Made by a program: the position numbers and the translations under genes
The notes under the pieces: model-generated
The model's database searches: none
What the model saw: only the letters and a program-made list of their open reading frames with translations
What the model was told of the DNA's origin: nothing
DNA from: Methylocystis sp. MJC1
Lineage (GTDB): Bacteria > Pseudomonadota > Alphaproteobacteria > Rhizobiales > Beijerinckiaceae
DNA length: 64,000 nucleotides
Assembly (NCBI RefSeq): GCF_026427715.1
Contig: NZ_CP107561.1
Location: 1-64,000 of the forward strand
Reading direction: 5' to 3'
Part shown: positions 1 through 64,000 of the stretch, in pieces
Layout of the letters: each line of letters opens with the position of its first letter
How positions within the stretch are numbered: the stretch's first letter is position 1

Positions 1-2913
1 CGGCTGCAGGAGGACACCGTCCTCGCCGCACTCAGCATCCTTGACCGCGAGCCGGGCGTCCTACTCGCCGACGAGGTTGGCATGGGGAAGACCTACCAGG
101 CGCTCGGGCTATTGGCCTGCGCGTTCGAGATTGCTCGCGGGGAGGCCCGCAAGCCCCATGTCCTCGTGGTCACTCCCGGGCCGGACCTCAACCATCAGTG
201 GCTCCGCTCCGCGCAGACGTTCCAGCAGAAGGGGTTCTATGGTGGCTTCCCGAAGGACACGTTCCATGAGGTCGGGCACATCACCGAATTGCCCGATGCG
301 ACGGCGCGGCATCGCGTCGTGTTCGCTCCAATAAACGTCTTCACGAGCGCACGCGGCCATGCCGAGCGCGGCTTCTTTCTTGATCTGTGGTTCAAACACC
401 GCGAGCTGGCCGGACCCACGCGCGCTGCCATCCGGCGCCGGATCGAGGAAAGCGGCGTCCGAGTGTGCGAGGGGTACGACTTCCTTGGCCGGACAGCGGA
501 CGAATTCGGGAGACTGCCGCCGGCGGCCTTCAAGGGAGAGCGGGGTGGTCACGCGGGCCTCGACGACCTCCACATTGAAGGTGGCGTCGACGCCTTCACG
601 AACGCGTGGAGAGTGAAAGAGGCGCTGGATCGGGTAAGATTCCAACTTGTGCGCAAAGTGCTCCCGAAGTTCGACCTCCTAATCGTGGACGAGGCACACA
701 AGCTGAAGAACCCTTGGACCGTCCAGGCGCAGGCGGTGGCGCAGGTGCTCGGCGGCCGCTTCAAGCGCGCGACGTTCTTGACAGCCACGCCCTTCCAACT
801 CGGCGTCGAGGAACTCCGGCGTGTGTTCGACTTGTTCGGCTGTGCCAGTGAGGTGCGGCCGGGCTTCCACGACGACGTGGACGCCCTGTTCCACTCCATC
901 GCAGACTATCAGCGCACCTATGACGCCTTCGAAGAGGCTTGGCGCTTCGCAGATTCGCGTCAGGCGTCGGCCTTTGCCGAATGGTATGCGTGTGCGTCAA
1001 CTGTTCCCCCAACCGCTGACCCGCGACAAGCAGTGCCAGGCCTCGTGTGCATCGACGACCCTAACGTGGCGACGCTCGCACGGTATGTCTGGGAGCTTCG
1101 GCGTTTGAAGACTCATGGCGTCGAGCACGGCTTCCGGCGGTGGGCGATTCGGAGCCTCAAGCCGGGGAAACGGGAGCGACGTCGCGATCGTCCCCTTCCA
1201 ATTGCGCCCGACGAGGGGGCGGTGATCCCGCTGCTAATGTACCAGCGCTTGATGACGGCGCGCGCGCGCAGCGGGATCCGGTCTCATGTCGAGGCGGCAG
1301 AGACGAGCATTGCGTCATCTTTCGCGGCGGCGCGTAAGGGCGCGATGGTGCAGGATCAAGGCGCGTCTGATGAAGCCGTCGCGTACCAGGGCGTTTTGCA
1401 GAAGCTCCTGGCAGCGGCGGACGACGTACACCCCAAGGTCATTCGTGTCCTCGAAACGGCAATGTCTGCAGCGGACAAGTGGGAGAAGTCCCTCCTTTTC
1501 TGTGAGCGCAACGCGACAATCGACAGCCTGCACGAGGAGATCGAGAAGCGTTGGATGGGCCGACTCCACGCTCGGTGGGAGCGGATGTATCCGGGCTCGG
1601 ATATGGAGGCGGTGTTCGGGGCTGGCTCAGGTGACGAGCGGAAGGTCGGCATCTTCCAACGATGGGCGATGCGGTTCACGCGCGGACACGACGAGCTGTC
1701 CGTCGCACTCCGCGAATCATACCCGCACACGCTGTTCCTCAGGCCAGACGAGTCGGCGCTCCCGCTTGAGTTGTGGGACGATGTCTCCGGGCTCGTAGCT
1801 GATGCAAATCACGTGTTGCGGTCGCAGCGTTCGAGCGGCACCAACGCAACCCGCTTAGACTATCGGATGGCTGTGCGTTGTGTGGATGTGGCGGTCGCCC
1901 GCTGGTTCGAGCGACGCCGCGCAAAGATTTTCGATCAGTACGGCGGTCTTCCTCAGCGGATCCTCGATCCGAGCTACCCTCGTCTCGGGATCGGCCTCGT
2001 CGAGGATGCCGAAGAAAAGGACATCTCGGGCGCAGCCGACCTGTCCATCGAGTGGACGCTTTCGGAGGACACGCTCCACACGCTCCTGGCCCCCTCCCGC
2101 CGGTCCATCTGGTTCCCATTCCGGGAGCAGATGGCGATGTGGGACCCGACGGAGCGCGTTGCCATTGTCGAGGCGGTAAGGACCTTCTTTACCCGGCGGC
2201 AGGTCCCGTTTGTGGTGGACGTGCTTGAACGGGCAGGCCGGTCGGAGGCCACGTCCGCTTCGTTCCGGGACGCACTGGAGGCGTGGTGGACGGACCCAGC
2301 GTGTACATGGCGCCGCCACCTTGGCGAGTTTCTGGATTATCTTCCGCAGCTCGGCAGGGAGGAACGCGCTGAGGTTCTTCGCTACGCACTGCCCCTCGGT
2401 GAGTTCGCGGCGCGAGGCAACCAGGGCGAGCGGCGGCAGAAAATCCAGGACGCCTTCAACACGCCGTTCTTCCCGATGATCCTCGTCGGGAACCGTACGA
2501 TGCAGGAAGGCCTCAACCTTCAGCGCCAGTGCCGGCGCGTCGTGCACCACGACCTACGCTGGAACCCTGCAGACATGGAGCAACGCGTCGGTCGCGTTGA
2601 TCGCCACGGCTCCCTCGCCGAGCGATGGCTGACCGAGACAGGCGGGGCCGATGGACACATCCTCATCGACACTCCGCTACTGGAGCGCACCATCGACCCG
2701 TCGCGGTACCGGCGCGTGAAGGAGCGAGAGAAGTGGCTCGACTTTCTGCTCGGCGTGCCGCCGGAGATCGGTCGCGGGAGCCTCGACGAGAGTGAGGTGC
2801 TTCCCCTACCCTCGGCGCTCACCGAGGACCTGCGCGTGCGGCTCGGACCACTCGTTGACGGCAGACCGGACATGGAAGCCACGCCCATTTTCGGGCCGCC
2901 CGCCCCCGAATGA
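1..2913 (+). CDS. SNF2-family DEAD/DEAH helicase, 5'-truncated by window edge
   Basis: The reading frame is open from base 1, so the gene starts before the window. The first 31 codons already carry the Walker A region (LLADEVGMGKT), which means only a short N-terminal part is missing. A DEAH box (VDEAHKLKNP) lies near residue 230 of the visible part. The C-terminal helicase motif VI (EQRVGRVDRHG) is near residue 865. This is the SNF2/RapA-like superfamily 2 arrangement with a long insert between the two lobes. Such large helicases are common in defence islands (for example DrmD-like proteins), but the partner genes lie outside the window. Family is secure, biological role unknown. A 690-bp gene-free stretch follows. 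Confidence 0.85.
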   Translation, partial: RLQEDTVLAALSILDREPGVLLADEVGMGKTYQALGLLACAFEIARGEARKPHVLVVTPGPDLNHQWLRSAQTFQQKGFYGGFPKDTFHEVGHITELPDATARHRVVFAPINVFTSARGHAERGFFLDLWFKHRELAGPTRAAIRRRIEESGVRVCEGYDFLGRTADEFGRLPPAAFKGERGGHAGLDDLHIEGGVDAFTNAWRVKEALDRVRFQLVRKVLPKFDLLIVDEAHKLKNPWTVQAQAVAQVLGGRFKRATFLTATPFQLGVEELRRVFDLFGCASEVRPGFHDDVDALFHSIADYQRTYDAFEEAWRFADSRQASAFAEWYACASTVPPTADPRQAVPGLVCIDDPNVATLARYVWELRRLKTHGVEHGFRRWAIRSLKPGKRERRRDRPLPIAPDEGAVIPLLMYQRLMTARARSGIRSHVEAAETSIASSFAAARKGAMVQDQGASDEAVAYQGVLQKLLAAADDVHPKVIRVLETAMSAADKWEKSLLFCERNATIDSLHEEIEKRWMGRLHARWERMYPGSDMEAVFGAGSGDERKVGIFQRWAMRFTRGHDELSVALRESYPHTLFLRPDESALPLELWDDVSGLVADANHVLRSQRSSGTNATRLDYRMAVRCVDVAVARWFERRRAKIFDQYGGLPQRILDPSYPRLGIGLVEDAEEKDISGAADLSIEWTLSEDTLHTLLAPSRRSIWFPFREQMAMWDPTERVAIVEAVRTFFTRRQVPFVVDVLERAGRSEATSASFRDALEAWWTDPACTWRRHLGEFLDYLPQLGREERAEVLRYALPLGEFAARGNQGERRQKIQDAFNTPFFPMILVGNRTMQEGLNLQRQCRRVVHHDLRWNPADMEQRVGRVDRHGSLAERWLTETGGADGHILIDTPLLERTIDPSRYRRVKEREKWLDFLLGVPPEIGRGSLDESEVLPLPSALTEDLRVRLGPLVDGRPDMEATPIFGPPAPE

Positions 2914-3602
2914 GTCGGGGTATAGTCTCGCTCAGACGTCAATTTCGATCCGGAAATCGCAGCAGTCTCACCTTAAGCGTCAACCCGACACCCGATCTCC
3001 CGCGCCGCGCATTCGAGGAGGGCAAGCTGGTCCCGCAACAGGATCAGTTGGTCGGGCTGCCCGAGCAAGCGAAGCGGCAGTTCGGCCTGGCGGAAGACGC
3101 GAGCGACCGACCCGCCGCACCGATCGACCGTCTCCGCGACCGGGTGTCGATTGGCCCTTCAAGGTGGGACTCGCCCGCCGTTCAAATTCAATGGCTTGGC
3201 TGAGACTGAAATGCCCTTTCGGTAATTTCAATTGAGACTGGCGCACGCGTTTTTGGCACTCAAAATGGAATTCGTCGACCGGTCGATCGACCGCGGTATT
3301 TTCGACCGCAATCTCAGTTTCGTCCAAGGAATTCCATGCACAGCCTTGCCCTTTCAATCGAGACTGCGAGCCGCGGAATTTCACATGGAGTGACCAAAAT
3401 CCTTTGAACGGTGCGGAGTCCCATATTGAACTGCCAATCGACACCTGTGTCCTGCGTCTCGCCCTCAAGAAAAATTTGCGACAGAACCTCCTGACATCGG
3501 CGGCGTCATCGACACCGCCGCGATCGTCAACCAGGCCACGGAATTGAAACGCCTCAGCGCTTCGGTGGCGTTCGATCAAACTCTGGAGCGGAAAATACAG
3601 CG
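2914..3602. other. Gene-free stretch between helicase and GGCT-like gene
   Basis: No convincing coding region is seen on either strand. The central part (3144-3444) is a repeat-rich element with inverted ends, described separately. The rest shows no recognisable gene or hairpin terminator. A plausible ribosome-binding sequence (GGAGCGG) lies about 10 bases before the ATG at 3603. Confidence 0.5.
3144..3444. mobile_element. MITE-like element with inverted ends (IS21-like relic?)
   Basis: The two ends are imperfect inverted repeats of about 40 bp. Both begin GTGTCGATTGGC. This is followed on each side by TTCAA, two or three variable bases, GGGACTC and then CCGTTCAAA. Further copies of a TTCAA-N-TGAGACTG-like motif occur inside, around 3223-3240 and 3354-3366. 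Nested terminal repeats of this kind are typical of IS21-family ends, but no transposase lies between them. It could be a non-autonomous derivative, two ends left after an internal deletion, or a set of protein-binding sites. No clear target duplication was found. Confidence 0.5.
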
Positions 3603-4172
3603 ATGCTGAGGACTTTGCTCAAGTTCAATGGACTCATCGCCCGCTCATGGGCGTTATCCTGGTGCCTGTATCGCCTGCGCGGCATCCGCCTCATCGGATC
3701 GCCTCGCGAGGAAATCTGGTACTTCGCTTATGGCGCTAATATGCACGATAGCGCGTTTCGCGACTGGCGCGGCATGTGTCCTCGCGAGTGGCGCCCAGGG
3801 CGGGTCGGGGGATACCAGCTGCGTTTCAACCTCAGGGCGCCGCCCAGAGGCAGAGCCATCTATGCTAATTTGTCCGCCGATCCCGCGGCGGAGGTTTGGG
3901 GCGTCCTCTACAAGATCACACGCCGCGACCTTGTTCGTGTGGGCGCCATGGAGGGCGTTCCGTGGTGGCGTTATTGGCCGCTATCGCTCGATGCCGAAGA
4001 CATCAGCGGCACGAGGCTAGAGGCCGTGGCCTACATTGCCCAGGGCGATGAAAACGACCACAAGCCATCGCTCCGGTACCTTACCCTGTTGCGGGAGGGC
4101 GCGCGAGCGCACGGCTTGCCCGAACACTACATTCGGTTCCTAGAGCGGATCGAGCCCGCCATAGCCAAGTAG
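3603..4172 (+). CDS. Gamma-glutamylcyclotransferase-like protein
   Basis: A 189-aa protein carrying the GGCT-fold signature YFAYGANM at about residues 41-48, followed by a GGYQLRFN-like segment and WGVLYKI. These features are typical of gamma-glutamylcyclotransferase/AIG2-like proteins, which release 5-oxoproline from gamma-glutamyl amines. The catalytic Glu is probably the one in MEGVPWWRY (about residue 119). The N-terminal ~35 residues are hydrophobic/basic and lie outside the fold. The last codons overlap, on the opposite strand, a remnant of an unrelated oxidoreductase gene, so the C-terminus may have been altered by a rearrangement. It stands alone on the plus strand. Confidence 0.75.
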   Translation: MLRTLLKFNGLIARSWALSWCLYRLRGIRLIGSPREEIWYFAYGANMHDSAFRDWRGMCPREWRPGRVGGYQLRFNLRAPPRGRAIYANLSADPAAEVWGVLYKITRRDLVRVGAMEGVPWWRYWPLSLDAEDISGTRLEAVAYIAQGDENDHKPSLRYLTLLREGARAHGLPEHYIRFLERIEPAIAK

Positions 4173-4228
4173 GCGGCGCAGACAAGGCCATTGTGCCCCC
4201 CGCCGATGATGACCACGTCGTGCATCAT
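4153..4228 (-). pseudogene. N-terminal remnant of a FAD-dependent oxidoreductase
   Basis: On the minus strand from the ATG at 4228 the sequence reads MHDVVIIGGGHNGLVCAAYL, then A-M-A-G. This is the dinucleotide-binding start of phytoene-desaturase/PYROXD2-type oxidoreductases (GxGxxG variant GGGHNG). Homology stops after about 25 residues, where the sequence runs into the 3' end of the plus-strand cyclotransferase-like gene. The remaining ~500 residues are absent. It is a truncated relic marking a rearrangement junction near 4153. Confidence 0.65.
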
Positions 4229-4271
4229 TCGCCCAGCCCAAGGCGATCTAACGAGCCGCACGCTCAAATTC

Positions 4272-4958
4272 CTACTCAATTGTTTCGTCTTCGAACGGCG
4301 CCTCTTCTTCGCGAAGACCCAACACGCCGTCCAGATCATCGGAACAAGGAGGCCGCTCAAGAAGCCCCGCATCCTCGAGCCGCTCGATGTCGGAGAGGTC
4401 GCGCAGCGAGGCGAGCCCAAAGACCTCCAAAAATTTCTTCGTCGTGACATAGGCGAAAGGCGCGCCGGGCTCGGGCGCGCGCAGGCCGGCGTCAATGAGT
4501 TCGAGACGCTTCAGGCGGCCGATGACGTCGCGGCTGATCTCCCTGCCAACCAGTCGCGAGAGGTCTGCACGAGTCGCGGGTTGGAGATAGGCGATCGCCG
4601 TGACAGCCAAAAGTTCGGTCGGCGTCAGTTCGGGAAGACCGGCGTCGCGCAGCGCGCCAGTGTTCGCCGCTCTGATCGCCCCCGCGAAGCGCGGCTTGGT
4701 GCGTAATTGATAACCCCCGGCGACGCAGACGAGATCGTAGGGGCGCGCCCGCAATTCATCGACAATGTCGGCAATGAGATCGTCGAGCTTGCAGTTCTTC
4801 CCCACGAGTTTGGCCAGCGCCTCGCGCGGGGCCGGAGACGGCGCGGCGAAGATCGCCGCCTCGACGCGGCCCATCCATTCCCGCCAGCGCGCGCCTTCCG
4901 GCAAATCGGCGAGCTCGGCGTCGAAGAATTCGTTTTCGCGCGCTTTCCAGCGTCCCAT
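4272..4958 (-). CDS. scpB: SMC-Scp complex subunit ScpB family protein
   Basis: A 228-aa protein of the ScpB family, usually a winged-helix kleisin partner in the SMC condensin complex. Visible features are the N-terminal helical repeat (EALAKLVGKNCKLDDLIADI), the conserved YDLVCVAGGYQLRTKP strand and the winged-helix core (LTPTELLAVTAIAYLQPATRADLSRLVGREIS). Plasmid ScpB copies often sit beside a DUF1403 gene and a tyrosine recombinase in Rhizobiales, as here. It starts 6 bases after the DUF1403 stop and is probably co-transcribed with it. No smc or scpA is present, so it may act with chromosomal partners or have a plasmid-specific role. Confidence 0.85.
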   Translation of the reverse strand: MGRWKARENEFFDAELADLPEGARWREWMGRVEAAIFAAPSPAPREALAKLVGKNCKLDDLIADIVDELRARPYDLVCVAGGYQLRTKPRFAGAIRAANTGALRDAGLPELTPTELLAVTAIAYLQPATRADLSRLVGREISRDVIGRLKRLELIDAGLRAPEPGAPFAYVTTKKFLEVFGLASLRDLSDIERLEDAGLLERPPCSDDLDGVLGLREEEAPFEDETIE

Positions 4959-4964
4959 GCGGCC

Positions 4965-6026
4965 TCACAAGCCGTAGAGCCGGAAATTTGGCCGATCGGT
5001 CAGCTCGCGCACGGCGTCGAGCTCCATCAGCCGGTCGAACAGCCGGCGGGCGGCGCGATCGGACAGCCGCGCGACCTTCGCGGCGCGCGCGGGCGAGACG
5101 CAATCGTCGGCGAGCAGCAGCGCGACGACCCGCTCCGCGCCCTTCGCGCGCAATTTGGGCTCAACCGCCAGCAGTCTCTCCGCGCGCCGCGAGAGGTCGC
5201 CCGCGAGGCCATGGGCCTCCGGCGTCGCCAGCGCATAGGCGCCGGCAAGGGCGTCGCCCCAATCGGCGTCGCTGGGCCGCGGCCGTCGGCCGGCACGGCG
5301 CAGCGCCGGCTGCGGGATCGCCGTCGCCAAGATCGGAACCGGCCGTTCCCAGCCGAGTTTTTGCGCCAGCATCAAATCGGCGAGCCACAGCGCCAAAATC
5401 TCGGCCTCGACCGGCGCGCCGTCGGAAAGGACCATTATCGCCGCACGGCTGGCGCCCGCGGCCGCCGCGAGTGGCGACGCGGCGCGTGCGAGGATCTCTT
5501 GCAGGGCAACGGCGAGCCCTTCAAGCATCGGCGCCGCGGTCCGCAGCTCCAGGAGCTCGGCGGCGAGGCCGAGCGCTTCGGCGTCGAGCCGCAGCAGGCG
5601 GGCTCCGAACAGCCGGAACAAGCGGTGCAGGCGGCCCGCGGGCGACGCCGGCGCGCCGGCGGGCGCGAGGTGCTCGGCGTCGCGGAGCGCCGCTTCGTCC
5701 TCGCGCAGCCGCGCGAGACGTGAGCAGGCTTCGGCGGATTTTAGGGCGAGGCGCTGGCGCAGCGCGCCGGCGAAAGCCGGCTCGGAACCGTCGTCGCCGG
5801 CGCGCAACATCCGGTCAAGGAGCGCGAGACCGGCGCCGGCGGAGAAGGCCGCGTCGTCGCCGTGGGCGACAGCGTCAGGGATGCGCGCCCAGCGCGGAAA
5901 GGCCAAGATTTCTAAGGCGTTTGGGGCGCTGTTCGGCGGCGCCGACGTCGCGCGCTGACGCTTTGGAGTCGCAGGCGCGGAAACGTCTGTACGGCCGTGG
6001 GGCGCGATGTCGGCGATTCGCAGCAT
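4965..6026 (-). CDS. DUF1403 family protein
   Basis: A 353-aa alanine-rich, helical protein with the features of the DUF1403 family found on rhizobial plasmids. The core includes FPRWARIPDAVAHGDDAAFSAGAGLALLD and the segment AAIMVLSDGAPVEAEILALWLADL. The C-terminal ~90 residues resemble a winged-helix (SPARAAKVARLSDRAARRLFDRL). Molecular function is not established. It is the first gene of a two-gene unit with scpB and is divergent from the tyrosine recombinase across the repeat region at 6102-6961. The conserved pairing suggests a role in plasmid maintenance or recombination, which is inference. Confidence 0.8.
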   Translation of the reverse strand: MLRIADIAPHGRTDVSAPATPKRQRATSAPPNSAPNALEILAFPRWARIPDAVAHGDDAAFSAGAGLALLDRMLRAGDDGSEPAFAGALRQRLALKSAEACSRLARLREDEAALRDAEHLAPAGAPASPAGRLHRLFRLFGARLLRLDAEALGLAAELLELRTAAPMLEGLAVALQEILARAASPLAAAAGASRAAIMVLSDGAPVEAEILALWLADLMLAQKLGWERPVPILATAIPQPALRRAGRRPRPSDADWGDALAGAYALATPEAHGLAGDLSRRAERLLAVEPKLRAKGAERVVALLLADDCVSPARAAKVARLSDRAARRLFDRLMELDAVRELTDRPNFRLYGL

Positions 6027-6949
6027 GGCGCCATGCTAGACCAAAGCGGCGCTTTGTCATCCATTTTCGCCAAGATTCCGCCGCGCTTGTCTTCCCTTAT
6101 TTATGTCCGATAATGTGCGCTTATCGGACATAGATCGACCCCCCTGGTAGGCTGGGCGCTAGGGCCGATTTTCGGCCAGCGCAAGCCCGTCCAGGCGTCG
6201 GATTTTACCGCCCCAAACCACGCCCGGCCCCACAAAAGGGCGCTTGTCGGAATGCCGGAATTTGTGGGATTCGGCGCGCGACGCGGCGGGAGCGCGCAAA
6301 ATTTCGGGATTCCGATTCACAATTCATGGGACGAGAAGCCCCGAAATTTGTGGGATTCGAGCATAATTTGTGGGACTGGGCCGCAGCCGTTCCCTGGTTT
6401 TCAGGTGCAAAGGCGAATTTGGCGGGCGGCTCCTGATTCAGCGATCCCCTGGCGCCCTGACTGCAATCTGGTTCCACAAATTACGACTCAAATTCGCCGC
6501 CAGTCCCAGAAATTACGAATCAATCCCGAAATTGTGCAACAGGAAAGTCGTCTGTTTTCAATGAGCCCCAGTCCCAGAAATTGTGACCGTCCGACATCGT
6601 GGTTCATCGGTGGACTGCAGCCGCCGAGGGCAGCAAAATCAACGAGATGCACTGCAGGAGGACGCACGGAGAGGCTCTGAACCCGGTCCACGCAATGGGC
6701 GCGAAAAAGTCCAAGCGTTAGGAGCGAGAACAAAGCGCGATTGGTGAGACTGGGTCTCACGAAATCCGACTCAGAAAAGGCGCATCGCACTGATTGAATG
6801 AGAGTTCCTTGTTTCCCCGCCGCCCAACCTGTCCCGTCCGCCAGTCTCACGATTTCCGAATCGGATGACCGTCTGGTCTCAACAAAACCGACTCGGTCTC
6901 GTCAAATCCGAGTCTCCCAACCCGCTGAAAAAACAGGATCCGCAGTCTC
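6027..6949. other. Repeat-rich intergenic region between DUF1403 and recombinase
   Basis: A 920-bp divergent intergenic region with no convincing gene. It holds a perfect lox-like palindrome near the DUF1403 start and a long array of degenerate ~20-bp repeats reaching into the recombinase start codon. Both are annotated separately. Confidence 0.7.
6102..6132. promoter_or_regulatory. Perfect 12-7-12 palindrome, candidate recombinase core site or operator
   Basis: The arms TATGTCCGATAA (6102-6113) and TTATCGGACATA (6121-6132) are exact inverted copies separated by the 7-base spacer TGTGCGC. This is the geometry of tyrosine-recombinase crossover sites (two inverted arms around a 6-8 bp spacer). 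A tyrosine recombinase gene starts 800 bp away. It also lies 76 bp upstream of the DUF1403 start, so an operator for that operon is the main alternative. Confidence 0.6.
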
Positions 6950-6961
6950 ATGAAAAACGGT
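6257..6961. repeat. Array of about 13 degenerate 20-bp repeats
   Basis: The common core is AATTT-N-TGGGACTG, usually preceded by GA-N-TCG. Plus-orientation copies lie at about 6257, 6298, 6319, 6342 and 6363. Minus-orientation copies lie at about 6471, 6501, 6522, 6569, 6753, 6843, 6875, 6895 and 6944. In the last group the plus-strand form is GTCTCA-NN-AAATCCGACTC. The copies at 6875 and 6895 are directly adjacent with a 20-bp period, and the copy at 6944 includes the recombinase start codon. Orientation switches once, between 6380 and 6471. Possible roles are recombinase accessory sites, operators, a centromere-like site or nested transposon ends. Confidence 0.6.
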
Positions 6962-8002
6962 CAGCTGGCGCCAGGGCTCTCAGACGACGACCTTTTGGTC
7001 GACGGCGACGACGCGCCCGCCCCTGCCCTCCTTTCCGCCGACCCGCGCCTCGCCCGTCTGACGGAAGCCGCCAAAGCTTACGCCCGCGCCGCCCGCAGCG
7101 AAAACACCGCGCGCGCCTATGACTCGGATTGGCGGCAGTTCGCCTCCTGGCTGCGGCGCAACGGTTTCGACGAGCTGCCTCCCAGCCCCGACACCGTCGG
7201 CCTCTATCTCGCGGCGAACGCCGAAGCCGGCGTCAGCGTGGCGACGCTGGAGCGCCGGCTTTCCGGCATCTGCTGGCGCTATCGTCAGCTTGGGCAGCCG
7301 CTCGACGTCCGCGACCGCCACATCGCGACCGTGCTCGCCGGCATCCGCCGCAAGCACGCGCGACCGCCGACCCAAAAGGCGGCGATCTTCGCCGACGAGC
7401 TGCTGGCCATGCTCAGCGTCCTCGACATGGATCTGCGCGGCCTGCGCGATCGCGCCATTCTCGCCCTCGGCTTCGCCGGGGCGCTGCGCCGCTCCGAGAT
7501 CGTCGGCCTCGATTGCGGCCCGGGTCAGACCGAGGACGGCGGCGGCTGGATCGAAATCATGGAGGGCGGCGCGCTGCTGCAGATCTATGGGAAGACCGGC
7601 TGGCGTGAGGTCGAAATCGGCCGCGGCTCGCGTCCCGACACCTGCCCGGTCGCCCTGCTCGAGACCTGGATGCGCCTGGGGCGGATTTCCCATGGACCGC
7701 TGTTTCGCCCGATCGCGCGCAAGAACGGCGGCGTCTCGTCCGAGCGGCTGACCGACAAGCACGTCGCCCGCCTCGTGCAAAGATGCGCGATGCAGGCTGG
7801 AATTCGCGGCGATCTCACTGAGGGCGAGCGGAAGCGCGCTTTCGGCGGCCATAGCTTACGCGCCGGCCTCGCCTCCTCGGCGCAGATTGAGGAAGCCCAT
7901 GTGCAAAAGCACCTCGGCCACGCCAGCGCCGAAATGACCCGCCGCTACCAAAGGAAACGCGATCGCTTCAAGGTCAATCTCACCAAGGCCGCCGGGCTGT
8001 AA
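6950..8002 (+). CDS. Tyrosine-type site-specific recombinase/integrase
   Basis: A 350-aa two-domain recombinase. Residues ~35-140 form the SAM-like core-binding domain (ENTARAYDSDWRQFASWLRR). The catalytic domain follows, with Arg in GALRRSEI (near residue 180), a H-x-x-R box in GGHSLRAG (near 300), His in HLGHAS and the Tyr nucleophile in TRRYQRKRD (near 334). Proteins of this type recur beside scpB/DUF1403 on Rhizobiales plasmids and are thought to resolve multimers. Repeats at 6753-6961 cover its upstream region and start codon, which suggests autoregulation or accessory binding sites. It converges on repC. The ATG at 6950 is the only good start. Confidence 0.9.
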   Translation: MKNGQLAPGLSDDDLLVDGDDAPAPALLSADPRLARLTEAAKAYARAARSENTARAYDSDWRQFASWLRRNGFDELPPSPDTVGLYLAANAEAGVSVATLERRLSGICWRYRQLGQPLDVRDRHIATVLAGIRRKHARPPTQKAAIFADELLAMLSVLDMDLRGLRDRAILALGFAGALRRSEIVGLDCGPGQTEDGGGWIEIMEGGALLQIYGKTGWREVEIGRGSRPDTCPVALLETWMRLGRISHGPLFRPIARKNGGVSSERLTDKHVARLVQRCAMQAGIRGDLTEGERKRAFGGHSLRAGLASSAQIEEAHVQKHLGHASAEMTRRYQRKRDRFKVNLTKAAGL

Positions 8003-8018
8003 GGAGCGCCAAAGCTGC

Positions 8019-8032
8019 TGGTCGTTCGACCA
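8019..8032. other. Small palindrome between convergent genes
   Basis: TGGTCGTTCGACCA is a 14-bp palindrome in the 64-bp gap between the recombinase stop and the repC stop. No T-run follows on either strand, so an intrinsic terminator is not demonstrated. It might be a weak bidirectional stop or a binding site. Confidence 0.3.
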
Positions 8033-8066
8033 ACAACGGAGCCTGGTCGAGAGTGGACGCGTCCCA

Positions 8067-9401
8067 TCACCCGGCCCTCTTGCGTTCTCGCGCCGCCTTG
8101 GCCGCCTTTCCGCGCAAAAGGGCCATCAGCACGGGACCGAGCGAGAACTGCCCTGCCCTCGCCTTGGCGGTCAAAACGCGCAAATAGCCGCCGGCGGATT
8201 TGATTTCCTCCCCGCGCTGCAGGATCGCGGCGATGACGATCGACGCATCGTGCTCGCCCAAGACCTCCAGCGCCTGGGCCCAGGCGTCAGGCGAGACGCC
8301 AATGGCGCTGCGAACCACTGCCGCCGTTGCCGCAAGATCCCGCCACGAGGAAATTCCACCTGAGGCGAAGTCGAGGATATCCGGACAGGCCTCGAGCACC
8401 ATCCCCAGCGGATAGGTTCGCGCCGATCCTGGCTTTTGCTCGGGCCTCTGCACCCCCGTTGGGGAGATTTCGGGCTTGGGCGCTGATGGAGCCCCGGCTT
8501 CCTGGTCATTGAGCCCGGACGGATCGGCCCCGCCTTCTCGAAGGCTAGGTTCAAGATCAAAAATATTTGTAGTTTGATTCTGTATGTGGCGCTCACTTTG
8601 GGACTCATTGGCGCTCATATTTTCGGCTTTTACATGAGTTTCCAGAAGCTTGCGGATTTCGGCGGCGAGCAGGGCAAGTTCGCTCGCCAAAGCCTCTAAG
8701 TCGGCGCGCAACAGATTGCGCGCGTAGCGGCCGGAGAGCGTCGCATAGCGCAGATGAAAGCCTTCCCAGTCGCCCGGAACGCCCTCCTCTATGCCGGTCG
8801 CGATCATCTTGGCGATGTCGCGCCGCGTCAGCGTGATTTTTTCGCGCAGCAGCGCCATAGCCCGGTTCTCGGCGCGCACCTCCTCGGCGAGGTTTTCGAT
8901 CTCCTCGGCGCGCGCGACCAGCGGCGAGAGGTCGAAGCCGAAGGCGTCCTCGATCGCGCCCCCCTGCCCTCTTCTGGCGAAACGTTTGCCGTTCGGAGAG
9001 TCGCGGCGGATGATCAGCCCGGCGTCGACGAGACAGGCGAGATGGCGCCGCAGCGTCGCCGGCGCCATGCCGTGGGCGCGGATCGACAGCTCCTTGTTGG
9101 AGGGAAACACGACGATGCCGGGGCCGGACGAATCAGCTTCGCCAGCCTTGGTGTCGCTTGCCGGCAAAGTCAGCGCCGTCTCCTGATGGAAGGAGAGCAG
9201 CGCGTGCAGCACCGACAGCGCTCGGTCAGTGACGGCGAGCGGCTCCTTAGCCTCGGTGAGCGCCCGAAACAGCCGCCATTTGTGCACGACGGTTTCAGAT
9301 GCGCCGGGTTTTGCGGCGAAATTCTCGGTCGCGGCCTGGCTTGCCACCATGGCGAGCGACAGCGGCCGCCGCCCGAAGGGCGTCGTTGGTTGTGTCTGCA
9401 T
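8067..9401 (-). CDS. repC: RepC plasmid replication initiator
   Basis: A 444-aa RepC of the RepABC system, the initiator that binds and opens the plasmid origin. It starts with the family hallmark TTPFGRRPLSLAMVASQ. It continues with the winged-helix region VVFPSNKELSIRAHGMAPATLRRHL, and the C-terminal part ends ...AGQFSLGPVLMALLRG as in other RepC proteins. Length is normal. The ATG at 9401 is preceded by AAAGGATC. It is the last gene of the repABC operon, separated from repB by 261 bp that encode a candidate counter-transcribed RNA on the other strand. An AT-rich block in its middle is the probable origin. Confidence 0.95.
   Translation of the reverse strand: MQTQPTTPFGRRPLSLAMVASQAATENFAAKPGASETVVHKWRLFRALTEAKEPLAVTDRALSVLHALLSFHQETALTLPASDTKAGEADSSGPGIVVFPSNKELSIRAHGMAPATLRRHLACLVDAGLIIRRDSPNGKRFARRGQGGAIEDAFGFDLSPLVARAEEIENLAEEVRAENRAMALLREKITLTRRDIAKMIATGIEEGVPGDWEGFHLRYATLSGRYARNLLRADLEALASELALLAAEIRKLLETHVKAENMSANESQSERHIQNQTTNIFDLEPSLREGGADPSGLNDQEAGAPSAPKPEISPTGVQRPEQKPGSARTYPLGMVLEACPDILDFASGGISSWRDLAATAAVVRSAIGVSPDAWAQALEVLGEHDASIVIAAILQRGEEIKSAGGYLRVLTAKARAGQFSLGPVLMALLRGKAAKAARERKRAG
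8555..8640. other. AT-rich block inside repC, candidate oriV
   Basis: A stretch markedly richer in A/T than the rest of repC. It contains two direct copies of TGGCGCTCA at 8587-8595 and 8609-8617, 22 bp apart. In studied repABC plasmids the origin lies in an AT-rich segment in the middle of repC, matching this position. The assignment comes from position and composition only. Confidence 0.5.
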
Positions 9402-9489
9402 GATCCTTTGCCTCGTTCAGGCAAAAGAAATCTGCTCGCCGAAACGGCGCCGACTCTTGACAGCGATTCGCGGAAGTGATTCTCTTTAG

Positions 9490-9546
9490 TTGCTACACTT
9501 ATCGAGAGGCTTCCGGAGCGGGAACGTTTCGGGGGCCTTTTCTTTT
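9490..9546 (+). ncRNA. Candidate counter-transcribed incompatibility RNA of repABC
   Basis: The repB-repC gap of repABC plasmids normally encodes a ~50-nt antisense RNA that limits RepC synthesis. Here the plus strand has a -35-like TTGACA at 9457-9462. About 17 bp on, a weak -10 candidate (TTCTCT, 9480-9485) gives a start near 9490. A strong hairpin and T-rich tail then end the transcript at about 9546. Position, strand and size fit the known ctRNA. The -10 element is poor, so the start is approximate. Confidence 0.6.
9507..9546 (+). terminator. Intrinsic terminator of the ctRNA
   Basis: The left arm AGGCTTCCGGA (9507-9517) pairs with TTTCGGGGGCCT (to 9538), allowing G-U pairs. It is followed by TTTTCTTTT. 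On the plus strand this is a typical Rho-independent terminator for the counter-transcribed RNA. Confidence 0.65.
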
Positions 9547-9662
9547 GCGGGTTCACCTCGCGTGAATGGATGGAAAAAACAAACTGGGTACTCTTGACCG
9601 GCAGAGCGCCTACAAAGAGGCCGGTCACGCATTCGGGGAAGACAGCTGAGAGCTGTGATTAT

Positions 9663-10697
9663 TCAGCCCGATCCGCGTCTCTCCCGATAATCCCGGTATA
9701 GGTTCGGCAACTCCCTGAGCAGAAAGTCTCCGAAATCTGGCGCCGCTTTTTCATCCACAACAAAGGTACTGCGGCTGGCTCGGCGCCGGAAGGTCGCGAT
9801 TCGCCGTCCTTCGTCGTCACTCCAAACCTCTTCCTCTTTGTTGGCTTGAGGTTTCACGTCGAGCGCCGCCAGGAAGGAAACAAATCGGGTGTCACTATCG
9901 GCTGCCATGAAGGCTTGTTCGTTCGCGAGCTTGTGCACCATCGAATCAACATCGTGTGAGGCAAGTTTTTCGGCCAATGCTGACCATCGCGGGCGCCCGG
10001 TTTTTGGCGCGGGCCCAATCAGTTGAACAACTTTGAGAGGGATGGCGCGTCCAATCGAAATCAGGCGCGAGAGTTGCGTTTTTTCGACGCTTAGTGCGGC
10101 CATGATCACGTCGCGATCAAAGCCGCGATCTTCAATCGTCACCGCAAACATCGCGCGCTCGATATAGCTGAGTTCTAGGCGCGCTGAATTCTCTTGGCCT
10201 TGTGCAACGACGAGTTCCGAATCGGATAGTTCGCGAACGACGGCGCGCACCGGCTTTCCGAGCTCGAGCGCGGCCCGCAAACGCCGATGGCCGTAAGCCA
10301 CTTGGTACCGCCCGAGTTTTTCGGGATGCGGGCGAACCAAGATGGGAACCTGCTGTCCATGCTCGCGAATCGACGCGACTAAGGCAGCATGTTCCTCGGA
10401 AGGCTCTCCAAGCCTGTCGCTAATGAACGACGACTCGATCAGAGTTGATTCAATCTCCACAATTGCATCGCCCGCCGCGATTAGTGCACGGGCTTCCTCA
10501 GCCGCATGGGCCAGCTTTCCCAAGGATCGCCCCATCGCACCGACGGCGCCTGATCGAACCAACTGCTTCGGTGTTTCGCCGCCGTTTGTGGCGTCAGGCA
10601 AAGCGATGTCGGCAGAGTTGCCATCTGGCAACGGCCGGTCCTTCGCAGTTAACAGGGCACGAAGAGTATCTTTGCGGCTCACTGTGCTCGCCCCCAT
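9663..10697 (-). CDS. repB: RepB plasmid partition protein (ParB family)
   Basis: A 344-aa RepB, the centromere-binding protein of RepABC. The N-terminal segment (MGASTVSRKDTLRALL) is typical of RepB. The ParB/sulfiredoxin core follows with VPILVRPHPEKLGRYQVAYG and HRRLRAALELGKPVRAVVREL. A HTH region follows at ALSVEKTQLSRLISIGRAIP. The start overlaps the repA stop by 19 bases, indicating translational coupling. A parS-like palindrome lies inside its 5' end (10618-10633). With RepA it segregates the plasmid and represses the operon. Confidence 0.93.
   Translation of the reverse strand: MGASTVSRKDTLRALLTAKDRPLPDGNSADIALPDATNGGETPKQLVRSGAVGAMGRSLGKLAHAAEEARALIAAGDAIVEIESTLIESSFISDRLGEPSEEHAALVASIREHGQQVPILVRPHPEKLGRYQVAYGHRRLRAALELGKPVRAVVRELSDSELVVAQGQENSARLELSYIERAMFAVTIEDRGFDRDVIMAALSVEKTQLSRLISIGRAIPLKVVQLIGPAPKTGRPRWSALAEKLASHDVDSMVHKLANEQAFMAADSDTRFVSFLAALDVKPQANKEEEVWSDDEGRRIATFRRRASRSTFVVDEKAAPDFGDFLLRELPNLYRDYRERRGSG
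10618..10633. promoter_or_regulatory. parS-like palindrome in 5' part of repB
   Basis: GTTGCCATCTGGCAAC differs by one base from the perfect palindrome at 12008-12023. It fits the repABC parS pattern GTT-NN-C-N-GC-N-G-NN-AAC with one mismatch. It is probably a secondary RepB-binding site. Confidence 0.6.
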
Positions 10698-11863
10698 GCA
10701 GCTAGCATCAACGCTTCGATTTCAGTGTTGACGGCGTCCAGCGACTCCAGAGCCCGATCGTAGGTAGCACGCGTGAAGTTTTCGCGGCCCACCTCGTAGA
10801 GTGTCTGCTTGGACAACCCCGCGTCGGAAATCGCGGTAGATTTCAGCATCGTGTTAGTGAGAACGCGCTCGCGAAAGAGTGAACGCATGAATGCGACCAT
10901 TTGCGTTTGCGGCCCATCAGATGGCTCGTAGCGCGTCACCACATATCGAATGAAGTCGTAATCGAGATCGGCACCGGCCTCCTGCACCACTGATAACAAG
11001 TCAGACGCCATTAATAGGAACTGGCACATCGACATCACGTCCAACATCTGTGGATGAACCGTGATCAGGATCGACGTGGCGGCACATAGCGCACCTAGCG
11101 TCAAGAAACCCAACTGCGGAGGACAGTCGAGAATCATTGCGTCATAGCGACCTTCAAGCTCTCCCAAGGCGGTCGCAATTCGACCAAAAAATGCTTCGGT
11201 TTCACCTTCAACAAGCGCTTTAGGGGTGTCGTGCTCGAACTCCATGAGTTCGAGATTCGCCGGGACAAGGTCGAGACCGGAAAAATACGTCGACCGCACT
11301 ATCTTTTCGAGCGATCGCCTTTCGTCATCGTAACGGATCGCGCCATACAAAGTCTCGTTGGGCCCGATGTCGAATTCTGGCTGATAACCGTGCAATGCAG
11401 TGAGTGAGGCTTGCGGATCAAGATCAACGGCAAGCACCCGATACCCCTTAAGCGCCAAGAATTGGGCGAGGTGGGCGGCAGTCGTCGTCTTGCCGGAGCC
11501 CCCTTTGAAATTCACGACCGACAGAACTTGGCATCCCTCACCATCGACCCTGTGGGGAAGGTAACGTTTGCCCTTTCCGCCTTCTTCCAAAAGCGTGCGC
11601 AATTCGTTGATCTGATCGAGTGTGTAGGAGCGCCGCCCGCCAGTACTGATCTCCGGCTGAGGCCCCTTGCCGCTCAAGGACAGCTGGCGCAAATAGCCAT
11701 CTGCTATTCCGATCAGTTTCGCGGCCTCCCCCGACGAGAAACTTCTGAGCGCTTTTTTCGATTCTGGCGGAAATAACGTCTTGCGGAGCTCGTTAAGCTC
11801 TTGCGACAAAGCGCTCCCGTCCGCTGCAATGACCGACGTCATTTTTGGCTTGAGGGCATCCAT
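10679..11863 (-). CDS. repA: RepA plasmid partition ATPase (ParA family)
   Basis: A 394-aa ParA-type ATPase. Residues ~40-95 form an N-terminal HTH (SSGEAAKLIGIADGYLRQLSLSG). The deviant Walker A box FKGGSGKTTTAAHLAQ is at ~118-132, followed by AVDLDPQASLT and the Walker B-like MILDCPPQLGFLTLG. The fold is that of MinD/ParA ATPases. It moves RepB-parS complexes during segregation and represses the repABC promoter. Length is normal for RepA. Upstream lie several inverted repeats and a parS site, the expected regulatory region. Confidence 0.95.
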   Translation of the reverse strand: MDALKPKMTSVIAADGSALSQELNELRKTLFPPESKKALRSFSSGEAAKLIGIADGYLRQLSLSGKGPQPEISTGGRRSYTLDQINELRTLLEEGGKGKRYLPHRVDGEGCQVLSVVNFKGGSGKTTTAAHLAQFLALKGYRVLAVDLDPQASLTALHGYQPEFDIGPNETLYGAIRYDDERRSLEKIVRSTYFSGLDLVPANLELMEFEHDTPKALVEGETEAFFGRIATALGELEGRYDAMILDCPPQLGFLTLGALCAATSILITVHPQMLDVMSMCQFLLMASDLLSVVQEAGADLDYDFIRYVVTRYEPSDGPQTQMVAFMRSLFRERVLTNTMLKSTAISDAGLSKQTLYEVGRENFTRATYDRALESLDAVNTEIEALMLAAWGRAQ

Positions 11864-11892
11864 GGCTGATCGTTTCTCCGCTTTGCGACAAA

Positions 11893-11988
11893 GTTACGCC
11901 GAATTCGCAAATCGCGCTTGGGCAGCGTAACTATCACAACCTGATTCTGCTCTTGATGCAACAATTAATGGGTTAACGGGTATTAACC
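11893..11988. promoter_or_regulatory. Operator-like inverted repeats upstream of repA
   Basis: Two separate dyads lie in the repA leader. GTTACGC (11893-11899) pairs with GCGTAAC (11925-11931) across 25 bp. GGTTAA (11971-11976) pairs with TTAACC (11983-11988) across 6 bp. RepA and RepB of repABC plasmids repress their own promoter by binding palindromes in this position. A promoter could not be fixed with confidence. Confidence 0.45.
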
Positions 11989-12007
11989 ATTCTGTCACGG
12001 CAACCGA

Positions 12008-12023
12008 GTTGCCAGCTGGCAAC
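12008..12023. promoter_or_regulatory. parS: parS centromere site (perfect palindrome)
   Basis: GTTGCCAGCTGGCAAC is a perfect 16-bp palindrome matching the repABC parS pattern GTT-NN-C-N-GC-N-G-NN-AAC. It lies 145 bp upstream of repA. RepB should bind here to load the partition complex. Confidence 0.8.
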
Positions 12024-12115
12024 GAAATTAGGTGCGGCGGAGGAGGTGAAGGCCGCCTCACGAAGTCGGCACGAAAAGCGACGGCTGCGGGGGCGTCGCT
12101 CTGCACACGTCTGCC

Positions 12116-13066
12116 TCATGGGCAGCCTTTCGCAAATCTCCACACCGGAATTCCCATCTTGCGAGCTTTGTCCGCGAGGTTCTCGACGATCCCGGAACCA
12201 GGGAAGACGATGATTCCGATCGGCAGGGCTTCGAGCATCGCGTCGTTTCGCTTGAACGGCGCCGCGTTCTTGTGCCGGGTCCAATCCGGCTTGAAGGCGA
12301 CTTGCGCGACTTTGCGGCTGTCCGCCCAGCAGGCGGCAATGCGCTCCGCACCCTTCGGTCCAGCTCCGTGGAGAAGGACCATGTCCGGGTGTTTCGTGCG
12401 AACCTTGTCGAGCGCTTCCCAGATGCGAAGGTGGTCGTTGCAGTCAGGTCCCCCCGCAAAGGCGATCCGAGGGCCAGGCGGCAGGAGCACCTGTGTCTCG
12501 GCCAGCTTCCTGGCGTTGAGAAAATCCCGGCTGTCGATCATCGCCGAGGTCAATGCGCGGTGATTGACCTGCGATCCTGAACGCGGACGCCAGGACGAAC
12601 CGGTCTCGGTCGCATACAGATCGGCGAGATGGTCGCGGAAGAATTCGAAGGCGTTGCGGCGCTCGGTCAACGTCAGCCCTTGGGCGATCAATCGCTCCAA
12701 CTCGACCGAACGAATTTCTGAGCCGTCCTGTTCGGTGTGGGAACGACGTTGCGCGGTTTCATTGTCGTCGAGATCGCGGCCGATGCGATCCGCTTTGCGG
12801 TGGAAGAGGTTCACGAAGGACCAGAGTAGATCGGGAAGATCGGCCTCGAGCCGCGTGTCGATGAAAAGCCCCGACAAGGCTTCGACGACAGATTCGAGCG
12901 CCAAAGTCGCGGCGTCGGAGGAGGGCAGGGGGCGGGGATCGGGCTCGTCCTCGAAGGGTCGATAGCCATGAAGAGCGAGCTCGTCGAGAAGATGCGGGGA
13001 GGGCAATCTTGCGTCGTGATCCGAATGAGGCCCGTCAAAGGGCGGGGTGGAGATTTCGTTGATCAT
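12116..13066 (-). CDS. DUF2493 / SLOG-family nucleotide-binding protein
   Basis: About 316 aa from the ATG at 13066. The N-terminal part carries the plasmid-type motif ELALHGYRPFEDEPDPRPLP. The C-terminal ~140 residues are a DUF2493 (YspA/cpYpsA-related SLOG) domain: PRIAFAGGPDCNDHLRIWEALD, MVLLHGAGPKGAERIAACWA, and the FPGSGIVENLADKARKMGIPVW end. SLOG domains bind nucleotides or nucleotide-derived ligands. The exact role of this plasmid family is unknown. The frame is open 26 codons further upstream, but the shorter start fits the family better. The leader contains a large hairpin (13170-13252). Confidence 0.8.
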   Translation of the reverse strand: MINEISTPPFDGPHSDHDARLPSPHLLDELALHGYRPFEDEPDPRPLPSSDAATLALESVVEALSGLFIDTRLEADLPDLLWSFVNLFHRKADRIGRDLDDNETAQRRSHTEQDGSEIRSVELERLIAQGLTLTERRNAFEFFRDHLADLYATETGSSWRPRSGSQVNHRALTSAMIDSRDFLNARKLAETQVLLPPGPRIAFAGGPDCNDHLRIWEALDKVRTKHPDMVLLHGAGPKGAERIAACWADSRKVAQVAFKPDWTRHKNAAPFKRNDAMLEALPIGIIVFPGSGIVENLADKARKMGIPVWRFAKGCP

Positions 13067-13463
13067 GGCGTTGGCTCTTTCGCTTATGGCCGCGCCGATC
13101 GCGGCCTGACAGCGATATCGAGCCACAGGCGGAACCCGCCGCACCCGAAGGGCCGAAGCAACGCGGAGGACGCTTCCCGCCGACTTGTTTGTTCCGCGAG
13201 GAATGCCCGCCGCGAAGCGGCCGGGCAGGGGAAAGAAGTCGGCGGGAAGCGTTGCGGCTAGCGAGCCGCTTGTGGCGTCATCGCTGCTCTATCAGGCCGG
13301 CGCGCGGCCCTTTTGCGAGAAGGCGTCGCCCATTGAACGAACGTCGGCGCCCCGTTGTGACCTCGTCGGTCAACTTCACCACGGGCGTCCGAGGCGGAAG
13401 GAAAGCACGGCTCAAAATTGAGCGATCCGTCGTTACGCGCCGGCTCCATTCACGGCCGTTTCG
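13067..13463. other. Gene-free stretch upstream of DUF2493 gene
   Basis: No convincing coding region. It holds a strong nested hairpin at 13170-13252, annotated separately, and otherwise no recognisable site. Confidence 0.4.
13170..13252. repeat. Large nested hairpin in DUF2493 leader
   Basis: Exact 17-bp inverted repeats ACGCTTCCCGCCGACTT (13170-13186) and AAGTCGGCGGGAAGCGT (13236-13252) enclose a second stem-loop (TGCCCGCCGC paired with GCGGCCGGGCA, around 13204-13227). There is no T-run after it. It lies about 100 bp upstream of the DUF2493 start on the transcribed side. It could be a structured leader RNA, a protein-binding site or a mobile-element relic. Confidence 0.5.
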
Positions 13464-13730
13464 TCATAGTGCGCGAGCGCGAGCCAAGTCGTCATGCTCA
13501 AAGGCGCTCGTCATCCGGAGTATCTCAGCTGGCCTGGCGCCGACTGCGACGGCGACATCCCGCCAGTGCGAGACCGCTGCGCCGACTCCGCGGATGACGT
13601 TACGCGCCGCAGCGAGCGTCAGTCCGAAATATTCCGCGGCGCTCTCGACAAGAGCAATCGAGCACGTGCCTTCGTCCAGATTGATGTTGGTCGACAGGAT
13701 ACGCGCCTTCACATCCGTCGGCGTCTGTGC
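13464..13730 (-). pseudogene. C-terminal remnant of a HipA-type kinase toxin
   Basis: The minus-strand frame reads TPTDVKARILSTNINLDEGT, then AAEYFGLTLAAARNVI, and ends HWRDVAVAVGARPAEI-LRMTSAFEHDDLARA. This resembles the last ~85 residues of HipA toxins (the W-R-D and MxSAFEH signatures). No kinase domain, no HipB antitoxin and no good start codon are present. The frame stays open upstream, but similarity stops near 13730. It is a decayed toxin-antitoxin relic, with the last codons preserved. Confidence 0.6.
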
Positions 13731-13854
13731 AGGGCGGCGCGGTAAAGGAACGTCGGAATTCTCGGTTGGCGTTGCCCCAAGAGGCGGTGTTATCTCGATG
13801 GAGCGCGTGATTCGTCGACGAGCGGTGACTTGCGAAACGCGTCGAGGACGATCA

Positions 13855-14562
13855 TTGGAGACGAGCCTTTATGCGCCGGTGAAGCGCTTCCTCGAAGGCT
13901 TGGGCTTCGAGGTCAAGGGCGAGGTCTGCGGCTGCGATATCGTGGCGGTAGATCGCGGCGCGCCGATCGCGCTGGTGATCTGCGAATTGAAACTGAGCTT
14001 CACGCTCGATTTGGTCCTTCAGGCCGTGGACCGTTCGACCGCTTGCGACGAGGTATGGCTCGCCGTTCGCGCCTCACTGCGCGGCCGCGGCCGCGAATCC
14101 GATCCGCGGGTCAAACGACTTTGCCGTCTGCTCGGCTTCGGCCTGCTCTGCGTGTTCAACTCCGGCAGGGTGGAGGCTCTTGTCGAGCCGGCGCCATGGC
14201 GGCCCAGGCACAATGCGAAACGCCGTTCTAAAATTCTCGACGAGCATCGGCGGCGCAAGGGAGATCCCACGACCGGCGGGGCCACGCGTCGACCGATCAT
14301 GACCGCCTATCGTCAGCAGGCGCTGGCATGTGCGGCGGCGTTGGCGCGGGCGCCGGCGCGGCCTCGCGACCTAAAAGGCGCCATTCCGGACGCGCCGAAA
14401 ATCTTGCTCCACAACGTCTACGGTTGGTTCGTCAGGGTCGAGCGCGGCGTCTATTCGCTCTCCGAGGCAGGAAAGGCTGCAATTATTTTATGGAAAGCGA
14501 ATCTGCCCGAGCCGCCCGCCGATCTTCCCGGTGAGCCTCAAAAAATTGCTGTTTCGGCTTGA
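13855..14562 (+). CDS. DUF2161 family PD-(D/E)XK nuclease-like protein
   Basis: About 235 aa. The N-terminal half has the DUF2161 core: ETSLYAPVKRFLEGLGFEVK, GEVCGCDIVAV, ICELKLSFTLDLVLQAVDR. The D...E-x-K spacing matches a PD-(D/E)XK nuclease-like fold. The C-terminal part resembles a winged helix (ILLHNVYGWFVRVERGVYSL). I chose the TTG at 13855 because a GAGGA ribosome-binding site lies 6 bases before it and family members begin at this point. The ATG at 13798 gives a 254-aa alternative. It stands alone between minus-strand genes. Substrate and role are unknown. Confidence 0.75.
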   Translation: METSLYAPVKRFLEGLGFEVKGEVCGCDIVAVDRGAPIALVICELKLSFTLDLVLQAVDRSTACDEVWLAVRASLRGRGRESDPRVKRLCRLLGFGLLCVFNSGRVEALVEPAPWRPRHNAKRRSKILDEHRRRKGDPTTGGATRRPIMTAYRQQALACAAALARAPARPRDLKGAIPDAPKILLHNVYGWFVRVERGVYSLSEAGKAAIILWKANLPEPPADLPGEPQKIAVSA

Positions 14563-14713
14563 GGGAGGCTTGGGAGTCGATCACAGGTATGACTGCGGAG
14601 ATCGTGGCGGCCTTCGTCGCCAACAACTCCACGCCGATCGCGGAGCGGCCATAAGCTTGCGGTGTGGAGGATGGGCAGGACGCGCCCAACGCTGCGCCGA
14701 TCGACGCCGCCGG

Positions 14714-14956
14714 TCACATGAGCGCGTCATCTACCTCACCCAGACGCACGATGATCACGGCATCGTCGAACTCCCCAAGCGCAGGATCCCCAGTCCGAGA
14801 GAACGCTACTGCCCCACAGTTATCCGCATTGCTGGCGAGAACTGCCGCGACAGAACGAGCCTTGAAGGCGTCACGACATTCCTGAGGCTCGCCCGCGACC
14901 ATCTCACCATCGACATATCGGAATGGCAAAGCCACGAAATAGGTTACTTGCGACAT
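14714..14956 (-). CDS. Small conserved hypothetical protein (80 aa)
   Basis: Starts at the ATG at 14956 with a good AGGAG ribosome-binding site 9 bases upstream. The protein (MSQVTYFVALPFRYVDGEMV start, DDAVIIVRLGEVDDALM end) has no family I recognise. Its acidic, alternating strand/helix pattern suggests a small folded domain. It begins 10 bases after the stop of the next upstream gene, so the two form an operon. Confidence 0.6.
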   Translation of the reverse strand: MSQVTYFVALPFRYVDGEMVAGEPQECRDAFKARSVAAVLASNADNCGAVAFSRTGDPALGEFDDAVIIVRLGEVDDALM

Positions 14957-14966
14957 TGCGGATCTC

Positions 14967-15248
14967 CTACAATTCCCCTTCGCCACGCTCGAAGGCGCCT
15001 TGCCGCGCGGCCCGCGCCCGCTCGGACTCGCTGGGCCCAGTGCCGCCCTCAGAAAAATAATAGGGCTGCCCCGTGATGACGTGGGCGGCTCCGTCGATCG
15101 CAACCACAACCATCTGCAAAGCGTGATAGATGACGCCATAAGACTTGGCTGAGCTTGCGGCTCGAATTGCTGCTCCGCGGCAGCGCCTCATCTCGCCAAT
15201 GAGCGGCCCCGGGTTTTCGAGGCGATCAGGCTTTTTTCGGTAGACCAC
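14967..15248 (-). CDS. Small hypothetical protein (93 aa)
   Basis: Reads MVYRKKPDRLENPGPLIGEM at the start, with a central hydrophobic run (YGVIYHALQMVVVAIDGAA) and a charged tail. No family recognised. It is paired with the 80-aa gene directly downstream and lies between the Toprim gene and DUF2161. The intact frame, its spacing and its partner support it being real. Confidence 0.5.
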   Translation of the reverse strand: MVYRKKPDRLENPGPLIGEMRRCRGAAIRAASSAKSYGVIYHALQMVVVAIDGAAHVITGQPYYFSEGGTGPSESERARAARQGAFERGEGEL

Positions 15249-15296
15249 GGCGCTGCCCTCATGTTTGTTCCTATTTTGTTCCTGCCTTAAGCAGAG

Positions 15297-16388
15297 TCAA
15301 GCGTGCGCTTGACAATAAGGGAGATCGCTGTCCCCATCGGTCGTAACCGAGAACCGAGAAAGATCGCCTCTGTCGAGACCGGAATGAATGCCGTCAAGAA
15401 CTGCCGCCACTCGCATTCGGAGCGTGCAAGCCGACGTAGCGCGTAGATCGCTGTTGAAGTCAGAGCATAGCGACGAAACCATTCCTGCGTCGACGCCCCT
15501 CGCTTCGGCCCGCGCCAGGAGACGACGCGCCGCGGTGCGGCCGGGGGCGTCATTGTCACAAGCAACAAAGAGGCGCCGCAAACCGCAAGGAAATTCCCAT
15601 GCCGCGAGGTGCGCAGCGGAGAGCGCGGCCACCATGGGTAGCTCGGGCATAGCGCTCTTGAGAGAGAGAACTGTCTCGATTCCTTCGCCGACGACAGCGA
15701 CCTCATCGATCTTCCCGAATCGCACGCCATGCCCGAGAATGGCGCCGAGCGAACGACGCGGTGACGAAACGCGCGCTTTGTCCTTGCGCGTCGGGTCGAG
15801 AAATGTTCGATGAACTCCGGTGACCTCGCCGCTGTTGTCAGTGACGGCGGCGACGAGCGCCGGCAATCTTTGGGGCAGCGAGTCGGGCGTGTCCCGATAA
15901 AGCAGCCCCTGGTGATAGCGCAGCGGCGCGTCATCGAGATCGGCGGTAATTTTTCTTGCACGCAAATAGGCTTCGGCTGGCGTGCCGGCGATCAGGTTTG
16001 ACGCTGCCCAGATTTTTCGGGCGAGCACAACCGTGTTGCACTCCCCCCATCGCCTGTCTTGTCGGACCGATGAGGGCGCCCGCGGCACCCGCAAAAAGCG
16101 CTTGGCCTCATCGAGCGTGTCGCGAAAGGACGTGAGACCCTCCCGCGCACGGATGAGGTCGAGAAGGTCGCCATGTTCCCCCGTCGCGCCGTCAGTCCAA
16201 CGTCCACGCGCGCCCTTGCCGTAGAGCGGGCCTTTCAGCCGCACGTACAGGCTGCGGCCGGCGTGGTTGTTCACGTCGCCGACAACCCAGTAATTGCCGC
16301 AGCGGCGACCGTTCGAAAGGTAGTGCCTGCAGACGGCCTCGACATGCTTGGCGAGTCCGCAGGACAGAGTCCGGGCGGGGCTTTCCAT
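15297..16388 (-). CDS. Toprim-domain protein (plasmid primase-like)
   Basis: About 363 aa from the ATG at 16388, chosen because GGAGG lies 5 bases before it. The N-terminal part resembles the DUF7146 family (ARTLSCGLAKHVEAVCRHYL, RGRWTDGATGEHGDLLDLIR). The central AGTPAEAYLRARKI and the Toprim core VVGEGIETVLSLKSAMPELP with ACDNDAPG follow. Toprim acidic residues E and D-x-D are kept. Such proteins may act in plasmid DNA replication or mobilisation. It follows the helicase stop by 13 bases, so they are co-transcribed. A second protein of the same group lies at 46894-47793. Confidence 0.8.
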   Translation of the reverse strand: MESPARTLSCGLAKHVEAVCRHYLSNGRRCGNYWVVGDVNNHAGRSLYVRLKGPLYGKGARGRWTDGATGEHGDLLDLIRAREGLTSFRDTLDEAKRFLRVPRAPSSVRQDRRWGECNTVVLARKIWAASNLIAGTPAEAYLRARKITADLDDAPLRYHQGLLYRDTPDSLPQRLPALVAAVTDNSGEVTGVHRTFLDPTRKDKARVSSPRRSLGAILGHGVRFGKIDEVAVVGEGIETVLSLKSAMPELPMVAALSAAHLAAWEFPCGLRRLFVACDNDAPGRTAARRLLARAEARGVDAGMVSSLCSDFNSDLRATSACTLRMRVAAVLDGIHSGLDRGDLSRFSVTTDGDSDLPYCQAHA

Positions 16389-16401
16389 GATCGCCTCCGC
16401 C

Positions 16402-19400
16402 TTACGAACTGACGCGGGTCGCAGGCGCGACACGGAGCAGGGGATAGAGCGCGAGAAGCTTCTCGACGATCCTCAAAGCGTCATCGCCGAGCGGCACGAA
16501 GAGCCGCAGCTTCCACGCGATGATTTCCGAAGTCAGGCCCTGCGCCTTCAGCCGGTCGACCAAGGTGTCGCCGAAGCCCACAAGTTCGAGCCGGTGACGG
16601 TTCATGACCAAAGAGCGCTTGAGGACGAGTCCTTCGGCCAGAACGAGCCCCGCGCCGTCTTGCATGACCGCGGCGATGGCGGCAATCGGCGCAAGGGCAG
16701 GGGCGCCGGAGCCCGTCGCATCCATGAGAACGGCGGCGCTCGCAGGCGAGACGAGCCGGCCGATGACGCGTTCGCCATCTTCGGTCTGCAGGCGATAGAC
16801 CCGCGCCGCCTCGTCGGGGAGCCGGTTCCAAACCGGAAGCAAGAGGCCGGTCACGATATGAAAAGTGCTCTCGGTCAGCTTCGGTAGAGAAGCGACCTCG
16901 GCCTCCCACGCCCGCCGGAATTCTTCCGAGCTTGTTTCGCGCCAATGCGAGCGCTCCAGGGCCTCGACGGTGACCACATCGGCATGCGTCGGGCGCAGCA
17001 GGCGGACCCGCGGCTGAACCGAGCCGTCGTCCTGCATCAACGCCGTCGCCGGCAATTTGACGGCGGCGCGACCAGACTGCTCGTTGGTCATCAGTCGCGA
17101 CTTTTGCGAGGCGGTCGCATATTCGAACGCCTCGTCGAGCGCGGTGATCCTCGTCTTGTCCTTGCGAAGGATCGTCAGCAGCTGCGTCTCAGCCCCGCTC
17201 TTTCCATGCACAGAGATTGTCTGGCGGTGCGTGACGACGAGGCTTTCGGCCATCAGCGTCTCGACGCCGACATCGAAGACGCCAGCCTGGATCGCCGCCT
17301 CGACCTGCGCCTCCATCAGCCCCTCGAACACCTCGAAGAGAAGATTCTGGAGCGCGATCGGCAGCGCGAGGATGCGGTTGAGGAACGTCGAGATCGGCGG
17401 CAACTCCTCCTTGAGGCTGCCGTCCTGATCGGTGAGATCCAGACCCGTTGCCTCCTCGAAACGCGTCAGCGAACATCCTTCGACCTTGCCGGCATAGACG
17501 AGCTGATAGAGCTGCCGCAGCGCCGTGCGGCCGTAGGGCGATTCGAGATTGTCCTCGGGCCGGAAGAGGCCCTGGCCGCCGGTCTGGCGTTGCCCCCGCG
17601 TGATGGCGCCGAGCGTGTCGAGCCGCCGGGCGATCGTCGAAAGAAAGCGCTTCTCGCCCTTCACGTCGGTCGCGACGGGGCGGAACAAAGGCGGCTGCGC
17701 CTGATTGGTGCGGTTCGTGCGCCCGAGGCCCTGGATGGCGTTATCCGCCTTCCAGCCGGGCTCGAGCAGGTAATGGACGCGGAGCCTCTGATTCCTGGCG
17801 CTGCGCTCGGCGTGATAGGAACGGCCCGTGCCGCCGGCGTCGGAAAAGACGAGGATGCGTTTCTCGTCGTCCATGAAGGCTTGCGTCTCGCCAAGATGGG
17901 CGGAAGCCGGCCGGTTCTCGACGCAGAGCCGATCCGAGCCCCGGGCGTCAGTCTTGCGGACGATTCGCCGCGAGCGGCCGGTGACCTCGGCGACCATCTC
18001 GGTCCCAAAGCGCTGCACGATTTGGTCGAGCGCGCCCTGCACGGCGGGGAGAGCTGCGAGGTGCTCGATCAACCGATTGCGGCGCTCCACGGCTTCGCGC
18101 GATTGGACGGGATTGCCGTTCTCATCGACGACCGGGCGCGACTGAAGATCGCCGTTCTCGTCGGAATAGACCTCGTAAAGCTGCGTCGGGAACGAATGGG
18201 CGAGATAGTCCAGAACATATTCGCGGGGAGTGATATCGCAGGAAAGATCGCCCCATTCGGAAGCTGGGATTTCCGCAAGGCGGCGCTCCATCAGCGCTTC
18301 GCTGGTCGAGACGATTTGGATCACGGCAGCGTGACCCGCCGCCAAGTCCCGCTTGATCGAAGCGATGAGGCTCGGCACCTTCATCGCCGTGATCAGATGG
18401 TTGAAGAAGCGCTGCTTGTTGGATTCGAAAGCCGAGCGCGCGGCGCTCTTGGCGTTGCGGTTATAGGCCCTGCCGCCTTCGCCGGTGATATTGGCGGCTT
18501 CCAAGGCCGCGGTCAGATTATTATGGATGATCTCGAAGGCGCCGGCGTAGGCGTCATAGATGCGGATTTGCTCCGGCGAGAGCTGGTGCTCCAGCATCTC
18601 GACCTCGACCCCGGCGTAGGAGAGGGCGCGCGACGCATAGAGGCCAAGCGCCTTGAGATCGCGCGCCAGCACCTCCATGGCGGCGATCCCGCCCGCCTCC
18701 ATCGCCGAGACGAAATCCTGCCTCGTCGCGAAGGGCATGTCCATTGAGCCCCAGAGCCCCAGGCGCGTGGCGTAGGCGAGATTGGCGACGGTCGTCGCCC
18801 CGGTGGCCGAGACATAGAGGACACGCGCATCGGGCAGGGCGTTTTGCAGCCGCAAGCCCGCCCGGCCTTGCTGAGAAGCGGTCTTCTCGCCGCGCTCGCC
18901 CTTGTCCCCGACGGCGTTAGCGAGGGCGTGAGCCTCATCGAAGACGATGACGCCGTCAAAATCCGCTCCCAGCCAGTCGATGATCTGCGCTAGGCGAGAC
19001 GCCTTCAGCGCGCCGTCACGGCCCTGGCGTTCATCCGAACGCAGAGTCGAATAGGTCGTGAAGAGGATGCCCTCGGAGAGCTTGATCGGCGCGCCCTGCT
19101 TGAAGCGGGACTGCGGAACGATCTGCAGCTTCTCCTGACCGAGAGCCGCCCAGTCGCGCTGCGCGTCTTCGAGCAGCTTGTCGGATTTCGAGATCCAGAG
19201 CGCCTTGCGGCGGCCTTTGAGCCAATTGTCGAGGACGACGCCCGCGACCTGGCGTCCCTTACCAGCGCCCGTGCCATCGCCGAGATAATAGCCGCGGCGG
19301 AAACTCACCGCCTTCTCGGCGGCGTCGGGAGCTGCCGAGACCGTATCGAAGCTTTCATTGACGAGGAAGGAACCGGCGAGATGGCAGCTATGGGCTTCGC

Positions 19401-20880
19401 CGGCGTAGATGACGCTCTCGAGCTGCGCGTTGGACAAGAGCCCCGACTCGACAACGCTTTTCAGGAGATGCGGTTGATAGGAGGGTTTTGGCGGCGCGAC
19501 CGATGCCATGGCGGCGGATTGCACGAGCGTCGTTGGATGCGGCTTGGCGCCCTGGATCCCGATCGACTGCACGGCATAGGGCTCGTAGAGCCCGGCGCTC
19601 AACGCGTCGCCTTCGGGCGCTTTCCAGTCGCGAGGCTCATAGGCGAGCTCGACGATCTCGCCAGGCGCCGTGATGCGCGAGGCGGGGACTGCAACAACAC
19701 CTTTGCTTGAAAGCGGGGCAGGGCGCGTTGACCCAGCAAACGTGAGCAGCGGGGCAGCGCCGCGAGTCGCAAAGACCGGCGTGATCGGTTTGACGGTCGC
19801 GACGACGCTACCGAGAACCGGCGCGTTGCCGTTGCCCTGCGCCTCCGCAACGAGAGGCGCGCGCGGCGGAATATCCCGCTGCACGAGCGCGAGCAATTCC
19901 GGAAGGTCAGCGACCGGACCGAACCCTTGCGGGAATTCTTTCGGGTTTTCAGCCGGCGTCTTGTCGAAAACCGTCAGCCTGCTCTCGACGCTTGTTCCAT
20001 GCCGCGCGAAAAATCCGCGCGCGAGTGAGGCGGTGAAGACGAGCCGTCCGTGCTCCTGCAAACGCACAAAACTTCCGCGCCAGCTATTCGACGTCGGCGC
20101 AAAGTTTTCACCGGTGATGGCGACGAGTCGTCCGCCGGTGCGCAGACGCGAAAGGCTCGCGCGAATATGCTCGAATGTCGCGGCGGCGTGCCGCCCCTCG
20201 ATCAGCGGCGACGAGGAAAAGGGCGAATTCATCAGCACGACGTTAGGGGCCAGATCGGCGTCGAGGCGATCATGCAGCTGCGCCCCGTCAAAGCGGCTGA
20301 GCGGCGCTCCCGGAAACAAGAGTTTGAGGAGATCGGCCCGGGTCTCGGCCCATTCGTTGAGGACGAGTTTCGCGCCCGCGAGCTCGGCATGGATCGCCAG
20401 CATTCCCGTGCCGGCGGAAGGCTCGAGCACGATGTCGCCAGCGCCCAGCCCCGCAGCGAGGCTCGCCACATAGGCGAATTCCAGCGGCGTCGAGAACTGC
20501 TGCAGCGCATGGCTTTCTTCCGAGCGCCGCGTTTCGCTCGGCAGCAGCGCCCCGATCTTCGAGAGCATCGCCAGGACCCGCGACGGCTCCCTGTTCGCGC
20601 GCGTGACCATCGCGGGGCCGTAGCGGCGCAGGAACAGGACCTGCGCCGCCTCCAACGACTCATAAGCGTCCTTCCAACGCCAGGCGCCCTCCGCGTCACT
20701 CGCGCCAAACGCGCCCTCCATCGCCGCGCGCAGGCCGACGACATTGATCGCCTGGCCCTTGGTTAGAAGGCCGACGAGCGCCTGTGCCGCCATCATCAGC
20801 GCGTGCGGCTTGTCGTCGGTCGCGAAAGAAAACTCGGCTTGGGCAACTTTGCTACGGACAGCAGCGAGGCTCGGGCTCAT
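16402..20880 (-). CDS. Strawberry-notch-like methyltransferase/helicase fusion
   Basis: A 1492-aa protein with two enzymatic halves. Residues ~130-300 form a SAM-dependent methyltransferase-like domain (VLEPSAGTGMLAIHAELAG, then VVLMNSPFSSSP, an N-x-P-F-type motif). Residues ~500-1150 form a strawberry-notch-type SF2 helicase: Walker A YYLGDGTGAGKGRQVAG (~532), FDEAHALANAVG (~645), and helicase C with SDAGGTGRSYHA (~1012) and IQGLGRTNRTNQAQ. Proteins of this design recur on alphaproteobacterial plasmids and integrative elements, with unproven function, perhaps DNA modification or anti-restriction during transfer. Its leader carries the purine-rich motifs shared with two other genes. Confidence 0.85.
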   Translation of the reverse strand: MSPSLAAVRSKVAQAEFSFATDDKPHALMMAAQALVGLLTKGQAINVVGLRAAMEGAFGASDAEGAWRWKDAYESLEAAQVLFLRRYGPAMVTRANREPSRVLAMLSKIGALLPSETRRSEESHALQQFSTPLEFAYVASLAAGLGAGDIVLEPSAGTGMLAIHAELAGAKLVLNEWAETRADLLKLLFPGAPLSRFDGAQLHDRLDADLAPNVVLMNSPFSSSPLIEGRHAAATFEHIRASLSRLRTGGRLVAITGENFAPTSNSWRGSFVRLQEHGRLVFTASLARGFFARHGTSVESRLTVFDKTPAENPKEFPQGFGPVADLPELLALVQRDIPPRAPLVAEAQGNGNAPVLGSVVATVKPITPVFATRGAAPLLTFAGSTRPAPLSSKGVVAVPASRITAPGEIVELAYEPRDWKAPEGDALSAGLYEPYAVQSIGIQGAKPHPTTLVQSAAMASVAPPKPSYQPHLLKSVVESGLLSNAQLESVIYAGEAHSCHLAGSFLVNESFDTVSAAPDAAEKAVSFRRGYYLGDGTGAGKGRQVAGVVLDNWLKGRRKALWISKSDKLLEDAQRDWAALGQEKLQIVPQSRFKQGAPIKLSEGILFTTYSTLRSDERQGRDGALKASRLAQIIDWLGADFDGVIVFDEAHALANAVGDKGERGEKTASQQGRAGLRLQNALPDARVLYVSATGATTVANLAYATRLGLWGSMDMPFATRQDFVSAMEAGGIAAMEVLARDLKALGLYASRALSYAGVEVEMLEHQLSPEQIRIYDAYAGAFEIIHNNLTAALEAANITGEGGRAYNRNAKSAARSAFESNKQRFFNHLITAMKVPSLIASIKRDLAAGHAAVIQIVSTSEALMERRLAEIPASEWGDLSCDITPREYVLDYLAHSFPTQLYEVYSDENGDLQSRPVVDENGNPVQSREAVERRNRLIEHLAALPAVQGALDQIVQRFGTEMVAEVTGRSRRIVRKTDARGSDRLCVENRPASAHLGETQAFMDDEKRILVFSDAGGTGRSYHAERSARNQRLRVHYLLEPGWKADNAIQGLGRTNRTNQAQPPLFRPVATDVKGEKRFLSTIARRLDTLGAITRGQRQTGGQGLFRPEDNLESPYGRTALRQLYQLVYAGKVEGCSLTRFEEATGLDLTDQDGSLKEELPPISTFLNRILALPIALQNLLFEVFEGLMEAQVEAAIQAGVFDVGVETLMAESLVVTHRQTISVHGKSGAETQLLTILRKDKTRITALDEAFEYATASQKSRLMTNEQSGRAAVKLPATALMQDDGSVQPRVRLLRPTHADVVTVEALERSHWRETSSEEFRRAWEAEVASLPKLTESTFHIVTGLLLPVWNRLPDEAARVYRLQTEDGERVIGRLVSPASAAVLMDATGSGAPALAPIAAIAAVMQDGAGLVLAEGLVLKRSLVMNRHRLELVGFGDTLVDRLKAQGLTSEIIAWKLRLFVPLGDDALRIVEKLLALYPLLRVAPATRVSS

Positions 20881-20957
20881 CGATCATCTCCGGGATTTTT
20901 GGGACCGGCCCGGGACGCTCTCTCTCATCGCTTCCCGGGCTCGCCCTTCCCGGCAAA

Positions 20958-20971
20958 GCCCTCTTGCTCTC
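20958..20971 (-). promoter_or_regulatory. Conserved purine-rich leader motif, helicase gene
   Basis: On the minus strand GAGAGCAAGAGGGC lies here, with GAGAGAGAG at 20918-20926, about 40 bp apart, upstream of the ATG at 20880. The same two boxes with the same spacing precede the ParB-like gene, and a related pair precedes the gene starting at 29298. Confidence 0.5.
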
Positions 20972-20985
20972 ACCCTCCTTGTCGT

Positions 20986-21399
20986 TCACCCGCGCGCCAG
21001 CCGTTTGTGCGCGAGCGGTCCGAACATCCGGCTGATCAGCGAAAGATCGCCGCTCATCACCGCGCGCACATAGTCCGCGAGCTCGGCGGGGTGATCGAGC
21101 AACGACAAGGGCGCGAGATGATTTCTGCCGCCCTCATAGTCGCGCCGACCTTCGCAAGTGCGGATCAGAATTCCGCTGTCGGCGCCCGTCGCAGGTTGGC
21201 AAACTTGGATGTAGACCCGATCATGGTGCATCGTGATCTCGCCGCTGACGGCAACGCCTCCTTGGTTCGAACGCAAATCATGCGAACCCTCGGGGAACCG
21301 CAGCTCCTTCGCGAGCGCGCGCAATGCGGCTCGCACCTCGCGATGAAATTTCCTCTTTTGCGCGCCGTCATAGGCGCAGAGTCGATACCAGTCGAACAT
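20986..21399 (-). CDS. Conserved plasmid hypothetical protein (137 aa)
   Basis: A 137-aa protein with a basic helical N-terminus (MFDWYRLCAYDGAQKRKFHR) and a central strand-rich part (VAVSGEITMHHDRVYIQVCQ, ILIRTCEGRRDYEGGRNH). I recognise the pattern from plasmid backbones with the same neighbours but know of no function. It sits between the ParB-like gene (82 bp upstream) and the helicase gene, same strand. The ATG at 21399 has AGGTCAAC upstream. Confidence 0.7.
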   Translation of the reverse strand: MFDWYRLCAYDGAQKRKFHREVRAALRALAKELRFPEGSHDLRSNQGGVAVSGEITMHHDRVYIQVCQPATGADSGILIRTCEGRRDYEGGRNHLAPLSLLDHPAELADYVRAVMSGDLSLISRMFGPLAHKRLARG

Positions 21400-21481
21400 G
21401 TTGACCTCCGCATAAGAAAAGAGCCCGCCGGCGAGGGCGAGCTCTGTACTTCGATGTTGAAGGTGGATGGGCTGGCGCCGG

Positions 21482-23560
21482 TTATTCGGCGGCGGCGGGA
21501 TAGTCAGGACTTTCGATTGACTCTTCGAGAAAGGCCGGCAGCCCCTCGTCCTGCGTGGTTGAGGGATCGCCCGCGGGCGCGCCTGGTTCCTGGATCAGGG
21601 GCGGTGCGTCGAGGTTCGGCGTGCGCAAACCCTCGGGCAGCCATCCCGTTCCTTGCAGAAGGCGCTCAGCCTCAGCGGCCATGTCCGCCTTCTTCAGGTG
21701 AGCGATCATCTCCGCCGTCTCGTCGCCCTTCGCCTCCCGCACCGCCGCCAATATGTGCGCCTTGGTGACCTTGCCGAAGAAGCTCTCCACGGTGGCGCTC
21801 CAAGAGGCGCGCATGTCGAGCGCGATATGTTCTGCGAGTCGATCGGCATGCTGGAGCACGCCGGTTCGTCGCTCCCAGGGCATGTTCAGAGCGTTGACGC
21901 TGAGGCCGATGCACAGCGCGAAGAGTTCGGCGCGAGCGCTCTCGTCCTGCGCAAGAAGCCACGACCAGAGATTGGCCGGATCGGCGGGCAGACGCATCTG
22001 CCAATTGCCGAACGACTCGAACAGGGTCCGCGCCGCAAGACTGTCGCCAATGCCGGGGGCGTGCGAACCGAGCGTCACGCTGCGCTCGGAGAGATCGAGA
22101 CAGGAGTGGGAACTCGCACTGTAGAAAGCGTTCAGCGCCAGAGCGTGCGTCGCGGCGAGAAAAGCGGCCTGCGGATTGCTCGCCAGGCCCAGGCGCATAG
22201 CCACGGTGCGATGGGCCGAGAGCTCGACGACCATGAGCCCAGAGAGCTTTGGCGAGGTTTCGACCTCTTCCTCGGTCGGCTCCGGCGAGGCGAGGCCTGT
22301 CTCCGTGTCGGCGCCCACCATGGCGCCGTCGGCGCCCGATTGGGCGCCGGATCGCAGCTCCCCCGCCGCGGCCAGTGCGCCACCCTCCTTGCGAGCTTCG
22401 TCCTCGGGGCGGACGAATCCGCGCTCGACCTTGAGGCGGCCGTCGTGATCGATACTGACGAAGACGCCCGCGCGGGCGATCTCGGCCCGGTCATAGATTG
22501 ACGGACGCTCGTCGATCGACGCGATCTCCACCTCGAGTTCGGCCATGCGTTGATCGGCGTCCTCCGGAATCTCGTCGGCGCTCTCCTGCTCCTCGGACAG
22601 GCGATTGTATTCGGCGACCGCTGCGTCGTAGCGCGCCTGCTCCTCTTCCGTGATCGGCGCTTGGGTCCCCGGCAACCGCCGCAGGCCCGTGGTGTGGCCA
22701 TAGGGAAAGTCGATCGCGATCTCGGACCACTTCCAACCCTCGGCGCGGACTTCCTCGGCTGCGCGCTCGAGGTTCTCGCGCGCGAGTCGATCGAGCAGGG
22801 CGGCATCTTGCAGCCAACCTCCGTCATCGCGGTTGAAGAGGTCGCGCAGCACGACGCCGCCCGCCGTCTCATAAGCCTCAATGCCGACGAACTGGCCGCG
22901 CTTGTCGGAGGCCCGAACCGCGCCTTGCGTCAACTGGCGGCGGATCGCATAGGGTCCCTTGTCGTAGGAGCGCGAGAGCGCGTCCCAGACTTCCTCCTGC
23001 CGCGCGTGATCGTCGGTCACGCAAAAGGCCATGAGCTGGTCGAGCGACAATTCTTCGCCGACATAAAGGTCGAGCAGTTTGGGACTCGCCGCGGCGAGTT
23101 TGAGACGCTGACGCACGATCTGCGCGCCGACGAAAAACCGCGCCGCGATGTCGTCGATGCTCAAGCCCTGCTCATGCAGGTTCTTGAAAGCCCGGAATTG
23201 ATCGAGCGGATGCAGCGCTTCGCGCATCGTGTTCTCGGCGAGGGAGTCTTCTTCCTCGACACCGTCGGTCTTGACGATGCAGGGCACGGGCGCGTTCTTC
23301 GCGAGGCGCTTCTGCTTGACGAGAAGTTTTAGCGCCGCGAGCCTCCGCCCGCCGGCGGTCACGGTGTATTTTCCTTTCTCCACGCCGTCGCCATCGACGA
23401 GCGGTCGGACGCTCAACGACTGCAGCAGCCCGCGCCGGGCGATGTCCTCGGCCAAATCCTCGACGCTCACTCCCGCCTTGATGCGCCGCACATTCGCGTC
23501 CGACGCCACGAGTTTGTCCAGCGCAATATCGCTTGCACCCACCAGCGTGATCTTCGACAT
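21482..23560 (-). CDS. Large ParB/Spo0J-family nuclease/partition-like protein
   Basis: About 692 aa from the ATG at 23560 (MSKITLVGASDIALDKLVAS). The N-terminal ParB domain has LLQSLSVRPLVDGDGVEKGK, TVTAGGRRLAALKLLVKQKR and the ENTMREALHPLDQFRAFKNL box. The HTH is at GLSIDDIAARFFVGAQIVRQ. A long C-terminal extension of ~400 residues has acidic and helical stretches. This long form, distinct from RepB, is typical of large Rhizobiales plasmids and ICEs beside the strawberry-notch gene. The frame is open further upstream, but that part is the tail of another gene and a leader. Role in partition or gene regulation not established. Confidence 0.85.
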   Translation of the reverse strand: MSKITLVGASDIALDKLVASDANVRRIKAGVSVEDLAEDIARRGLLQSLSVRPLVDGDGVEKGKYTVTAGGRRLAALKLLVKQKRLAKNAPVPCIVKTDGVEEEDSLAENTMREALHPLDQFRAFKNLHEQGLSIDDIAARFFVGAQIVRQRLKLAAASPKLLDLYVGEELSLDQLMAFCVTDDHARQEEVWDALSRSYDKGPYAIRRQLTQGAVRASDKRGQFVGIEAYETAGGVVLRDLFNRDDGGWLQDAALLDRLARENLERAAEEVRAEGWKWSEIAIDFPYGHTTGLRRLPGTQAPITEEEQARYDAAVAEYNRLSEEQESADEIPEDADQRMAELEVEIASIDERPSIYDRAEIARAGVFVSIDHDGRLKVERGFVRPEDEARKEGGALAAAGELRSGAQSGADGAMVGADTETGLASPEPTEEEVETSPKLSGLMVVELSAHRTVAMRLGLASNPQAAFLAATHALALNAFYSASSHSCLDLSERSVTLGSHAPGIGDSLAARTLFESFGNWQMRLPADPANLWSWLLAQDESARAELFALCIGLSVNALNMPWERRTGVLQHADRLAEHIALDMRASWSATVESFFGKVTKAHILAAVREAKGDETAEMIAHLKKADMAAEAERLLQGTGWLPEGLRTPNLDAPPLIQEPGAPAGDPSTTQDEGLPAFLEESIESPDYPAAAE

Positions 23561-23569
23561 GTCCTTCGA

Positions 23570-23644
23570 CTCCGCGAAGGGCGGACGAAAGCCTCTCTCT
23601 CGCCCCCTTTCCCTTCGCAGAGCCCGAAGGGCCCTCTCGCTCTC
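23570..23644 (-). promoter_or_regulatory. Conserved purine-rich leader of ParB-like gene
   Basis: On the minus strand, boxes GAGAGCGAGAGGGC (23631-23644), GGCGAGAGAGAGGCT (23590-23604) and TCGCGGAG (23570-23577) precede the ATG at 23560. The last two boxes are identical in sequence and 20-bp spacing to those before the gene at 29298. The first matches the helicase leader. Confidence 0.55.
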
Positions 23645-23750
23645 AGGCGGCCGCCTCCCTCGCTCCACAGACAGGCAAGTTGCACACATCCGCTCCAGCG
23701 CGAGCGTAAGCCTCTGCGACCGCGTCGAGCGGCGCATAAGAAAGCGCGTT
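23643..23750 (-). pseudogene. 3' fragment of small backbone gene split by IS21
   Basis: The minus-strand frame reads NALSYAPLDAVAEAYARAGA, then DVCNLPVCGAREAAA and a stop at 23643. It continues exactly from the W-N-A of the 5' fragment at 29032-29298, joined through the duplicated CGCGTT. Together they make a ~122-aa protein encoded directly upstream of the ParB-like gene. Function unknown. Confidence 0.8.
23745..23750. repeat. Target-site duplication, left copy
   Basis: CGCGTT directly left of the IS21 end. The right copy is at 29032-29037. Both encode Asn-Ala in the interrupted gene (minus strand). Confidence 0.8.
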
Positions 23751-23798
23751 TGCCGCGCGACAAACAAGGTGAGAGTCCAGCGTCAATCAGGATGAGAA
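23751..23798. repeat. Left terminal repeats of the IS21 element
   Basis: Copies GCGCGACAAACAAGG and GCGTCAATCAGGATGAGA match, inverted, the repeats at the right end (28995-29031). Confidence 0.6.
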
Positions 23799-23800
23799 TC

Positions 23801-23864
23801 GCGCGGGGGTTGGCGTGACGGAGGGAGGGCGTAGCCCGTCCGAAGTTACGCCAACCCCCCGCGC
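23801..23864. repeat. Long hairpin in the IS21 leader before istA
   Basis: The arm GCGCGGGGGTTGGCGT (23801-23816) pairs with ACGCCAACCCCCCGCGC (23848-23864), with one extra base. An inner GACGG/CCGTC stem lies inside. There is no T-run after it. Located between the IS end and istA, it might block read-through from outside promoters into istA or be a transposase-binding structure. Confidence 0.5.
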
Positions 23865-23909
23865 GCGGCCCCGAAAAACGCCTGTCTGGCGGTCGTGAGG
23901 GCTGGGTGA

Positions 23910-26107
<2,198 letters not shown>

Positions 26108-26113
26108 ACGCTT

Positions 26114-28216
26114 TCATGATGCCTCCTTTTTTGAGCGTCTCATGCGCTGCACGTGAGCGCGAAGCCTATCAATTTGTTCTGCTGAGAGGTCGATTTGCCA
26201 CGGCTGGCCCTTTGTTAGTTGATGGCCCGCCAGGAGGCCTCGAGCAAGATAATCGAAAATCGTCTGCGGCGTCACGCCGAGGGCCGCGGCGGCACCCTGG
26301 ATCGAATAGCTGCCGTCCGGCCACCGCAGTGGGTTGGGGTCGACGCCGTTGATTTTTACCGTTGGAATGCCCCAACGGTTGCGCAGCAACCAGACATTGT
26401 CGCCCTTGAATGCGCAGCCGCGCGCCGCGACAAAGCCTTCTTGATTCAGGATTTCCGCGATCTCCTTGTCCATCTTGCCCGCGGCATTGAGTTGCGTGAT
26501 TCGCCGCTGCAGCCCGTCTAGATCAACATGGTCGCCGTAAGCGTGAACGCGCCTCGGCAAGCAATGTTCGCTCGTCGCGCCGGTCTGCCAAACGATCTTG
26601 AGCCAGATTTGGCCATGCGTGCGTTTTTGGTCAAGGATCACTTCACGCACGATGAAGCGCAGAATGCGCTTTCGGTCGGCGGCCGAAGTGGTGGTCGCGC
26701 GCCATATCCGCGGCAGGTTTTCGCCCAAGGTTTGCAGCGAGGCGCGATCCGCCTCGTGCAAGACGAGCGGCTCCTCTGATCGCCAGCGCGCATGCTCTTG
26801 ATCAATCGCCTCGACGGCGCGCAGCTTCTCCTCCCAAACGCGTTCGAGTGATCGCGCCACGAGTCGATTTTCCGGTTCGACCGCGTCATATTGGCGGCGC
26901 GCGCGTTCGGCTTCGTAGCGGGCGCGTTCGCGACGGAGCGCCCATTGCCGTTCGAGTTGCCGGCTCTCTTCCTCCAGCTGCCCCATCGCCGCGAGCGCAA
27001 TCGCAATCCGATCCGGGGCGAGGGCGTCGAGGAGAACGCCTTCAACGAACGCGTCAATGGGTAAGGCCCGCACTTCTTGGCACAAGGCGACGCCCCGCTG
27101 GTCCCGGTCAGATCGGCAGCAATAGACCGGATAATCGCCATTTGGGCCGGTGTAACGCAAGCTCATGCGCCGCCCGCAGCGCCCGCAAATGGCGACGCCT
27201 TGAAGCAGCGCCGAGCCTTTGCGCGGGGCGCCGGCGCGGCCCGCCTCATAACCGCTGGCGTTGTCCGCCAATCGCCGCCGGTTGGCCATGAACTCCTCCC
27301 AGCCAATGTAACCAGAGTGAGCGGCCTGCAAGCAAACCGCCCAATCCGTGACAGCCACCTTGACGGTTCCCCGGATTGACCCGGGGCGGCATTTCATCGG
27401 ATCCCTCTGCCGGCGACCGTATACATAGGCTCCAGCATAAGCAGGATTCTGAAGAATATTGCGAACCCGCGCGCTATCGGCTTCCTGCCAGATGACGTCA
27501 TGCGGGCTTGGTCCCAGGACCGGACGGACCGGCAATGGCAGGCCATTCGCCCGCAGAAAGCGCATCACGCCTCGGGCGCTTTGCAACTCCCGGAACTTGG
27601 CGAAGACAAGCTGGATGCGAGCCTGCACCTCTTCATCGGGATTGAGAATGATTGCCCCCGCCCGGTCGTAAGCGAGCCCGGCAGGCAAGGGCAGCCGGAG
27701 TTCGCCGCGAGCCGCTTTTTGACGCTCTCCCTGATGCAAGCGCATGCGAATCTGGTGGAGTTCCGCCTCGCTCATGATGCCGGACAGTCCGAGCAGCAGG
27801 CGATCATGATAGACTCGCGGGTCATACAGGCGCTCGCCATCGGCGATGAGCACGCCAAACACCGAGCACAGCTCGAGGAGCTGATGCCAGTCGCGATTGT
27901 TGCGCGCCAAGCGCGACGCATCGAGACTGATGACCAGACCGGCGTTGCCGAGGCCGATCTCGGCGATCAATTTCTGAAAGCCGTGACGCTCGACGCCGCC
28001 CGCGCCCGATTTTCCAAGGTCCTCGTCAATGACCTGAACGCGCTCATGAGGCCATCCCAAGCCGATGGCGCGATCGACGAGGCGATATTGCAGCTCCGTG
28101 CTCTCCTGGTGCTGACGCACCTGGTTCACCGACGATTGCCGGACATAGACATAGGCCAATTTGGCCCGATGCGCGGTCGTAAGGCGCTCGTCATCAAGGT
28201 TCGATGTCATCAGCAT
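26114..28216 (-). CDS. Large serine recombinase
   Basis: A 700-aa large serine recombinase. The resolvase domain begins AYVYVRQSSVNQVRQHQEST (catalytic Ser near residue 28) and contains SLDASRLARNNRDWHQLLEL. The recombinase domain follows (RGVMRFLRANGLPLPVR, NILQNPAYAGAYVYGRRQRD). A zinc ribbon is at CGRCGRRMSLRYTG with further Cys residues. The C-terminal ~200 residues carry coiled-coil and HTH-like stretches (AAAALGVTPQTIFDYLARGL). It catalyses insertion and excision by paired 2-bp staggered cuts. It is the only recombinase in the cassette and most likely drove insertion into istB. It overlaps the small upstream gene by 23 bases. Confidence 0.92.
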   Translation of the reverse strand: MLMTSNLDDERLTTAHRAKLAYVYVRQSSVNQVRQHQESTELQYRLVDRAIGLGWPHERVQVIDEDLGKSGAGGVERHGFQKLIAEIGLGNAGLVISLDASRLARNNRDWHQLLELCSVFGVLIADGERLYDPRVYHDRLLLGLSGIMSEAELHQIRMRLHQGERQKAARGELRLPLPAGLAYDRAGAIILNPDEEVQARIQLVFAKFRELQSARGVMRFLRANGLPLPVRPVLGPSPHDVIWQEADSARVRNILQNPAYAGAYVYGRRQRDPMKCRPGSIRGTVKVAVTDWAVCLQAAHSGYIGWEEFMANRRRLADNASGYEAGRAGAPRKGSALLQGVAICGRCGRRMSLRYTGPNGDYPVYCCRSDRDQRGVALCQEVRALPIDAFVEGVLLDALAPDRIAIALAAMGQLEEESRQLERQWALRRERARYEAERARRQYDAVEPENRLVARSLERVWEEKLRAVEAIDQEHARWRSEEPLVLHEADRASLQTLGENLPRIWRATTTSAADRKRILRFIVREVILDQKRTHGQIWLKIVWQTGATSEHCLPRRVHAYGDHVDLDGLQRRITQLNAAGKMDKEIAEILNQEGFVAARGCAFKGDNVWLLRNRWGIPTVKINGVDPNPLRWPDGSYSIQGAAAALGVTPQTIFDYLARGLLAGHQLTKGQPWQIDLSAEQIDRLRAHVQRMRRSKKEAS

Positions 28217-28418
28217 GAGCGATCTCCCTTGGCGCAGCGTCCTCCGCCCGCTGTACGCGGCGCATCAGTTGCGCCACCAGCTGGGCAAGCTGTGTTTGCG
28301 TCTCGGCCGGCAGATTCGGCCAAAGACGGGGTGCTAATGTCGGGAGCCGGCTGGTTACGCAGACCGGAATCGACGGCGGCAGAGACGCTACGCGACGTGG
28401 CAGGACTTGGATGGTCAT
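28194..28418 (-). CDS. Small helical protein of recombinase cassette (74 aa)
   Basis: The C-terminal half LPAETQTQLAQLVAQLMRRV is a strong amphipathic helix. Short proteins with this LPxETxxxLAxLLAxLxRR pattern are often encoded between DUF5372 and recombinase genes, which supports it. It overlaps the recombinase start by 23 bases and lies wholly within the 3' part of the DUF5372-like frame. Function unknown; possibly a directionality or cofactor protein. Confidence 0.5.
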   Translation of the reverse strand: MTIQVLPRRVASLPPSIPVCVTSRLPTLAPRLWPNLPAETQTQLAQLVAQLMRRVQRAEDAAPREIAHADDIEP

Positions 28419-28692
28419 CGCGAATCACCTCCTCGGCGAAGAGGGAGAGCTTCGCGTTCAAATGCCGCGTCAATGGGATCAGCGTGCGCACGCTGACGCG
28501 AGGCAGATCAGCTGCATTTTGATCCGCGGCGGGCGGCGCTCGGCCAAGGTCAGTGGAGGCAATCCGGATCGAACGCCTGCGTCCGTCAGGCAATTCGACA
28601 ACCACAAAGGCGGGGCCCCGGCCCGAACGTTCCGACAAGACTGTAAACTGTTGACCAAAAAGAGAATGCCGGGAATCGGTGACGGTGATCAC
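28210..28692 (-). CDS. DUF5372-like protein of recombinase cassette
   Basis: Its first ~60 residues (MITVTDSRHSLFGQQFTVLS, VVELPDGRRRSIRIASTDLG) follow the DUF5372 pattern ITVTHPFHPLxGxxF...DGxxRSLPxxWTD. These proteins accompany large serine recombinases. The frame runs to 160 aa, but the part after about residue 92 overlaps the 74-aa helical gene in another frame. One of the two is probably non-coding there, or a frameshift has extended this gene. Function unknown. Confidence 0.55.
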   Translation of the reverse strand: MITVTDSRHSLFGQQFTVLSERSGRGPAFVVVELPDGRRRSIRIASTDLGRAPPAADQNAADLPRVSVRTLIPLTRHLNAKLSLFAEEVIRDDHPSPATSRSVSAAVDSGLRNQPAPDISTPSLAESAGRDANTACPAGGATDAPRTAGGGRCAKGDRSC

Positions 28693-28742
28693 GCATCCGA
28701 TCCGTCCGAGGATTGTATCATCCTGCCTTGTCCGGCGATCAG

Positions 28743-28891
28743 GCCATGACCCTCGCCGCCATCGACAGGCTCGTCCACCACGCGACCATCTTCGAAATGA
28801 ACGTCGACAGCTATCGACGAAAAGCAGCGATCAAAAAAGCGCAAGGACCAGGACGCCCCGCATCGCGCGCGACAATCAAAGCCGCATCCTG
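28743..28891 (+). pseudogene. istB: IstB 3' part, separated by recombinase cassette
   Basis: Reads AMTLAAIDRLVHHATIFEMN, then VDSYRRKAAIKKAQGP, and stops at 28891. This is the standard IstB C-terminus. Joined to 25448-26107 through PEP-AMT it restores a normal ~269-aa IstB. Confidence 0.85.
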
Positions 28892-28994
28892 AGTGTCGCT
28901 CCGCGACAAACAAATCGAACGTCAAAAAATCTGCTTGCCTTATTGTCGCGCCGCGACAATCATCTCCCTACCGCGACCGCAAAGCATCATCCTG

Positions 28995-29031
28995 TTTGTC
29001 GCGCACCTCTCATCCAGATTGTCGCGCCATA
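28995..29031. repeat. Right terminal repeats of the IS21 element
   Basis: Read on the minus strand: GCGCGACAATCTGGATGAGA, then GCGCGACAAACAGGATGA. They are inverted relative to the left-end repeats. More TTGTCGCG/CGCGACAA copies lie further in (28902-28960). Confidence 0.6.
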
Positions 29032-29037
29032 CGCGTT
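29032..29037. repeat. Target-site duplication, right copy
   Basis: CGCGTT, identical to 23745-23750 at the other end of the IS21 element. Confidence 0.8.
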
Positions 29038-29298
29038 CCAGGGTGGCAGATCGGCCGGTCGCCCCACCGCTATCATCGGGCCACGAATCGCGAGTTCTGC
29101 TACTTCGCCGAGATCCACTTTGCGGCTGTCGATCACGGGCAAGCCTGCGGCGATCGCCGTCGCTTTGACCGTCTCACAGTCATAACCGCTCAGCCAGCCG
29201 TTCTCGTAATGCAATGAAAAGCCGCCTCGTCCGATGAATAGATGTCCACCTTGAGTGGCGAGGGCTCTGGCGATAGCGTCGCTGTAGTCGTAGCTCAT
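29032..29298 (-). pseudogene. 5' fragment of small backbone gene split by IS21
   Basis: The first 89 residues (MSYDYSDAIARALATQGGHL ... ADLPPWNA) of a small conserved plasmid protein. After W-N-A the frame enters the IS end and stops at 28987 with a foreign tail. The true C-terminus lies at 23643-23750. The restored ~122-aa gene would directly precede the ParB-like gene. Its leader shares motifs with that gene. Function unknown. Confidence 0.8.
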
Positions 29299-29306
29299 GA
29301 GCGAAC

Positions 29307-29341
29307 CTCCGCGACGGGCGCGCGGGAGCCTCTCTCTCGCC
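29307..29341 (-). promoter_or_regulatory. Conserved purine-rich leader of the split backbone gene
   Basis: On the minus strand GGCGAGAGAGAGGCT (29327-29341) and TCGCGGAG (29307-29314) precede the ATG at 29298. Both are identical in sequence and spacing to the boxes before the ParB-like gene. Confidence 0.55.
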
Positions 29342-29805
29342 TTCCAGCCCGTCGTGAAGTTCGGCTCCGCTCTGCCTCTCCCGCTTCGCGCAACGGTGCT
29401 GGTGAGCCACCCTTGCCGACGATTACGGGATGCTTTCGAAGTCCCGGGCGAGGCTGGCCGAATATGAAGCTAATTCAATAGCTCATATGCGCGGCGATGG
29501 AATCCCATGTTCCCGGGGGCCGCAGAAAGGCGGGTCGGCAAACGGCTGCCGGCGGGGAGGAAAGCTTTCCCCTCCCGCTCTTCCGGATCGCGGCTTACAA
29601 GCTTCCAATCAGCGACCCGTTGACTTCCAATTAGCCGGCAGCGATTGTTCCGATCGCCTGGGATTGGAATAGCATGTTCGAGCGTTTTGTGGAGCCGGGC
29701 AAGACCCCACCCTTCCTCTCGCTCTCGGCTCCTTCATTCATAGCCAGCCAAGGCACTGAAGACGGATCATGGGCACCCCAAGGGACCACTGAGCGCCATC
29801 CCCAG
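29342..29805. other. Gene-free border between backbone and DISARM island
   Basis: No convincing gene on either strand. Near 29606-29670 there are two TTCCAAT-C/T-AGC copies and an inverted ATTGGAATAGC, which may be a worn element end. It separates the backbone gene at 29298 from the end of drmB and may hold the island boundary. Confidence 0.35.
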
Positions 29806-31671
29806 TCACGTAAAGAAGCAGGACAGATCATCCGCCATCGTTGGCACCAAGAGACTGCGGTCGAGGAAGAGGTTCCTCATCTCGCAGCTGGTTTCGGCGA
29901 TCAGGAGGCATCCATGGCAGGCGGCGCCGTGAGTCGCCCGATCCCCGCTCCTGTCGTCGGGTTCATGATCGGCGCAAACGGGGTCATTTGAGCAAATCCG
30001 CAGGCGGTCCAAGGCGTTTTTGAGGATGTAGGCAAACCTCGGAGCCGTCGCGACAAGTCCCCCGAGGGTGCCCTGCGCACCGGCGCTCGCGGTATAAATA
30101 AGGATCCCGCAGCGGTCGACGTCGCCGCTCACTCGCATGCTGGACAGCGCGTAGACACGTTCCTTCAGCGAACTGGCCGGATAGCCGCAATCGAGAGCGA
30201 TCTCGGCCATCAATGCGTGCGATATACTGTGCAGAAGTACGTAGGCCGTTCCAGGGTAGGCCGGTGCCTTCCCCGCAAATCGCTTTTGCCAGTGCCGGTA
30301 TCCAGCCAGCAGCTTTTGATTGCGGACAGCCGTGGCCTCCTTTTGAAGCCATGCCGCAATAGCGGCGGCATCAAAATGGATGAAGATACCTTCCCCAAAC
30401 TGCTCGATCGCCGGCAACCAGTCAGCATCACGGGATATCGGCGCGCCACGAACACTCAACTGAATATCTTCGATGTCCCCATCGGAGCCTGTGGGCGCCG
30501 CTTCAAAGCGCGTGAAGCCGTAGAGGCATGAAACCTCCCTCAGGCGATGCACCGCGACCAGGTTTTTGATTCCGGATAGGTCGATCCCAGCCTCAGGGTC
30601 TGCCCAAGCATCTCGCGGGAGGGTCTGTGCGTAGAGCTTTGCGGTCGGATGGTTCGCGCCGATCTCAGAACGGCCGCTGGCAAACGTATCGAACTCGGAC
30701 AGCTTTGGCGAACGCGTGGCGTCTGTTTTTGCGCCCTCACGAATGCGCTGCAGCCTATCGAAAATGTCGCCGTCCGAATAAGGACCGAGCGACGCCGATA
30801 CCTTTGGATTGAATTTCTTGGCTTGAGCAACATCCTGGACTGTTTGCACGCCAGCGAGATCGCCCGATAGCTCATCGACGAGCTGGCTGAGTTCGTCTTC
30901 CTCGGTAGGAAGCGAAATCACGGTGTGAACCTGCGGGAAGTAGGTATTCGTCGCGGTTCGCGTCAGGAGCTTGAGATTGTCCCCGCATCCTTCAGGGTCC
31001 CGGTCGAGCAGCCACGGGCGCTCGCCGCGGCATTTGCCGAGACGCCCTGGCTGGAAGGTGTCCTGAAGGGACAATCGACGGCCGCATCCACACACGATGC
31101 TGGTGTCGGCGGGGTCCGCGCTGGTTCCCTTTTCCTCCACCCACATCGGCTCGTGGCATGCCCCCGAACCGTGGACGACCCAGCGCCAGTCGATGTCTTG
31201 GAGATGCCCCTTGTCGCATGCGCACACGAAACGGATCGGCGTCACGTCGCTCTTCCGCCCGTCATCGTATTGGAACCTTCGACGGCCCTTACTGTCGAGG
31301 TCCTGCCAACGCACCAACCGCCGACGCCGCGTCGTTTTGGCGCCCGAGGTGTTGGTTTCCACCTGCTCGCAGATGAACCATGTCGGGAAGATCGGCGCAG
31401 CGACACCACGGGGCACGCCGTCCCTTGAATCAACCGATGTCGGCGGTGTTCTCAAGGTCAGACTGGCTGCCGGATCAAGGCGCCCTTGCTCCTTCAGAAT
31501 CTGCTCAAGACGCATCGTTAAACGCGGCTCGGGAAGGGTCGTGAAGGCGTTGCCCTTCATGTCCCATTGTTCGAGTCCGCCGACCACGACGGATCGAGTT
31601 GGCAGATCGATCATCGCCCCCGGACCGAAGGTCGAAATCAACTGGCTTAGGCGCTGCGCATTCTTGGTCAT
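29806..31671 (-). CDS. drmB: DISARM protein DrmB (DUF1998)
   Basis: A 621-aa DUF1998-domain protein. The N-terminus (LSQLISTFGPGAMIDLPTRS, VVVGGLEQWD) and the Cys-rich regions (FVCACDKGHLQDIDW, CGCGRRL) are typical of DrmB. The C-terminal DUF1998 part has LLHSISHALMAEIALDCGYP, GILIYTASAGAQGTLGGLV and a final Cys cluster (CSNDPVCADH, GAACHGCLLIAETSCEMRN). DrmB works with the DrmA helicase; the pair forms the core of DISARM and recognises phage DNA entry. Its ATG overlaps the drmA stop by 4 bases (ATGA). Confidence 0.88.
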   Translation of the reverse strand: MTKNAQRLSQLISTFGPGAMIDLPTRSVVVGGLEQWDMKGNAFTTLPEPRLTMRLEQILKEQGRLDPAASLTLRTPPTSVDSRDGVPRGVAAPIFPTWFICEQVETNTSGAKTTRRRRLVRWQDLDSKGRRRFQYDDGRKSDVTPIRFVCACDKGHLQDIDWRWVVHGSGACHEPMWVEEKGTSADPADTSIVCGCGRRLSLQDTFQPGRLGKCRGERPWLLDRDPEGCGDNLKLLTRTATNTYFPQVHTVISLPTEEDELSQLVDELSGDLAGVQTVQDVAQAKKFNPKVSASLGPYSDGDIFDRLQRIREGAKTDATRSPKLSEFDTFASGRSEIGANHPTAKLYAQTLPRDAWADPEAGIDLSGIKNLVAVHRLREVSCLYGFTRFEAAPTGSDGDIEDIQLSVRGAPISRDADWLPAIEQFGEGIFIHFDAAAIAAWLQKEATAVRNQKLLAGYRHWQKRFAGKAPAYPGTAYVLLHSISHALMAEIALDCGYPASSLKERVYALSSMRVSGDVDRCGILIYTASAGAQGTLGGLVATAPRFAYILKNALDRLRICSNDPVCADHEPDDRSGDRATHGAACHGCLLIAETSCEMRNLFLDRSLLVPTMADDLSCFFT

Positions 31672-34600
31672 GCGAGATCATCCGCGTTCGCGATCGTGTT
31701 TCCGTGGGGATCCCTGACCTTCAGGGTGACGTTGGGTTCCACGTCGCGCATGGAACGGCCCGCCACAAAGCGGCGGTGGGGTTCCGCCAAGTTGCCGATC
31801 TCGGGTTCGAGCGGCATGTGCAGTAGCCGATGCGGACTCTTTTTCTTGGCGTAGGCAAACGCATTGCCGCCCGCCGTCTGCTCATCGGAAGTTTCAATCC
31901 AGGCGTCCAAGATGTCGTCGATCAGCTTTGATAGAGCCGCGCGACCGCCAGCAATCATCTGTTCCGGCGCGCGATCGACGATCGAGTCTCGGACCAAGCT
32001 GCGGATCCCGACATTGTTCTTCAGTTCATTGACGGCAACATCCGGGGTGAGCGCGCCATCTACGTGACGCGCCGCAGCGACCACGACCGCAGCCAAGGCT
32101 CGATCCAGAGCCCGGGCCGCCCAAGGTGTGACGCTCGTCGCTTCAACAGCGCGATAGAAGGTGCGGTGGAATTGTCCGAATTGCTCGAAGTGCATCCGGT
32201 CACGCGGCTTGTGGAGGTTTAGAACCGCCAGCACCAGGCCCGGCCTGGAGTGGTCACGGCCGACGCGGCTGGTCGCCTGGATATATTCCGCAGCTGTCTT
32301 GGGCTGCCCCTGCACGACCATAAGCCCGAGGCGCGTGATGTCGAGACCTACCGAGATCATGTTGGTTGCAAGGGCCACATCGACGGTTTCGGCATCCCGA
32401 CCAAAGATCGCCTCCAGACGCTGCTTCGCCTTCGCAACCTCATCGGTCGAGACACGAGACGTGAGCTCCATCGGTTCCTTGATGGCTCGATCCGCGAACG
32501 GTGTATCGGCAGGGTCCACCCGGCGGCGTTGGGCGCCGTAACGAGCGGCGCGATCGCGCACTTCATCCTCGACGATCCGACGTGCCCCGCCCAACTCGCG
32601 CAGCGCATTGAAATAGCAAAGCGCCGTCATGTACGGATCGGCTGGATTTCGGGCCTTGGCGTCACCGGGGATATTCGCGTCGTACGCCGCCTGCGCGGCG
32701 GCGACGAGGGTGGTCAGAGAACGCAGAAAGACGAGCTTTGGGCCACGGCCTTGCGCCGCAATGCCGAGATAGAGACGGGCAGGATTGGTCGTTGACGGCA
32801 CGGTGCGAGCGAAGAAGCTGTCCACGCGATCGATGCCAGGGGGCGGAAAAATACGGGTGATGTCACGATCAAACAGAGCGGCGATTTGATCAGCCGCCCG
32901 TCTGACGGTGGCGGTCGACGCCACGATTTTCGGACGCACGCGGTTCTCGCCGACGCCTCGCGAGGCAAGTTGATCAATCGCCGCTTCATACAGACCCGCG
33001 ACCGTTCCAAGTGGCCCGGCGATAAGGTGCAATTCATCCTGAATGATGAGGTCGGGCGGATCGAGCGACCAACCGTTGCCCAACGGTCGGCCTTCGCCCG
33101 GTTCAGCCGCGCCGTAAAAGCCGACGCCATCTTCGAAACGGTCAACGTGCCCGAAGAAAGCGCCGGTCTCGCCCACCCACGGCAGAGCGGCGAACTTGTC
33201 CACCGTGGCGATCAGAAACGCCGGCAGGCGCCGGTAGATCGGCTCATCGACCGTAAGCACCGGCAGCGGTCGGTTCCGGCTGAACTCGCAGCCGGTGTTG
33301 GCGCAGCGAATTTCCAGATTGGTCGGTGCATGCTCGTTGGGCGTGCAGGAAAAAGATGACGGGGTGAACTCCGTTCCACACCAAGGACAGGCCTTGAGCG
33401 GAGCTGGCGCGCGCTTGTCGCGCCCGTTGCGATACCGCCGAATTCGACCAACAGCAGTGGTCTCGTCAGATTTTCCTTTGCCGCCGAGCTTGTTCGGCGA
33501 TGCATCGGAGCCGACCCACAGACCGATCTCGATCGGCCAGTCACCGAGCATTCGCCGGCCGCGCTCATCAACATTCTTGGGGTCGGTGCGCATAAGTTCC
33601 AGCGCGCAGACGACACCAGCGGCGCGGGCGAGCTGGTCGAGCGTAAGCAGGCGCAGCGTGTAGCGCATGATGACGGCGACGCCGGCGCCGAGCACGCCCG
33701 ATCCGCCCAGCCTCCGGTGTGCGATCACCAGCGCCGCGAGGCCGAGATAGGCTTCGGTTTTGCCACCGCCCGTCGGGAAAAAAAGCAGGTCCGCCGTCTC
33801 ACGATCAATATGAGTTCGGTCGATCAGCCCGGCCATGTTGAGCAGTACAAAGGCGAGCTGGAACGGCCGCCATTGCGGTTCGTCGAGTGCACTCGGATCG
33901 CCGGTAGCGCCGGCGACACGACGGCGCGCGGCCATGGAAACGGCGAGATTCATGAAGCGGAACGCCGTGCGGGCCTTCGCGTCCGTCGCGAGGATCTCGA
34001 TGCCCGTCGCAATCCGGTTCTTTGCAGTCTCCATCTCGGAAATAAGGCGTTCGCCGGTCTCGCGGCGGCGCGTGGGAACACCTGCGAGCTTCTTACGCTC
34101 GGCGTCGATCCACATCCCATAGAGCACGGGCAGATCGGCCAATGCGGCGCGAAGTCCGGCGCCATCGCCCTCCGCCAACTGCGCGAGCGCTTCCATACCG
34201 AAGGCGACCTGCGCCTTGAATTCAACGTCCTCATTCGGCGCAACGCGTTCGACCTCCGCCGATGGCAGTGGATCGGTCCACACCCGCGTCACATCGCCGG
34301 CGCCGTCTTCAGAAGTGTCCCATCCAGCGGCCGCATTTCGGCCAACAGCCCACTCGCGCATGTCGCGATAGTGCAGATCGGCGATCCGAAGGTCCCAATC
34401 CTGGGCGCGATAGCCGGAAAGGTCCCGACGCGGGCGGAACCCGGTTTCGCAGACAAGCTCTAGTCGCGCCTGAAACGCGTAGCTGACATCGGCATAAAAG
34501 CGGTGAACGGTGGCGCGGCGATTGACGAGGAAAACAGTGAGGGCGCGGACGCGCTCCGTCTTGCCGTCCGGCGTCGTGTAACTGAACAGACGCGAGTGTG

Positions 34601-35213
34601 TTTCCAAAACCAGACCACCGCCCCGGCGTTGTTCGGCGGCGCTTTCCGGCACGACGATTGGCCCGCCGCGGCCGTCCTTGATGGGAAGAGCCACGACGCG
34701 GTCTCTCGGGGTCCTAACCCAGTCGACCATAGGCCTTTCGGTCCGCTTGGGCTTGCCGTCCTCGCCAAGCTCCTCGGGCAGGGGCTCGGGCAGAAGGATC
34801 GCCTCAGGCAATGGCGGTTCGGTTCGATAGTCGCCCCAGGAAACACGCGCTTCGATCGACGTGACATCCGGATCGAGCAAAACCGTCAGTCCAACGGACG
34901 AAGGAAGGAAACGCCGACGGGCGTTCGGGGCTTCCGGCTCCTCGTTGTCGGTCGCAGCGCCGCCAACGCCATCCGCGTCCGGCTCCTCGACGTCGATTTC
35001 CATTTCTTCCTGGGCGGACGGATCGTTCTCGTCGTCATTCCCATCGAGGGCGAGCGAATCCTCCGCAGGCGCGAGAAACCCGGCGAGGTACCAGCGTGCC
35101 GGGCTTTCGTTCAGCCGCTCGTTCGCCAGATCGGCGTCTTGCGGCCCCGGCCCAATAAGGTCACGACGAAAGACGTCCACGATATGGGCGCGAATATCGA
35201 CCGAGTTTGTCAT
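31668..35213 (-). CDS. drmA: DISARM helicase DrmA
   Basis: An 1181-aa helicase. Walker A is in LLFFPTGGGKTEAYLGLAAL (near residue 479). Motif II is the DrmA-type DELH box (LIIQDELHLIAGPLGTV, near 727). The helicase C domain has NMISVGLDITRLGLMVVQGQ and YIQATSRVGRDHSRPGLVL (near 955-1000). A Cys-rich insert (CPWCGTEF ... CANTGCEF) lies between the lobes. DrmA is the conserved helicase of all DISARM systems. It overlaps the PIN-like gene by 4 bases at its start and drmB by 4 at its end. Confidence 0.9.
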   Translation of the reverse strand: MTNSVDIRAHIVDVFRRDLIGPGPQDADLANERLNESPARWYLAGFLAPAEDSLALDGNDDENDPSAQEEMEIDVEEPDADGVGGAATDNEEPEAPNARRRFLPSSVGLTVLLDPDVTSIEARVSWGDYRTEPPLPEAILLPEPLPEELGEDGKPKRTERPMVDWVRTPRDRVVALPIKDGRGGPIVVPESAAEQRRGGGLVLETHSRLFSYTTPDGKTERVRALTVFLVNRRATVHRFYADVSYAFQARLELVCETGFRPRRDLSGYRAQDWDLRIADLHYRDMREWAVGRNAAAGWDTSEDGAGDVTRVWTDPLPSAEVERVAPNEDVEFKAQVAFGMEALAQLAEGDGAGLRAALADLPVLYGMWIDAERKKLAGVPTRRRETGERLISEMETAKNRIATGIEILATDAKARTAFRFMNLAVSMAARRRVAGATGDPSALDEPQWRPFQLAFVLLNMAGLIDRTHIDRETADLLFFPTGGGKTEAYLGLAALVIAHRRLGGSGVLGAGVAVIMRYTLRLLTLDQLARAAGVVCALELMRTDPKNVDERGRRMLGDWPIEIGLWVGSDASPNKLGGKGKSDETTAVGRIRRYRNGRDKRAPAPLKACPWCGTEFTPSSFSCTPNEHAPTNLEIRCANTGCEFSRNRPLPVLTVDEPIYRRLPAFLIATVDKFAALPWVGETGAFFGHVDRFEDGVGFYGAAEPGEGRPLGNGWSLDPPDLIIQDELHLIAGPLGTVAGLYEAAIDQLASRGVGENRVRPKIVASTATVRRAADQIAALFDRDITRIFPPPGIDRVDSFFARTVPSTTNPARLYLGIAAQGRGPKLVFLRSLTTLVAAAQAAYDANIPGDAKARNPADPYMTALCYFNALRELGGARRIVEDEVRDRAARYGAQRRRVDPADTPFADRAIKEPMELTSRVSTDEVAKAKQRLEAIFGRDAETVDVALATNMISVGLDITRLGLMVVQGQPKTAAEYIQATSRVGRDHSRPGLVLAVLNLHKPRDRMHFEQFGQFHRTFYRAVEATSVTPWAARALDRALAAVVVAAARHVDGALTPDVAVNELKNNVGIRSLVRDSIVDRAPEQMIAGGRAALSKLIDDILDAWIETSDEQTAGGNAFAYAKKKSPHRLLHMPLEPEIGNLAEPHRRFVAGRSMRDVEPNVTLKVRDPHGNTIANADDLA

Positions 35214-35725
35214 GACCGCCCAAGCCCCTCTGAGATAAACAATTCTCCAAGGACCTTTTCAAGCCACTTGGCGGTGTAGGCCAATTTCAGAGCCTCTCTC
35301 GGTCGATGCCCTGCATCGTCGAGAAGGGCTTCCAGAGCGATCAGCCGATCCTTGAGGCCAAGCCGAACGCCGAAACGCATACTGGCCTTGTCAGGCCCGC
35401 ACAGAACCCACGCATCGCTTCGCGTCAGCGCATGCGCCCATAGTGACCTCTCGCCCACGTCCAAGGCGATGTCTGGCGCTCGAACGGCCACGACGGCGCG
35501 CTGCGCATCCCCCACCGGATGGACCGCCTTGAGCGTCGCCGCCAGTTGGGTGGCGTCGATCTGCAATTCGGGCCGCCGGCGCTGAAAGCCGGTCTGCGTC
35601 TCGGTCACGCAATCCTCGACCGTCTCGACACTGTAGCCGCTCGAAAGCGCGCGCCAGGATCCGACCCGGAAGCACTCCAGGATGGCGTTGGTATCGATGA
35701 GGACTGGTCCCTGGTGGCGAGCCAT
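35210..35725 (-). CDS. PIN-like domain protein in DISARM operon
   Basis: A 171-aa protein with a PIN-type start (PVLIDTNAILECFRVGSWRA, D11-T-N13), acidic residues near 37-42 (VEDCVTET), Asp near 103 (RSDAWVLCGPDKAS) and Asp near 128 (GLKDRLIALEALL). PIN domains are metal-dependent RNases, many of them toxins. It lies 6 bases after the XRE-ImmA gene and overlaps drmA by 4, so the four genes are coupled. Such a gene is not a standard DISARM component. It may be the toxin of a module with the upstream ImmA-type regulator, or an extra nuclease effector. Confidence 0.65.
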   Translation of the reverse strand: MARHQGPVLIDTNAILECFRVGSWRALSSGYSVETVEDCVTETQTGFQRRRPELQIDATQLAATLKAVHPVGDAQRAVVAVRAPDIALDVGERSLWAHALTRSDAWVLCGPDKASMRFGVRLGLKDRLIALEALLDDAGHRPREALKLAYTAKWLEKVLGELFISEGLGRS

Positions 35726-35731
35726 TGGACC

Positions 35732-36838
35732 TCACAGCTCGACAGGGGACGGAACCCCATGCGTCGTGAAGAGGTCGGCTAGATCGTCAACTGTCAGGTC
35801 CAGGAGCGCACCCGCCCGACGCGCCGAAATGCGGCCTTCGTCAACGGCGAGACCGATGACCTCCATGAACGGCTTCGAAAACAGCGGCGGCACAGTCGCC
35901 GGCCCGTTGTCACGTCCATTGTTGCGGATTGCCGCATCTGGAACCGCCCGCGCAACAGCGGGCCTCAACCGGCCCAACGCGACAAGCCGCCACTTGAGCG
36001 CCGAGGCCGTGACCTGAAGTTCATTCGCTACCGCGTTCAAGCGACCGGCGAGTTCGCCTGCGTCGATGGTTGACCAATCGCCGTACCGATCGAGCACGGG
36101 CGTCGGCATCAGAACCGCCGACGCGAAATTGTTGGCGAGTTGCTCCACGCGGTTCCCGCCGGTCTCTCGCGCCTCCTCAGAATGCTCAGGCGGCATCGCG
36201 TCCCAGGTGAGGATATGGAAAAGCTCGTGGGCCAGGTCGAAGTGGCGTCGCCCCTCGACCTCGTGCCGATTGATCAGCGCCACATCCAATTCCGGAAGAC
36301 GGCACGCCGCGCCGGAAATGCCCTGGAACGCATCCACCATGAGCACAAGGATGCCCAGCTCGCGCTCCATGACATCGACGAGCCGCTTCGCCGGCACATC
36401 GCCAAGCTCGAACTCCGTGACGAAGCGCTCTCCGGCTTCCATGGCGTCTTCGAAGCGCTGATGGCGCGCGATGCCGAGCGACCGCCGCAGCAGTGGAGCC
36501 GATCGACCGACCTGGGGCGCGATCGCGCGGAATGCGGCGATCCAGCGCCCTGCGTTGCGCTCATAGGCGCTCAGCTTCTGTGGACCGACATCGGTTTGCC
36601 GCCACGAAAACCGGCCCTCCCCGACGAGCAGGAATGGGTCGGTGAAGTAGTCCAGCGTAGCGCCGAGCTTCTCGACAGCCAGGACAAGCTCCTCGACCGT
36701 CACCCGCCGCTCGCCGGTCTCGATCGCCGAAACCGTTTGGCGGTCCTTGAAACCGAACAGGCGCGCAAGGTCGTCCTGCGAGAGCCTTCGCTCCTCGCGC
36801 AACGCCTTGATCCTCGCTCCAATGAAATTCGTGTGCAT
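35732..36838 (-). CDS. XRE-family regulator with ImmA/IrrE metallopeptidase domain
   Basis: A 368-aa protein. Residues 1-70 form an XRE HTH (IKALREERRLSQDDLARLFG, QTVSAIETGERR). A COG2856/ImmA-IrrE zinc protease domain follows, with the H-E-x-x-H box HFDLAHELFHILTWD (HELFH ~204-208) and EQLANNFASAVLMP downstream. Such proteins cleave repressors or act as antitoxins; XRE-COG2856 proteins paired with PIN-like toxins have been proposed as toxin-antitoxin systems. It heads the operon with the PIN-like gene, drmA and drmB. A perfect 12-8-12 palindrome lies 20 bp upstream of its start and is its likely operator. Confidence 0.85.
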   Translation of the reverse strand: MHTNFIGARIKALREERRLSQDDLARLFGFKDRQTVSAIETGERRVTVEELVLAVEKLGATLDYFTDPFLLVGEGRFSWRQTDVGPQKLSAYERNAGRWIAAFRAIAPQVGRSAPLLRRSLGIARHQRFEDAMEAGERFVTEFELGDVPAKRLVDVMERELGILVLMVDAFQGISGAACRLPELDVALINRHEVEGRRHFDLAHELFHILTWDAMPPEHSEEARETGGNRVEQLANNFASAVLMPTPVLDRYGDWSTIDAGELAGRLNAVANELQVTASALKWRLVALGRLRPAVARAVPDAAIRNNGRDNGPATVPPLFSKPFMEVIGLAVDEGRISARRAGALLDLTVDDLADLFTTHGVPSPVEL

Positions 36839-36858
36839 GACCGCCTCCCCGGATGGGT

Positions 36859-36890
36859 ATAATCTTGCAAATCATCGATTGCAAGATTAT
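36859..36890. promoter_or_regulatory. Perfect 12-8-12 palindromic operator
   Basis: ATAATCTTGCAA (36859-36870) and TTGCAAGATTAT (36879-36890) are exact inverted arms around ATCATCGA. It sits in the divergent gap between the XRE-ImmA gene and the DUF2188 gene, the expected binding place for the XRE regulator controlling the drmA-drmB operon. Confidence 0.7.
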
Positions 36891-36940
36891 CTTGCGCTGA
36901 TAAGGTCGAGTCGGTCGGCCTTTGGCCCATGGAGGTTCCC

Positions 36941-37144
36941 ATGACGGATAAGCGGGTTTTCATTGAGCGCCGCCCCGGCGAAGGCGATTACGCGGTGCGC
37001 AAGCCAGGCTCGGAGCGGGCCAGCGCCGTTCTGCCGACCCAGGCGGAAGCGATTGACTGGGCTCAGCAACGCGGCGCGGACGTTTTCGTTGAGCGAGTGC
37101 GCCAGACCAAGGTGGGCCATCCGGACAAGTGGCGCCGGCCGTAA
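36941..37144 (+). CDS. DUF2188-like small protein
   Basis: A 67-aa protein (MTDKRVFIERRPGEGDYAVR, then RASAVLPTQAEAIDWAQQRG) with the DUF2188 pattern of a short beta segment followed by a TQAEAI helix. GGAGG 5 bases before the ATG at 36941 sets the start. It is divergent from the XRE-ImmA gene and shares the palindromic operator region. DUF2188 function is unknown. It is the only plus-strand gene within the DISARM island. Confidence 0.65.
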   Translation: MTDKRVFIERRPGEGDYAVRKPGSERASAVLPTQAEAIDWAQQRGADVFVERVRQTKVGHPDKWRRP

Positions 37145-37346
37145 TTGGCCGGCACCTCTAATCTCGGTTAGTCGTCATCTTCCTCGTCAACCGGCTCGTC
37201 CCCTTCCGGCTCGGTCCCGCACGCGCGACGATCCGCGCAACGCAAGCAGCCATCAGTTGTCAGCGTTCTGACCAACTTCAACTAGAACGTGACACTAGTC
37301 AGTCTGCGTGCCGATGCCGAGCCCGCGCGCTCACGCACCAACGAGT

Positions 37347-38480
37347 CTAATACATTAAGCCGAAACGCCGACCGCTTTGCATTTTCAGATCCTCAAAGGA
37401 AATTGACGCCTTCTTCCATTTAGTTAGGAGCGCCTCGTCACCAAGAACGAGCCTAAAGCGAGGCATTCCGGCTGGAGAAAACCCATGCCTTTCAAAAAGC
37501 AAGATCGAGTTATCGTAACTCGCTGGTCCTTCTGTTCCAGGAATGGGAAGATTTATCTTATCCATCATATTGTTCCCGAATCTCACAGAGCATTCGACCG
37601 ACGGGAAGCCGACGTTTTGCAATTCAACGTGCCCAAACACCGTATTTTTTGGAACCGTCTTCGGAGTGAATCCAAAAAACACCCGTGAACCACGCGGCAG
37701 GTCTACCTGGTTTCCAGCCTCCGAAGCGCCGCGATTTTTGTAGAGCTCTCCTATTATCTCGACCCAGAGTTTCCTTGCGAATGCTAAGCCTATCGCCTTT
37801 CGTCCTGCGATTACATGCCCGGCACCACCAACAAAGAGATCCACAATTTCTGCGCTCTCATCCTTTAGCGGCGGCTTGAACTTCTTCCACCGCGACTTGT
37901 AGGTCGGAATGATATCGCTTAGCGGATCGGCCTGATCCCATGCCGGATCGAACCAAGTCATGCTACGATAGGCGCTCATCATAGCTGACTGTTCGTGGGA
38001 TTTTGGCCTATTCCAATAAGACAGTGCACCACACTCTGAGCCGGTCAACAGACCACTGCCGGTTAAATTTCCAGACCCCAAGAATATGCCGAAGACAGAA
38101 CTGTCGCCATCGTTTACATCGTCAACAACGTAAGCCTTCGGGTGAAAAGGATTCGCCGGTGAAAATCCAGGATTTTGAACGACACTTTTACCGTTCGGGA
38201 TTCTGACTTGTGAATGCGGTAGGTTCGCAAGAAACTCCAGAGCCTCCGGCTCAGTTCTGCCAAAGTCAATACTTATTAGCCAACGCTTCTGAGATGCCGC
38301 CCAACGCCCAGAGCCTGATGCTTCCTGATTCAGAATCTTGCAGCCGTTAATACTGGCGTAAGCGACGGCCGCTCGAAAGCGGCGGTAGCCTCTGAGCTTC
38401 AAAAGTGACGATACGCCTTGAAGCGTTTCGCCAATTGCACCACTCGCCTTGTGTTGGATATGCCACTCTTGGACGTACAT
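37347..38480 (-). CDS. drmC: PLD-like nuclease, probable DrmC
   Basis: A 377-aa protein with one phospholipase-D-type motif: FHPKAYVVDD (H-x-K-x4-D) followed by FLGSGNLTGSGL (G-S-x-N). This is the arrangement of PLD-superfamily nucleases that act as dimers. DISARM systems contain a PLD gene, drmC, so it is the natural candidate, though here it lies after drmMI instead of after drmB and is rather long. It starts 37 bases after the drmMI stop. The sequence is clearly A/T-richer than the drmA, drmB and drmD genes. DrmC is reported as dispensable in some systems. Confidence 0.7.
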   Translation of the reverse strand: MYVQEWHIQHKASGAIGETLQGVSSLLKLRGYRRFRAAVAYASINGCKILNQEASGSGRWAASQKRWLISIDFGRTEPEALEFLANLPHSQVRIPNGKSVVQNPGFSPANPFHPKAYVVDDVNDGDSSVFGIFLGSGNLTGSGLLTGSECGALSYWNRPKSHEQSAMMSAYRSMTWFDPAWDQADPLSDIIPTYKSRWKKFKPPLKDESAEIVDLFVGGAGHVIAGRKAIGLAFARKLWVEIIGELYKNRGASEAGNQVDLPRGSRVFFGFTPKTVPKNTVFGHVELQNVGFPSVECSVRFGNNMMDKINLPIPGTEGPASYDNSILLFERHGFSPAGMPRFRLVLGDEALLTKWKKASISFEDLKMQSGRRFGLMY

Positions 38481-38517
38481 CCCTGTATCCTATGCACGAT
38501 TATTTAGCACTCTCGTT

Positions 38518-41500
38518 TCATGATTCATCATCACTCTCTTGTTCAACCATGTTAACGACGAGACCCATTTTACGTTCGACGTCAGCGCGCTCCGCATTCA
38601 GCGCAAGCAATCTGGCAAGGACCTCGTCCTTGAACTTCGCAGGCCACTCGAAGCGGGTCTTTGCTGCCTTTCCTTCGTCGGCATCCTGCTCAATGAACTC
38701 TGGCGCCGCGACCTCTGCGAGGTCCCGCCAGCCGTAGGCGCGCAACACTGCTGCATCCATGTCGGCATGGAGCGCTCGGAGGCGGGTTACTTTAGGGTTC
38801 CTTTCGTCTCGCGCATGAAAGCGATTGTAGGTCTTCGTCAGTCCTTCGTCGTGCTTTTGCAATGTGCTTGCGCGAAAGGCATTGTAGGCCTCGCCGACGA
38901 TTTCGAGATTCTCATTCGTTTGAAAATCACTTGGAAAAGGGAAGGTTCGGAAGCAATCCGACGGTGCATAACGTAAATCGTCTTTCATTGATGACGAAAA
39001 GAACCTCGCCCAGAGTTCATGGACACGTGATTGAAGAACCGCGAAGGGAGCAAACGATGAATAAGCTATTACGACAAGTTGATCACTGTAGATCATTCCT
39101 GCAGGCAATACGGCCACCGCCAGATGTGGCGATACCCTGGCAATGCTTAGAACCCGCGGCAATCCAGAGATGGCGCGCCTTAACGCAGGTCGGTCATTCC
39201 AATATTTCCACCACTCGTTATACATACGAGGATACTTTTTATTTTTTTCTTGCTGCCTCTCTGGTCGCACCCGATCTTCAAGGATTTTCAGCAGTGCTGG
39301 ATATCTTATTTGGGCTTCCGCAAACTCTAAATCATTCAAATCGATCGCAAATCGATGATGTTTTTGTATGGGATCTGTATTTACTTCTTCTCCACCGATA
39401 TAAGGAAGAACTCTTTCAGAGAGCGCTTCGTTTCCTGTGAGAAGGCGCTCCATATCAGCAAGCGAGGATGCTGCGCCCCGTTCGGCAGCTATATCGTCGA
39501 ACGTAAACCCCATTCCAAGCATAATAACACCCTGGAATGCTCGATTTGAATTTGCCGCAAGAGGTGCCGGGGACGTGTCCAGATTGCCATCAACTAAATA
39601 AGCAGAAATCCGAGATGCGCGCCTTTCGTCGAGTATCGGAGAGATTGCGTTACCCTTGATGACATGGACAACGGATACAATTACGGCAGCTTCACCGGGC
39701 CATCGCAGCCGTTTTGTTGCACGGGCGATCTCGCCTCCCTTAGACAAGATTGCGGTTAATCCGGCAGCGCGCGTATCGCCCTGTCCGATCGTATTTGTCG
39801 CAATAAGACCAAAACATCCGCCGTTTTGTAATAGTCTGAACGACTGACAGAAAAAATGTGCGACCAAATCAGCGTTGCGACTAGCATTGTCGTGTGAGTT
39901 GGCAAGCCAAACATTATATGGGGCACCAAATTCTTCAGAAATTCGCTTACCACCCAGGAAAGGAGGATTTCCTATGATGGCGGAAAATCCGCAGTCTTTT
40001 CGTGCGAAGACCTCAGGGAATTCTATTTCCCAATGGAAAGGTCGAATCGGATTTTGGGCAACTTTCAGTGATGATGCCAAGTGTTCCAACTTGAGCCATA
40101 TGTTGTTTGTCGAATCGTTTGCCCAACTCTCAATTTCTTGTCGCTTTTGCTCCCTTATCTTCGGTTTTTCGCTGGAGAAAAATGCGGCGACCACTGCATC
40201 AGCAATCACTCGCACGTTATCAAGACGGCTTTCCACCTGCCTGTAACGAACTTCCTGGACGGCGCGCATCACGCTGTCAGGTGCCTCGCGAATTTCGTGA
40301 CGTCCGCTGATAGCGGCTTCCAGACGTTCTCGGACCAATCCTTCGAACAGTGGCAGCCCTTTCCCAGTATCCCAGTGTAGGCCGGTGATTTGCTGTCGGG
40401 TTAGCCCCACTAGGCTGTCACCGCATTTCAACGCGTGATCGAGGAATGTGAACTCATGGTCACGCGCGAGCGTGGCTAACCAAAGTGATAGCCGCGCGAG
40501 ATCGACCGCGCGCGGGTTCTTGTCCACGCCATAGAGACAGCGCTGTGCGACGAGCCGCCGAGCATGAAGCTCCTCGTCCTCGTCCGCAGGAATGGTGGGG
40601 CGCGTCTCGGGCCAACGCGCCCAGGCCGCGACCAGACGCTCGCCCAAAGCGCGGCAGGCCTCAACCAGGAAGGCGCCCGAGCCCATCGCCGGGTCACACA
40701 CCTTCAGCTCCAGCACCTGCTCCGGCGTCGCGTCCGGCCCCAGCCGCTCGAAGGCCGGCTCCAAAGCGTATTTGACGATCGGCGCCGTGAGCGACCTCGG
40801 CGTGTAGTGGCTGCCGGTCCGTCGCCGTTCGCCGGTCGGCTGCAGGATCGGCGTCCCGGACGCCGCGACCCTCTTCTTGGGCGAGCCGCGCTCATCGACC
40901 ATGCCGTCGAGCGCCGCCACAAGATCCTCGACACTCTTGGCATCCTCGACCGGCTTGGCTTGCGCCGCCGTCAGGGCGCGCCCGACATTCTCCTTCAGCT
41001 CCTTGATTCGGTCCTTGCCCTTCTTGGCGAGAAGGTCATCGAGCGCTACGAACACCGGCGTCTTGTTGTTCTTGCCCGCCTTGATGGCGAGCACGCGGCT
41101 CTTGGCGGCCTCGACCGTGAAGCCCATGACGGTCTCGTAGACCGACCCGATCTGTTCGACGTCGAGGGTCCGGTAGGACAGTCGCTCGCGCTCGGCGCCG
41201 CGCAGCTTCAGGGTCATGAGCTCTTCGAGGATGCGCAGCAGACACCCATCCGACACGGCCAGAATCCGGCTCGGCTCATCCTTGGAGACGCGACCCTCGA
41301 GAAACGGGAACTCGTCCGGGTCGAACAGCTTGCCGCCACGCGCCTGCACGAAGCCGGTCTCGTGACCTTTGTGGATCAAGCGAAACAGCGCCAGCAGGCC
41401 GCCCCATCCGCCGCGACGCTCATCCATCGTGTCGGGATTGAGCGTGGCGTCTTCCGTGAGCTTCGCGTAAAGCCCGCGAACCGAATAGCTCGTCTCGTAA

Positions 41501-42474
41501 ATCTCCCGCGCACGCGCATCGGACCGCGACGGCAGGAGGTCCCGGTCCTCTGCGTAGAGCACGAAAACCAGACGCATCAGGACAGTCAGCAGCCCCTCAT
41601 AGAGATGATCGGGACGGTTGGCCGCAAGGTCGCGCACGAGACCAGGTTCCGCGCTGTCCAGACCGCGCAACAGTTCGTGGAGCGCGCCGAGAACTTGTTC
41701 GGCCAGAGCGGTTGAAACCAGCGCCTGGGCATCGCGACTATGCTTCAGGAGCGCCGGCAGCCGCCGGTCATCGGCATCGGAAAAGAGCCGGAACCGATCA
41801 AGTAGGAGCTTCAGTCCGCCAAGCATCGGCCGCCCGGCCACCATCGCCATGGGCCGGATCGGAAAGCTCTGATGGCCCGACGTCTCACCGCGCGGCGCAT
41901 AGATCAGCCGAAACTCGGGATAGTACCGAACCTCGCCATCCTTGTGCTCATCGCGTTCGGAAATCAGCAGGCCAGCAAAGACGCCGGTATCGCGCAGCAA
42001 GCGCTCGAACCGCTGGTGCGGTGTCGCCTCCCACCCATCGAGCGCGTTCCGGGCATCGGGATCGACGCCAGGCGCCTCTATACGAACCAGAAGCTGCCAG
42101 CGGCAATCTCCCTCCCCAAGCTCGGCAACTGCCCACGTCGGCCGAAGCGTGGTGCCATGCTCCGGGAGAGCCACGAGCAATTCATCTGGAATGGCCGGGC
42201 CGCCCGGCGCGCCGGCGACATGGCGCGCCTCCCAGCCAAGCACCTGTTCGACAAAGGCCCAAGGATCAGTGAGTGCGGGCTTGGAAAGTTCCGAGCCAAT
42301 AATCTCGCCAACCTGGCCGGTGTCGATCGGCGTTTGCCTGAGCGGCAAAAGCCCCAATTCCTTAAGGAGACTAGGAGCGACGACGAGGCCCACCGGCGGC
42401 ACATGGTCCAGCCATTCGAGATCGGGGTCGCGAGAGATTTCTGCAGCCATCGTGCTTACCCCGATACCGGCCAC
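38518..42474 (-). CDS. drmMI: DISARM adenine methylase DrmMI
   Basis: A 1318-aa Eco57I/PglX-type N6-adenine DNA methyltransferase. SAM motif I is DPAMGSGAFLVEACRAL (near residue 595). The catalytic N-P-P-F box is SAIIGNPPFLGGKRI (near 835). The 590-residue N-terminal part is helical, and the C-terminal ~450 residues hold target-recognition sequence. In class 1 DISARM, DrmMI marks host DNA as self. It overlaps drmD by 19 bases. Base composition falls sharply near 40450: the N-terminal half is GC-rich, while the C-terminal half and the next gene are A/T-rich, which suggests replacement of the specificity part by recombination. Confidence 0.87.
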   Translation of the reverse strand: MAGIGVSTMAAEISRDPDLEWLDHVPPVGLVVAPSLLKELGLLPLRQTPIDTGQVGEIIGSELSKPALTDPWAFVEQVLGWEARHVAGAPGGPAIPDELLVALPEHGTTLRPTWAVAELGEGDCRWQLLVRIEAPGVDPDARNALDGWEATPHQRFERLLRDTGVFAGLLISERDEHKDGEVRYYPEFRLIYAPRGETSGHQSFPIRPMAMVAGRPMLGGLKLLLDRFRLFSDADDRRLPALLKHSRDAQALVSTALAEQVLGALHELLRGLDSAEPGLVRDLAANRPDHLYEGLLTVLMRLVFVLYAEDRDLLPSRSDARAREIYETSYSVRGLYAKLTEDATLNPDTMDERRGGWGGLLALFRLIHKGHETGFVQARGGKLFDPDEFPFLEGRVSKDEPSRILAVSDGCLLRILEELMTLKLRGAERERLSYRTLDVEQIGSVYETVMGFTVEAAKSRVLAIKAGKNNKTPVFVALDDLLAKKGKDRIKELKENVGRALTAAQAKPVEDAKSVEDLVAALDGMVDERGSPKKRVAASGTPILQPTGERRRTGSHYTPRSLTAPIVKYALEPAFERLGPDATPEQVLELKVCDPAMGSGAFLVEACRALGERLVAAWARWPETRPTIPADEDEELHARRLVAQRCLYGVDKNPRAVDLARLSLWLATLARDHEFTFLDHALKCGDSLVGLTRQQITGLHWDTGKGLPLFEGLVRERLEAAISGRHEIREAPDSVMRAVQEVRYRQVESRLDNVRVIADAVVAAFFSSEKPKIREQKRQEIESWANDSTNNIWLKLEHLASSLKVAQNPIRPFHWEIEFPEVFARKDCGFSAIIGNPPFLGGKRISEEFGAPYNVWLANSHDNASRNADLVAHFFCQSFRLLQNGGCFGLIATNTIGQGDTRAAGLTAILSKGGEIARATKRLRWPGEAAVIVSVVHVIKGNAISPILDERRASRISAYLVDGNLDTSPAPLAANSNRAFQGVIMLGMGFTFDDIAAERGAASSLADMERLLTGNEALSERVLPYIGGEEVNTDPIQKHHRFAIDLNDLEFAEAQIRYPALLKILEDRVRPERQQEKNKKYPRMYNEWWKYWNDRPALRRAISGLPRVLSIARVSPHLAVAVLPAGMIYSDQLVVIAYSSFAPFAVLQSRVHELWARFFSSSMKDDLRYAPSDCFRTFPFPSDFQTNENLEIVGEAYNAFRASTLQKHDEGLTKTYNRFHARDERNPKVTRLRALHADMDAAVLRAYGWRDLAEVAAPEFIEQDADEGKAAKTRFEWPAKFKDEVLARLLALNAERADVERKMGLVVNMVEQESDDES

Positions 42475-45400
42475 AGATAGACAAGGCCGACGGGCTCCAG
42501 ACGATGGGCGCGCACCTCATAGGAGTCCTGAAGACGCTTCGGCTCATCGCGCAATTCACGTTCAAGTCGGGTCAGGCGGCCTTCCCAATGTCGCCGATCC
42601 GCTTCACGCTCACGCCGTTCCTCGGGCACGAGATCGAGAGTTAGCTGATTGGGGTCAAACTCCTTTGCCGCTTTGGCGATGCGCGATCGCTGCTGTTCAA
42701 GCAGGTCGGACAGCGACCGCGCTTCTTCCTCGCCACGCTTTTGGAGTTGCGCCGTAACCGTCGTCAGTCGCTCGGCTGCGAACTTTTCCAGCGTCGGCAC
42801 GAGGTCGGCAATATCCTTGGCTACCAGAGTTTGGATACGAGCGACGGCCGCGCCTGGCGCTTCACGCGCGTCGCGCAGCGCTGCTTCAAGCTGGTTGAGG
42901 GTCTTTTCCTCGCCGCTCTCGCCAAGCGGTCGGAGAGCCTTGCGGTCGCGTTCTGACTCCGTCCAGATCGCGGTGATCGGGATGACCTCCTCATGCAACC
43001 GCGCGGCTCCGGCGCCAAAGACCGCCAAACGTCCCATCAACACGACACGGGGCTGAGCGCCCGGCCCATAGATGACAGAAACGCGCGACAGTTTCGATTG
43101 GAAACCCTGGCTGAGGAAGCGCGAGAGCAGGCGTCGCACAAGCCGGTGCTCGAGATGCACCTGCACCACGTTCGGCGCATCCGGGCCATTTTGATCATCC
43201 CCCAGGATAGGCGGCTTGAAGGAAATCGAACGGATCGGTGCATCGCGTCGCCAGTCGCCCAGGCGCTCGCCACGCTTGCGCGGCCGAACTCGCAGATCGT
43301 CGAAAGCATCATCCCAGCCAGCGTCTTTGGTGAACGCGGGATCGCTGGGATCGAGGCGGTATGTTTCCACGTTGCCGACCGACGCGCCACGGGCGTCATC
43401 GAGCACGTAGCCGACGCGCGATAATGCCGCCGCCGCCACGCGATGCAAATCGTCCGGATCAACACCGACGCGTTCCCGCGAGCGTTCGAGCGCGCGCTGA
43501 AGATCGGTCTGCTCCTTGAGCAACCGCTCGTGCCGCGCGCGTTCGTCATCGTCCATTTCGGCGCGCGCGCGATTGAGCCGTTCCGCGTCGCTTTCCTCAG
43601 CAATGGCCCGAGCGATCGCCGCGCCCTGTCCGCGCAAAATGCCGCCTTCGGCCAGACGCTTCGCTATGCGGTCCTCGATCACCTGGCCGACCGATCCGAG
43701 CTGTTCGCGGATGGTCTCCGTCTTCCGGACCAACGCCTCCAATACGATGTCGGCTTCACGCTGCTCGTAGCGGAAGTACCGACAAATGACCTGTTTCGCC
43801 GGCTGAAGCTTACGATCGATACGGCCGTTGCGCTGCTCCAATCGCGAGGGGTTCCAAGGCAGATCGAAATGAATCAGGTCGGAGCAATAGCTTTGCAGGT
43901 TGATGCCCTCGCGGGCTGCGTCGGTGCAGATGAGGATGCGCAACGGCTCAACATCCGGATCAGCGTTGAAGGCCCGTTTTACCTCCTCCCTTCGATCCGA
44001 TCCTGTCGCGCCGGTGAAGACGCCAATTCTCTCGTCGGCGCGATCCGTGTCCGATACCGCCTCTCGCAGGCGCCGTTCGAGCCACCGCCGCGTGTCCTCG
44101 TATTCGGTGAAGATGATGAGGCGCCGGCGATTCCAGTTTTGGCCCGCGAGAAGGTTTGCTTTGATCCAATCGGTCAACCAGCGCACCCGGGCGTCGGGGC
44201 GCGACGCGTACCGCTCGGCGACGGCCAACATCTCGTCGACCGCAGCAAGTTCAGTGCGAAGGTCCCCCTTCGCGGCGTCGGCAACACCGAGGGCTGACGC
44301 GGCCTCCGCCGTCGCATCATCATCCGCGTCGATGGTCTTCTCGGCTCGCTCGTCTTCAAGCCCAAGCTCGGCGCTGTCTTCGCTCGCCGGGCCGCCCACA
44401 AACGCGAGGGCAGCAGCGGCGACCAAGCCGGCCTCTTCGCCGTCGAGCATTCGCTGCAATGTCGTCCTGTGGACCTTCAGGGTCCGCGCGAACGCAGCAA
44501 CCGATGACAGGAGCCGTTGCTGGAGACCGACAAAGGCCAGCTTTGCCATTGATGCTTTCTGGGTCGGAAGATTGGCGATGCGCCGCATCCGCATCTCGCC
44601 GTAGGCGGCCAGCTTCCGGGCAAGTTCGAGTTCAGGCGCATCCTCCGGCAAACCAGCTATGCGAACCGCCTCGATGATCCGCTCCGGAAACGCCTCGCCA
44701 AGGCGGCGAAGATCGGCCTTGAGCCGCCGAACCATGACGGGCTCGATATCCCTGGGGCGAACCTCGACCCCGCGCGTGAAGCGCTGGGGATCGAGCATCT
44801 CAAGCAAAGCCGAAAAGCTGTTGGAGTGCCCATTGTGTGGGGTAGCTGTCAGGAACAGGCGGTGCTCGAAGCGTTCTCCGAGTTCACGAACCGCCTTGGT
44901 GAGTTGGCTTGAGATCGCATAGCGAATTCCGGCCGCCGGGGCGGCGTGGTGCGCCTCGTCCAGCACGAAAAGCGCGCGGGCGCGAAACTCGCCGAGCACG
45001 TCACGGAGGCCAGCGGCATAGACTTCATCCGTGAGGAGACGGTGCGAGACAATGAAGCGCGAGCCGGTCGCCCAAGGATTCACGGAGAAGCCCCGAAGCC
45101 GGCGCATCTGGCCAATCCGCTCCCTATCGATGATTTCGAACGAAAGTCCGAATTTCGCTTCCAGCTCGTCCTTCCACTGGATCGTCATCGCAGGCGGAGC
45201 AGCAATGACGATGAAATCGATCCGGCGCCGGAGCAAAAGCTCGCGCGCGACCAGACCTGCCTCGACGGTCTTGCCCAGGCCCACATCATCCGCGATCAAC
45301 AGATTCACGCGCGGAAGCCGCAACGCCTTACGCAGCGGCAGGAGTTGGTAGGCATCGAGCCGAATGCCCGCCCGAAACGGCGCTTGCAACAAGTCGCGGT

Positions 45401-45695
45401 CAGCCGCGGTCGCGGATCGCCATCTTATCGCGCGAAGGTGGGCGGCCAACACCTCGGCCCGGTCTGGAAGGCCGGCGCCGACATTCCGCCATCCCTCCTC
45501 ATCGAGCACGACGGCGCCTATTTCGGCATCCCAGAGGATTTCAAGCCGCTCGCCCTGAGCATCGTCAGAAATGCACGAGAGGTTGAGGGTCTGGAGGTCG
45601 TTCACTTCGCCTTGGACTTCCTCGACCAGCCACGGACGGCCCCGCAGCTCGACGAAACTTCCCGGTTCGATTGTCGCCCCGCCTGTACTCTGCAT
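42456..45695 (-). CDS. drmD: DISARM SNF2-like helicase DrmD
   Basis: A 1079-aa SNF2-family helicase. Walker A is LIADDVGLGKTVEAGLVARE (near residue 137). The DEAH box is VLDEAHHAAPAAG (near 247). The C-terminal lobe has ICTDAAREGINLQSYCSDLI and NPSRLEQRNGRIDRKLQPAK (near 590-625). A charged coiled-coil-like C-terminus ends near PVSG. DrmD marks class 1 DISARM. Its start overlaps the stop of the Phd-like antitoxin gene by one base (TAATG), so the two are translationally coupled. Confidence 0.88.
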   Translation of the reverse strand: MQSTGGATIEPGSFVELRGRPWLVEEVQGEVNDLQTLNLSCISDDAQGERLEILWDAEIGAVVLDEEGWRNVGAGLPDRAEVLAAHLRAIRWRSATAADRDLLQAPFRAGIRLDAYQLLPLRKALRLPRVNLLIADDVGLGKTVEAGLVARELLLRRRIDFIVIAAPPAMTIQWKDELEAKFGLSFEIIDRERIGQMRRLRGFSVNPWATGSRFIVSHRLLTDEVYAAGLRDVLGEFRARALFVLDEAHHAAPAAGIRYAISSQLTKAVRELGERFEHRLFLTATPHNGHSNSFSALLEMLDPQRFTRGVEVRPRDIEPVMVRRLKADLRRLGEAFPERIIEAVRIAGLPEDAPELELARKLAAYGEMRMRRIANLPTQKASMAKLAFVGLQQRLLSSVAAFARTLKVHRTTLQRMLDGEEAGLVAAAALAFVGGPASEDSAELGLEDERAEKTIDADDDATAEAASALGVADAAKGDLRTELAAVDEMLAVAERYASRPDARVRWLTDWIKANLLAGQNWNRRRLIIFTEYEDTRRWLERRLREAVSDTDRADERIGVFTGATGSDRREEVKRAFNADPDVEPLRILICTDAAREGINLQSYCSDLIHFDLPWNPSRLEQRNGRIDRKLQPAKQVICRYFRYEQREADIVLEALVRKTETIREQLGSVGQVIEDRIAKRLAEGGILRGQGAAIARAIAEESDAERLNRARAEMDDDERARHERLLKEQTDLQRALERSRERVGVDPDDLHRVAAAALSRVGYVLDDARGASVGNVETYRLDPSDPAFTKDAGWDDAFDDLRVRPRKRGERLGDWRRDAPIRSISFKPPILGDDQNGPDAPNVVQVHLEHRLVRRLLSRFLSQGFQSKLSRVSVIYGPGAQPRVVLMGRLAVFGAGAARLHEEVIPITAIWTESERDRKALRPLGESGEEKTLNQLEAALRDAREAPGAAVARIQTLVAKDIADLVPTLEKFAAERLTTVTAQLQKRGEEEARSLSDLLEQQRSRIAKAAKEFDPNQLTLDLVPEERREREADRRHWEGRLTRLERELRDEPKRLQDSYEVRAHRLEPVGLVYLWPVSG

Positions 45696-45892
45696 TATTC
45701 GTCCCGCTTCTTGGTCTTCTCGGCTTTTTCAAGCTCCCGCGCAGCCGCTTCCGCCAAACGCTCATATTCTTCGACCGCGAGCACGACCACGACGGCGCGA
45801 CCGTGTTTTTCGACGGTCACGGGCTCGGCTCGGGCCAAGTCGATGAGCCGACCGAAGTTGTATTTCGCGTCTCTGGCCGAAAGCGTCCGCAT
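45695..45892 (-). CDS. Phd/YefM-type antitoxin, no visible toxin
   Basis: A 65-aa protein from the ATG at 45892: MRTLSARDAKYNFGRLIDLA, then EPVTVEKHGRAVVVVLAVEEYERL and a charged C-terminal tail. This is a Phd/YefM antitoxin (N-terminal DNA-binding fold, C-terminal toxin-neutralising tail). A longer 100-aa frame exists upstream, but family members begin at this Met. The expected toxin (Doc, YoeB or a PIN protein) is not adjacent; drmD follows directly with a TAATG overlap. It may act as autoregulator of the DISARM operon. The PIN-like gene at 35210 is a possible remote partner. Confidence 0.75.
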   Translation of the reverse strand: MRTLSARDAKYNFGRLIDLARAEPVTVEKHGRAVVVVLAVEEYERLAEAAARELEKAEKTKKRDE

Positions 45893-46272
45893 GTCCCGCC
45901 CGTCGAAACCGTCCAGAGCATTTGTGGCCAAAATGGCCAAACTTGCAAGACCGACAATCGTGTTGATCCGCGCTGGCGCGCGACCGGGAATTGGCAATCC
46001 ATCCGATTCCTACGCCAGAGCCCGCACAGCCCTAAGCGCTCATGTCGGGCCTTCTTGCCTATTCCGACGAGGGTATCCGATTGCAACGCGACAATTCCAT
46101 CCTCCGGGGGTTCGCCCGGGAAGCACTGCGAGGTCACCGAACCAAACTCGTTGTAAGGTAAGCGCGCCCCTTCGTGGGGTCGACGAGAGCAGCGCGAGAA
46201 ACTCACGCTGGTGCGCGGGCTCTTGCATGCAAAATTGGACATCCTTAAAGCGATTCCAGGAGTCGAAAGCCC
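45893..46272. other. Divergent intergenic region between DISARM operon and PLD-like gene
   Basis: No convincing gene. The left part holds the probable promoter/operator of the DISARM operon (45920-45948). A ribosome-binding site AGGAG lies before the plus-strand gene at 46273. It is also the right boundary of the defence island. Confidence 0.5.
45920..45948 (-). promoter_or_regulatory. Candidate promoter/operator of antitoxin-drmD operon
   Basis: On the minus strand TTGCAA (45943-45948) and ACAAAT (45920-45925) lie 17 bp apart as -35 and -10 candidates. The spacer holds two TTTGGCCA units (45925-45932 and 45934-45941), 9 bp apart, each with the palindromic TGGCCA core. Phd-type antitoxins repress their promoters by binding short palindromes in this position. 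Confidence 0.5.
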
Positions 46273-46830
46273 ATGCGAAGTCTGCTGATTTGCGCGCTCA
46301 TCCCAGTGCTGCTGTTCTCGCCGTTGCATCTCGCACGCGCGGAGAAAAATTCCGTCGTGCAAATTTACGCCGCGCCGGAAATGAATCTGGAGGAGATCGA
46401 TCGGTCCATTCTCGATCAACTCGGCCAGGGCGCGCGCGTCAATTTCGCAGATCGAGCGCTCAGTGATCGCATCGTCTTCGAGTCCCTCAGCAACGCGGCG
46501 GATCGCGGCGCGCACATCAGGATCTACTTAGATCCTCGCGAAGTCGATCGATTGGCGCTTGATAACGAGAACCCGCTAGTAAAACTGTCCCGCATGCGGA
46601 ACGTTGAAATCAAGCTGAAAGCATCAGCCGACGGCTCAATGCGCCTCAAAGGATACTCCGTGAACGGCTCGCTTCTCAGGATAGGCTCCGCGAACGAGTC
46701 ACACTCGGGCCTCGAACGTCAGGACAACGATCTTGTCGTGATTACGGAAAAGGATGCCGTCGCTGCGTTCGATCGCAAGTTCGAGGCGATGTGGGCGCGT
46801 CCGAACAACAAGAAATTCTCCTTCCCGTAA
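46273..46830 (+). CDS. Secreted PLD-like protein with degenerate catalytic motif
   Basis: A 185-aa protein with a signal peptide (MRSLLICALIPVLLFSPLHL, cleavage after A-R-A). The fold is that of the single-domain PLD-like proteins found near conjugation genes: VQIYAAPEMNLEEIDRSILD, IRIYLDPREVDRL and the end IGSANESHSGLERQDNDLVV. Where active relatives have H-x-K-x4-D (for example MHLKGYCVD), this one reads MRLKGYSVN. The catalytic His is Arg and the Asp is Asn, so it is probably catalytically dead. The ATG has AGGAG 10 bases upstream. It may bind DNA or a partner in the periplasm. Confidence 0.75.
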   Translation: MRSLLICALIPVLLFSPLHLARAEKNSVVQIYAAPEMNLEEIDRSILDQLGQGARVNFADRALSDRIVFESLSNAADRGAHIRIYLDPREVDRLALDNENPLVKLSRMRNVEIKLKASADGSMRLKGYSVNGSLLRIGSANESHSGLERQDNDLVVITEKDAVAAFDRKFEAMWARPNNKKFSFP

Positions 46831-46893
46831 GCTGCGACCGGCCCGCATCGTCGCCCCGTGAGGACAAGCTCTCTTCGTATCGCCGCGAGCCCA

Positions 46894-47793
46894 TCAAAGC
46901 TGGGCGCAAACCGATTCTGCGGCGGACGACCCGAGTTCCCACACGCGCGCGAAATCAACACCCGTCATTGCCGGCGTCGCGATCCACACCTCGAGCTCCG
47001 GGCGGTGCTCGAAGAATGAGAGAGCGGCCGATAGACCCGGCGTATCGTAGTCGGCGAAAATGGTGACGCGTTTTACGACCGGGGGAAGAGTGACGATCGC
47101 ATAGCGATCGGCGCCGAGCGTCGCCCAAACGGGGAATTCGTCGTGAAGCAGCGACGCTGCCCAAGCCGTCTCAAAACCTTCCGCGAGCCCGATATGCTCG
47201 ACAGCGGGCGCGAGCCGCAGAAGGCCATCCCCAAGCGGCCCGATAGCGCGCCGCGGATGCGGAACGTCTGCCTTTCGAAGCCCGGAAGGGTCGAGGAAGG
47301 TCAATTGAACGGCGACGATCACCCGTGAGGGCGATTGCACCGCCGCGATGAGACATGGAAAGCGCCGCGTTTCGTCGTAGCGATAGGAGGGAAGGAAGCG
47401 AATAGTGGGCGGCGCAGTTGACGGCAAGCGGCGTGCGCGAAGGTAGGTCTCGGCGGGCGTGCCGGCGACGGGAAGCGCCGCCTTCCAAAGCTTCTGCGCG
47501 AGGATGGTGGTGGTCTTCGATTTCGTCGCGGGTCTATGAGGCGTTCGGCTTTCGAAGCGAGGCTTGGGGCCGCGGCCCGGCGCAACCGCGTTCAAAGCGG
47601 CGATAACGTCGCGGGGCTTGCAACCGGCGAAGCAATGGAAGACGAGTGCGCGCTTTCCGTCGGAAACACTGAGGGACGGACGGAGATCGCCGCGCCCCTT
47701 GCCATGCCCTTTCACGGGACAGGAGCAGAGGTAACCGCCTCCCTCGGGCTTTCCCCCGAGGATTTTGGCTATTGTCGCGGCGTCGGCCTTCAT
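46894..47793 (-). CDS. Toprim-domain protein with zinc-finger, primase-like
   Basis: A 299-aa protein. The N-terminal CHC2-like zinc segment has CSCPVKGHGKGRGDLRPSLS and FHCFAGCKPRDVIAAL. The middle has AGTPAETYLRARRLPSTAPP, and the Toprim core is LAEGFETAWAASLL with IFADYDTPG. It belongs to the same plasmid primase-like group as 15297-16388 but with a zinc finger. It is the last of six minus-strand genes next to the virB cluster. A role in priming transferred single-stranded DNA is plausible but unproven. Confidence 0.8.
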   Translation of the reverse strand: MKADAATIAKILGGKPEGGGYLCSCPVKGHGKGRGDLRPSLSVSDGKRALVFHCFAGCKPRDVIAALNAVAPGRGPKPRFESRTPHRPATKSKTTTILAQKLWKAALPVAGTPAETYLRARRLPSTAPPTIRFLPSYRYDETRRFPCLIAAVQSPSRVIVAVQLTFLDPSGLRKADVPHPRRAIGPLGDGLLRLAPAVEHIGLAEGFETAWAASLLHDEFPVWATLGADRYAIVTLPPVVKRVTIFADYDTPGLSAALSFFEHRPELEVWIATPAMTGVDFARVWELGSSAAESVCAQL

Positions 47794-47805
47794 CGCGCTA
47801 ACGGC

Positions 47806-48411
47806 TCAGTGTGCTTTCTGGTAGGCGTTTCTGAGTATGGCCGATGGGTGCGGGAGATCGGACGAAGCCCAGAGGCCTCGCTTGTTTTTCTGCGCGTCGC
47901 CCTCTGCGACCGCGTATTGGGAGTTCACGGGCTTTCCGCTGGGATCCGTGGCGGCGAAAGCGAAGCCCTGCGTGATGAGAATCGTGCCGAGATCGAGCGT
48001 TTGAGCACCGATATGGGCGGCGCAAACGGCGAAGGTAACGGAGCCGGATTGCGCAAGCGCCGTGCAGCGAGGTTTGGCGTCTTTGATCAGCGCGGCAAAA
48101 TAGGCGATCGAGGCCTCTCCACAATCGCGCTTTATGCCGGCGGCGTTCGTGAAGGCCGTTCCGCGAATGCAGGATTGAACGGCATAGAGCCGGAAAGTCT
48201 GTCCACCTTGAGTCCAGGTGTCTCCCGTTTGGAATTGAATCCCTGTCGGCGGAACGTCGAAGACAGGAAGCGGCGCGATCTTCGGCGCTGGAGCTCCGGG
48301 ACTGCCGCCGTTTGATGGCCCCGCCTGTTGGGCCTCGGCGCTCAAGGGCGCGATCAACGCGAGTGCGCCGAGCACCAGCCCGCGCGCGACGCTAAGGTGG
48401 GTGAGGAGCAT
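47806..48411 (-). CDS. Secreted thermonuclease-like (SNase) protein
   Basis: A 201-aa protein with a signal peptide (MLLTHLSVARGLVLGALALI, ending A-E-A) and a low-complexity Pro/Gly linker. The SNase-like fold includes GDTWTQGGQTFRLYAVQSCI, VTFAVCAAHIGAQTLDLGTI, ITQGFAFAA and EGDAQKNKRGLW. Where active nucleases have RLxGIDAPE it reads RLYAVQSCI, lacking the acidic metal ligands, so activity is doubtful. Proteins of this kind are frequent in conjugation regions. It lies 12 bases before the Toprim gene and shares its operon. Confidence 0.7.
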   Translation of the reverse strand: MLLTHLSVARGLVLGALALIAPLSAEAQQAGPSNGGSPGAPAPKIAPLPVFDVPPTGIQFQTGDTWTQGGQTFRLYAVQSCIRGTAFTNAAGIKRDCGEASIAYFAALIKDAKPRCTALAQSGSVTFAVCAAHIGAQTLDLGTILITQGFAFAATDPSGKPVNSQYAVAEGDAQKNKRGLWASSDLPHPSAILRNAYQKAH

Positions 48412-48424
48412 GCGGTCAGCGTTC

Positions 48425-49168
48425 CTACGCGAGATTCGCGGGTAGAGAAACGGGCGCGTTGCCCGGAGACGGCGGAATTACGCCGCCGGGCGTGGTCCCG
48501 CCGCCCGGGCAGTTGGTCCCGCCGCCGCTTGAACCGTTGCACGTCGCCGCCGCCTGGTTGATCTTGTTTTGGATCGACTGTCCCCAGGAACAAATGCTTT
48601 GGTTGTTTCCGTCGAGATTCGCACTGCCACTAGAAAGGGTTTGCCCGGTTGCTCTCACTCCGCCGTTGCCGGCTGTCGGGCAGGCGCCGCCGTTGGCCTG
48701 CATGAACGCTAGATCGTTTTTGCAAATCAGCGGACCAAATTGGAAGCAGGCGGCGAGCATGCCGGCGGTTACCGGTGTACCGTTTATGCTGCCGCTGTTG
48801 GAGAGGGTTTGATATGCGCCGCTGGTGTTGGAATTGCCGACCTGTTGCGCCCATATGCAGACTTGGCTCTGAGCCGACAGATTGAGATATTGGCTTGGCG
48901 AGTATCCCGTGTTCGTGAGATTGGAGCGCGTCAGCTGCAAGACGCCGAAATTGTTCCCGTTTGAAGCGCAGGTGTTGCCGCCGGACTCGGCGATCGCCGC
49001 GCCCCCGAAGTTGCACGCGTTATTTTTCAGTGCGTTGTTCGCGGAGGGGCAGTTTTGTATGTCTTGGGCGACGTCGGATGCGCTGACGGTCTGACAATCC
49101 GCGAACGCGAGCTCAGGGCCTAAAAGAACGACTGCGATAGCGGATGCAAGGAGTGTTGACGCTCTCAT
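48425..49168 (-). CDS. Secreted protein with lysozyme-like motif
   Basis: A 247-aa protein with a signal peptide (MRASTLLASAIAVVLLGPEL, ending A-F-A). The segment AAIAESGGNTCASNGNNFGV, then LQLTRSNL, resembles the E-S-G-G ... G-x-x-Q-L catalytic motif of SLT/lysozyme-type transglycosylases. Many Cys residues suggest disulfides. The C-terminal 50 residues are Gly/Pro-rich. It may be a second peptidoglycan-cutting enzyme of the transfer system, distinct from VirB1 at 51038. Family assignment is tentative. Confidence 0.55.
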   Translation of the reverse strand: MRASTLLASAIAVVLLGPELAFADCQTVSASDVAQDIQNCPSANNALKNNACNFGGAAIAESGGNTCASNGNNFGVLQLTRSNLTNTGYSPSQYLNLSAQSQVCIWAQQVGNSNTSGAYQTLSNSGSINGTPVTAGMLAACFQFGPLICKNDLAFMQANGGACPTAGNGGVRATGQTLSSGSANLDGNNQSICSWGQSIQNKINQAAATCNGSSGGGTNCPGGGTTPGGVIPPSPGNAPVSLPANLA

Positions 49169-49189
49169 TTTGCTCGTCCCGATATAGAG

Positions 49190-49711
49190 CTATCTCACGA
49201 CGACCTTCTGAGGGAGTTCTGTCCTCTCGCTCCCATCGACGTTCGCGAAGCTGATTTGATGGGTCTGCGGATCGTAGGTGGCGATCGTCGCTTTCTTCGC
49301 GCTTTGAGGAGCGTCGGCTTCGGACACGGTTACGAGAAGATCGGGGATGTCGCCGAGGACTTCGAGCTTCCCGCCTGAGAGGCTCACCACCCGCGTGGGA
49401 CAAAAAAGAAGGTTCGGAACGCCGCCAGCGTTGGCGCAGTTGTTGCTGATGACGGAGACGACAATCTGTTTTCCTTCGACCTGGAAGCTGGTGGTGTAAA
49501 CGACACCCACGAGCGGCTTATCTGCGCCACCAGGTGTCGATTGCAGATATTTGCGAAATTTGAGCATCTCCGGAACTTGGTCTGACCAAATGCGCGCCTG
49601 CAAATTTGAGTCGGTCAAGGAAAAGCTCTGCGCCATCAGCCGATGCGAGATCGCTTGCTCAGCGCTGGCGGAAAGCGGGGCGAGCATCGCGAGAATGAGG
49701 GCGGCGCGCAT
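49190..49711 (-). CDS. Secreted hypothetical protein (173 aa)
   Basis: Starts at the ATG at 49711 with a signal peptide (MRAALILAMLAPLSASAEQA). The mature part has VGVVYTTSFQVEGKQIVVSV and ATYDPQTHQISFANVDGSER, a strand-rich pattern. No family recognised. The open frame extends upstream, but the signal peptide fixes this start. It lies 21 bases before the next gene of the minus-strand accessory operon beside virB. Confidence 0.65.
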   Translation of the reverse strand: MRAALILAMLAPLSASAEQAISHRLMAQSFSLTDSNLQARIWSDQVPEMLKFRKYLQSTPGGADKPLVGVVYTTSFQVEGKQIVVSVISNNCANAGGVPNLLFCPTRVVSLSGGKLEVLGDIPDLLVTVSEADAPQSAKKATIATYDPQTHQISFANVDGSERTELPQKVVVR

Positions 49712-49937
49712 GAAAAACTCCTTCGCATGATTGGCCGATGCGAAGCGAGAGGCGCGGACGGGCGCCGGCGTCAAAGACGCGAAGCGCCGGCGAAAAAGCA
49801 GAGGGTCCGCCTGCGGAAACTGCTTTTCCGCTTGACGCAATGAGGCGAGCGGCCGCGCGATAATTCGAAGCGCCCGGATCAATGGCGAAGAGTGGCGGTG
49901 TCGCTCTGACATTGGCGGTGCTCCCAGGGTCTTGGCG

Positions 49938-50552
49938 CTAATTCGTGGGATGAAGAGGCACGGTTTGAGCGCACTGGGGAATTTCCATATGCGAAACCGT
50001 ATAGCGGATTTTCAACGCGCGCGCGGCGACGTCGTATGAGACTTCGGTGCGCGTGGCGGATGAGTCTTCGATGGGCGCTTGCGGCTGCTTTTCGAGAAAG
50101 CAGGCGGCGCCATCGATCACGAGCGCGTAGTGATCCCCCTCGAACATGGCGAGCCGCATCGGGCAGACTTTGATTTTCACAGCCGTCGCCGGGGAAGGAT
50201 ATTCGTCCGTGCAAACATTGGGCGTGTCGAGCACGGTCAAGGCGGCGAGCTTGGTTTGAAAGTTGATCGTGAAATGCCACTCCGACGCGCCGCGATTACC
50301 GACGACGTAGCTGAGGGAGGGGTCCGGGAGCGGGCGCCCCGGAAGGGGCGCCGGCGGCGGTATGGAATTGCTCTCGTCGAGGCGATCCTGCCAGATTGAA
50401 GCGTATGACTCAGCTTCGCCACGCGGAAGGCGAAGATCGGAATGGGCGACCGGGCGCCATCGCTCCGGGTCCGGCGTGAAGGATTCCGGCGACGCCGTGG
50501 CGGGCGGCAAGATGAGCCCAACCGCCAGACTCGACGAGAGCAGGGCGCGCAT
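49938..50552 (-). CDS. Secreted hypothetical protein (204 aa)
   Basis: The ATG at 50552 overlaps the stop of the upstream membrane-protein gene (TGATG), which fixes the start. A signal peptide (MRALLSSSLAVGLILPPATA) is followed by a mature part with strand-rich segments (WHFTINFQTKLAALTVLDTP, MRLAMFEGDHYALVIDGAAC). No family recognised. Translational coupling suggests it works with the membrane protein. Confidence 0.65.
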   Translation of the reverse strand: MRALLSSSLAVGLILPPATASPESFTPDPERWRPVAHSDLRLPRGEAESYASIWQDRLDESNSIPPPAPLPGRPLPDPSLSYVVGNRGASEWHFTINFQTKLAALTVLDTPNVCTDEYPSPATAVKIKVCPMRLAMFEGDHYALVIDGAACFLEKQPQAPIEDSSATRTEVSYDVAARALKIRYTVSHMEIPQCAQTVPLHPTN

Positions 50553-50890
50553 CAGCGACGCTCTACGAAAGGCCGGAGAACACGCTGAGCTGCTCGAAAA
50601 ATTGCGCGGGCGCCAAAATAGATTGCGGCGAAGAGACCGACCGTCGGGAGGAGCACCAGGAGCGCCGAACCGTTCGGACGCAGCGGCGTCTGCGCATCCG
50701 GAAAGAAGGCCGCGTTCAATAAGCGCTCGATTGGGTAGAGAACCGGGCCGACAAATTGGACGGGGAGACCGTTGAGCCAATCGGCCGTGAGCCCGATGAC
50801 GACGACCACGACGCCTAAGACGACCAGGAAGGGGAACGGGGGCCGGAACGGCTCGATGTAGACGTAGTGGTTGTCGTGGAGATGCTTCAT
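50552..50890 (-). CDS. Small membrane protein (112 aa)
   Basis: Two strong transmembrane segments: FPFLVVLGVVVVVIGLTADW (residues ~19-38) and ALLVLLPTVGLFAAIYFGAR (~77-96), the second followed by a basic tail. No family recognised. It is the first gene of a six-gene minus-strand unit divergent from virB1. Its leader includes a GAGAGAGAC run resembling the purine-rich leader motif of the backbone genes. Confidence 0.65.
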   Translation of the reverse strand: MKHLHDNHYVYIEPFRPPFPFLVVLGVVVVVIGLTADWLNGLPVQFVGPVLYPIERLLNAAFFPDAQTPLRPNGSALLVLLPTVGLFAAIYFGARAIFRAAQRVLRPFVERR

Positions 50891-50991
50891 GGCGGGTCTC
50901 TCTCGGACGCGGACGGGTAGGCATGTCCGATCCGTATTGACGTTCCAAAATCACTCTTTCTCCATACCGCAGATTTTTGTGATTGCCAATT

Positions 50992-50997
50992 TATAAT
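50992..50997 (+). promoter_or_regulatory. Candidate -10 element of the virB operon
   Basis: TATAAT in an unusually A/T-rich patch 41 bp before the virB1 ATG at 51038. No good -35 element is seen at the normal distance (TTGTGA is too close), so an activator may be needed. Confidence 0.4.
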
Positions 50998-51037
50998 ATT
51001 TTGGTAGGAAAGGCGCGTCGCCCAAGGGAACCACCCC

Positions 51038-51763
51038 ATGCGGAATGCGCTCTTTCTGATTCTCTGTCTCCTCCCCTCGATCGCGGCCGCCGACGAGCGA
51101 AAGCGCGGGCCCGAAGGAAGTGTGCGGGTCGCCCAGGCGCCCGTCTCAGCCGCGCCGCGGAGCTTGCCGACGGAGCCTATCGATTCGGGCGCCTGCTCGG
51201 CCGAGATGGACCCGCAGAGCTTGCGGGAGCTCGTTCAAGCCGAGGCGAGACGAGCACGGGTCGACGAAAGGCTCGCTCTGGCGATTCTGGAAAGTGAGTC
51301 GTCGAACGGCGCAGATCTCAATTCGCCGAGGGGCGCGCGCGGGCCAATGATGCTCATGCCGCAGACCGCCGCCCAATATGGCGTCAAGGACATTTGCAAC
51401 CCCGTCGAGAATGTCCACGGGTCGATGCTGTTCCTGAAGGACCTCACTGCGCAATTCCAGGGCAACATGATGCTCGTCGCGGCCGCCTACAACGCCGGCA
51501 GCGAGCGCGTCATCCAAGCGAAGGGCGTGCCGGCGAATTCGGAAACGGTTCGCTACGTCGCCGCTGTGACCAATCAATATTACGGACTCGGCGATCTTGC
51601 GGCGCGGCGCGGAAAGCACGGCGGCTCGAAGAGCCACGGCGTTCAGGAAGCGTCAGAAAGCGAGTCGTCGCCAGAAGGAAAGAGCCGCTCGGCAAGAGCC
51701 CCGGAGTGGATCGGCGGGTCGGTTCTCTATGTGTCCTCTGACGATGAAGGAGAGAGCAAATGA
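51038..51763 (+). CDS. virB1: VirB1-like lytic transglycosylase
   Basis: A 241-aa secreted protein: a signal peptide (MRNALFLILCLLPSIAAADE), a linker, then an SLT domain with LALAILESESSNGADLNSPR (catalytic Glu), RGPMMLMPQTAAQYGVKDIC and MMLVAAAYNAGSERV. It opens the murein for assembly of the type IV secretion channel. First gene of the virB operon; its stop overlaps the virB2 start by 4 bases (ATGA). Confidence 0.88.
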   Translation: MRNALFLILCLLPSIAAADERKRGPEGSVRVAQAPVSAAPRSLPTEPIDSGACSAEMDPQSLRELVQAEARRARVDERLALAILESESSNGADLNSPRGARGPMMLMPQTAAQYGVKDICNPVENVHGSMLFLKDLTAQFQGNMMLVAAAYNAGSERVIQAKGVPANSETVRYVAAVTNQYYGLGDLAARRGKHGGSKSHGVQEASESESSPEGKSRSARAPEWIGGSVLYVSSDDEGESK

Positions 51764-52074
51764 AGGGTTTCTCGCGTTCCGACGCGCTGTTCTTAAGTCT
51801 TTTGGTCGGATTGGCGCTGGTCGCCGGAACCGATTCGGCGCTGGCGACGACCGCGACCTTCCAGCCCCTGAACACAGCGCTGACGAGCGTGCTTTCATTC
51901 ATGACTGGAACCTTCGCGACGACGGCCGCGACCGTCGCCGTGGCCGCCGTCGGCTATCTCGCGCTCACTTCCCGCATTCCGTGGTCCTGGGCCTTCTCGG
52001 TCATCGTCGGCGTGGCGCTGATCTTCGGCGCCGCGCAAATCGTCCAATCGCTGACGAACGGGCAGGGCGGATGA
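51760..52074 (+). CDS. virB2: VirB2/TrbC-family major pilin
   Basis: A 104-aa prepilin with a long N-terminal signal region (DALFLSLLVGLALVAGTDSA, ending A-L-A) and two hydrophobic helices in the mature part (SFMTGTFATTAATVAVAAVG; FSVIVGVALIFGAAQIV). This is the TrbC/VirB2 architecture. It forms the conjugative pilus. Overlaps virB3 by 4 bases. Confidence 0.85.
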   Translation: MKGFSRSDALFLSLLVGLALVAGTDSALATTATFQPLNTALTSVLSFMTGTFATTAATVAVAAVGYLALTSRIPWSWAFSVIVGVALIFGAAQIVQSLTNGQGG

Positions 52075-52367
52075 TCCGGCAACAGGCGAAACCCCGTCTC
52101 GACCCGCTCGTCGGCGGCCTCACCAGGCCGCCCATGATGCTCGGCGTCCCCTATGTGCTGTTCGTGATGGAATGGTGCGTCGTCGTCCTAATCTTCATCA
52201 ACACCAAGAACCTCCTCATGTTTCTACTGTTCGCGCCCATTCACGGCATTGCTTATGCGCTGACGGTCCGGGACAACCGGTTCGTCGACATTTTGCTCGT
52301 CCGATACGGCAAATGCCCCATCACCCGGAATCACCGGTTTTGGGGCGGCGACTCCTACAGGCCATGA
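52071..52367 (+). CDS. virB3: VirB3-like inner-membrane protein
   Basis: A 98-aa protein from the ATG at 52071 (overlapping the virB2 stop): KPRLDPLVGGLTRPPMMLGV, then two adjacent membrane segments (YVLFVMEWCVVVLIFI; LLMFLLFAPIHGIAYAL) and RDNRFVDILLVR. The TRPPMxxGVP start is the VirB3 signature. It works with VirB4. It is followed by virB4 after 10 bases. Confidence 0.85.
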   Translation: MIRQQAKPRLDPLVGGLTRPPMMLGVPYVLFVMEWCVVVLIFINTKNLLMFLLFAPIHGIAYALTVRDNRFVDILLVRYGKCPITRNHRFWGGDSYRP

Positions 52368-52377
52368 GGAGTCGATC

Positions 52378-54813
52378 ATGGCGAAGCTCTCCGCGCATAT
52401 TCTCAATTCTTTGAAATTCGGAGCGGAAAACGGCCGCGAGGCCGAGATCTCGAGGCACGTCCCCTATCTTCGGCATGTCGAGGAGGACATGCTGAAGACG
52501 AAGGAAGGCCACTTTCTGATGGTGGTGAAGGTCGGCGGCTTCTGCTTCCAAACGGCCGACCAGGCGGAGATCGACATGCGGCTCTCGAGCCGCAACACGC
52601 TCATCCGTTCGATGAACGACAGCCGCTTCGCCGTCTATTCCCACATCATCCGGCGCGAAGTGACGCCAGAAATCGGCGGCGGCTTCGACAACTTCTTCTG
52701 CGCAGAGCTCGATCGCCGCTACATGGCGAACCAGGCGCATAAGCGCATGTTCGTGAACGACCTCTACGTGACGATCATTCGCCGGGGATTTCAGGGCAAG
52801 GTCGGCATGGCGGACAAGGCGACGAGCTTTTTCCGCAAGGGTCTCGGTGTCGACGAGAAGGAGATCGAGCGCGAGGCCCAGCGGGAGCTGCGGGACGTGG
52901 TCGCCAATTTCTGCAAGGAGATGGCGAGTTACGGCGCCCAGATTCTCGGATGCAGGATGCGCCACGGGGCCGTCTGCACGGAAATCGGCGAGTTCCTGGC
53001 GCAGCTGCTGAACGGCGGAGCGCCGCTTCACATGGCCCTGCCGCGCATGGCGCTCGACGCCTATCTGCCGACGAAGCGCATTACCTTTGGTAAGAAGGCT
53101 CTTGAATTCAGGGGGGCGTCGGGCCGCGACACAAGGTTCGCCGCGATGCTCTCCATCCGCGAGTATCCGGCTTACACGGGAGCCGGAATGCTCGACGGCC
53201 TCCTGCGCGTCCCGCACGAAATGATCGTCTCGCAGTCCTTCGCGCTCGAAGATCGCACGCCGGTCATGTCCCACGTCGCCAAGGTCGAGCGCCAGATCGC
53301 CGCGTCTGACGAGGCCGGGACAGAGGTCGAGTCGGCGATCCATACCGCGCGCAACGAGCTCGTGACCGGTCAAACGGTCCTTGGCTACCATCATCTGACG
53401 GTCTGCGCCCTCGGCCGCACCATCCGCGAAATGGAGAAATGCGTTCAGGCGGCGACGCAGGAGCTGCAGAATTTCGGGACGATCGTCGTCCGCGAGGACA
53501 TGAACGCCGAGCCCGCCTTCTGGGCGCAGATGCCCGGAAATTTTGCCTATATCGCGAGGCGCTCCCTGATCTCCTCGCGCAATTTCGTCGGCTTCGCCTC
53601 GCTGCATAATTTCGCCGTCGGGAAGGCGGAGGGCAACCGCTGGGGTCCGGCGATCTCGATCCTGGAGACGACGAGCCAGACCCCCTATTATTTCAACTTC
53701 CATCGGCGGCAGGTCGGCAATTTCACGGTCACCGGCCCGACCGGCTCGGGCAAGACCGTGGGCCTGGGCTTTCTGCTCTGCCAGGCCATGCGGGTGACGC
53801 CGCGCCCGCGCGTCGCCTTCTTCGACAAGGACCGCGGCGCCGATCCGCTCATCCGGGCCATGGGCGGCAGCTACGAAGTGCTGGTTCCCGGCGTTCCGAC
53901 GGGCTTCAACCCGCTGCAGCTTCCGGGCTCCCCGGAAGACCGCAAGTTCCTCGAAGACCTCCTAAAATTCATGGTGCGGCCACGGGACGGCTCGGACCTC
54001 GGCGCCCATCAGCTCAAGATCGTCGAAGGCGCGGTCGACCAGATTTTCGCTGTGCCGGCCAAGGATCGGCGCTTTGCGGAAGTCGCGCATCTGCTGAGGG
54101 GCAGCGAGAAGCTCGGGCAAGAGGACCTGGCGTCGAGATTCGACGTTTGGACGAAAGCCCGCGGATGGCTCTTCAACAACGAGCGCGACTCTTGGTCGGC
54201 GTCGAATGGCGTGTTCGGCTTCGACATGACCAAGGTCCTCGAAGACGACGACATCCGCACGGCGGCGCTCGGCTACATCTTCCACCGAATCGAGGGGATG
54301 ATGGACGGCAATCCGATGATGCTGTTCATCGACGAAGGTTGGAAAATTCTCACCGACGACAAGTTCGCAGGGTTTCTCAACGACAAGCTGAAAACCATTC
54401 GCAAGCTCAACGGCGTCGTCGGCTTTGGCACGCAATCGGCGAAGGACATCGTCGCGTCGCCCATGGGCCACACGCTGCTCGAGCAGACGCCGACGAACAT
54501 CTTCTTCCCAAATCCCAAAGCGGATTTCGAGAGCTATGTGACGGGCTTCAAGCTTTCCGAGCGTGAGTTCGAATGGGTGATCAACACGCATCCCGACTCG
54601 CGCCAATTCCTGATCAAGCACGATCAGGACTCCGTCATCGCGCGGCTCGATCTGACGAACATGTTCGATATCGTCAAAGTGCTCTCCGGGAACGTCGACA
54701 CGGTCCAGGAATGCGAAGAGCTGCGCGCGCGCATCGGGGACGATCCGCGCGTATGGGTTCCGATCTTCTGCAATTGGCGGCGGGCAAAGCGGGAGGTTTC
54801 TCATGCTGCATAG
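52378..54813 (+). CDS. virB4: VirB4 secretion ATPase
   Basis: An 811-aa CagE/TrbE/VirB4 ATPase. The N-terminal domain has HVPYLRHVEEDMLKTKEGHF and FFCAELDRRY. Walker A is VTGPTGSGKTVGLGFLLCQA (near residue 455). Walker B is MMLFIDEGWKILTDDKFAGF (near 645), followed by GFGTQSAKDIVASPMGHTLL. It powers pilus assembly and substrate transfer at the inner membrane. Length is normal. Its end overlaps the next gene by 11 bases. Confidence 0.95.
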   Translation: MAKLSAHILNSLKFGAENGREAEISRHVPYLRHVEEDMLKTKEGHFLMVVKVGGFCFQTADQAEIDMRLSSRNTLIRSMNDSRFAVYSHIIRREVTPEIGGGFDNFFCAELDRRYMANQAHKRMFVNDLYVTIIRRGFQGKVGMADKATSFFRKGLGVDEKEIEREAQRELRDVVANFCKEMASYGAQILGCRMRHGAVCTEIGEFLAQLLNGGAPLHMALPRMALDAYLPTKRITFGKKALEFRGASGRDTRFAAMLSIREYPAYTGAGMLDGLLRVPHEMIVSQSFALEDRTPVMSHVAKVERQIAASDEAGTEVESAIHTARNELVTGQTVLGYHHLTVCALGRTIREMEKCVQAATQELQNFGTIVVREDMNAEPAFWAQMPGNFAYIARRSLISSRNFVGFASLHNFAVGKAEGNRWGPAISILETTSQTPYYFNFHRRQVGNFTVTGPTGSGKTVGLGFLLCQAMRVTPRPRVAFFDKDRGADPLIRAMGGSYEVLVPGVPTGFNPLQLPGSPEDRKFLEDLLKFMVRPRDGSDLGAHQLKIVEGAVDQIFAVPAKDRRFAEVAHLLRGSEKLGQEDLASRFDVWTKARGWLFNNERDSWSASNGVFGFDMTKVLEDDDIRTAALGYIFHRIEGMMDGNPMMLFIDEGWKILTDDKFAGFLNDKLKTIRKLNGVVGFGTQSAKDIVASPMGHTLLEQTPTNIFFPNPKADFESYVTGFKLSEREFEWVINTHPDSRQFLIKHDQDSVIARLDLTNMFDIVKVLSGNVDTVQECEELRARIGDDPRVWVPIFCNWRRAKREVSHAA

Positions 54814-55498
54814 GCTGTTGCCGTTAGCGGTCTCCTTTCTCGCCGGAATTGGGCCGGCCCTCGCCGACGTGCCCGTCATGGACGCTGCTCGCGAGACGAC
54901 CGAAAAAAGCATCTCCGACTGCATGACCAAAGCGCGGGTCTACAAGGATTCGACCTTGCAGCCATCGAAAGGAATTACGGGAAGCGTGCAGACCCCGGGG
55001 CAGGGCCAATTGCCCTCCGCAGGCGGCGATCTGCTCTCCGCGAACAACGTGACCGCCCCATCGACCGGCGTCGTGTCCAACATGGATTTGAGCGCCGTTC
55101 AAACCACCGTGGCCGGGGGTGGAACGAGCGTTACGGGGCTGAACTTGAACACGGTCGCGCAGACGGTTGCCGCCTTGGGCGCGGTCGCGAGCGGCATTCA
55201 GGGGAATAGGAACAATACGCAAGCCGCCAGCGCCATCATCGGCGCGCTGGCGCTCTCCCAGTCCGCCTGGAACCAAAACAGCAGCGCCCGCAGCAACAAC
55301 GGCGGGATGTGGAACCAGGCGATCATGGTGACGAGCCTGACGGCGCAGCTCTTCAATCAGCGTGGGTTGAACCTCATTGGTGGCGCGAGCCGGGCGGCGA
55401 ATGCGCTGACGTTCGATCCGACGCAGGCGACGCTCATAGGGCTCCCCGCAAACACGAACACGAATGCGATTGTCGCCCCTCTGTCGACGGGACCTTGA
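54803..55498 (+). CDS. Secreted T4SS-cluster protein (231 aa)
   Basis: A signal peptide (MLHRLLPLAVSFLAGIGPAL, ending A-L-A) followed by a Gln/Asn/Ser-rich mature protein with a hydrophobic helical centre (AQTVAALGAVASGIQGNRNN). It starts inside the virB4 3' end. The V-P-V-M-D start of the mature part resembles that of the next gene (V-P-V-I-D), so the two may be diverged relatives of the VirB5 type. Exact family not recognised. Confidence 0.6.
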   Translation: MLHRLLPLAVSFLAGIGPALADVPVMDAARETTEKSISDCMTKARVYKDSTLQPSKGITGSVQTPGQGQLPSAGGDLLSANNVTAPSTGVVSNMDLSAVQTTVAGGGTSVTGLNLNTVAQTVAALGAVASGIQGNRNNTQAASAIIGALALSQSAWNQNSSARSNNGGMWNQAIMVTSLTAQLFNQRGLNLIGGASRAANALTFDPTQATLIGLPANTNTNAIVAPLSTGP

Positions 55499-55522
55499 GG
55501 CGAGGAAACAGGAGACGGGTCA

Positions 55523-56245
55523 ATGATCAAGAAGACACTGCTTTCATTGTCGCTTGCGAGCTGGTTGACCTTTGGCGTCGCAGCATCTGCGCAAGTTCCG
55601 GTCATCGACACCGCGACACTGACCCAAGCGACCCAAACTGCGCAGAACACCGCGCAGATCATGAACAGCAACCAGCAGATCCTGAACACGGTCAATCAGA
55701 CGCTGGCGGCGGTCACCGGCAATCGGTCCACGGGCGGCCTCTCTTCGATCGGCCTCGGCAGCTTCTCGCTCTCGAGCGCGCCAAACCTCAGTTCGCTGCT
55801 TGGCGGCGGCTCCCTCTCCATGGGCGGACTGGGCTCCTACGGGTCGCTTGCGTCCTCGATCATCAACGGCCTCAATCTCGTCAAGACGCTCACGGGAGCG
55901 AGTTCGGCAACCTCCACGACAGATCTTGCTTACACGGGAGCGGTCAACACCTCCGCCGCAATCACCGCTGCGGTGTCGGGCGCTCAGGCCGCCTCAATAA
56001 CGCGGTCGTCGGGCTTCGGCGGGGCGGCGGGACAGATCGGCGCCGCGCCCGACATCAAAGGGTCGATCGATCAGAATTCGCAAATCCAGACGCAAACGGG
56101 TCAGACGATCAACGAGCTGATCGGCACTGTCAATCTGACGAACGCGGCGCTCAACGCCCAGCAACAGCAGGATCTCGCCGCTCAATCGAAGCTGTCGAAC
56201 ATGTGGACCTTCAATGCGTCGCAGGCGACGCTGGTCGGGAAGTAG
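55523..56245 (+). CDS. virB5: VirB5-like minor pilin protein
   Basis: A 240-aa secreted protein: a signal peptide (MIKKTLLSLSLASWLTFGVA), mature start QVPVIDTATLTQATQTAQNT, a Ser/Gly-rich middle and a helical C-terminal part (LIGTVNLTNAALNAQQQQDL). The V-P-V-x-D start with a long N-terminal helix and a Gln-rich C-terminal helix is that of VirB5/TrbJ-type proteins at the pilus tip. Sequence identity is too low to be certain; position between virB4 and virB6 supports it. Confidence 0.65.
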   Translation: MIKKTLLSLSLASWLTFGVAASAQVPVIDTATLTQATQTAQNTAQIMNSNQQILNTVNQTLAAVTGNRSTGGLSSIGLGSFSLSSAPNLSSLLGGGSLSMGGLGSYGSLASSIINGLNLVKTLTGASSATSTTDLAYTGAVNTSAAITAAVSGAQAASITRSSGFGGAAGQIGAAPDIKGSIDQNSQIQTQTGQTINELIGTVNLTNAALNAQQQQDLAAQSKLSNMWTFNASQATLVGK

Positions 56246-56257
56246 GAGAGAGGCGCG

Positions 56258-56440
56258 ATGAAAACAAGAGTCGCGAGACGCGCCCTCGTCGTCGCCCTCG
56301 GCATGGCGCTGACCACCCTCTCGGCATGTGCGCACAAGGACCTGATGGCGCCCTGCACGCGGGACAGCTCTGTGTGGTCCTTTGACCGTGCATATGCCGC
56401 GGCGAGTGATTGCGGGCCGCTTCTCCCGGTTAATCGCTAA
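56258..56440 (+). CDS. Small lipoprotein (VirB7-like position)
   Basis: A 60-aa protein with a lipoprotein signal ending in the lipobox LSAC (residues 21-24). The mature part is about 36 residues with two more Cys. Small lipoproteins in this place (between virB5 and virB6) take the VirB7 role of stabilising VirB9 at the outer membrane, or act in entry exclusion (TrbK-like). Assignment is by size, lipobox and position. Confidence 0.65.
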   Translation: MKTRVARRALVVALGMALTTLSACAHKDLMAPCTRDSSVWSFDRAYAAASDCGPLLPVNR

Positions 56441-56459
56441 TTGAGAAGGACCGCACGTC

Positions 56460-57527
56460 GTGGACATCATCTCGGCGCTTTTCCAGAAGGTGGACACCGT
56501 CGCTGCATCGGCGGTGCAGCAGATTTATCAGTCCATCTCGTCCAGCCTCGCGCCGGTGTTCACCGTGGCTTTGACGGTCTATGTCGCCTATTGGGGATAT
56601 GAAATGATCTATGGACGCGCGCCGCTCACCGCGGGCGCGTTCATGTGGCGCATCTTCCGCATCGGCGTCATCTACACATTGGCCTTCAGCTGGGGCGATT
56701 TCTCGTCGATCGTCGTCAACGTCTTCACTCAAGGCGCCGACGGGGTGGCGACGGCCGTTTGCACCGCGGTCGGCGGCACGAATTGCGGAACGCCGGAGAC
56801 CTCGGTTTCGTCGACGCTTTCGACCCTCTTCACCAACGCTCTGACGGCAGGCAAGACGGTCGCCGCATCGGGCGGCTGGGGCGCCGCGATCGGCCTCTCG
56901 CTGCTCGCGATCGTGCTGCTCATCGCCGCGGTCATCTTCATCACGATCGCCGTGAGCCTCGTGCTCGTCGGCAAGATCGCTCTCTTCGTCCTGCTGGGGC
57001 TGGGGCCGCTGTTCATCGCCATGGCCCTCTTCAACTTCAGCTCGGTCCTCTTCACGGGGTGGCTGCGCACCTGCGCGCAATACGCGATCGTCCCCGTCGT
57101 CGTTTATGGCATCCTCGGATTTTTGCTGACGCTCATGAATTCGACGATCACCAATTTGGGGTCGATCACGGACGTATCGTCCGGAATGACGGTCATTGCG
57201 CCGTTCTTGATCCTCTGCGGGGTCGGGAGTCTCCTCCTCCCCCTTTCCCTCCAAATCGCGGCTTCGATCGCCGGCGGCTATGCGCTGCGCGACATCATCG
57301 ATCTCCCCGGCCGGGCGCAGGGCGCCTGGCGGCTTTGGCGAGACCGGCGGCCTTCAGGCAACGGCTACCGCCAAGCCGCGCTGCCGCCGCCCACGGGCGG
57401 CGGTTACACGATCGGTCCGGGCGGCGCGACGGTGCAGCGTGGCACGAGCTACGACCCGCGCGCGGAACAGGTGGCAGCCGCTCTCATTGAAAGCCGCGCC
57501 GCTCAACTTCGCAGCGAACAAGGATAG
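56460..57527 (+). CDS. virB6: VirB6/TrbL-family inner-membrane channel protein
   Basis: A 355-aa polytopic protein beginning with GTG (MDIISALFQKVDTVAASAVQ). At least five membrane segments are visible, among them AAIGLSLLAIVLLIAAVIFI and MTVIAPFLILCGVGSLLLPL. The conserved VGKIALFVLLGLGPLFIAMA loop is the TrbL/VirB6 signature. The C-terminal tail is Pro/Gly-rich and soluble. It forms part of the inner-membrane channel. virB8 follows after 11 bases. Confidence 0.9.
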   Translation: MDIISALFQKVDTVAASAVQQIYQSISSSLAPVFTVALTVYVAYWGYEMIYGRAPLTAGAFMWRIFRIGVIYTLAFSWGDFSSIVVNVFTQGADGVATAVCTAVGGTNCGTPETSVSSTLSTLFTNALTAGKTVAASGGWGAAIGLSLLAIVLLIAAVIFITIAVSLVLVGKIALFVLLGLGPLFIAMALFNFSSVLFTGWLRTCAQYAIVPVVVYGILGFLLTLMNSTITNLGSITDVSSGMTVIAPFLILCGVGSLLLPLSLQIAASIAGGYALRDIIDLPGRAQGAWRLWRDRRPSGNGYRQAALPPPTGGGYTIGPGGATVQRGTSYDPRAEQVAAALIESRAAQLRSEQG

Positions 57528-57538
57528 GGGCGTCCATC

Positions 57539-58288
57539 ATGTCCGATGATGTGGAGACCGGCGGGCGGTCGACGCTCGTGAGCGACAGCTATTACCACGA
57601 TGGCGCGCGCTGGGAGCGCGACATCTACCGCCGGCTCGAGCTTTCCAGAAACGCCTGGCGCGTCGTCGCGGGCCTGATCAGCTTTGCGCTTCTCGCGGCG
57701 CTCGTCGCCCTGTTCATGCTCATTCCCCTGAAGTCCACTGAGGTCGTGACGCTCCTCGTGGACAAGGCCACGGGCTATGTCGAGGTCGCTCGGCCACTCG
57801 AGAGCGGAGGACCGATCTCCGAGCGCGAGGCGGTGACGCAGGCAAACATCGTTCGCTTCATTCGCGCTCGTGAAACCTACGATCCGCCGGCGTTGAGGGA
57901 CAATTTCGAGCTGGCGGCGCTGCTCTCGGCCGGCAGCGCGAGCAAGGAGCTCGCGGAGCAATTCTCTTCGACGAATCCAAACAGCCCGATGAAGCTCTGG
58001 GGCGCGACCGGACGCGTCAAGGTCTACGTAAAGAGCGTGAATTTCCTGACGCATGGCTGGATGGACAACCCCAAGGCGCCGGCGACCGCCGCCGTGCGCT
58101 TCATGACGACGCGAACCAATGAGCGCGAGCAAATCATCGAACATTGGGCCGCGAATGTGAGGTTCCGCTACACGCAGGAGCCGATGCGCAACGAGTGGCG
58201 CTTCGACAATCCGCTCGGCTTCCAGGTCATCGAATATCGCAAGGATCAGGAGACCGTGGCTCCTCTTGGCGGAGGAGCCTCCCAATGA
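57539..58288 (+). CDS. virB8: VirB8 inner-membrane assembly factor
   Basis: A 249-aa bitopic protein: a cytoplasmic N-terminus, one membrane segment (VVAGLISFALLAALVALFML, residues ~41-60) and a periplasmic NTF2-like domain with VTQANIVRFIRARETYDP, LWGATGRVKVYVKSVNFL and QEPMRNEWRFDNPLGFQVIE. All are typical of VirB8. It nucleates the channel. Its stop overlaps the virB9 start by 3 bases (ATGA). Confidence 0.92.
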   Translation: MSDDVETGGRSTLVSDSYYHDGARWERDIYRRLELSRNAWRVVAGLISFALLAALVALFMLIPLKSTEVVTLLVDKATGYVEVARPLESGGPISEREAVTQANIVRFIRARETYDPPALRDNFELAALLSAGSASKELAEQFSSTNPNSPMKLWGATGRVKVYVKSVNFLTHGWMDNPKAPATAAVRFMTTRTNEREQIIEHWAANVRFRYTQEPMRNEWRFDNPLGFQVIEYRKDQETVAPLGGGASQ

Positions 58289-59154
58289 ACAAGGTTTTGA
58301 TTGCCAGCCTCCTGCTCGCGGCCACTTTATCGTCGCCCGCCGCTGCCGAACGCTCGCCTTTGCCGGTCCCGGCGGATTCGCGCCTGCGCACGGTTCCCTT
58401 CGAGAAGGACAATGTCGTCACGATTTGGGGAACCCGGGGCGTCTCCACCATCATCGTTCTGGGCGAGGACGAGAAGATCGCCACCGTCGCGCTCGGTGAC
58501 ACGGTCGGCTGGCAAGCGGTGCCCGATCAATCGAAGCAATTTCTGTTCATCAAGCCTTTGGAGCCGGACGCCGTCACCAACATGACCGTCGTGACCACGA
58601 GGAAGCGGATCTATTCCTTCATCCTGCGCACGAGCAGCGGTCACGATCGTCGGGTCGTGTTTAAGGTGCGCTTCACCTACCCGGACGAGGAAGCGGACGC
58701 GCGGCTCCTCAACAAGGCGCGCGAGCTCGCGGCCTTTCCCAACAAGCGGAACGCGGAGCGCTCAAGCGTCAGAAACTTCGATTACAGTTACAAAGGCGCG
58801 CCGTACGTCAAACCCGAGCACGTCTTCGACGACGGGACGAAGACCTATTTTCGGTTCTCAGGAGACGTTCCTGGAATTTTCCTGGTCAATCCGGATAGGT
58901 CGGAAACGCTCATCAACTATCGGCGTGAGGGCGAAATGATCGTCGTCGATCGGACGGCGGGTCAGTGGACGATGCGTAACGGAGCGGCGACAGCGTGCGT
59001 CTTCAACATGAGGGCCGAGGCGGAACCGCCGCCGAAGTCGCATGAAACTGATATTCAACCCGAAATTCAAGCTGTCCATGCGCCGGAGGATGGCTTCCTG
59101 ACGAACCTCCTGTCGGGCAGCTGGGCGCCCAGCGTCAATTTGCAGCAACAATAG
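58285..59154 (+). CDS. virB9: VirB9 outer-membrane complex protein
   Basis: A 289-aa secreted protein: a signal peptide (MNKVLIASLLLAATLSSPAA), then DSRLRTVPFEKDNVVTIWGT at the mature start, KQFLFIKPLEPDAVTNMTVV, and a C-terminal VirB9/CagX domain (PEHVFDDGTKTYFRFSGDVP, MIVVDRTAGQWTMRNGA). It builds the outer-membrane core with VirB7 and VirB10. The ATG at 58285 overlaps the virB8 stop. Confidence 0.93.
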   Translation: MNKVLIASLLLAATLSSPAAAERSPLPVPADSRLRTVPFEKDNVVTIWGTRGVSTIIVLGEDEKIATVALGDTVGWQAVPDQSKQFLFIKPLEPDAVTNMTVVTTRKRIYSFILRTSSGHDRRVVFKVRFTYPDEEADARLLNKARELAAFPNKRNAERSSVRNFDYSYKGAPYVKPEHVFDDGTKTYFRFSGDVPGIFLVNPDRSETLINYRREGEMIVVDRTAGQWTMRNGAATACVFNMRAEAEPPPKSHETDIQPEIQAVHAPEDGFLTNLLSGSWAPSVNLQQQ

Positions 59155-59166
59155 GAGCGCCCGATC

Positions 59167-60519
59167 ATGGCTGCTGATTTCGAGGAAGAGGGCCGGCTCG
59201 CGAATGAGACCGTCACCCGCCAGTCATCGAACCCCAATGTGATGCTGGGCGGCGTGGCTGTTCTCGCCGCCGCCGTCGTCATCGGCCTCATGTGGTACGC
59301 GTCCGGCCGCAAACAAACGAAGCCGCAGAACGCCGGCGACGAATCTTTTGCGACCGCCCGGCTACAGCCCGGCGCGACCTTCGACCGGCCTGCGCAGAAG
59401 GACGAGCCCGCCAGATTCGTGATTCCGGCTCCCCCAGTTACACCTCCGGTTCCTCAGCCTGCCGTTGTGGTCGCTCCCGCCGCAGAGCCCAGGCCGGACG
59501 ACAGCGAGGCGCGACGCCTCGAAGAGCTCGAACGGCTGCGCAAAGAAGCCGAGGCGAAGCTGGAGGCTCGCCTTCGCTCGCCCATGCTCGCCATCAACGA
59601 TAAGGAAGGAACGGCGTCCGTCGATCCTTCGGCGAGGGTTGGTATCGAAAAGGACGAAGAAGATCCCAATCGCCGCTTTCTTCGCAACGCCGAAAACGAC
59701 GTGACCCGAGCTCGGGCGGTGAAGCACTCGCGCATCGACGCGCTCGTGCCGCAGGGCTTCATGATCCGCGGCGTCTTGGAAACGGGCATTCAGTCTGATC
59801 TCCCTGGCAACGTGCGCGCCTCTGTGAGCGAAGATGTTTATTCCTTCGACGGGCGCCGAGTCCTCATCCCCAAGGGCACGATGCTCACGGGCGAATATCG
59901 CTCGGGCGTCGTCCGGGGACAGTCTCGCGTTTTGATCATCTGGACGCGCATGTTGCGCGCCGACGGCGTGTCGCTGATGCTCGGATCTTATGGCACGGAC
60001 AATCTCGGCCGCTCGGGTCTCGAAGGCGAGGTCGACAAGCATTTTCTCGACAGATTCGGGAATGCGGCTTTGCTGACGCTCACGGGCGGCGTCGCGCAAT
60101 TCGTCGCGTCGCTCGGACAAAATCAAAATCAGCCGGCGAACCAGCAATACGCATTCGATCCGGTGACCGGTCAGCTCATTCCCATAGCCGGGACCCAGAA
60201 CTCGACTCTCCTGAGCGCGCGGCAAATCGGCGCCCAGGCGGCGTCGCAAGCCATCACACGCATGGCGGAAGAGGCGTTGAAAGACGAGATTCACATTCCC
60301 CCGACGATCTACGTGGATCAGGGGACGAGAATCCTCGTTTTCGTGAAGCGCGACCTCGATTTCTCCGACCTCTATGCCGACCCCGTGAAAGAGGCGCTGT
60401 ATGAACTTAAGCACCCCAATAAGCGCGCGCGGCGCGACGAAGATACCGCTTTGGGAGACCCTGCCGGTGTTCTTCCGGAACGCGGCGGAGCCCATACGGG
60501 TTTGGTTACAAAACCCTGA
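59167..60519 (+). CDS. virB10: VirB10 channel protein
   Basis: A 450-aa protein with one membrane segment (VMLGGVAVLAAAVVIGLMWY, residues ~20-40), a Pro-rich region (VIPAPPVTPPVPQPAVVVAP), a coiled-coil stretch and the TrbI/VirB10 beta-barrel domain (VPQGFMIRGVLETGIQSDLP, VLIPKGTMLTGEY). The family core ends at VFVKRDLDFSDLY, near residue 400. About 47 more residues follow with no family match and overlap virB11 by 119 bases, so a lost stop codon or frameshift is possible. Confidence 0.93.
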   Translation: MAADFEEEGRLANETVTRQSSNPNVMLGGVAVLAAAVVIGLMWYASGRKQTKPQNAGDESFATARLQPGATFDRPAQKDEPARFVIPAPPVTPPVPQPAVVVAPAAEPRPDDSEARRLEELERLRKEAEAKLEARLRSPMLAINDKEGTASVDPSARVGIEKDEEDPNRRFLRNAENDVTRARAVKHSRIDALVPQGFMIRGVLETGIQSDLPGNVRASVSEDVYSFDGRRVLIPKGTMLTGEYRSGVVRGQSRVLIIWTRMLRADGVSLMLGSYGTDNLGRSGLEGEVDKHFLDRFGNAALLTLTGGVAQFVASLGQNQNQPANQQYAFDPVTGQLIPIAGTQNSTLLSARQIGAQAASQAITRMAEEALKDEIHIPPTIYVDQGTRILVFVKRDLDFSDLYADPVKEALYELKHPNKRARRDEDTALGDPAGVLPERGGAHTGLVTKP

Positions 60520-61471
60520 CGTCATCGAGATATGCGTCAACAGGCCGGGAGAGGTGTGGGTTGAGGCGCTTGGCAAGCCTGCCATGGAGCGCTTTGAGGT
60601 TCCTCAGCTGACCGAGACGGCCGTTCGGCGGCTCGCCGAGCATGTGGCCTCGATCACCCAGCAGTCCGTGAACTCGTCGACGCCGCTGCTTTCGGCGGCC
60701 ATGCCGCATGGGGAGAGATTTCAGGGCGTGCTCGCGCCGGCGGCGCCTTCGGGCGGCGCCTTCTCGATCCGCAAGCAGGTCATCGCGAATCTCGACCTGG
60801 ACGACTACGCGCAAATGGGCGCGTTCGAGGCCGTGAAGGTGAGAGGTCCGCTCAAAGCGGACCTCAACCACTATCCCGAGCTAGAGAGCGAACTTGCCGA
60901 GCTGCTGCACGACAGGGCGCCGGAAGGCGTGCAAAGGGCTCTGACGTTCGCCGTCAAAAACCACGTGACGATGATTATTTCGGGCGGAACGTCGTCGGGC
61001 AAGACGACGTTTCTCAATGCGCTGCTCAAGGAGGTTCCTGATACTGAGCGCGTGATCTCGATCGAAGACACGCGCGAGCTTCAGCCTCCACAGCCCAACT
61101 GGTTGTCCTTGCTCGCCTCAAAAGGCGGGCAGGGCCTCGCCCAGGTGACGGTTCAAGACTTGCTGGAGTCGAGCCTGCGATTGAGGCCCGACCGGCTGTT
61201 CCTCGGCGAGATCCGTGGCGCCGAAGCGGCGACCTTCCTGCAGGCCGTTAATACCGGTCATCCCGGCTCCCTGACGACGCTACATGCCGACAGCTCTTAT
61301 GGCGCTTTCGAGCGCCTGGCGCTCATGACGCTGCAATCGGATTTGAAGCTGAGCAAATCAGAGATCATGGAATACGTCCGCTCAGTCGTGCCGATGGTCG
61401 TTCAATTGCGTCGCCGTCCGACGCGAGGCGTGGCCGAAGTTTATTTCCGGGGCTTCACCAAAAAAGCGTGA
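60401..61471 (+). CDS. virB11: VirB11 secretion ATPase
   Basis: A 356-aa hexameric traffic ATPase. The N-terminal domain has WLQNPDVIEICVNRPGEVWV. Walker A is IISGGTSSGKTTFLNALLKE (near residue 195). The Asp box is VISIEDTRELQPP, Walker B is RPDRLFLGEIRGAEAATFL and the His box is TGHPGSLTTLHADSSYGAFE. It drives pilus formation and substrate transfer. The only ATG in a suitable place (60401) lies 119 bases inside virB10. Its stop overlaps the virD4 start. Confidence 0.93.
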   Translation: MNLSTPISARGATKIPLWETLPVFFRNAAEPIRVWLQNPDVIEICVNRPGEVWVEALGKPAMERFEVPQLTETAVRRLAEHVASITQQSVNSSTPLLSAAMPHGERFQGVLAPAAPSGGAFSIRKQVIANLDLDDYAQMGAFEAVKVRGPLKADLNHYPELESELAELLHDRAPEGVQRALTFAVKNHVTMIISGGTSSGKTTFLNALLKEVPDTERVISIEDTRELQPPQPNWLSLLASKGGQGLAQVTVQDLLESSLRLRPDRLFLGEIRGAEAATFLQAVNTGHPGSLTTLHADSSYGAFERLALMTLQSDLKLSKSEIMEYVRSVVPMVVQLRRRPTRGVAEVYFRGFTKKA

Positions 61472-63864
61472 GAGGGTCGATGCGCTGGCCGCTATATTTG
61501 CTCGGCGCGCTCGGCGCGCTCGCGGCTGCTTTCTTTCTCTGGGAGGCATCCTACGCCCTGGCGGTGGCATGGCACTCTCATAACTGGTCTCTCTGGTCTC
61601 GCTTCACGCGAGAATTTGAACTCCTGTTGCCCCTACGCGCTGTTCAAAGCGAATGGGGAAGCCCGGTTGTCAAAAACTTGGTCGCAAGGGCGACTCTTGG
61701 CGCTACGGTTGCTTTCGTGGTCGTCGCCGTAGTCGCTAAGCAAGCCATTGAAGGGATTCGGGCGATGGCGCCTCCGACAGGCGGCTCCAGGCTCGCGACG
61801 TTGAACGATCTGCGAAAGGCGAATTTGCTCAACGGCGAGCCTGGCTACTCGATTTTTCTCGGACGCTTCGGCGGCAAGGACGTTCGTTACAGCGGCGCCA
61901 GCCATATCTATGTGAACGGGCCGACGCGAGCCGGCAAGGGCGTGGGCTTCGTGCTGCCGAACGCCCTTGAATGGCGCGGCTCCTTGATTGGCTTGGACAT
62001 AAAGCGCGAGATGTGGGGCGAGATTGGCGCGGCGCGCGCGGCCATGGGCCAGCGGGTATTTATGTTTTCGCCTGGTTCAGCGGAATCGCATTGTTGGAAC
62101 CCGCTCGATCTCGTCTCGCCTTGGCCGGAAACGGCGACTGATGTGGCCAACATCGCCCGAAGCCTAATTCCGACGCCGGCGACGGGAGACTCATATTGGG
62201 CCGAAACCGCTCGGGGACTCTTCGCCGGCCTGTTGGGTTATGTCCTCGACAGCGACACGATGCGCGGACAGCGCACGATAAAATCCGGGCTTAAGATGAT
62301 GAGCCGCGGTCGCAGCCTCGCGGCCGTCATGGCGGATATTCTGGTTGCCGAGCCGAATCTGAATGAGTTCGTCGCTGACAAATTTCGCCAGCACATAGGC
62401 CGCGAAGAGAAGCAGCGCATGTCTTTCGAAGCGCACATCGTCACGGCGCTCGATGCCTGGAACAACAAGCTTGTGGAAGATGTGACGCGCCGCAGCGACT
62501 TCAACATTGCGGAGCTGCGACGAAAGCCGTTCACGATCTTGATTGGCACGCCGGTTGGGAGTTTCGGCTCGGTTGAAGCGGTCGTCCGTCTTCTGGTGCA
62601 GCAGGTGCATGACGTGCTGCTGAAGAGCCTTCCGGGACTCGACGAGCCGCACAAGCTTCTCTTGATGCTCGATGAATTTTACCAATTCGGGCGTATGCCC
62701 GAAATCGTCGATCGCGCGCCGCTCGTCGCTGGCTATGGGTTCCAGATCGCGGTGATAGCGCAGGGCCTGACTCAATTGGACGTGCGCTACGGCAAGCCGA
62801 CGCGAGACATGTTGGTCGGCAATATGGACGTGAAGGTTTTGATCGGCGTCGGCGACGAAACGACGGCTAAATACTGCTCGGAGGAAATCGGAAAGCACTA
62901 CATTCGCCGCGAAGGCTGGGGGACTTCGATTGGCGGCGGGAGCCTGGTCGGCGGGGCTCCTCGCGCGAGTCGAACGACGCAAGGGCGGTGGGAGCTTGAG
63001 CCAATCATGGCCCCGGAAGCCCTTCGGCGGTTGGACAGCAACAAGTCGGTTCTGCTGGTGCGGGGCCAATACGCGGCGGTTTTGGACAAGATCAACTTCT
63101 TCACGGATGGCGGATACAAGCGCAAGGTCGCGGCGTCGGCGCCCTTCAGGGCTCAACTGAGCATGCCGGATGTAGGAGCTGACGGCCTATCGTCGGACTG
63201 GTCGGCCGATCCGGCAGCGACGATCGCTCCTGCCGCGCTTGGGGCGAAGCACGACGCGGCGTTTGCGCGCGTGATGGCGGCTGCCGAGGATATCTTCGTT
63301 GACGCCGAGCCATTCCGCAGGGCTTTCGTCGCAGCGATGAACGAAGCGAGCAATGGGAAGGTCGCAGCACTTTGCAAGCAGCTTCGAACTGAGCCTCAGT
63401 CGCTCGCCGCTCTGGAGAAGCCGCGCGGCTTCTCGATGCGACGCGCGGACCCGCCGGACGTTGTGACGAAATCGCTGCGAGCGGAAATAGTCGCCGCCCG
63501 AAATCTTCTCAATGCCGACCGCGCCGAAAGGGCGGGTGTTGCGGTTAACGTCACGCCTGGATCTGACGCTTTAAGGGGCGCTGCGCCTGTACTTCCCCCC
63601 GCTGATATGGCGCCACCGCCGCCACCTATCACCGTGGTGAGCGCCGGCGGCGAAGCGGAGAGGGCGCCCGAACCGGCGGATATGGTGGCGCTCGTTGCTG
63701 GCGTCAGCGCCGAATCCGCGGAATGGGTAGAGGATTTGAAGTCGGCGGCCGCATCGACTCTCGCGGGCGAGAAGCGGGCGGAGTTCGAAGCCGACGTGGC
63801 GCAGCTTGAAGCCGCGTCAGCGCTTTTCCAAGACACGCCGGATGATCTGCGCGAACTGCTGTGA
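61468..63864 (+). CDS. virD4: VirD4/TraG-family coupling protein
   Basis: A 798-aa type IV coupling protein. Two N-terminal membrane segments (LYLLGALGALAAAFFLWEAS; ATVAFVVVAVVAKQAI). Walker A is VNGPTRAGKGVGFVLPNALE (near residue 155). Walker B is LLLMLDEFYQFGRMPEIV (near 402), followed by AVIAQGLTQLDVRYGK. The C-terminal ~200 residues are Ala/Pro-rich and may bind relaxosome proteins. It links the relaxosome to the channel. Start is GTG at 61468 (overlapping the virB11 stop) or ATG at 61480 with GAGAGGG just before. No relaxase gene is seen in the last 136 bases. Confidence 0.93.
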   Translation: MRGSMRWPLYLLGALGALAAAFFLWEASYALAVAWHSHNWSLWSRFTREFELLLPLRAVQSEWGSPVVKNLVARATLGATVAFVVVAVVAKQAIEGIRAMAPPTGGSRLATLNDLRKANLLNGEPGYSIFLGRFGGKDVRYSGASHIYVNGPTRAGKGVGFVLPNALEWRGSLIGLDIKREMWGEIGAARAAMGQRVFMFSPGSAESHCWNPLDLVSPWPETATDVANIARSLIPTPATGDSYWAETARGLFAGLLGYVLDSDTMRGQRTIKSGLKMMSRGRSLAAVMADILVAEPNLNEFVADKFRQHIGREEKQRMSFEAHIVTALDAWNNKLVEDVTRRSDFNIAELRRKPFTILIGTPVGSFGSVEAVVRLLVQQVHDVLLKSLPGLDEPHKLLLMLDEFYQFGRMPEIVDRAPLVAGYGFQIAVIAQGLTQLDVRYGKPTRDMLVGNMDVKVLIGVGDETTAKYCSEEIGKHYIRREGWGTSIGGGSLVGGAPRASRTTQGRWELEPIMAPEALRRLDSNKSVLLVRGQYAAVLDKINFFTDGGYKRKVAASAPFRAQLSMPDVGADGLSSDWSADPAATIAPAALGAKHDAAFARVMAAAEDIFVDAEPFRRAFVAAMNEASNGKVAALCKQLRTEPQSLAALEKPRGFSMRRADPPDVVTKSLRAEIVAARNLLNADRAERAGVAVNVTPGSDALRGAAPVLPPADMAPPPPPITVVSAGGEAERAPEPADMVALVAGVSAESAEWVEDLKSAAASTLAGEKRAEFEADVAQLEAASALFQDTPDDLRELL

Positions 63865-64000
63865 CGCGCACGACTGGCGATTATTTCGGATGACGGAACT
63901 AGCGAGCTGGCGAAATCAGACGCTTTGTTCCCTCCATTCCGATTGGGCGACATTGCCGGACCTTCGGCAGCGCCCTATGTCGCTAGTCATTCCCGTAGTG

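Follow-up and report, generated by a model that had tools for sequence, protein, structure and literature searches.

A Rosmer-like XRE-ImmA/PIN module as a possible switch on the helicase half of a class 1 DISARM island in Methylocystis

In the class 1 DISARM island described here, the helicase half of the system (drmA-drmB) may have been placed under a Rosmer-like toxin–antitoxin module that acts both as a switch and as a second line of defence, a reading to which we give an even chance of being right. Judged from the sequence, the genes for an XRE-ImmA protein, a PIN-like protein, DrmA and DrmB run in the same direction, tightly packed, as one unit behind a single conserved candidate operator; drmD and drmMI make up a separate unit, at which no clear copy of that operator is seen. 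Comparison of related loci upholds the XRE-ImmA/PIN pair as a recurrent head of the drmA-drmB unit, with its own candidate operator, in one DISARM lineage. XRE-ImmA/PIN pairs are already known as a predicted kind; their fixed place inside DISARM was not found in print. A search by title and the start of the abstract, in a mostly open-access literature without the original DISARM paper, returned no paper on XRE-ImmA or PIN genes in DISARM.

The island and its two units

The window, by which we mean the whole stretch of 64,000 nucleotides analysed, is the first part of contig C4 in the four-contig, 4.5 Mb genome of Methylocystis sp. MJC1. This contig looks like a plasmid: genes for RepB/ParB and ParA lie at 9.7-11.9 kb of the window, a serine recombinase gene at 26.1-28.2 kb, and conjugation genes of the VirB4 and TrbL types at 52-58 kb. 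On the minus strand, the first unit is transcribed in the order phd, drmD, drmMI and a gene for a 377-residue PLD-like protein, and the second in the order XRE-ImmA, PIN, drmA and drmB. The features, in the order of transcription, are:

45695..45892, minus strand: Phd/YefM-type antitoxin gene, 65 aa from its ATG (Pfam PhdYeFM_antitox, 6.3e-14; sequence)
42456..45695, minus strand: drmD, SNF2-like helicase (NCBIfam DISARM_DrmD NF038317, 1011 bits, cut-off 610; PADLOC DrmD)
38518..42474, minus strand: drmMI, MmeI-like adenine methyltransferase (PADLOC DrmMI, 1212 bits)
37347..38480, minus strand: PLD/HKD-like gene, 377 aa (HxKx4D motif in the sequence; some HKD-named kin)
36941..37144, plus strand: divergent DUF2188 gene (Pfam DUF2188, 8.9e-8)
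36858..36895, minus strand: candidate operator and promoter-like site of the second unit (pattern conserved across XRE upstream regions)
35732..36838, minus strand: XRE-ImmA/IrrE fusion, predicted HTH repressor and zinc metalloprotease, Rosmer-RmrA-like (Pfam HTH_3 and Peptidase_M78; PADLOC RmrA, 64 bits)
35210..35725, minus strand: PIN-domain (VapC-fold) predicted RNase toxin (structure model, fold matches, conserved acidic residues)
31668..35213, minus strand: drmA, helicase (NCBIfam DISARM_DrmAS NF038325, 1096 bits, cut-off 950)
29806..31671, minus strand: drmB, DUF1998/MZB protein (NCBIfam DrmB_fam NF038324, 531 bits, cut-off 240; MZB)

That the window carries class 1 DISARM, with drmD, drmMI, drmA and drmB, is confirmed by the sequence models: drmA, drmB and drmD all score above their NCBIfam cut-offs, and the class 1 signature genes drmD and drmMI are both present by NCBIfam and PADLOC, with the identities and positions that a preliminary description, made from the sequence, had given. 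DrmC found no match among the nine window proteins scanned with PADLOC and NCBIfam. The first ~700 residues of DrmMI are conserved, and the remainder is exchanged and of low GC. The preliminary description counted a PLD gene in the drmD-drmMI unit, and here the outcome is mixed: the HxKx4D motif is present and some relatives of the protein are annotated as 'HKD family nuclease' (the pattern HxKx4D/E recurs in 65 of 120 homologues among the matches listed), but Pfam, PADLOC and NCBIfam returned no match. As a candidate drmC this gene was rejected, since it matches no DrmC model.

The Phd/YefM gene was correctly described as overlapping drmD: its stop overlaps the drmD ATG as TAATG, its own ATG lies at 45892 (the longest open reading frame extends to 45997), and no toxin gene adjoins it at 45695..45892. 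The second unit had been described as coupled by 4-base overlaps, which is accurate for PIN and drmA (ATGA) and for drmA and drmB; XRE and PIN stand 6 nt apart without overlap. The split into two units also stands, with the correction that a divergent DUF2188 gene lies between them. A 77-aa open reading frame at 36887-37120 has no family match in Pfam, PADLOC or NCBIfam, and the DUF2188 gene on the opposite strand was preferred to it.

The XRE-ImmA and PIN-like genes do lie ahead of drmA as described. XRE-ImmA is one fused polypeptide with the Pfam domains HTH_3 and Peptidase_M78, and its HELFH sequence at residues 204-208 is the metalloprotease motif HExxH, which is kept in all 40 DISARM rows. 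The PIN-like protein has no family match in Pfam (E 0.01), PADLOC or NCBIfam and no match to a toxin model, and a profile search of its alignment against solved structures gave weak matches only (best E 0.28, nearly all phosphoglucomutases). Its structure model, however, has a PIN fold with a pLDDT of 92.2, and the top Foldseek match is VapC4. A second structure aligner matches the model to VapC toxins and to PIN proteins of other roles, the PIN chains of pre-ribosomes fitting about as well as VapC. Across 94 rows the acidic residues are nearly invariant (D11 in 93, E42 in 94, D89 in 93, E92 in 93 and D112 in 91), and the gene product is predicted to be an RNase toxin of the VapC fold. Several loci carry a broken PIN next to an XRE of usual length (L057, L059, L067, L100 and a Mesorhizobium lineage), and L096 has a stop codon within the PIN match; the reverse, a whole PIN beside an XRE that is shorter than 340 aa and does not lie at a contig end, is seen in L073 only. 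This bias, in small numbers, fits a toxin and its antitoxin.

Distribution of the pair and its operator

When one genome per species was searched with the PIN alignment, 147 loci were confirmed, and the best 80 of them were analysed; 11 viral contigs with PIN were found as well. Together with four plasmid loci, four drawn by drmA and the window itself, this gave 100 PIN loci to read. XRE-ImmA lies directly upstream of PIN in 99 of these 100 loci, all drawn by PIN or drmA, the exception starting at a contig end, and the gap between the two genes was computed as 7 or 8 nt in 55 of the 99. The near-copies of L105 (L107-L110) were left out of the PIN trees, the operator matrix test and the junction counts; the junction counts also exclude L105 and L152, and L057 and L059 are absent from the residue counts, the junction counts and the corrected PIN data set. 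PIN is rare, being found in 2 of 385 genomes of the class, the window's own included.

Though constant as a pair, XRE-PIN is not confined to DISARM. Among the best 80 genome loci drmA adjoins PIN in 37 (five of them near-identical decayed Mesorhizobium copies), and in 43 it does not in the sequence examined; overall, drmA is missing next to the pair in 45 of 89 non-viral loci, two plasmids included, and in the 11 viral contigs. At least 2.5 kb of downstream sequence was available in 37 of these 45. DISARM is thus not required to keep the pair in check, nor does the pair act only through it.

The preliminary description proposed looking for the extra genes in related DISARM loci, and they are not absent there. 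Among 58 class 1 loci the interval between drmMI and drmA holds XRE-PIN in 36, nothing in 13 and other content in 9, though 36/58 is not a frequency, as the sample was partly drawn by PIN and includes two loci, L058 and L152, with identical drmA. A fairer figure comes from genomes drawn by drmA: three partly overlapping sets, of 385, 398 and 297 genomes, gave 13 above the cut-off besides the window's own, and four of these 13 (G716, G582, G752 and G789) have the pair. Two of the nine without it, G160 and G637, have no drmMI ahead of drmA. On plasmids, drmA matches spanning 80% or more of the query occur in 37 records, many of them with distant drmA; two of these (L002 and L003) have the pair and 35 do not. 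Given these nine genomes and 35 plasmid records, and related DISARM loci without the pair (L122, L123 and L124), XRE-PIN is, by sequence comparison, dispensable to DISARM.

Where the pair is present, it is closely joined to drmA. The PIN stop and drmA start overlap as ATGA in 28 of 38 loci and as TAATG in four more. Mapped onto a drmA tree (61 rows), the XRE-PIN trait requires 4 changes, against a mean of 18.2 when shuffled (0 of 500 shuffles as low), and the tree fits a single gain of the pair with losses in L122, L123 and L124. On a tree of PIN and XRE, 38 of 45 solo rows group together and branch within the DISARM rows; this tree includes four faulty PIN rows (L057, L059, L085 and L100), and with corrected data the DISARM label needs 6 changes against 30.5 shuffled. 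This topology is suggestive of a module that moved out of DISARM and functions on its own. A PIN-DrmA fusion in L085, a reading of 1324 aa, was rejected as a wrong-frame reading.

The candidate operator upstream of XRE lies at 36895-36858 and reads GCAAGATAATCTTGC, then AA, eight bases and a third half-site, TTGCAAGAT. It overlaps a promoter-like element, TTGCAA-17-TATACC, which fell below the threshold of a generic sigma-70 scan and was not listed by it; a promoter and terminator scan of 36800-37400 found nothing. The single-strand fold of the site has a z of -4.2. The pattern scores at least 6 in 91 of the 95 regions upstream of XRE, those of viral contigs among them, compared to 57 of 4750 random control windows. 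With a matrix trained on solo and viral loci only, all lacking drmA, and with L107-L110 and L152 left out of the test, the best match in 38 of 39 DISARM loci lies upstream of XRE, no more than 130 nt away, the exception being L073, and in the window the score is 43.2 upstream of XRE against 7.1 at the best other site. A second copy at drmD, linking both units, was sought and rejected: no clear copy exists where sequence before drmD was available, several loci having little or none, and the weak matches there (17.6 in L063 and 12.7 in L065) compare with 52.0 and 45.5 at XRE. Because PIN overlaps drmA at most junctions, XRE most likely governs drmA and drmB besides itself and PIN, unless drmA has a promoter of its own inside PIN.

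Proposed mechanism and competing explanations

Several published systems suggest how such a unit might work. In IrrE/PprI, ssDNA activates cleavage of the protease's repressor (PMC10904395), and CapP likewise cuts CapH (PMC13373217); the latter source describes ssDNA-activated controllers that precede immune operons, with DISARM among those named. RosmerTA uses its ImmA protein as antitoxin, and ImmA proteins with PIN-like partners are predicted (PMC10440598), while fused COG2856-Xre proteins with PIN toxins, with homes in phages, were predicted as toxin–antitoxin systems in 2009 (PMC2701414). DrmAB itself responds to DNA with a 5' overhang (PMC9142583). In the mechanism that we favour, the HTH half of XRE-ImmA would bind the candidate operator, keeping XRE, PIN, drmA and drmB low, and the same protein would hold PIN inactive. 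Infection or DNA damage would yield ssDNA and activate the ImmA/IrrE domain, as for PprI and CapP; the repressor would be cleaved or released, DrmAB would be boosted, and the freed PIN would cut RNA. DISARM would thereby gain an inducible helicase and an internal second line of defence, which halts the cell should the helicase lose; defence and suicide of the cell may be triggered at the same time. The locus L073, which keeps PIN and drmA and lacks the HTH half of XRE and the operator, is awkward for XRE as an antitoxin, unless its contig is faulty.

The pair could instead be an ordinary toxin–antitoxin module that happens to lie within DISARM, where it serves to stabilise the island or plasmid, drmA and drmB being carried by read-through, which we consider rather unlikely. 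In favour of this, the pair lacks drmA beside it in the 45 non-viral loci and 11 viral contigs, follows TrwC relaxase genes in L041, L048, L053 and L103 and has housekeeping genes such as trpE, uvrC and queA downstream. Its fixed position and mostly overlapping junction with drmA over a broad drmA clade argue the other way, and pairwise distances divide between the two. By Spearman correlation, with L152 excluded here and from the slot sizes below, XRE tracks drmA better than drmMI does (0.66 against 0.44) and drmD no better (0.71 against 0.72); the values are 0.85 for drmA-drmB and, with one PIN row (L085) mis-framed, 0.83 for XRE-PIN and 0.59 for PIN-drmA. Insertion by chance or at a hotspot, with no functional link, would fit the presence of other genes at the same junction, which exceeds 400 nt in 9 of the 22 class 1 loci without XRE-PIN; retention in the drmA clade, gene overlap and operator conservation make it quite improbable.

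PIN might also be the effector nuclease of this DISARM, acting in DrmC's stead and recruited by DrmAB, rather than a suicide toxin. In favour of this, drmC was found in none of 36 XRE-PIN loci against 13 of 22 other class 1 loci, albeit with two drmC query sequences only; DrmC is described as often missing, with other nucleases proposed (PMC9142583); and 5 of the 45 solo loci have a second helicase, of the YprA/MrfA type, after the pair. However, drmC was also not found in the related PIN-less loci L122, L124 and L127, and XRE stays with PIN even without drmA beside it, so that we hold an effector role to be improbable. The preliminary description had paired the Phd at the head of the island with the PIN in its middle as mutual antitoxin and toxin, damage to DISARM freeing the toxin. 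Both genes are in the window, but XRE adjoins PIN in 99 of 100 loci, and Phd stands directly before drmD in only four (the window, L043, L044 and L047) of the 23 readable XRE-PIN DISARM loci (three of 26 were set aside: L152 is a duplicate, drmD is broken in L003, and the sequence of L045 is too short). The partnership can hardly hold; the genomes with Phd before drmD that the description proposed to look for do exist, though most XRE-PIN loci lack the gene.

Nested modules and related systems

Other toxin–antitoxin genes occur ahead of drmD, an RHH and PIN_3 pair in L002 and TacA with GNAT in L039, bringing the loci with such genes to 6 of the 23. Among the 22 loci without XRE-PIN, intervals above 400 nt are found in 9 between drmMI and drmA, in 3 between drmD and drmMI, and in none between drmA and drmB. 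Contents of the drmMI-drmA slot were identified or scanned for eight of the nine loci, the ninth being L177. They are an MqsA antitoxin with SecB in L125 (Thiodictyon); an AAA protein with AriA and PtuA matches in L126 (Nostoc), together with a DUF4435 below cut-off and a weak AriB match; a similar AriA/AriB-like pair, by annotation, in L171 (Trichormus); a GHKL ATPase with a methyltransferase-like protein in L183; XisH/XisI on the other strand in L184 (Oscillatoria); and, in L185 (Nocardioides), three genes on the opposite strand, of which one is AbiJ-like. Slot genes of L123 and L174 have no Pfam or PADLOC match. These varied contents, with XRE-ImmA/PIN in one drmA clade and the toxin–antitoxin genes ahead of drmD, lead to a bolder reading: death or control modules that serve as a second line would generally nest at this junction, and class 1 DISARM would be a modular platform that carries restriction and abortive infection as a single unit and often expresses them so; we put this forward tentatively, as possible but somewhat doubtful. 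Across the slot loci the nested modules are few and mixed.

Solo pairs have varied neighbours of their own. Downstream of them lie a DSR2-like SIR2 protein (L041), an AbiJ-like protein (L048), a NERD/NACHT protein (L053) and methyltransferase-HNH proteins (L059 and L061), and in five of 45 (L076, L077, L080, L084 and L095) a DEAD-MZB helicase of the MrfA/YprA kind starts 49-124 nt past the pair. YprA-family helicases include the helicase of DISARM (PMC12458937), and those beside solo pairs may be chromosomal neighbours. Further solo pairs precede housekeeping genes: trpE, uvrC, queA, a solute-binding protein and an aminotransferase.

Compared to known systems, the island has the four signature genes of class 1 DISARM in the same order, and also its helicase/DUF1998 pair. 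It differs in that XRE-ImmA/PIN splits drmMI from drmA, in the window together with the PLD and DUF2188 genes, and in having no recognisable drmC, a gene described as optional in class 1 DISARM, being dispensable and often missing (PMC9142583). Like RosmerTA and other ImmA-antitoxin pairs (PMC10440598), an HTH-ImmA protein with a PADLOC RmrA match adjoins a toxin-like gene, and PIN partners and phage homes are likewise described for the class of COG2856-Xre fusions (PMC2701414). Unlike them, the pair here heads a DISARM operon, and PIN has no PADLOC match to RmrT, whose family is described as different toxins (PMC10440598).

The arrangement also resembles CapH+CapP, CapW/BrxR and CapK+CapS, in which a controller of the DNA-damage or ssDNA type stands ahead of an immune operon (PMC13373217); the operator-like site typical of CapH+CapP is present here, by sequence only. 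In VapKSC, as described there, a controller of this kind is combined with a PIN toxin. The island differs from CapH+CapP, with its separate HTH and protease genes, in joining repressor and ImmA protease in one polypeptide, and from all four in placing a toxin-like gene between controller and immune genes (PMC13373217).

An RNase toxin within a restriction operon has a precedent in PrrC, the nested guard inside type I restriction-modification operons. The host system here is instead DISARM, and the partner a protease-type repressor.

The literature that we found says little on how DISARM stays quiet or on what happens when it fails. If the proposed control is true, this lineage would place a restriction system and an abortive toxin under one switch, raising the helicase only when needed, and phages that beat DISARM would face a second hurdle. 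Annotation tools should then count XRE-ImmA and PIN as part of this DISARM subtype.

Genes ahead of drmA at other DISARM loci

The place ahead of drmA, which in the window holds the XRE-ImmA/IrrE fusion gene and the predicted PIN-domain RNase toxin gene (the XRE-PIN pair), is occupied by other gene sets elsewhere. On two DISARM plasmids, from Nostoc (L126, 11935-13862) and Trichormus (L171, 11880-13863; gene content there as annotated), the interval between drmMI and drmA carries an ATPase gene and a DUF4435 gene, which are similar to a PARIS pair; the Nostoc ATPase matches AriA and PtuA, and its DUF4435 protein matches AriB weakly. In a Thiodictyon plasmid DISARM (L125, 12431-13908), drmA is immediately preceded by three genes, one of 106 aa, one for an MqsA-type antitoxin and one for a SecB chaperone, a trio similar in make-up to a toxin-antitoxin-chaperone module. 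A further locus (L093, 7275-8819) encodes, between drmMI and its XRE-PIN pair, a 514-aa protein with Peptidase_M78 (ImmA), the second at that locus.

XRE-PIN pairs with other neighbours

An MrfA/YprA-type helicase lies 49-124 nt downstream of XRE-PIN pairs without an adjoining drmA in five MAGs (L076, L077, L080, L084 and L095). In nine viral contigs (L113-L121) diverged pairs precede a gene of ~450-780 aa; of four such genes scanned, two have no match and the other two match nothing but a PHROG whose function is unknown. The conserved operator-like pattern upstream of XRE scores 5-19 of 21 in the 11 viral contigs with the pair, and one contig (L116) has a Sak4-like ssDNA annealing gene near the pair.

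Two-part conservation of drmMI

Features of the window:
37347-38480, minus strand, PLD-like gene
38518-42474, minus strand, drmMI, first 700 aa conserved, remainder divergent
46273-46830, plus strand, small PLD gene (PLDc_2), divergent from the Phd-led drmD operon

Compared with L031, L032 and L035, three loci from elsewhere, drmMI of the window is 90-97% identical per 100 aa over residues 1-700 and 16-75% identical beyond them. GC along the gene drops from 0.63-0.70 to 0.47-0.55, and the PLD-like gene falls inside the same low-GC block as the divergent part. From its sequence, drmMI looks like a half-exchanged gene, and this suggests that the methylation-specificity part of DISARM has been exchanged.
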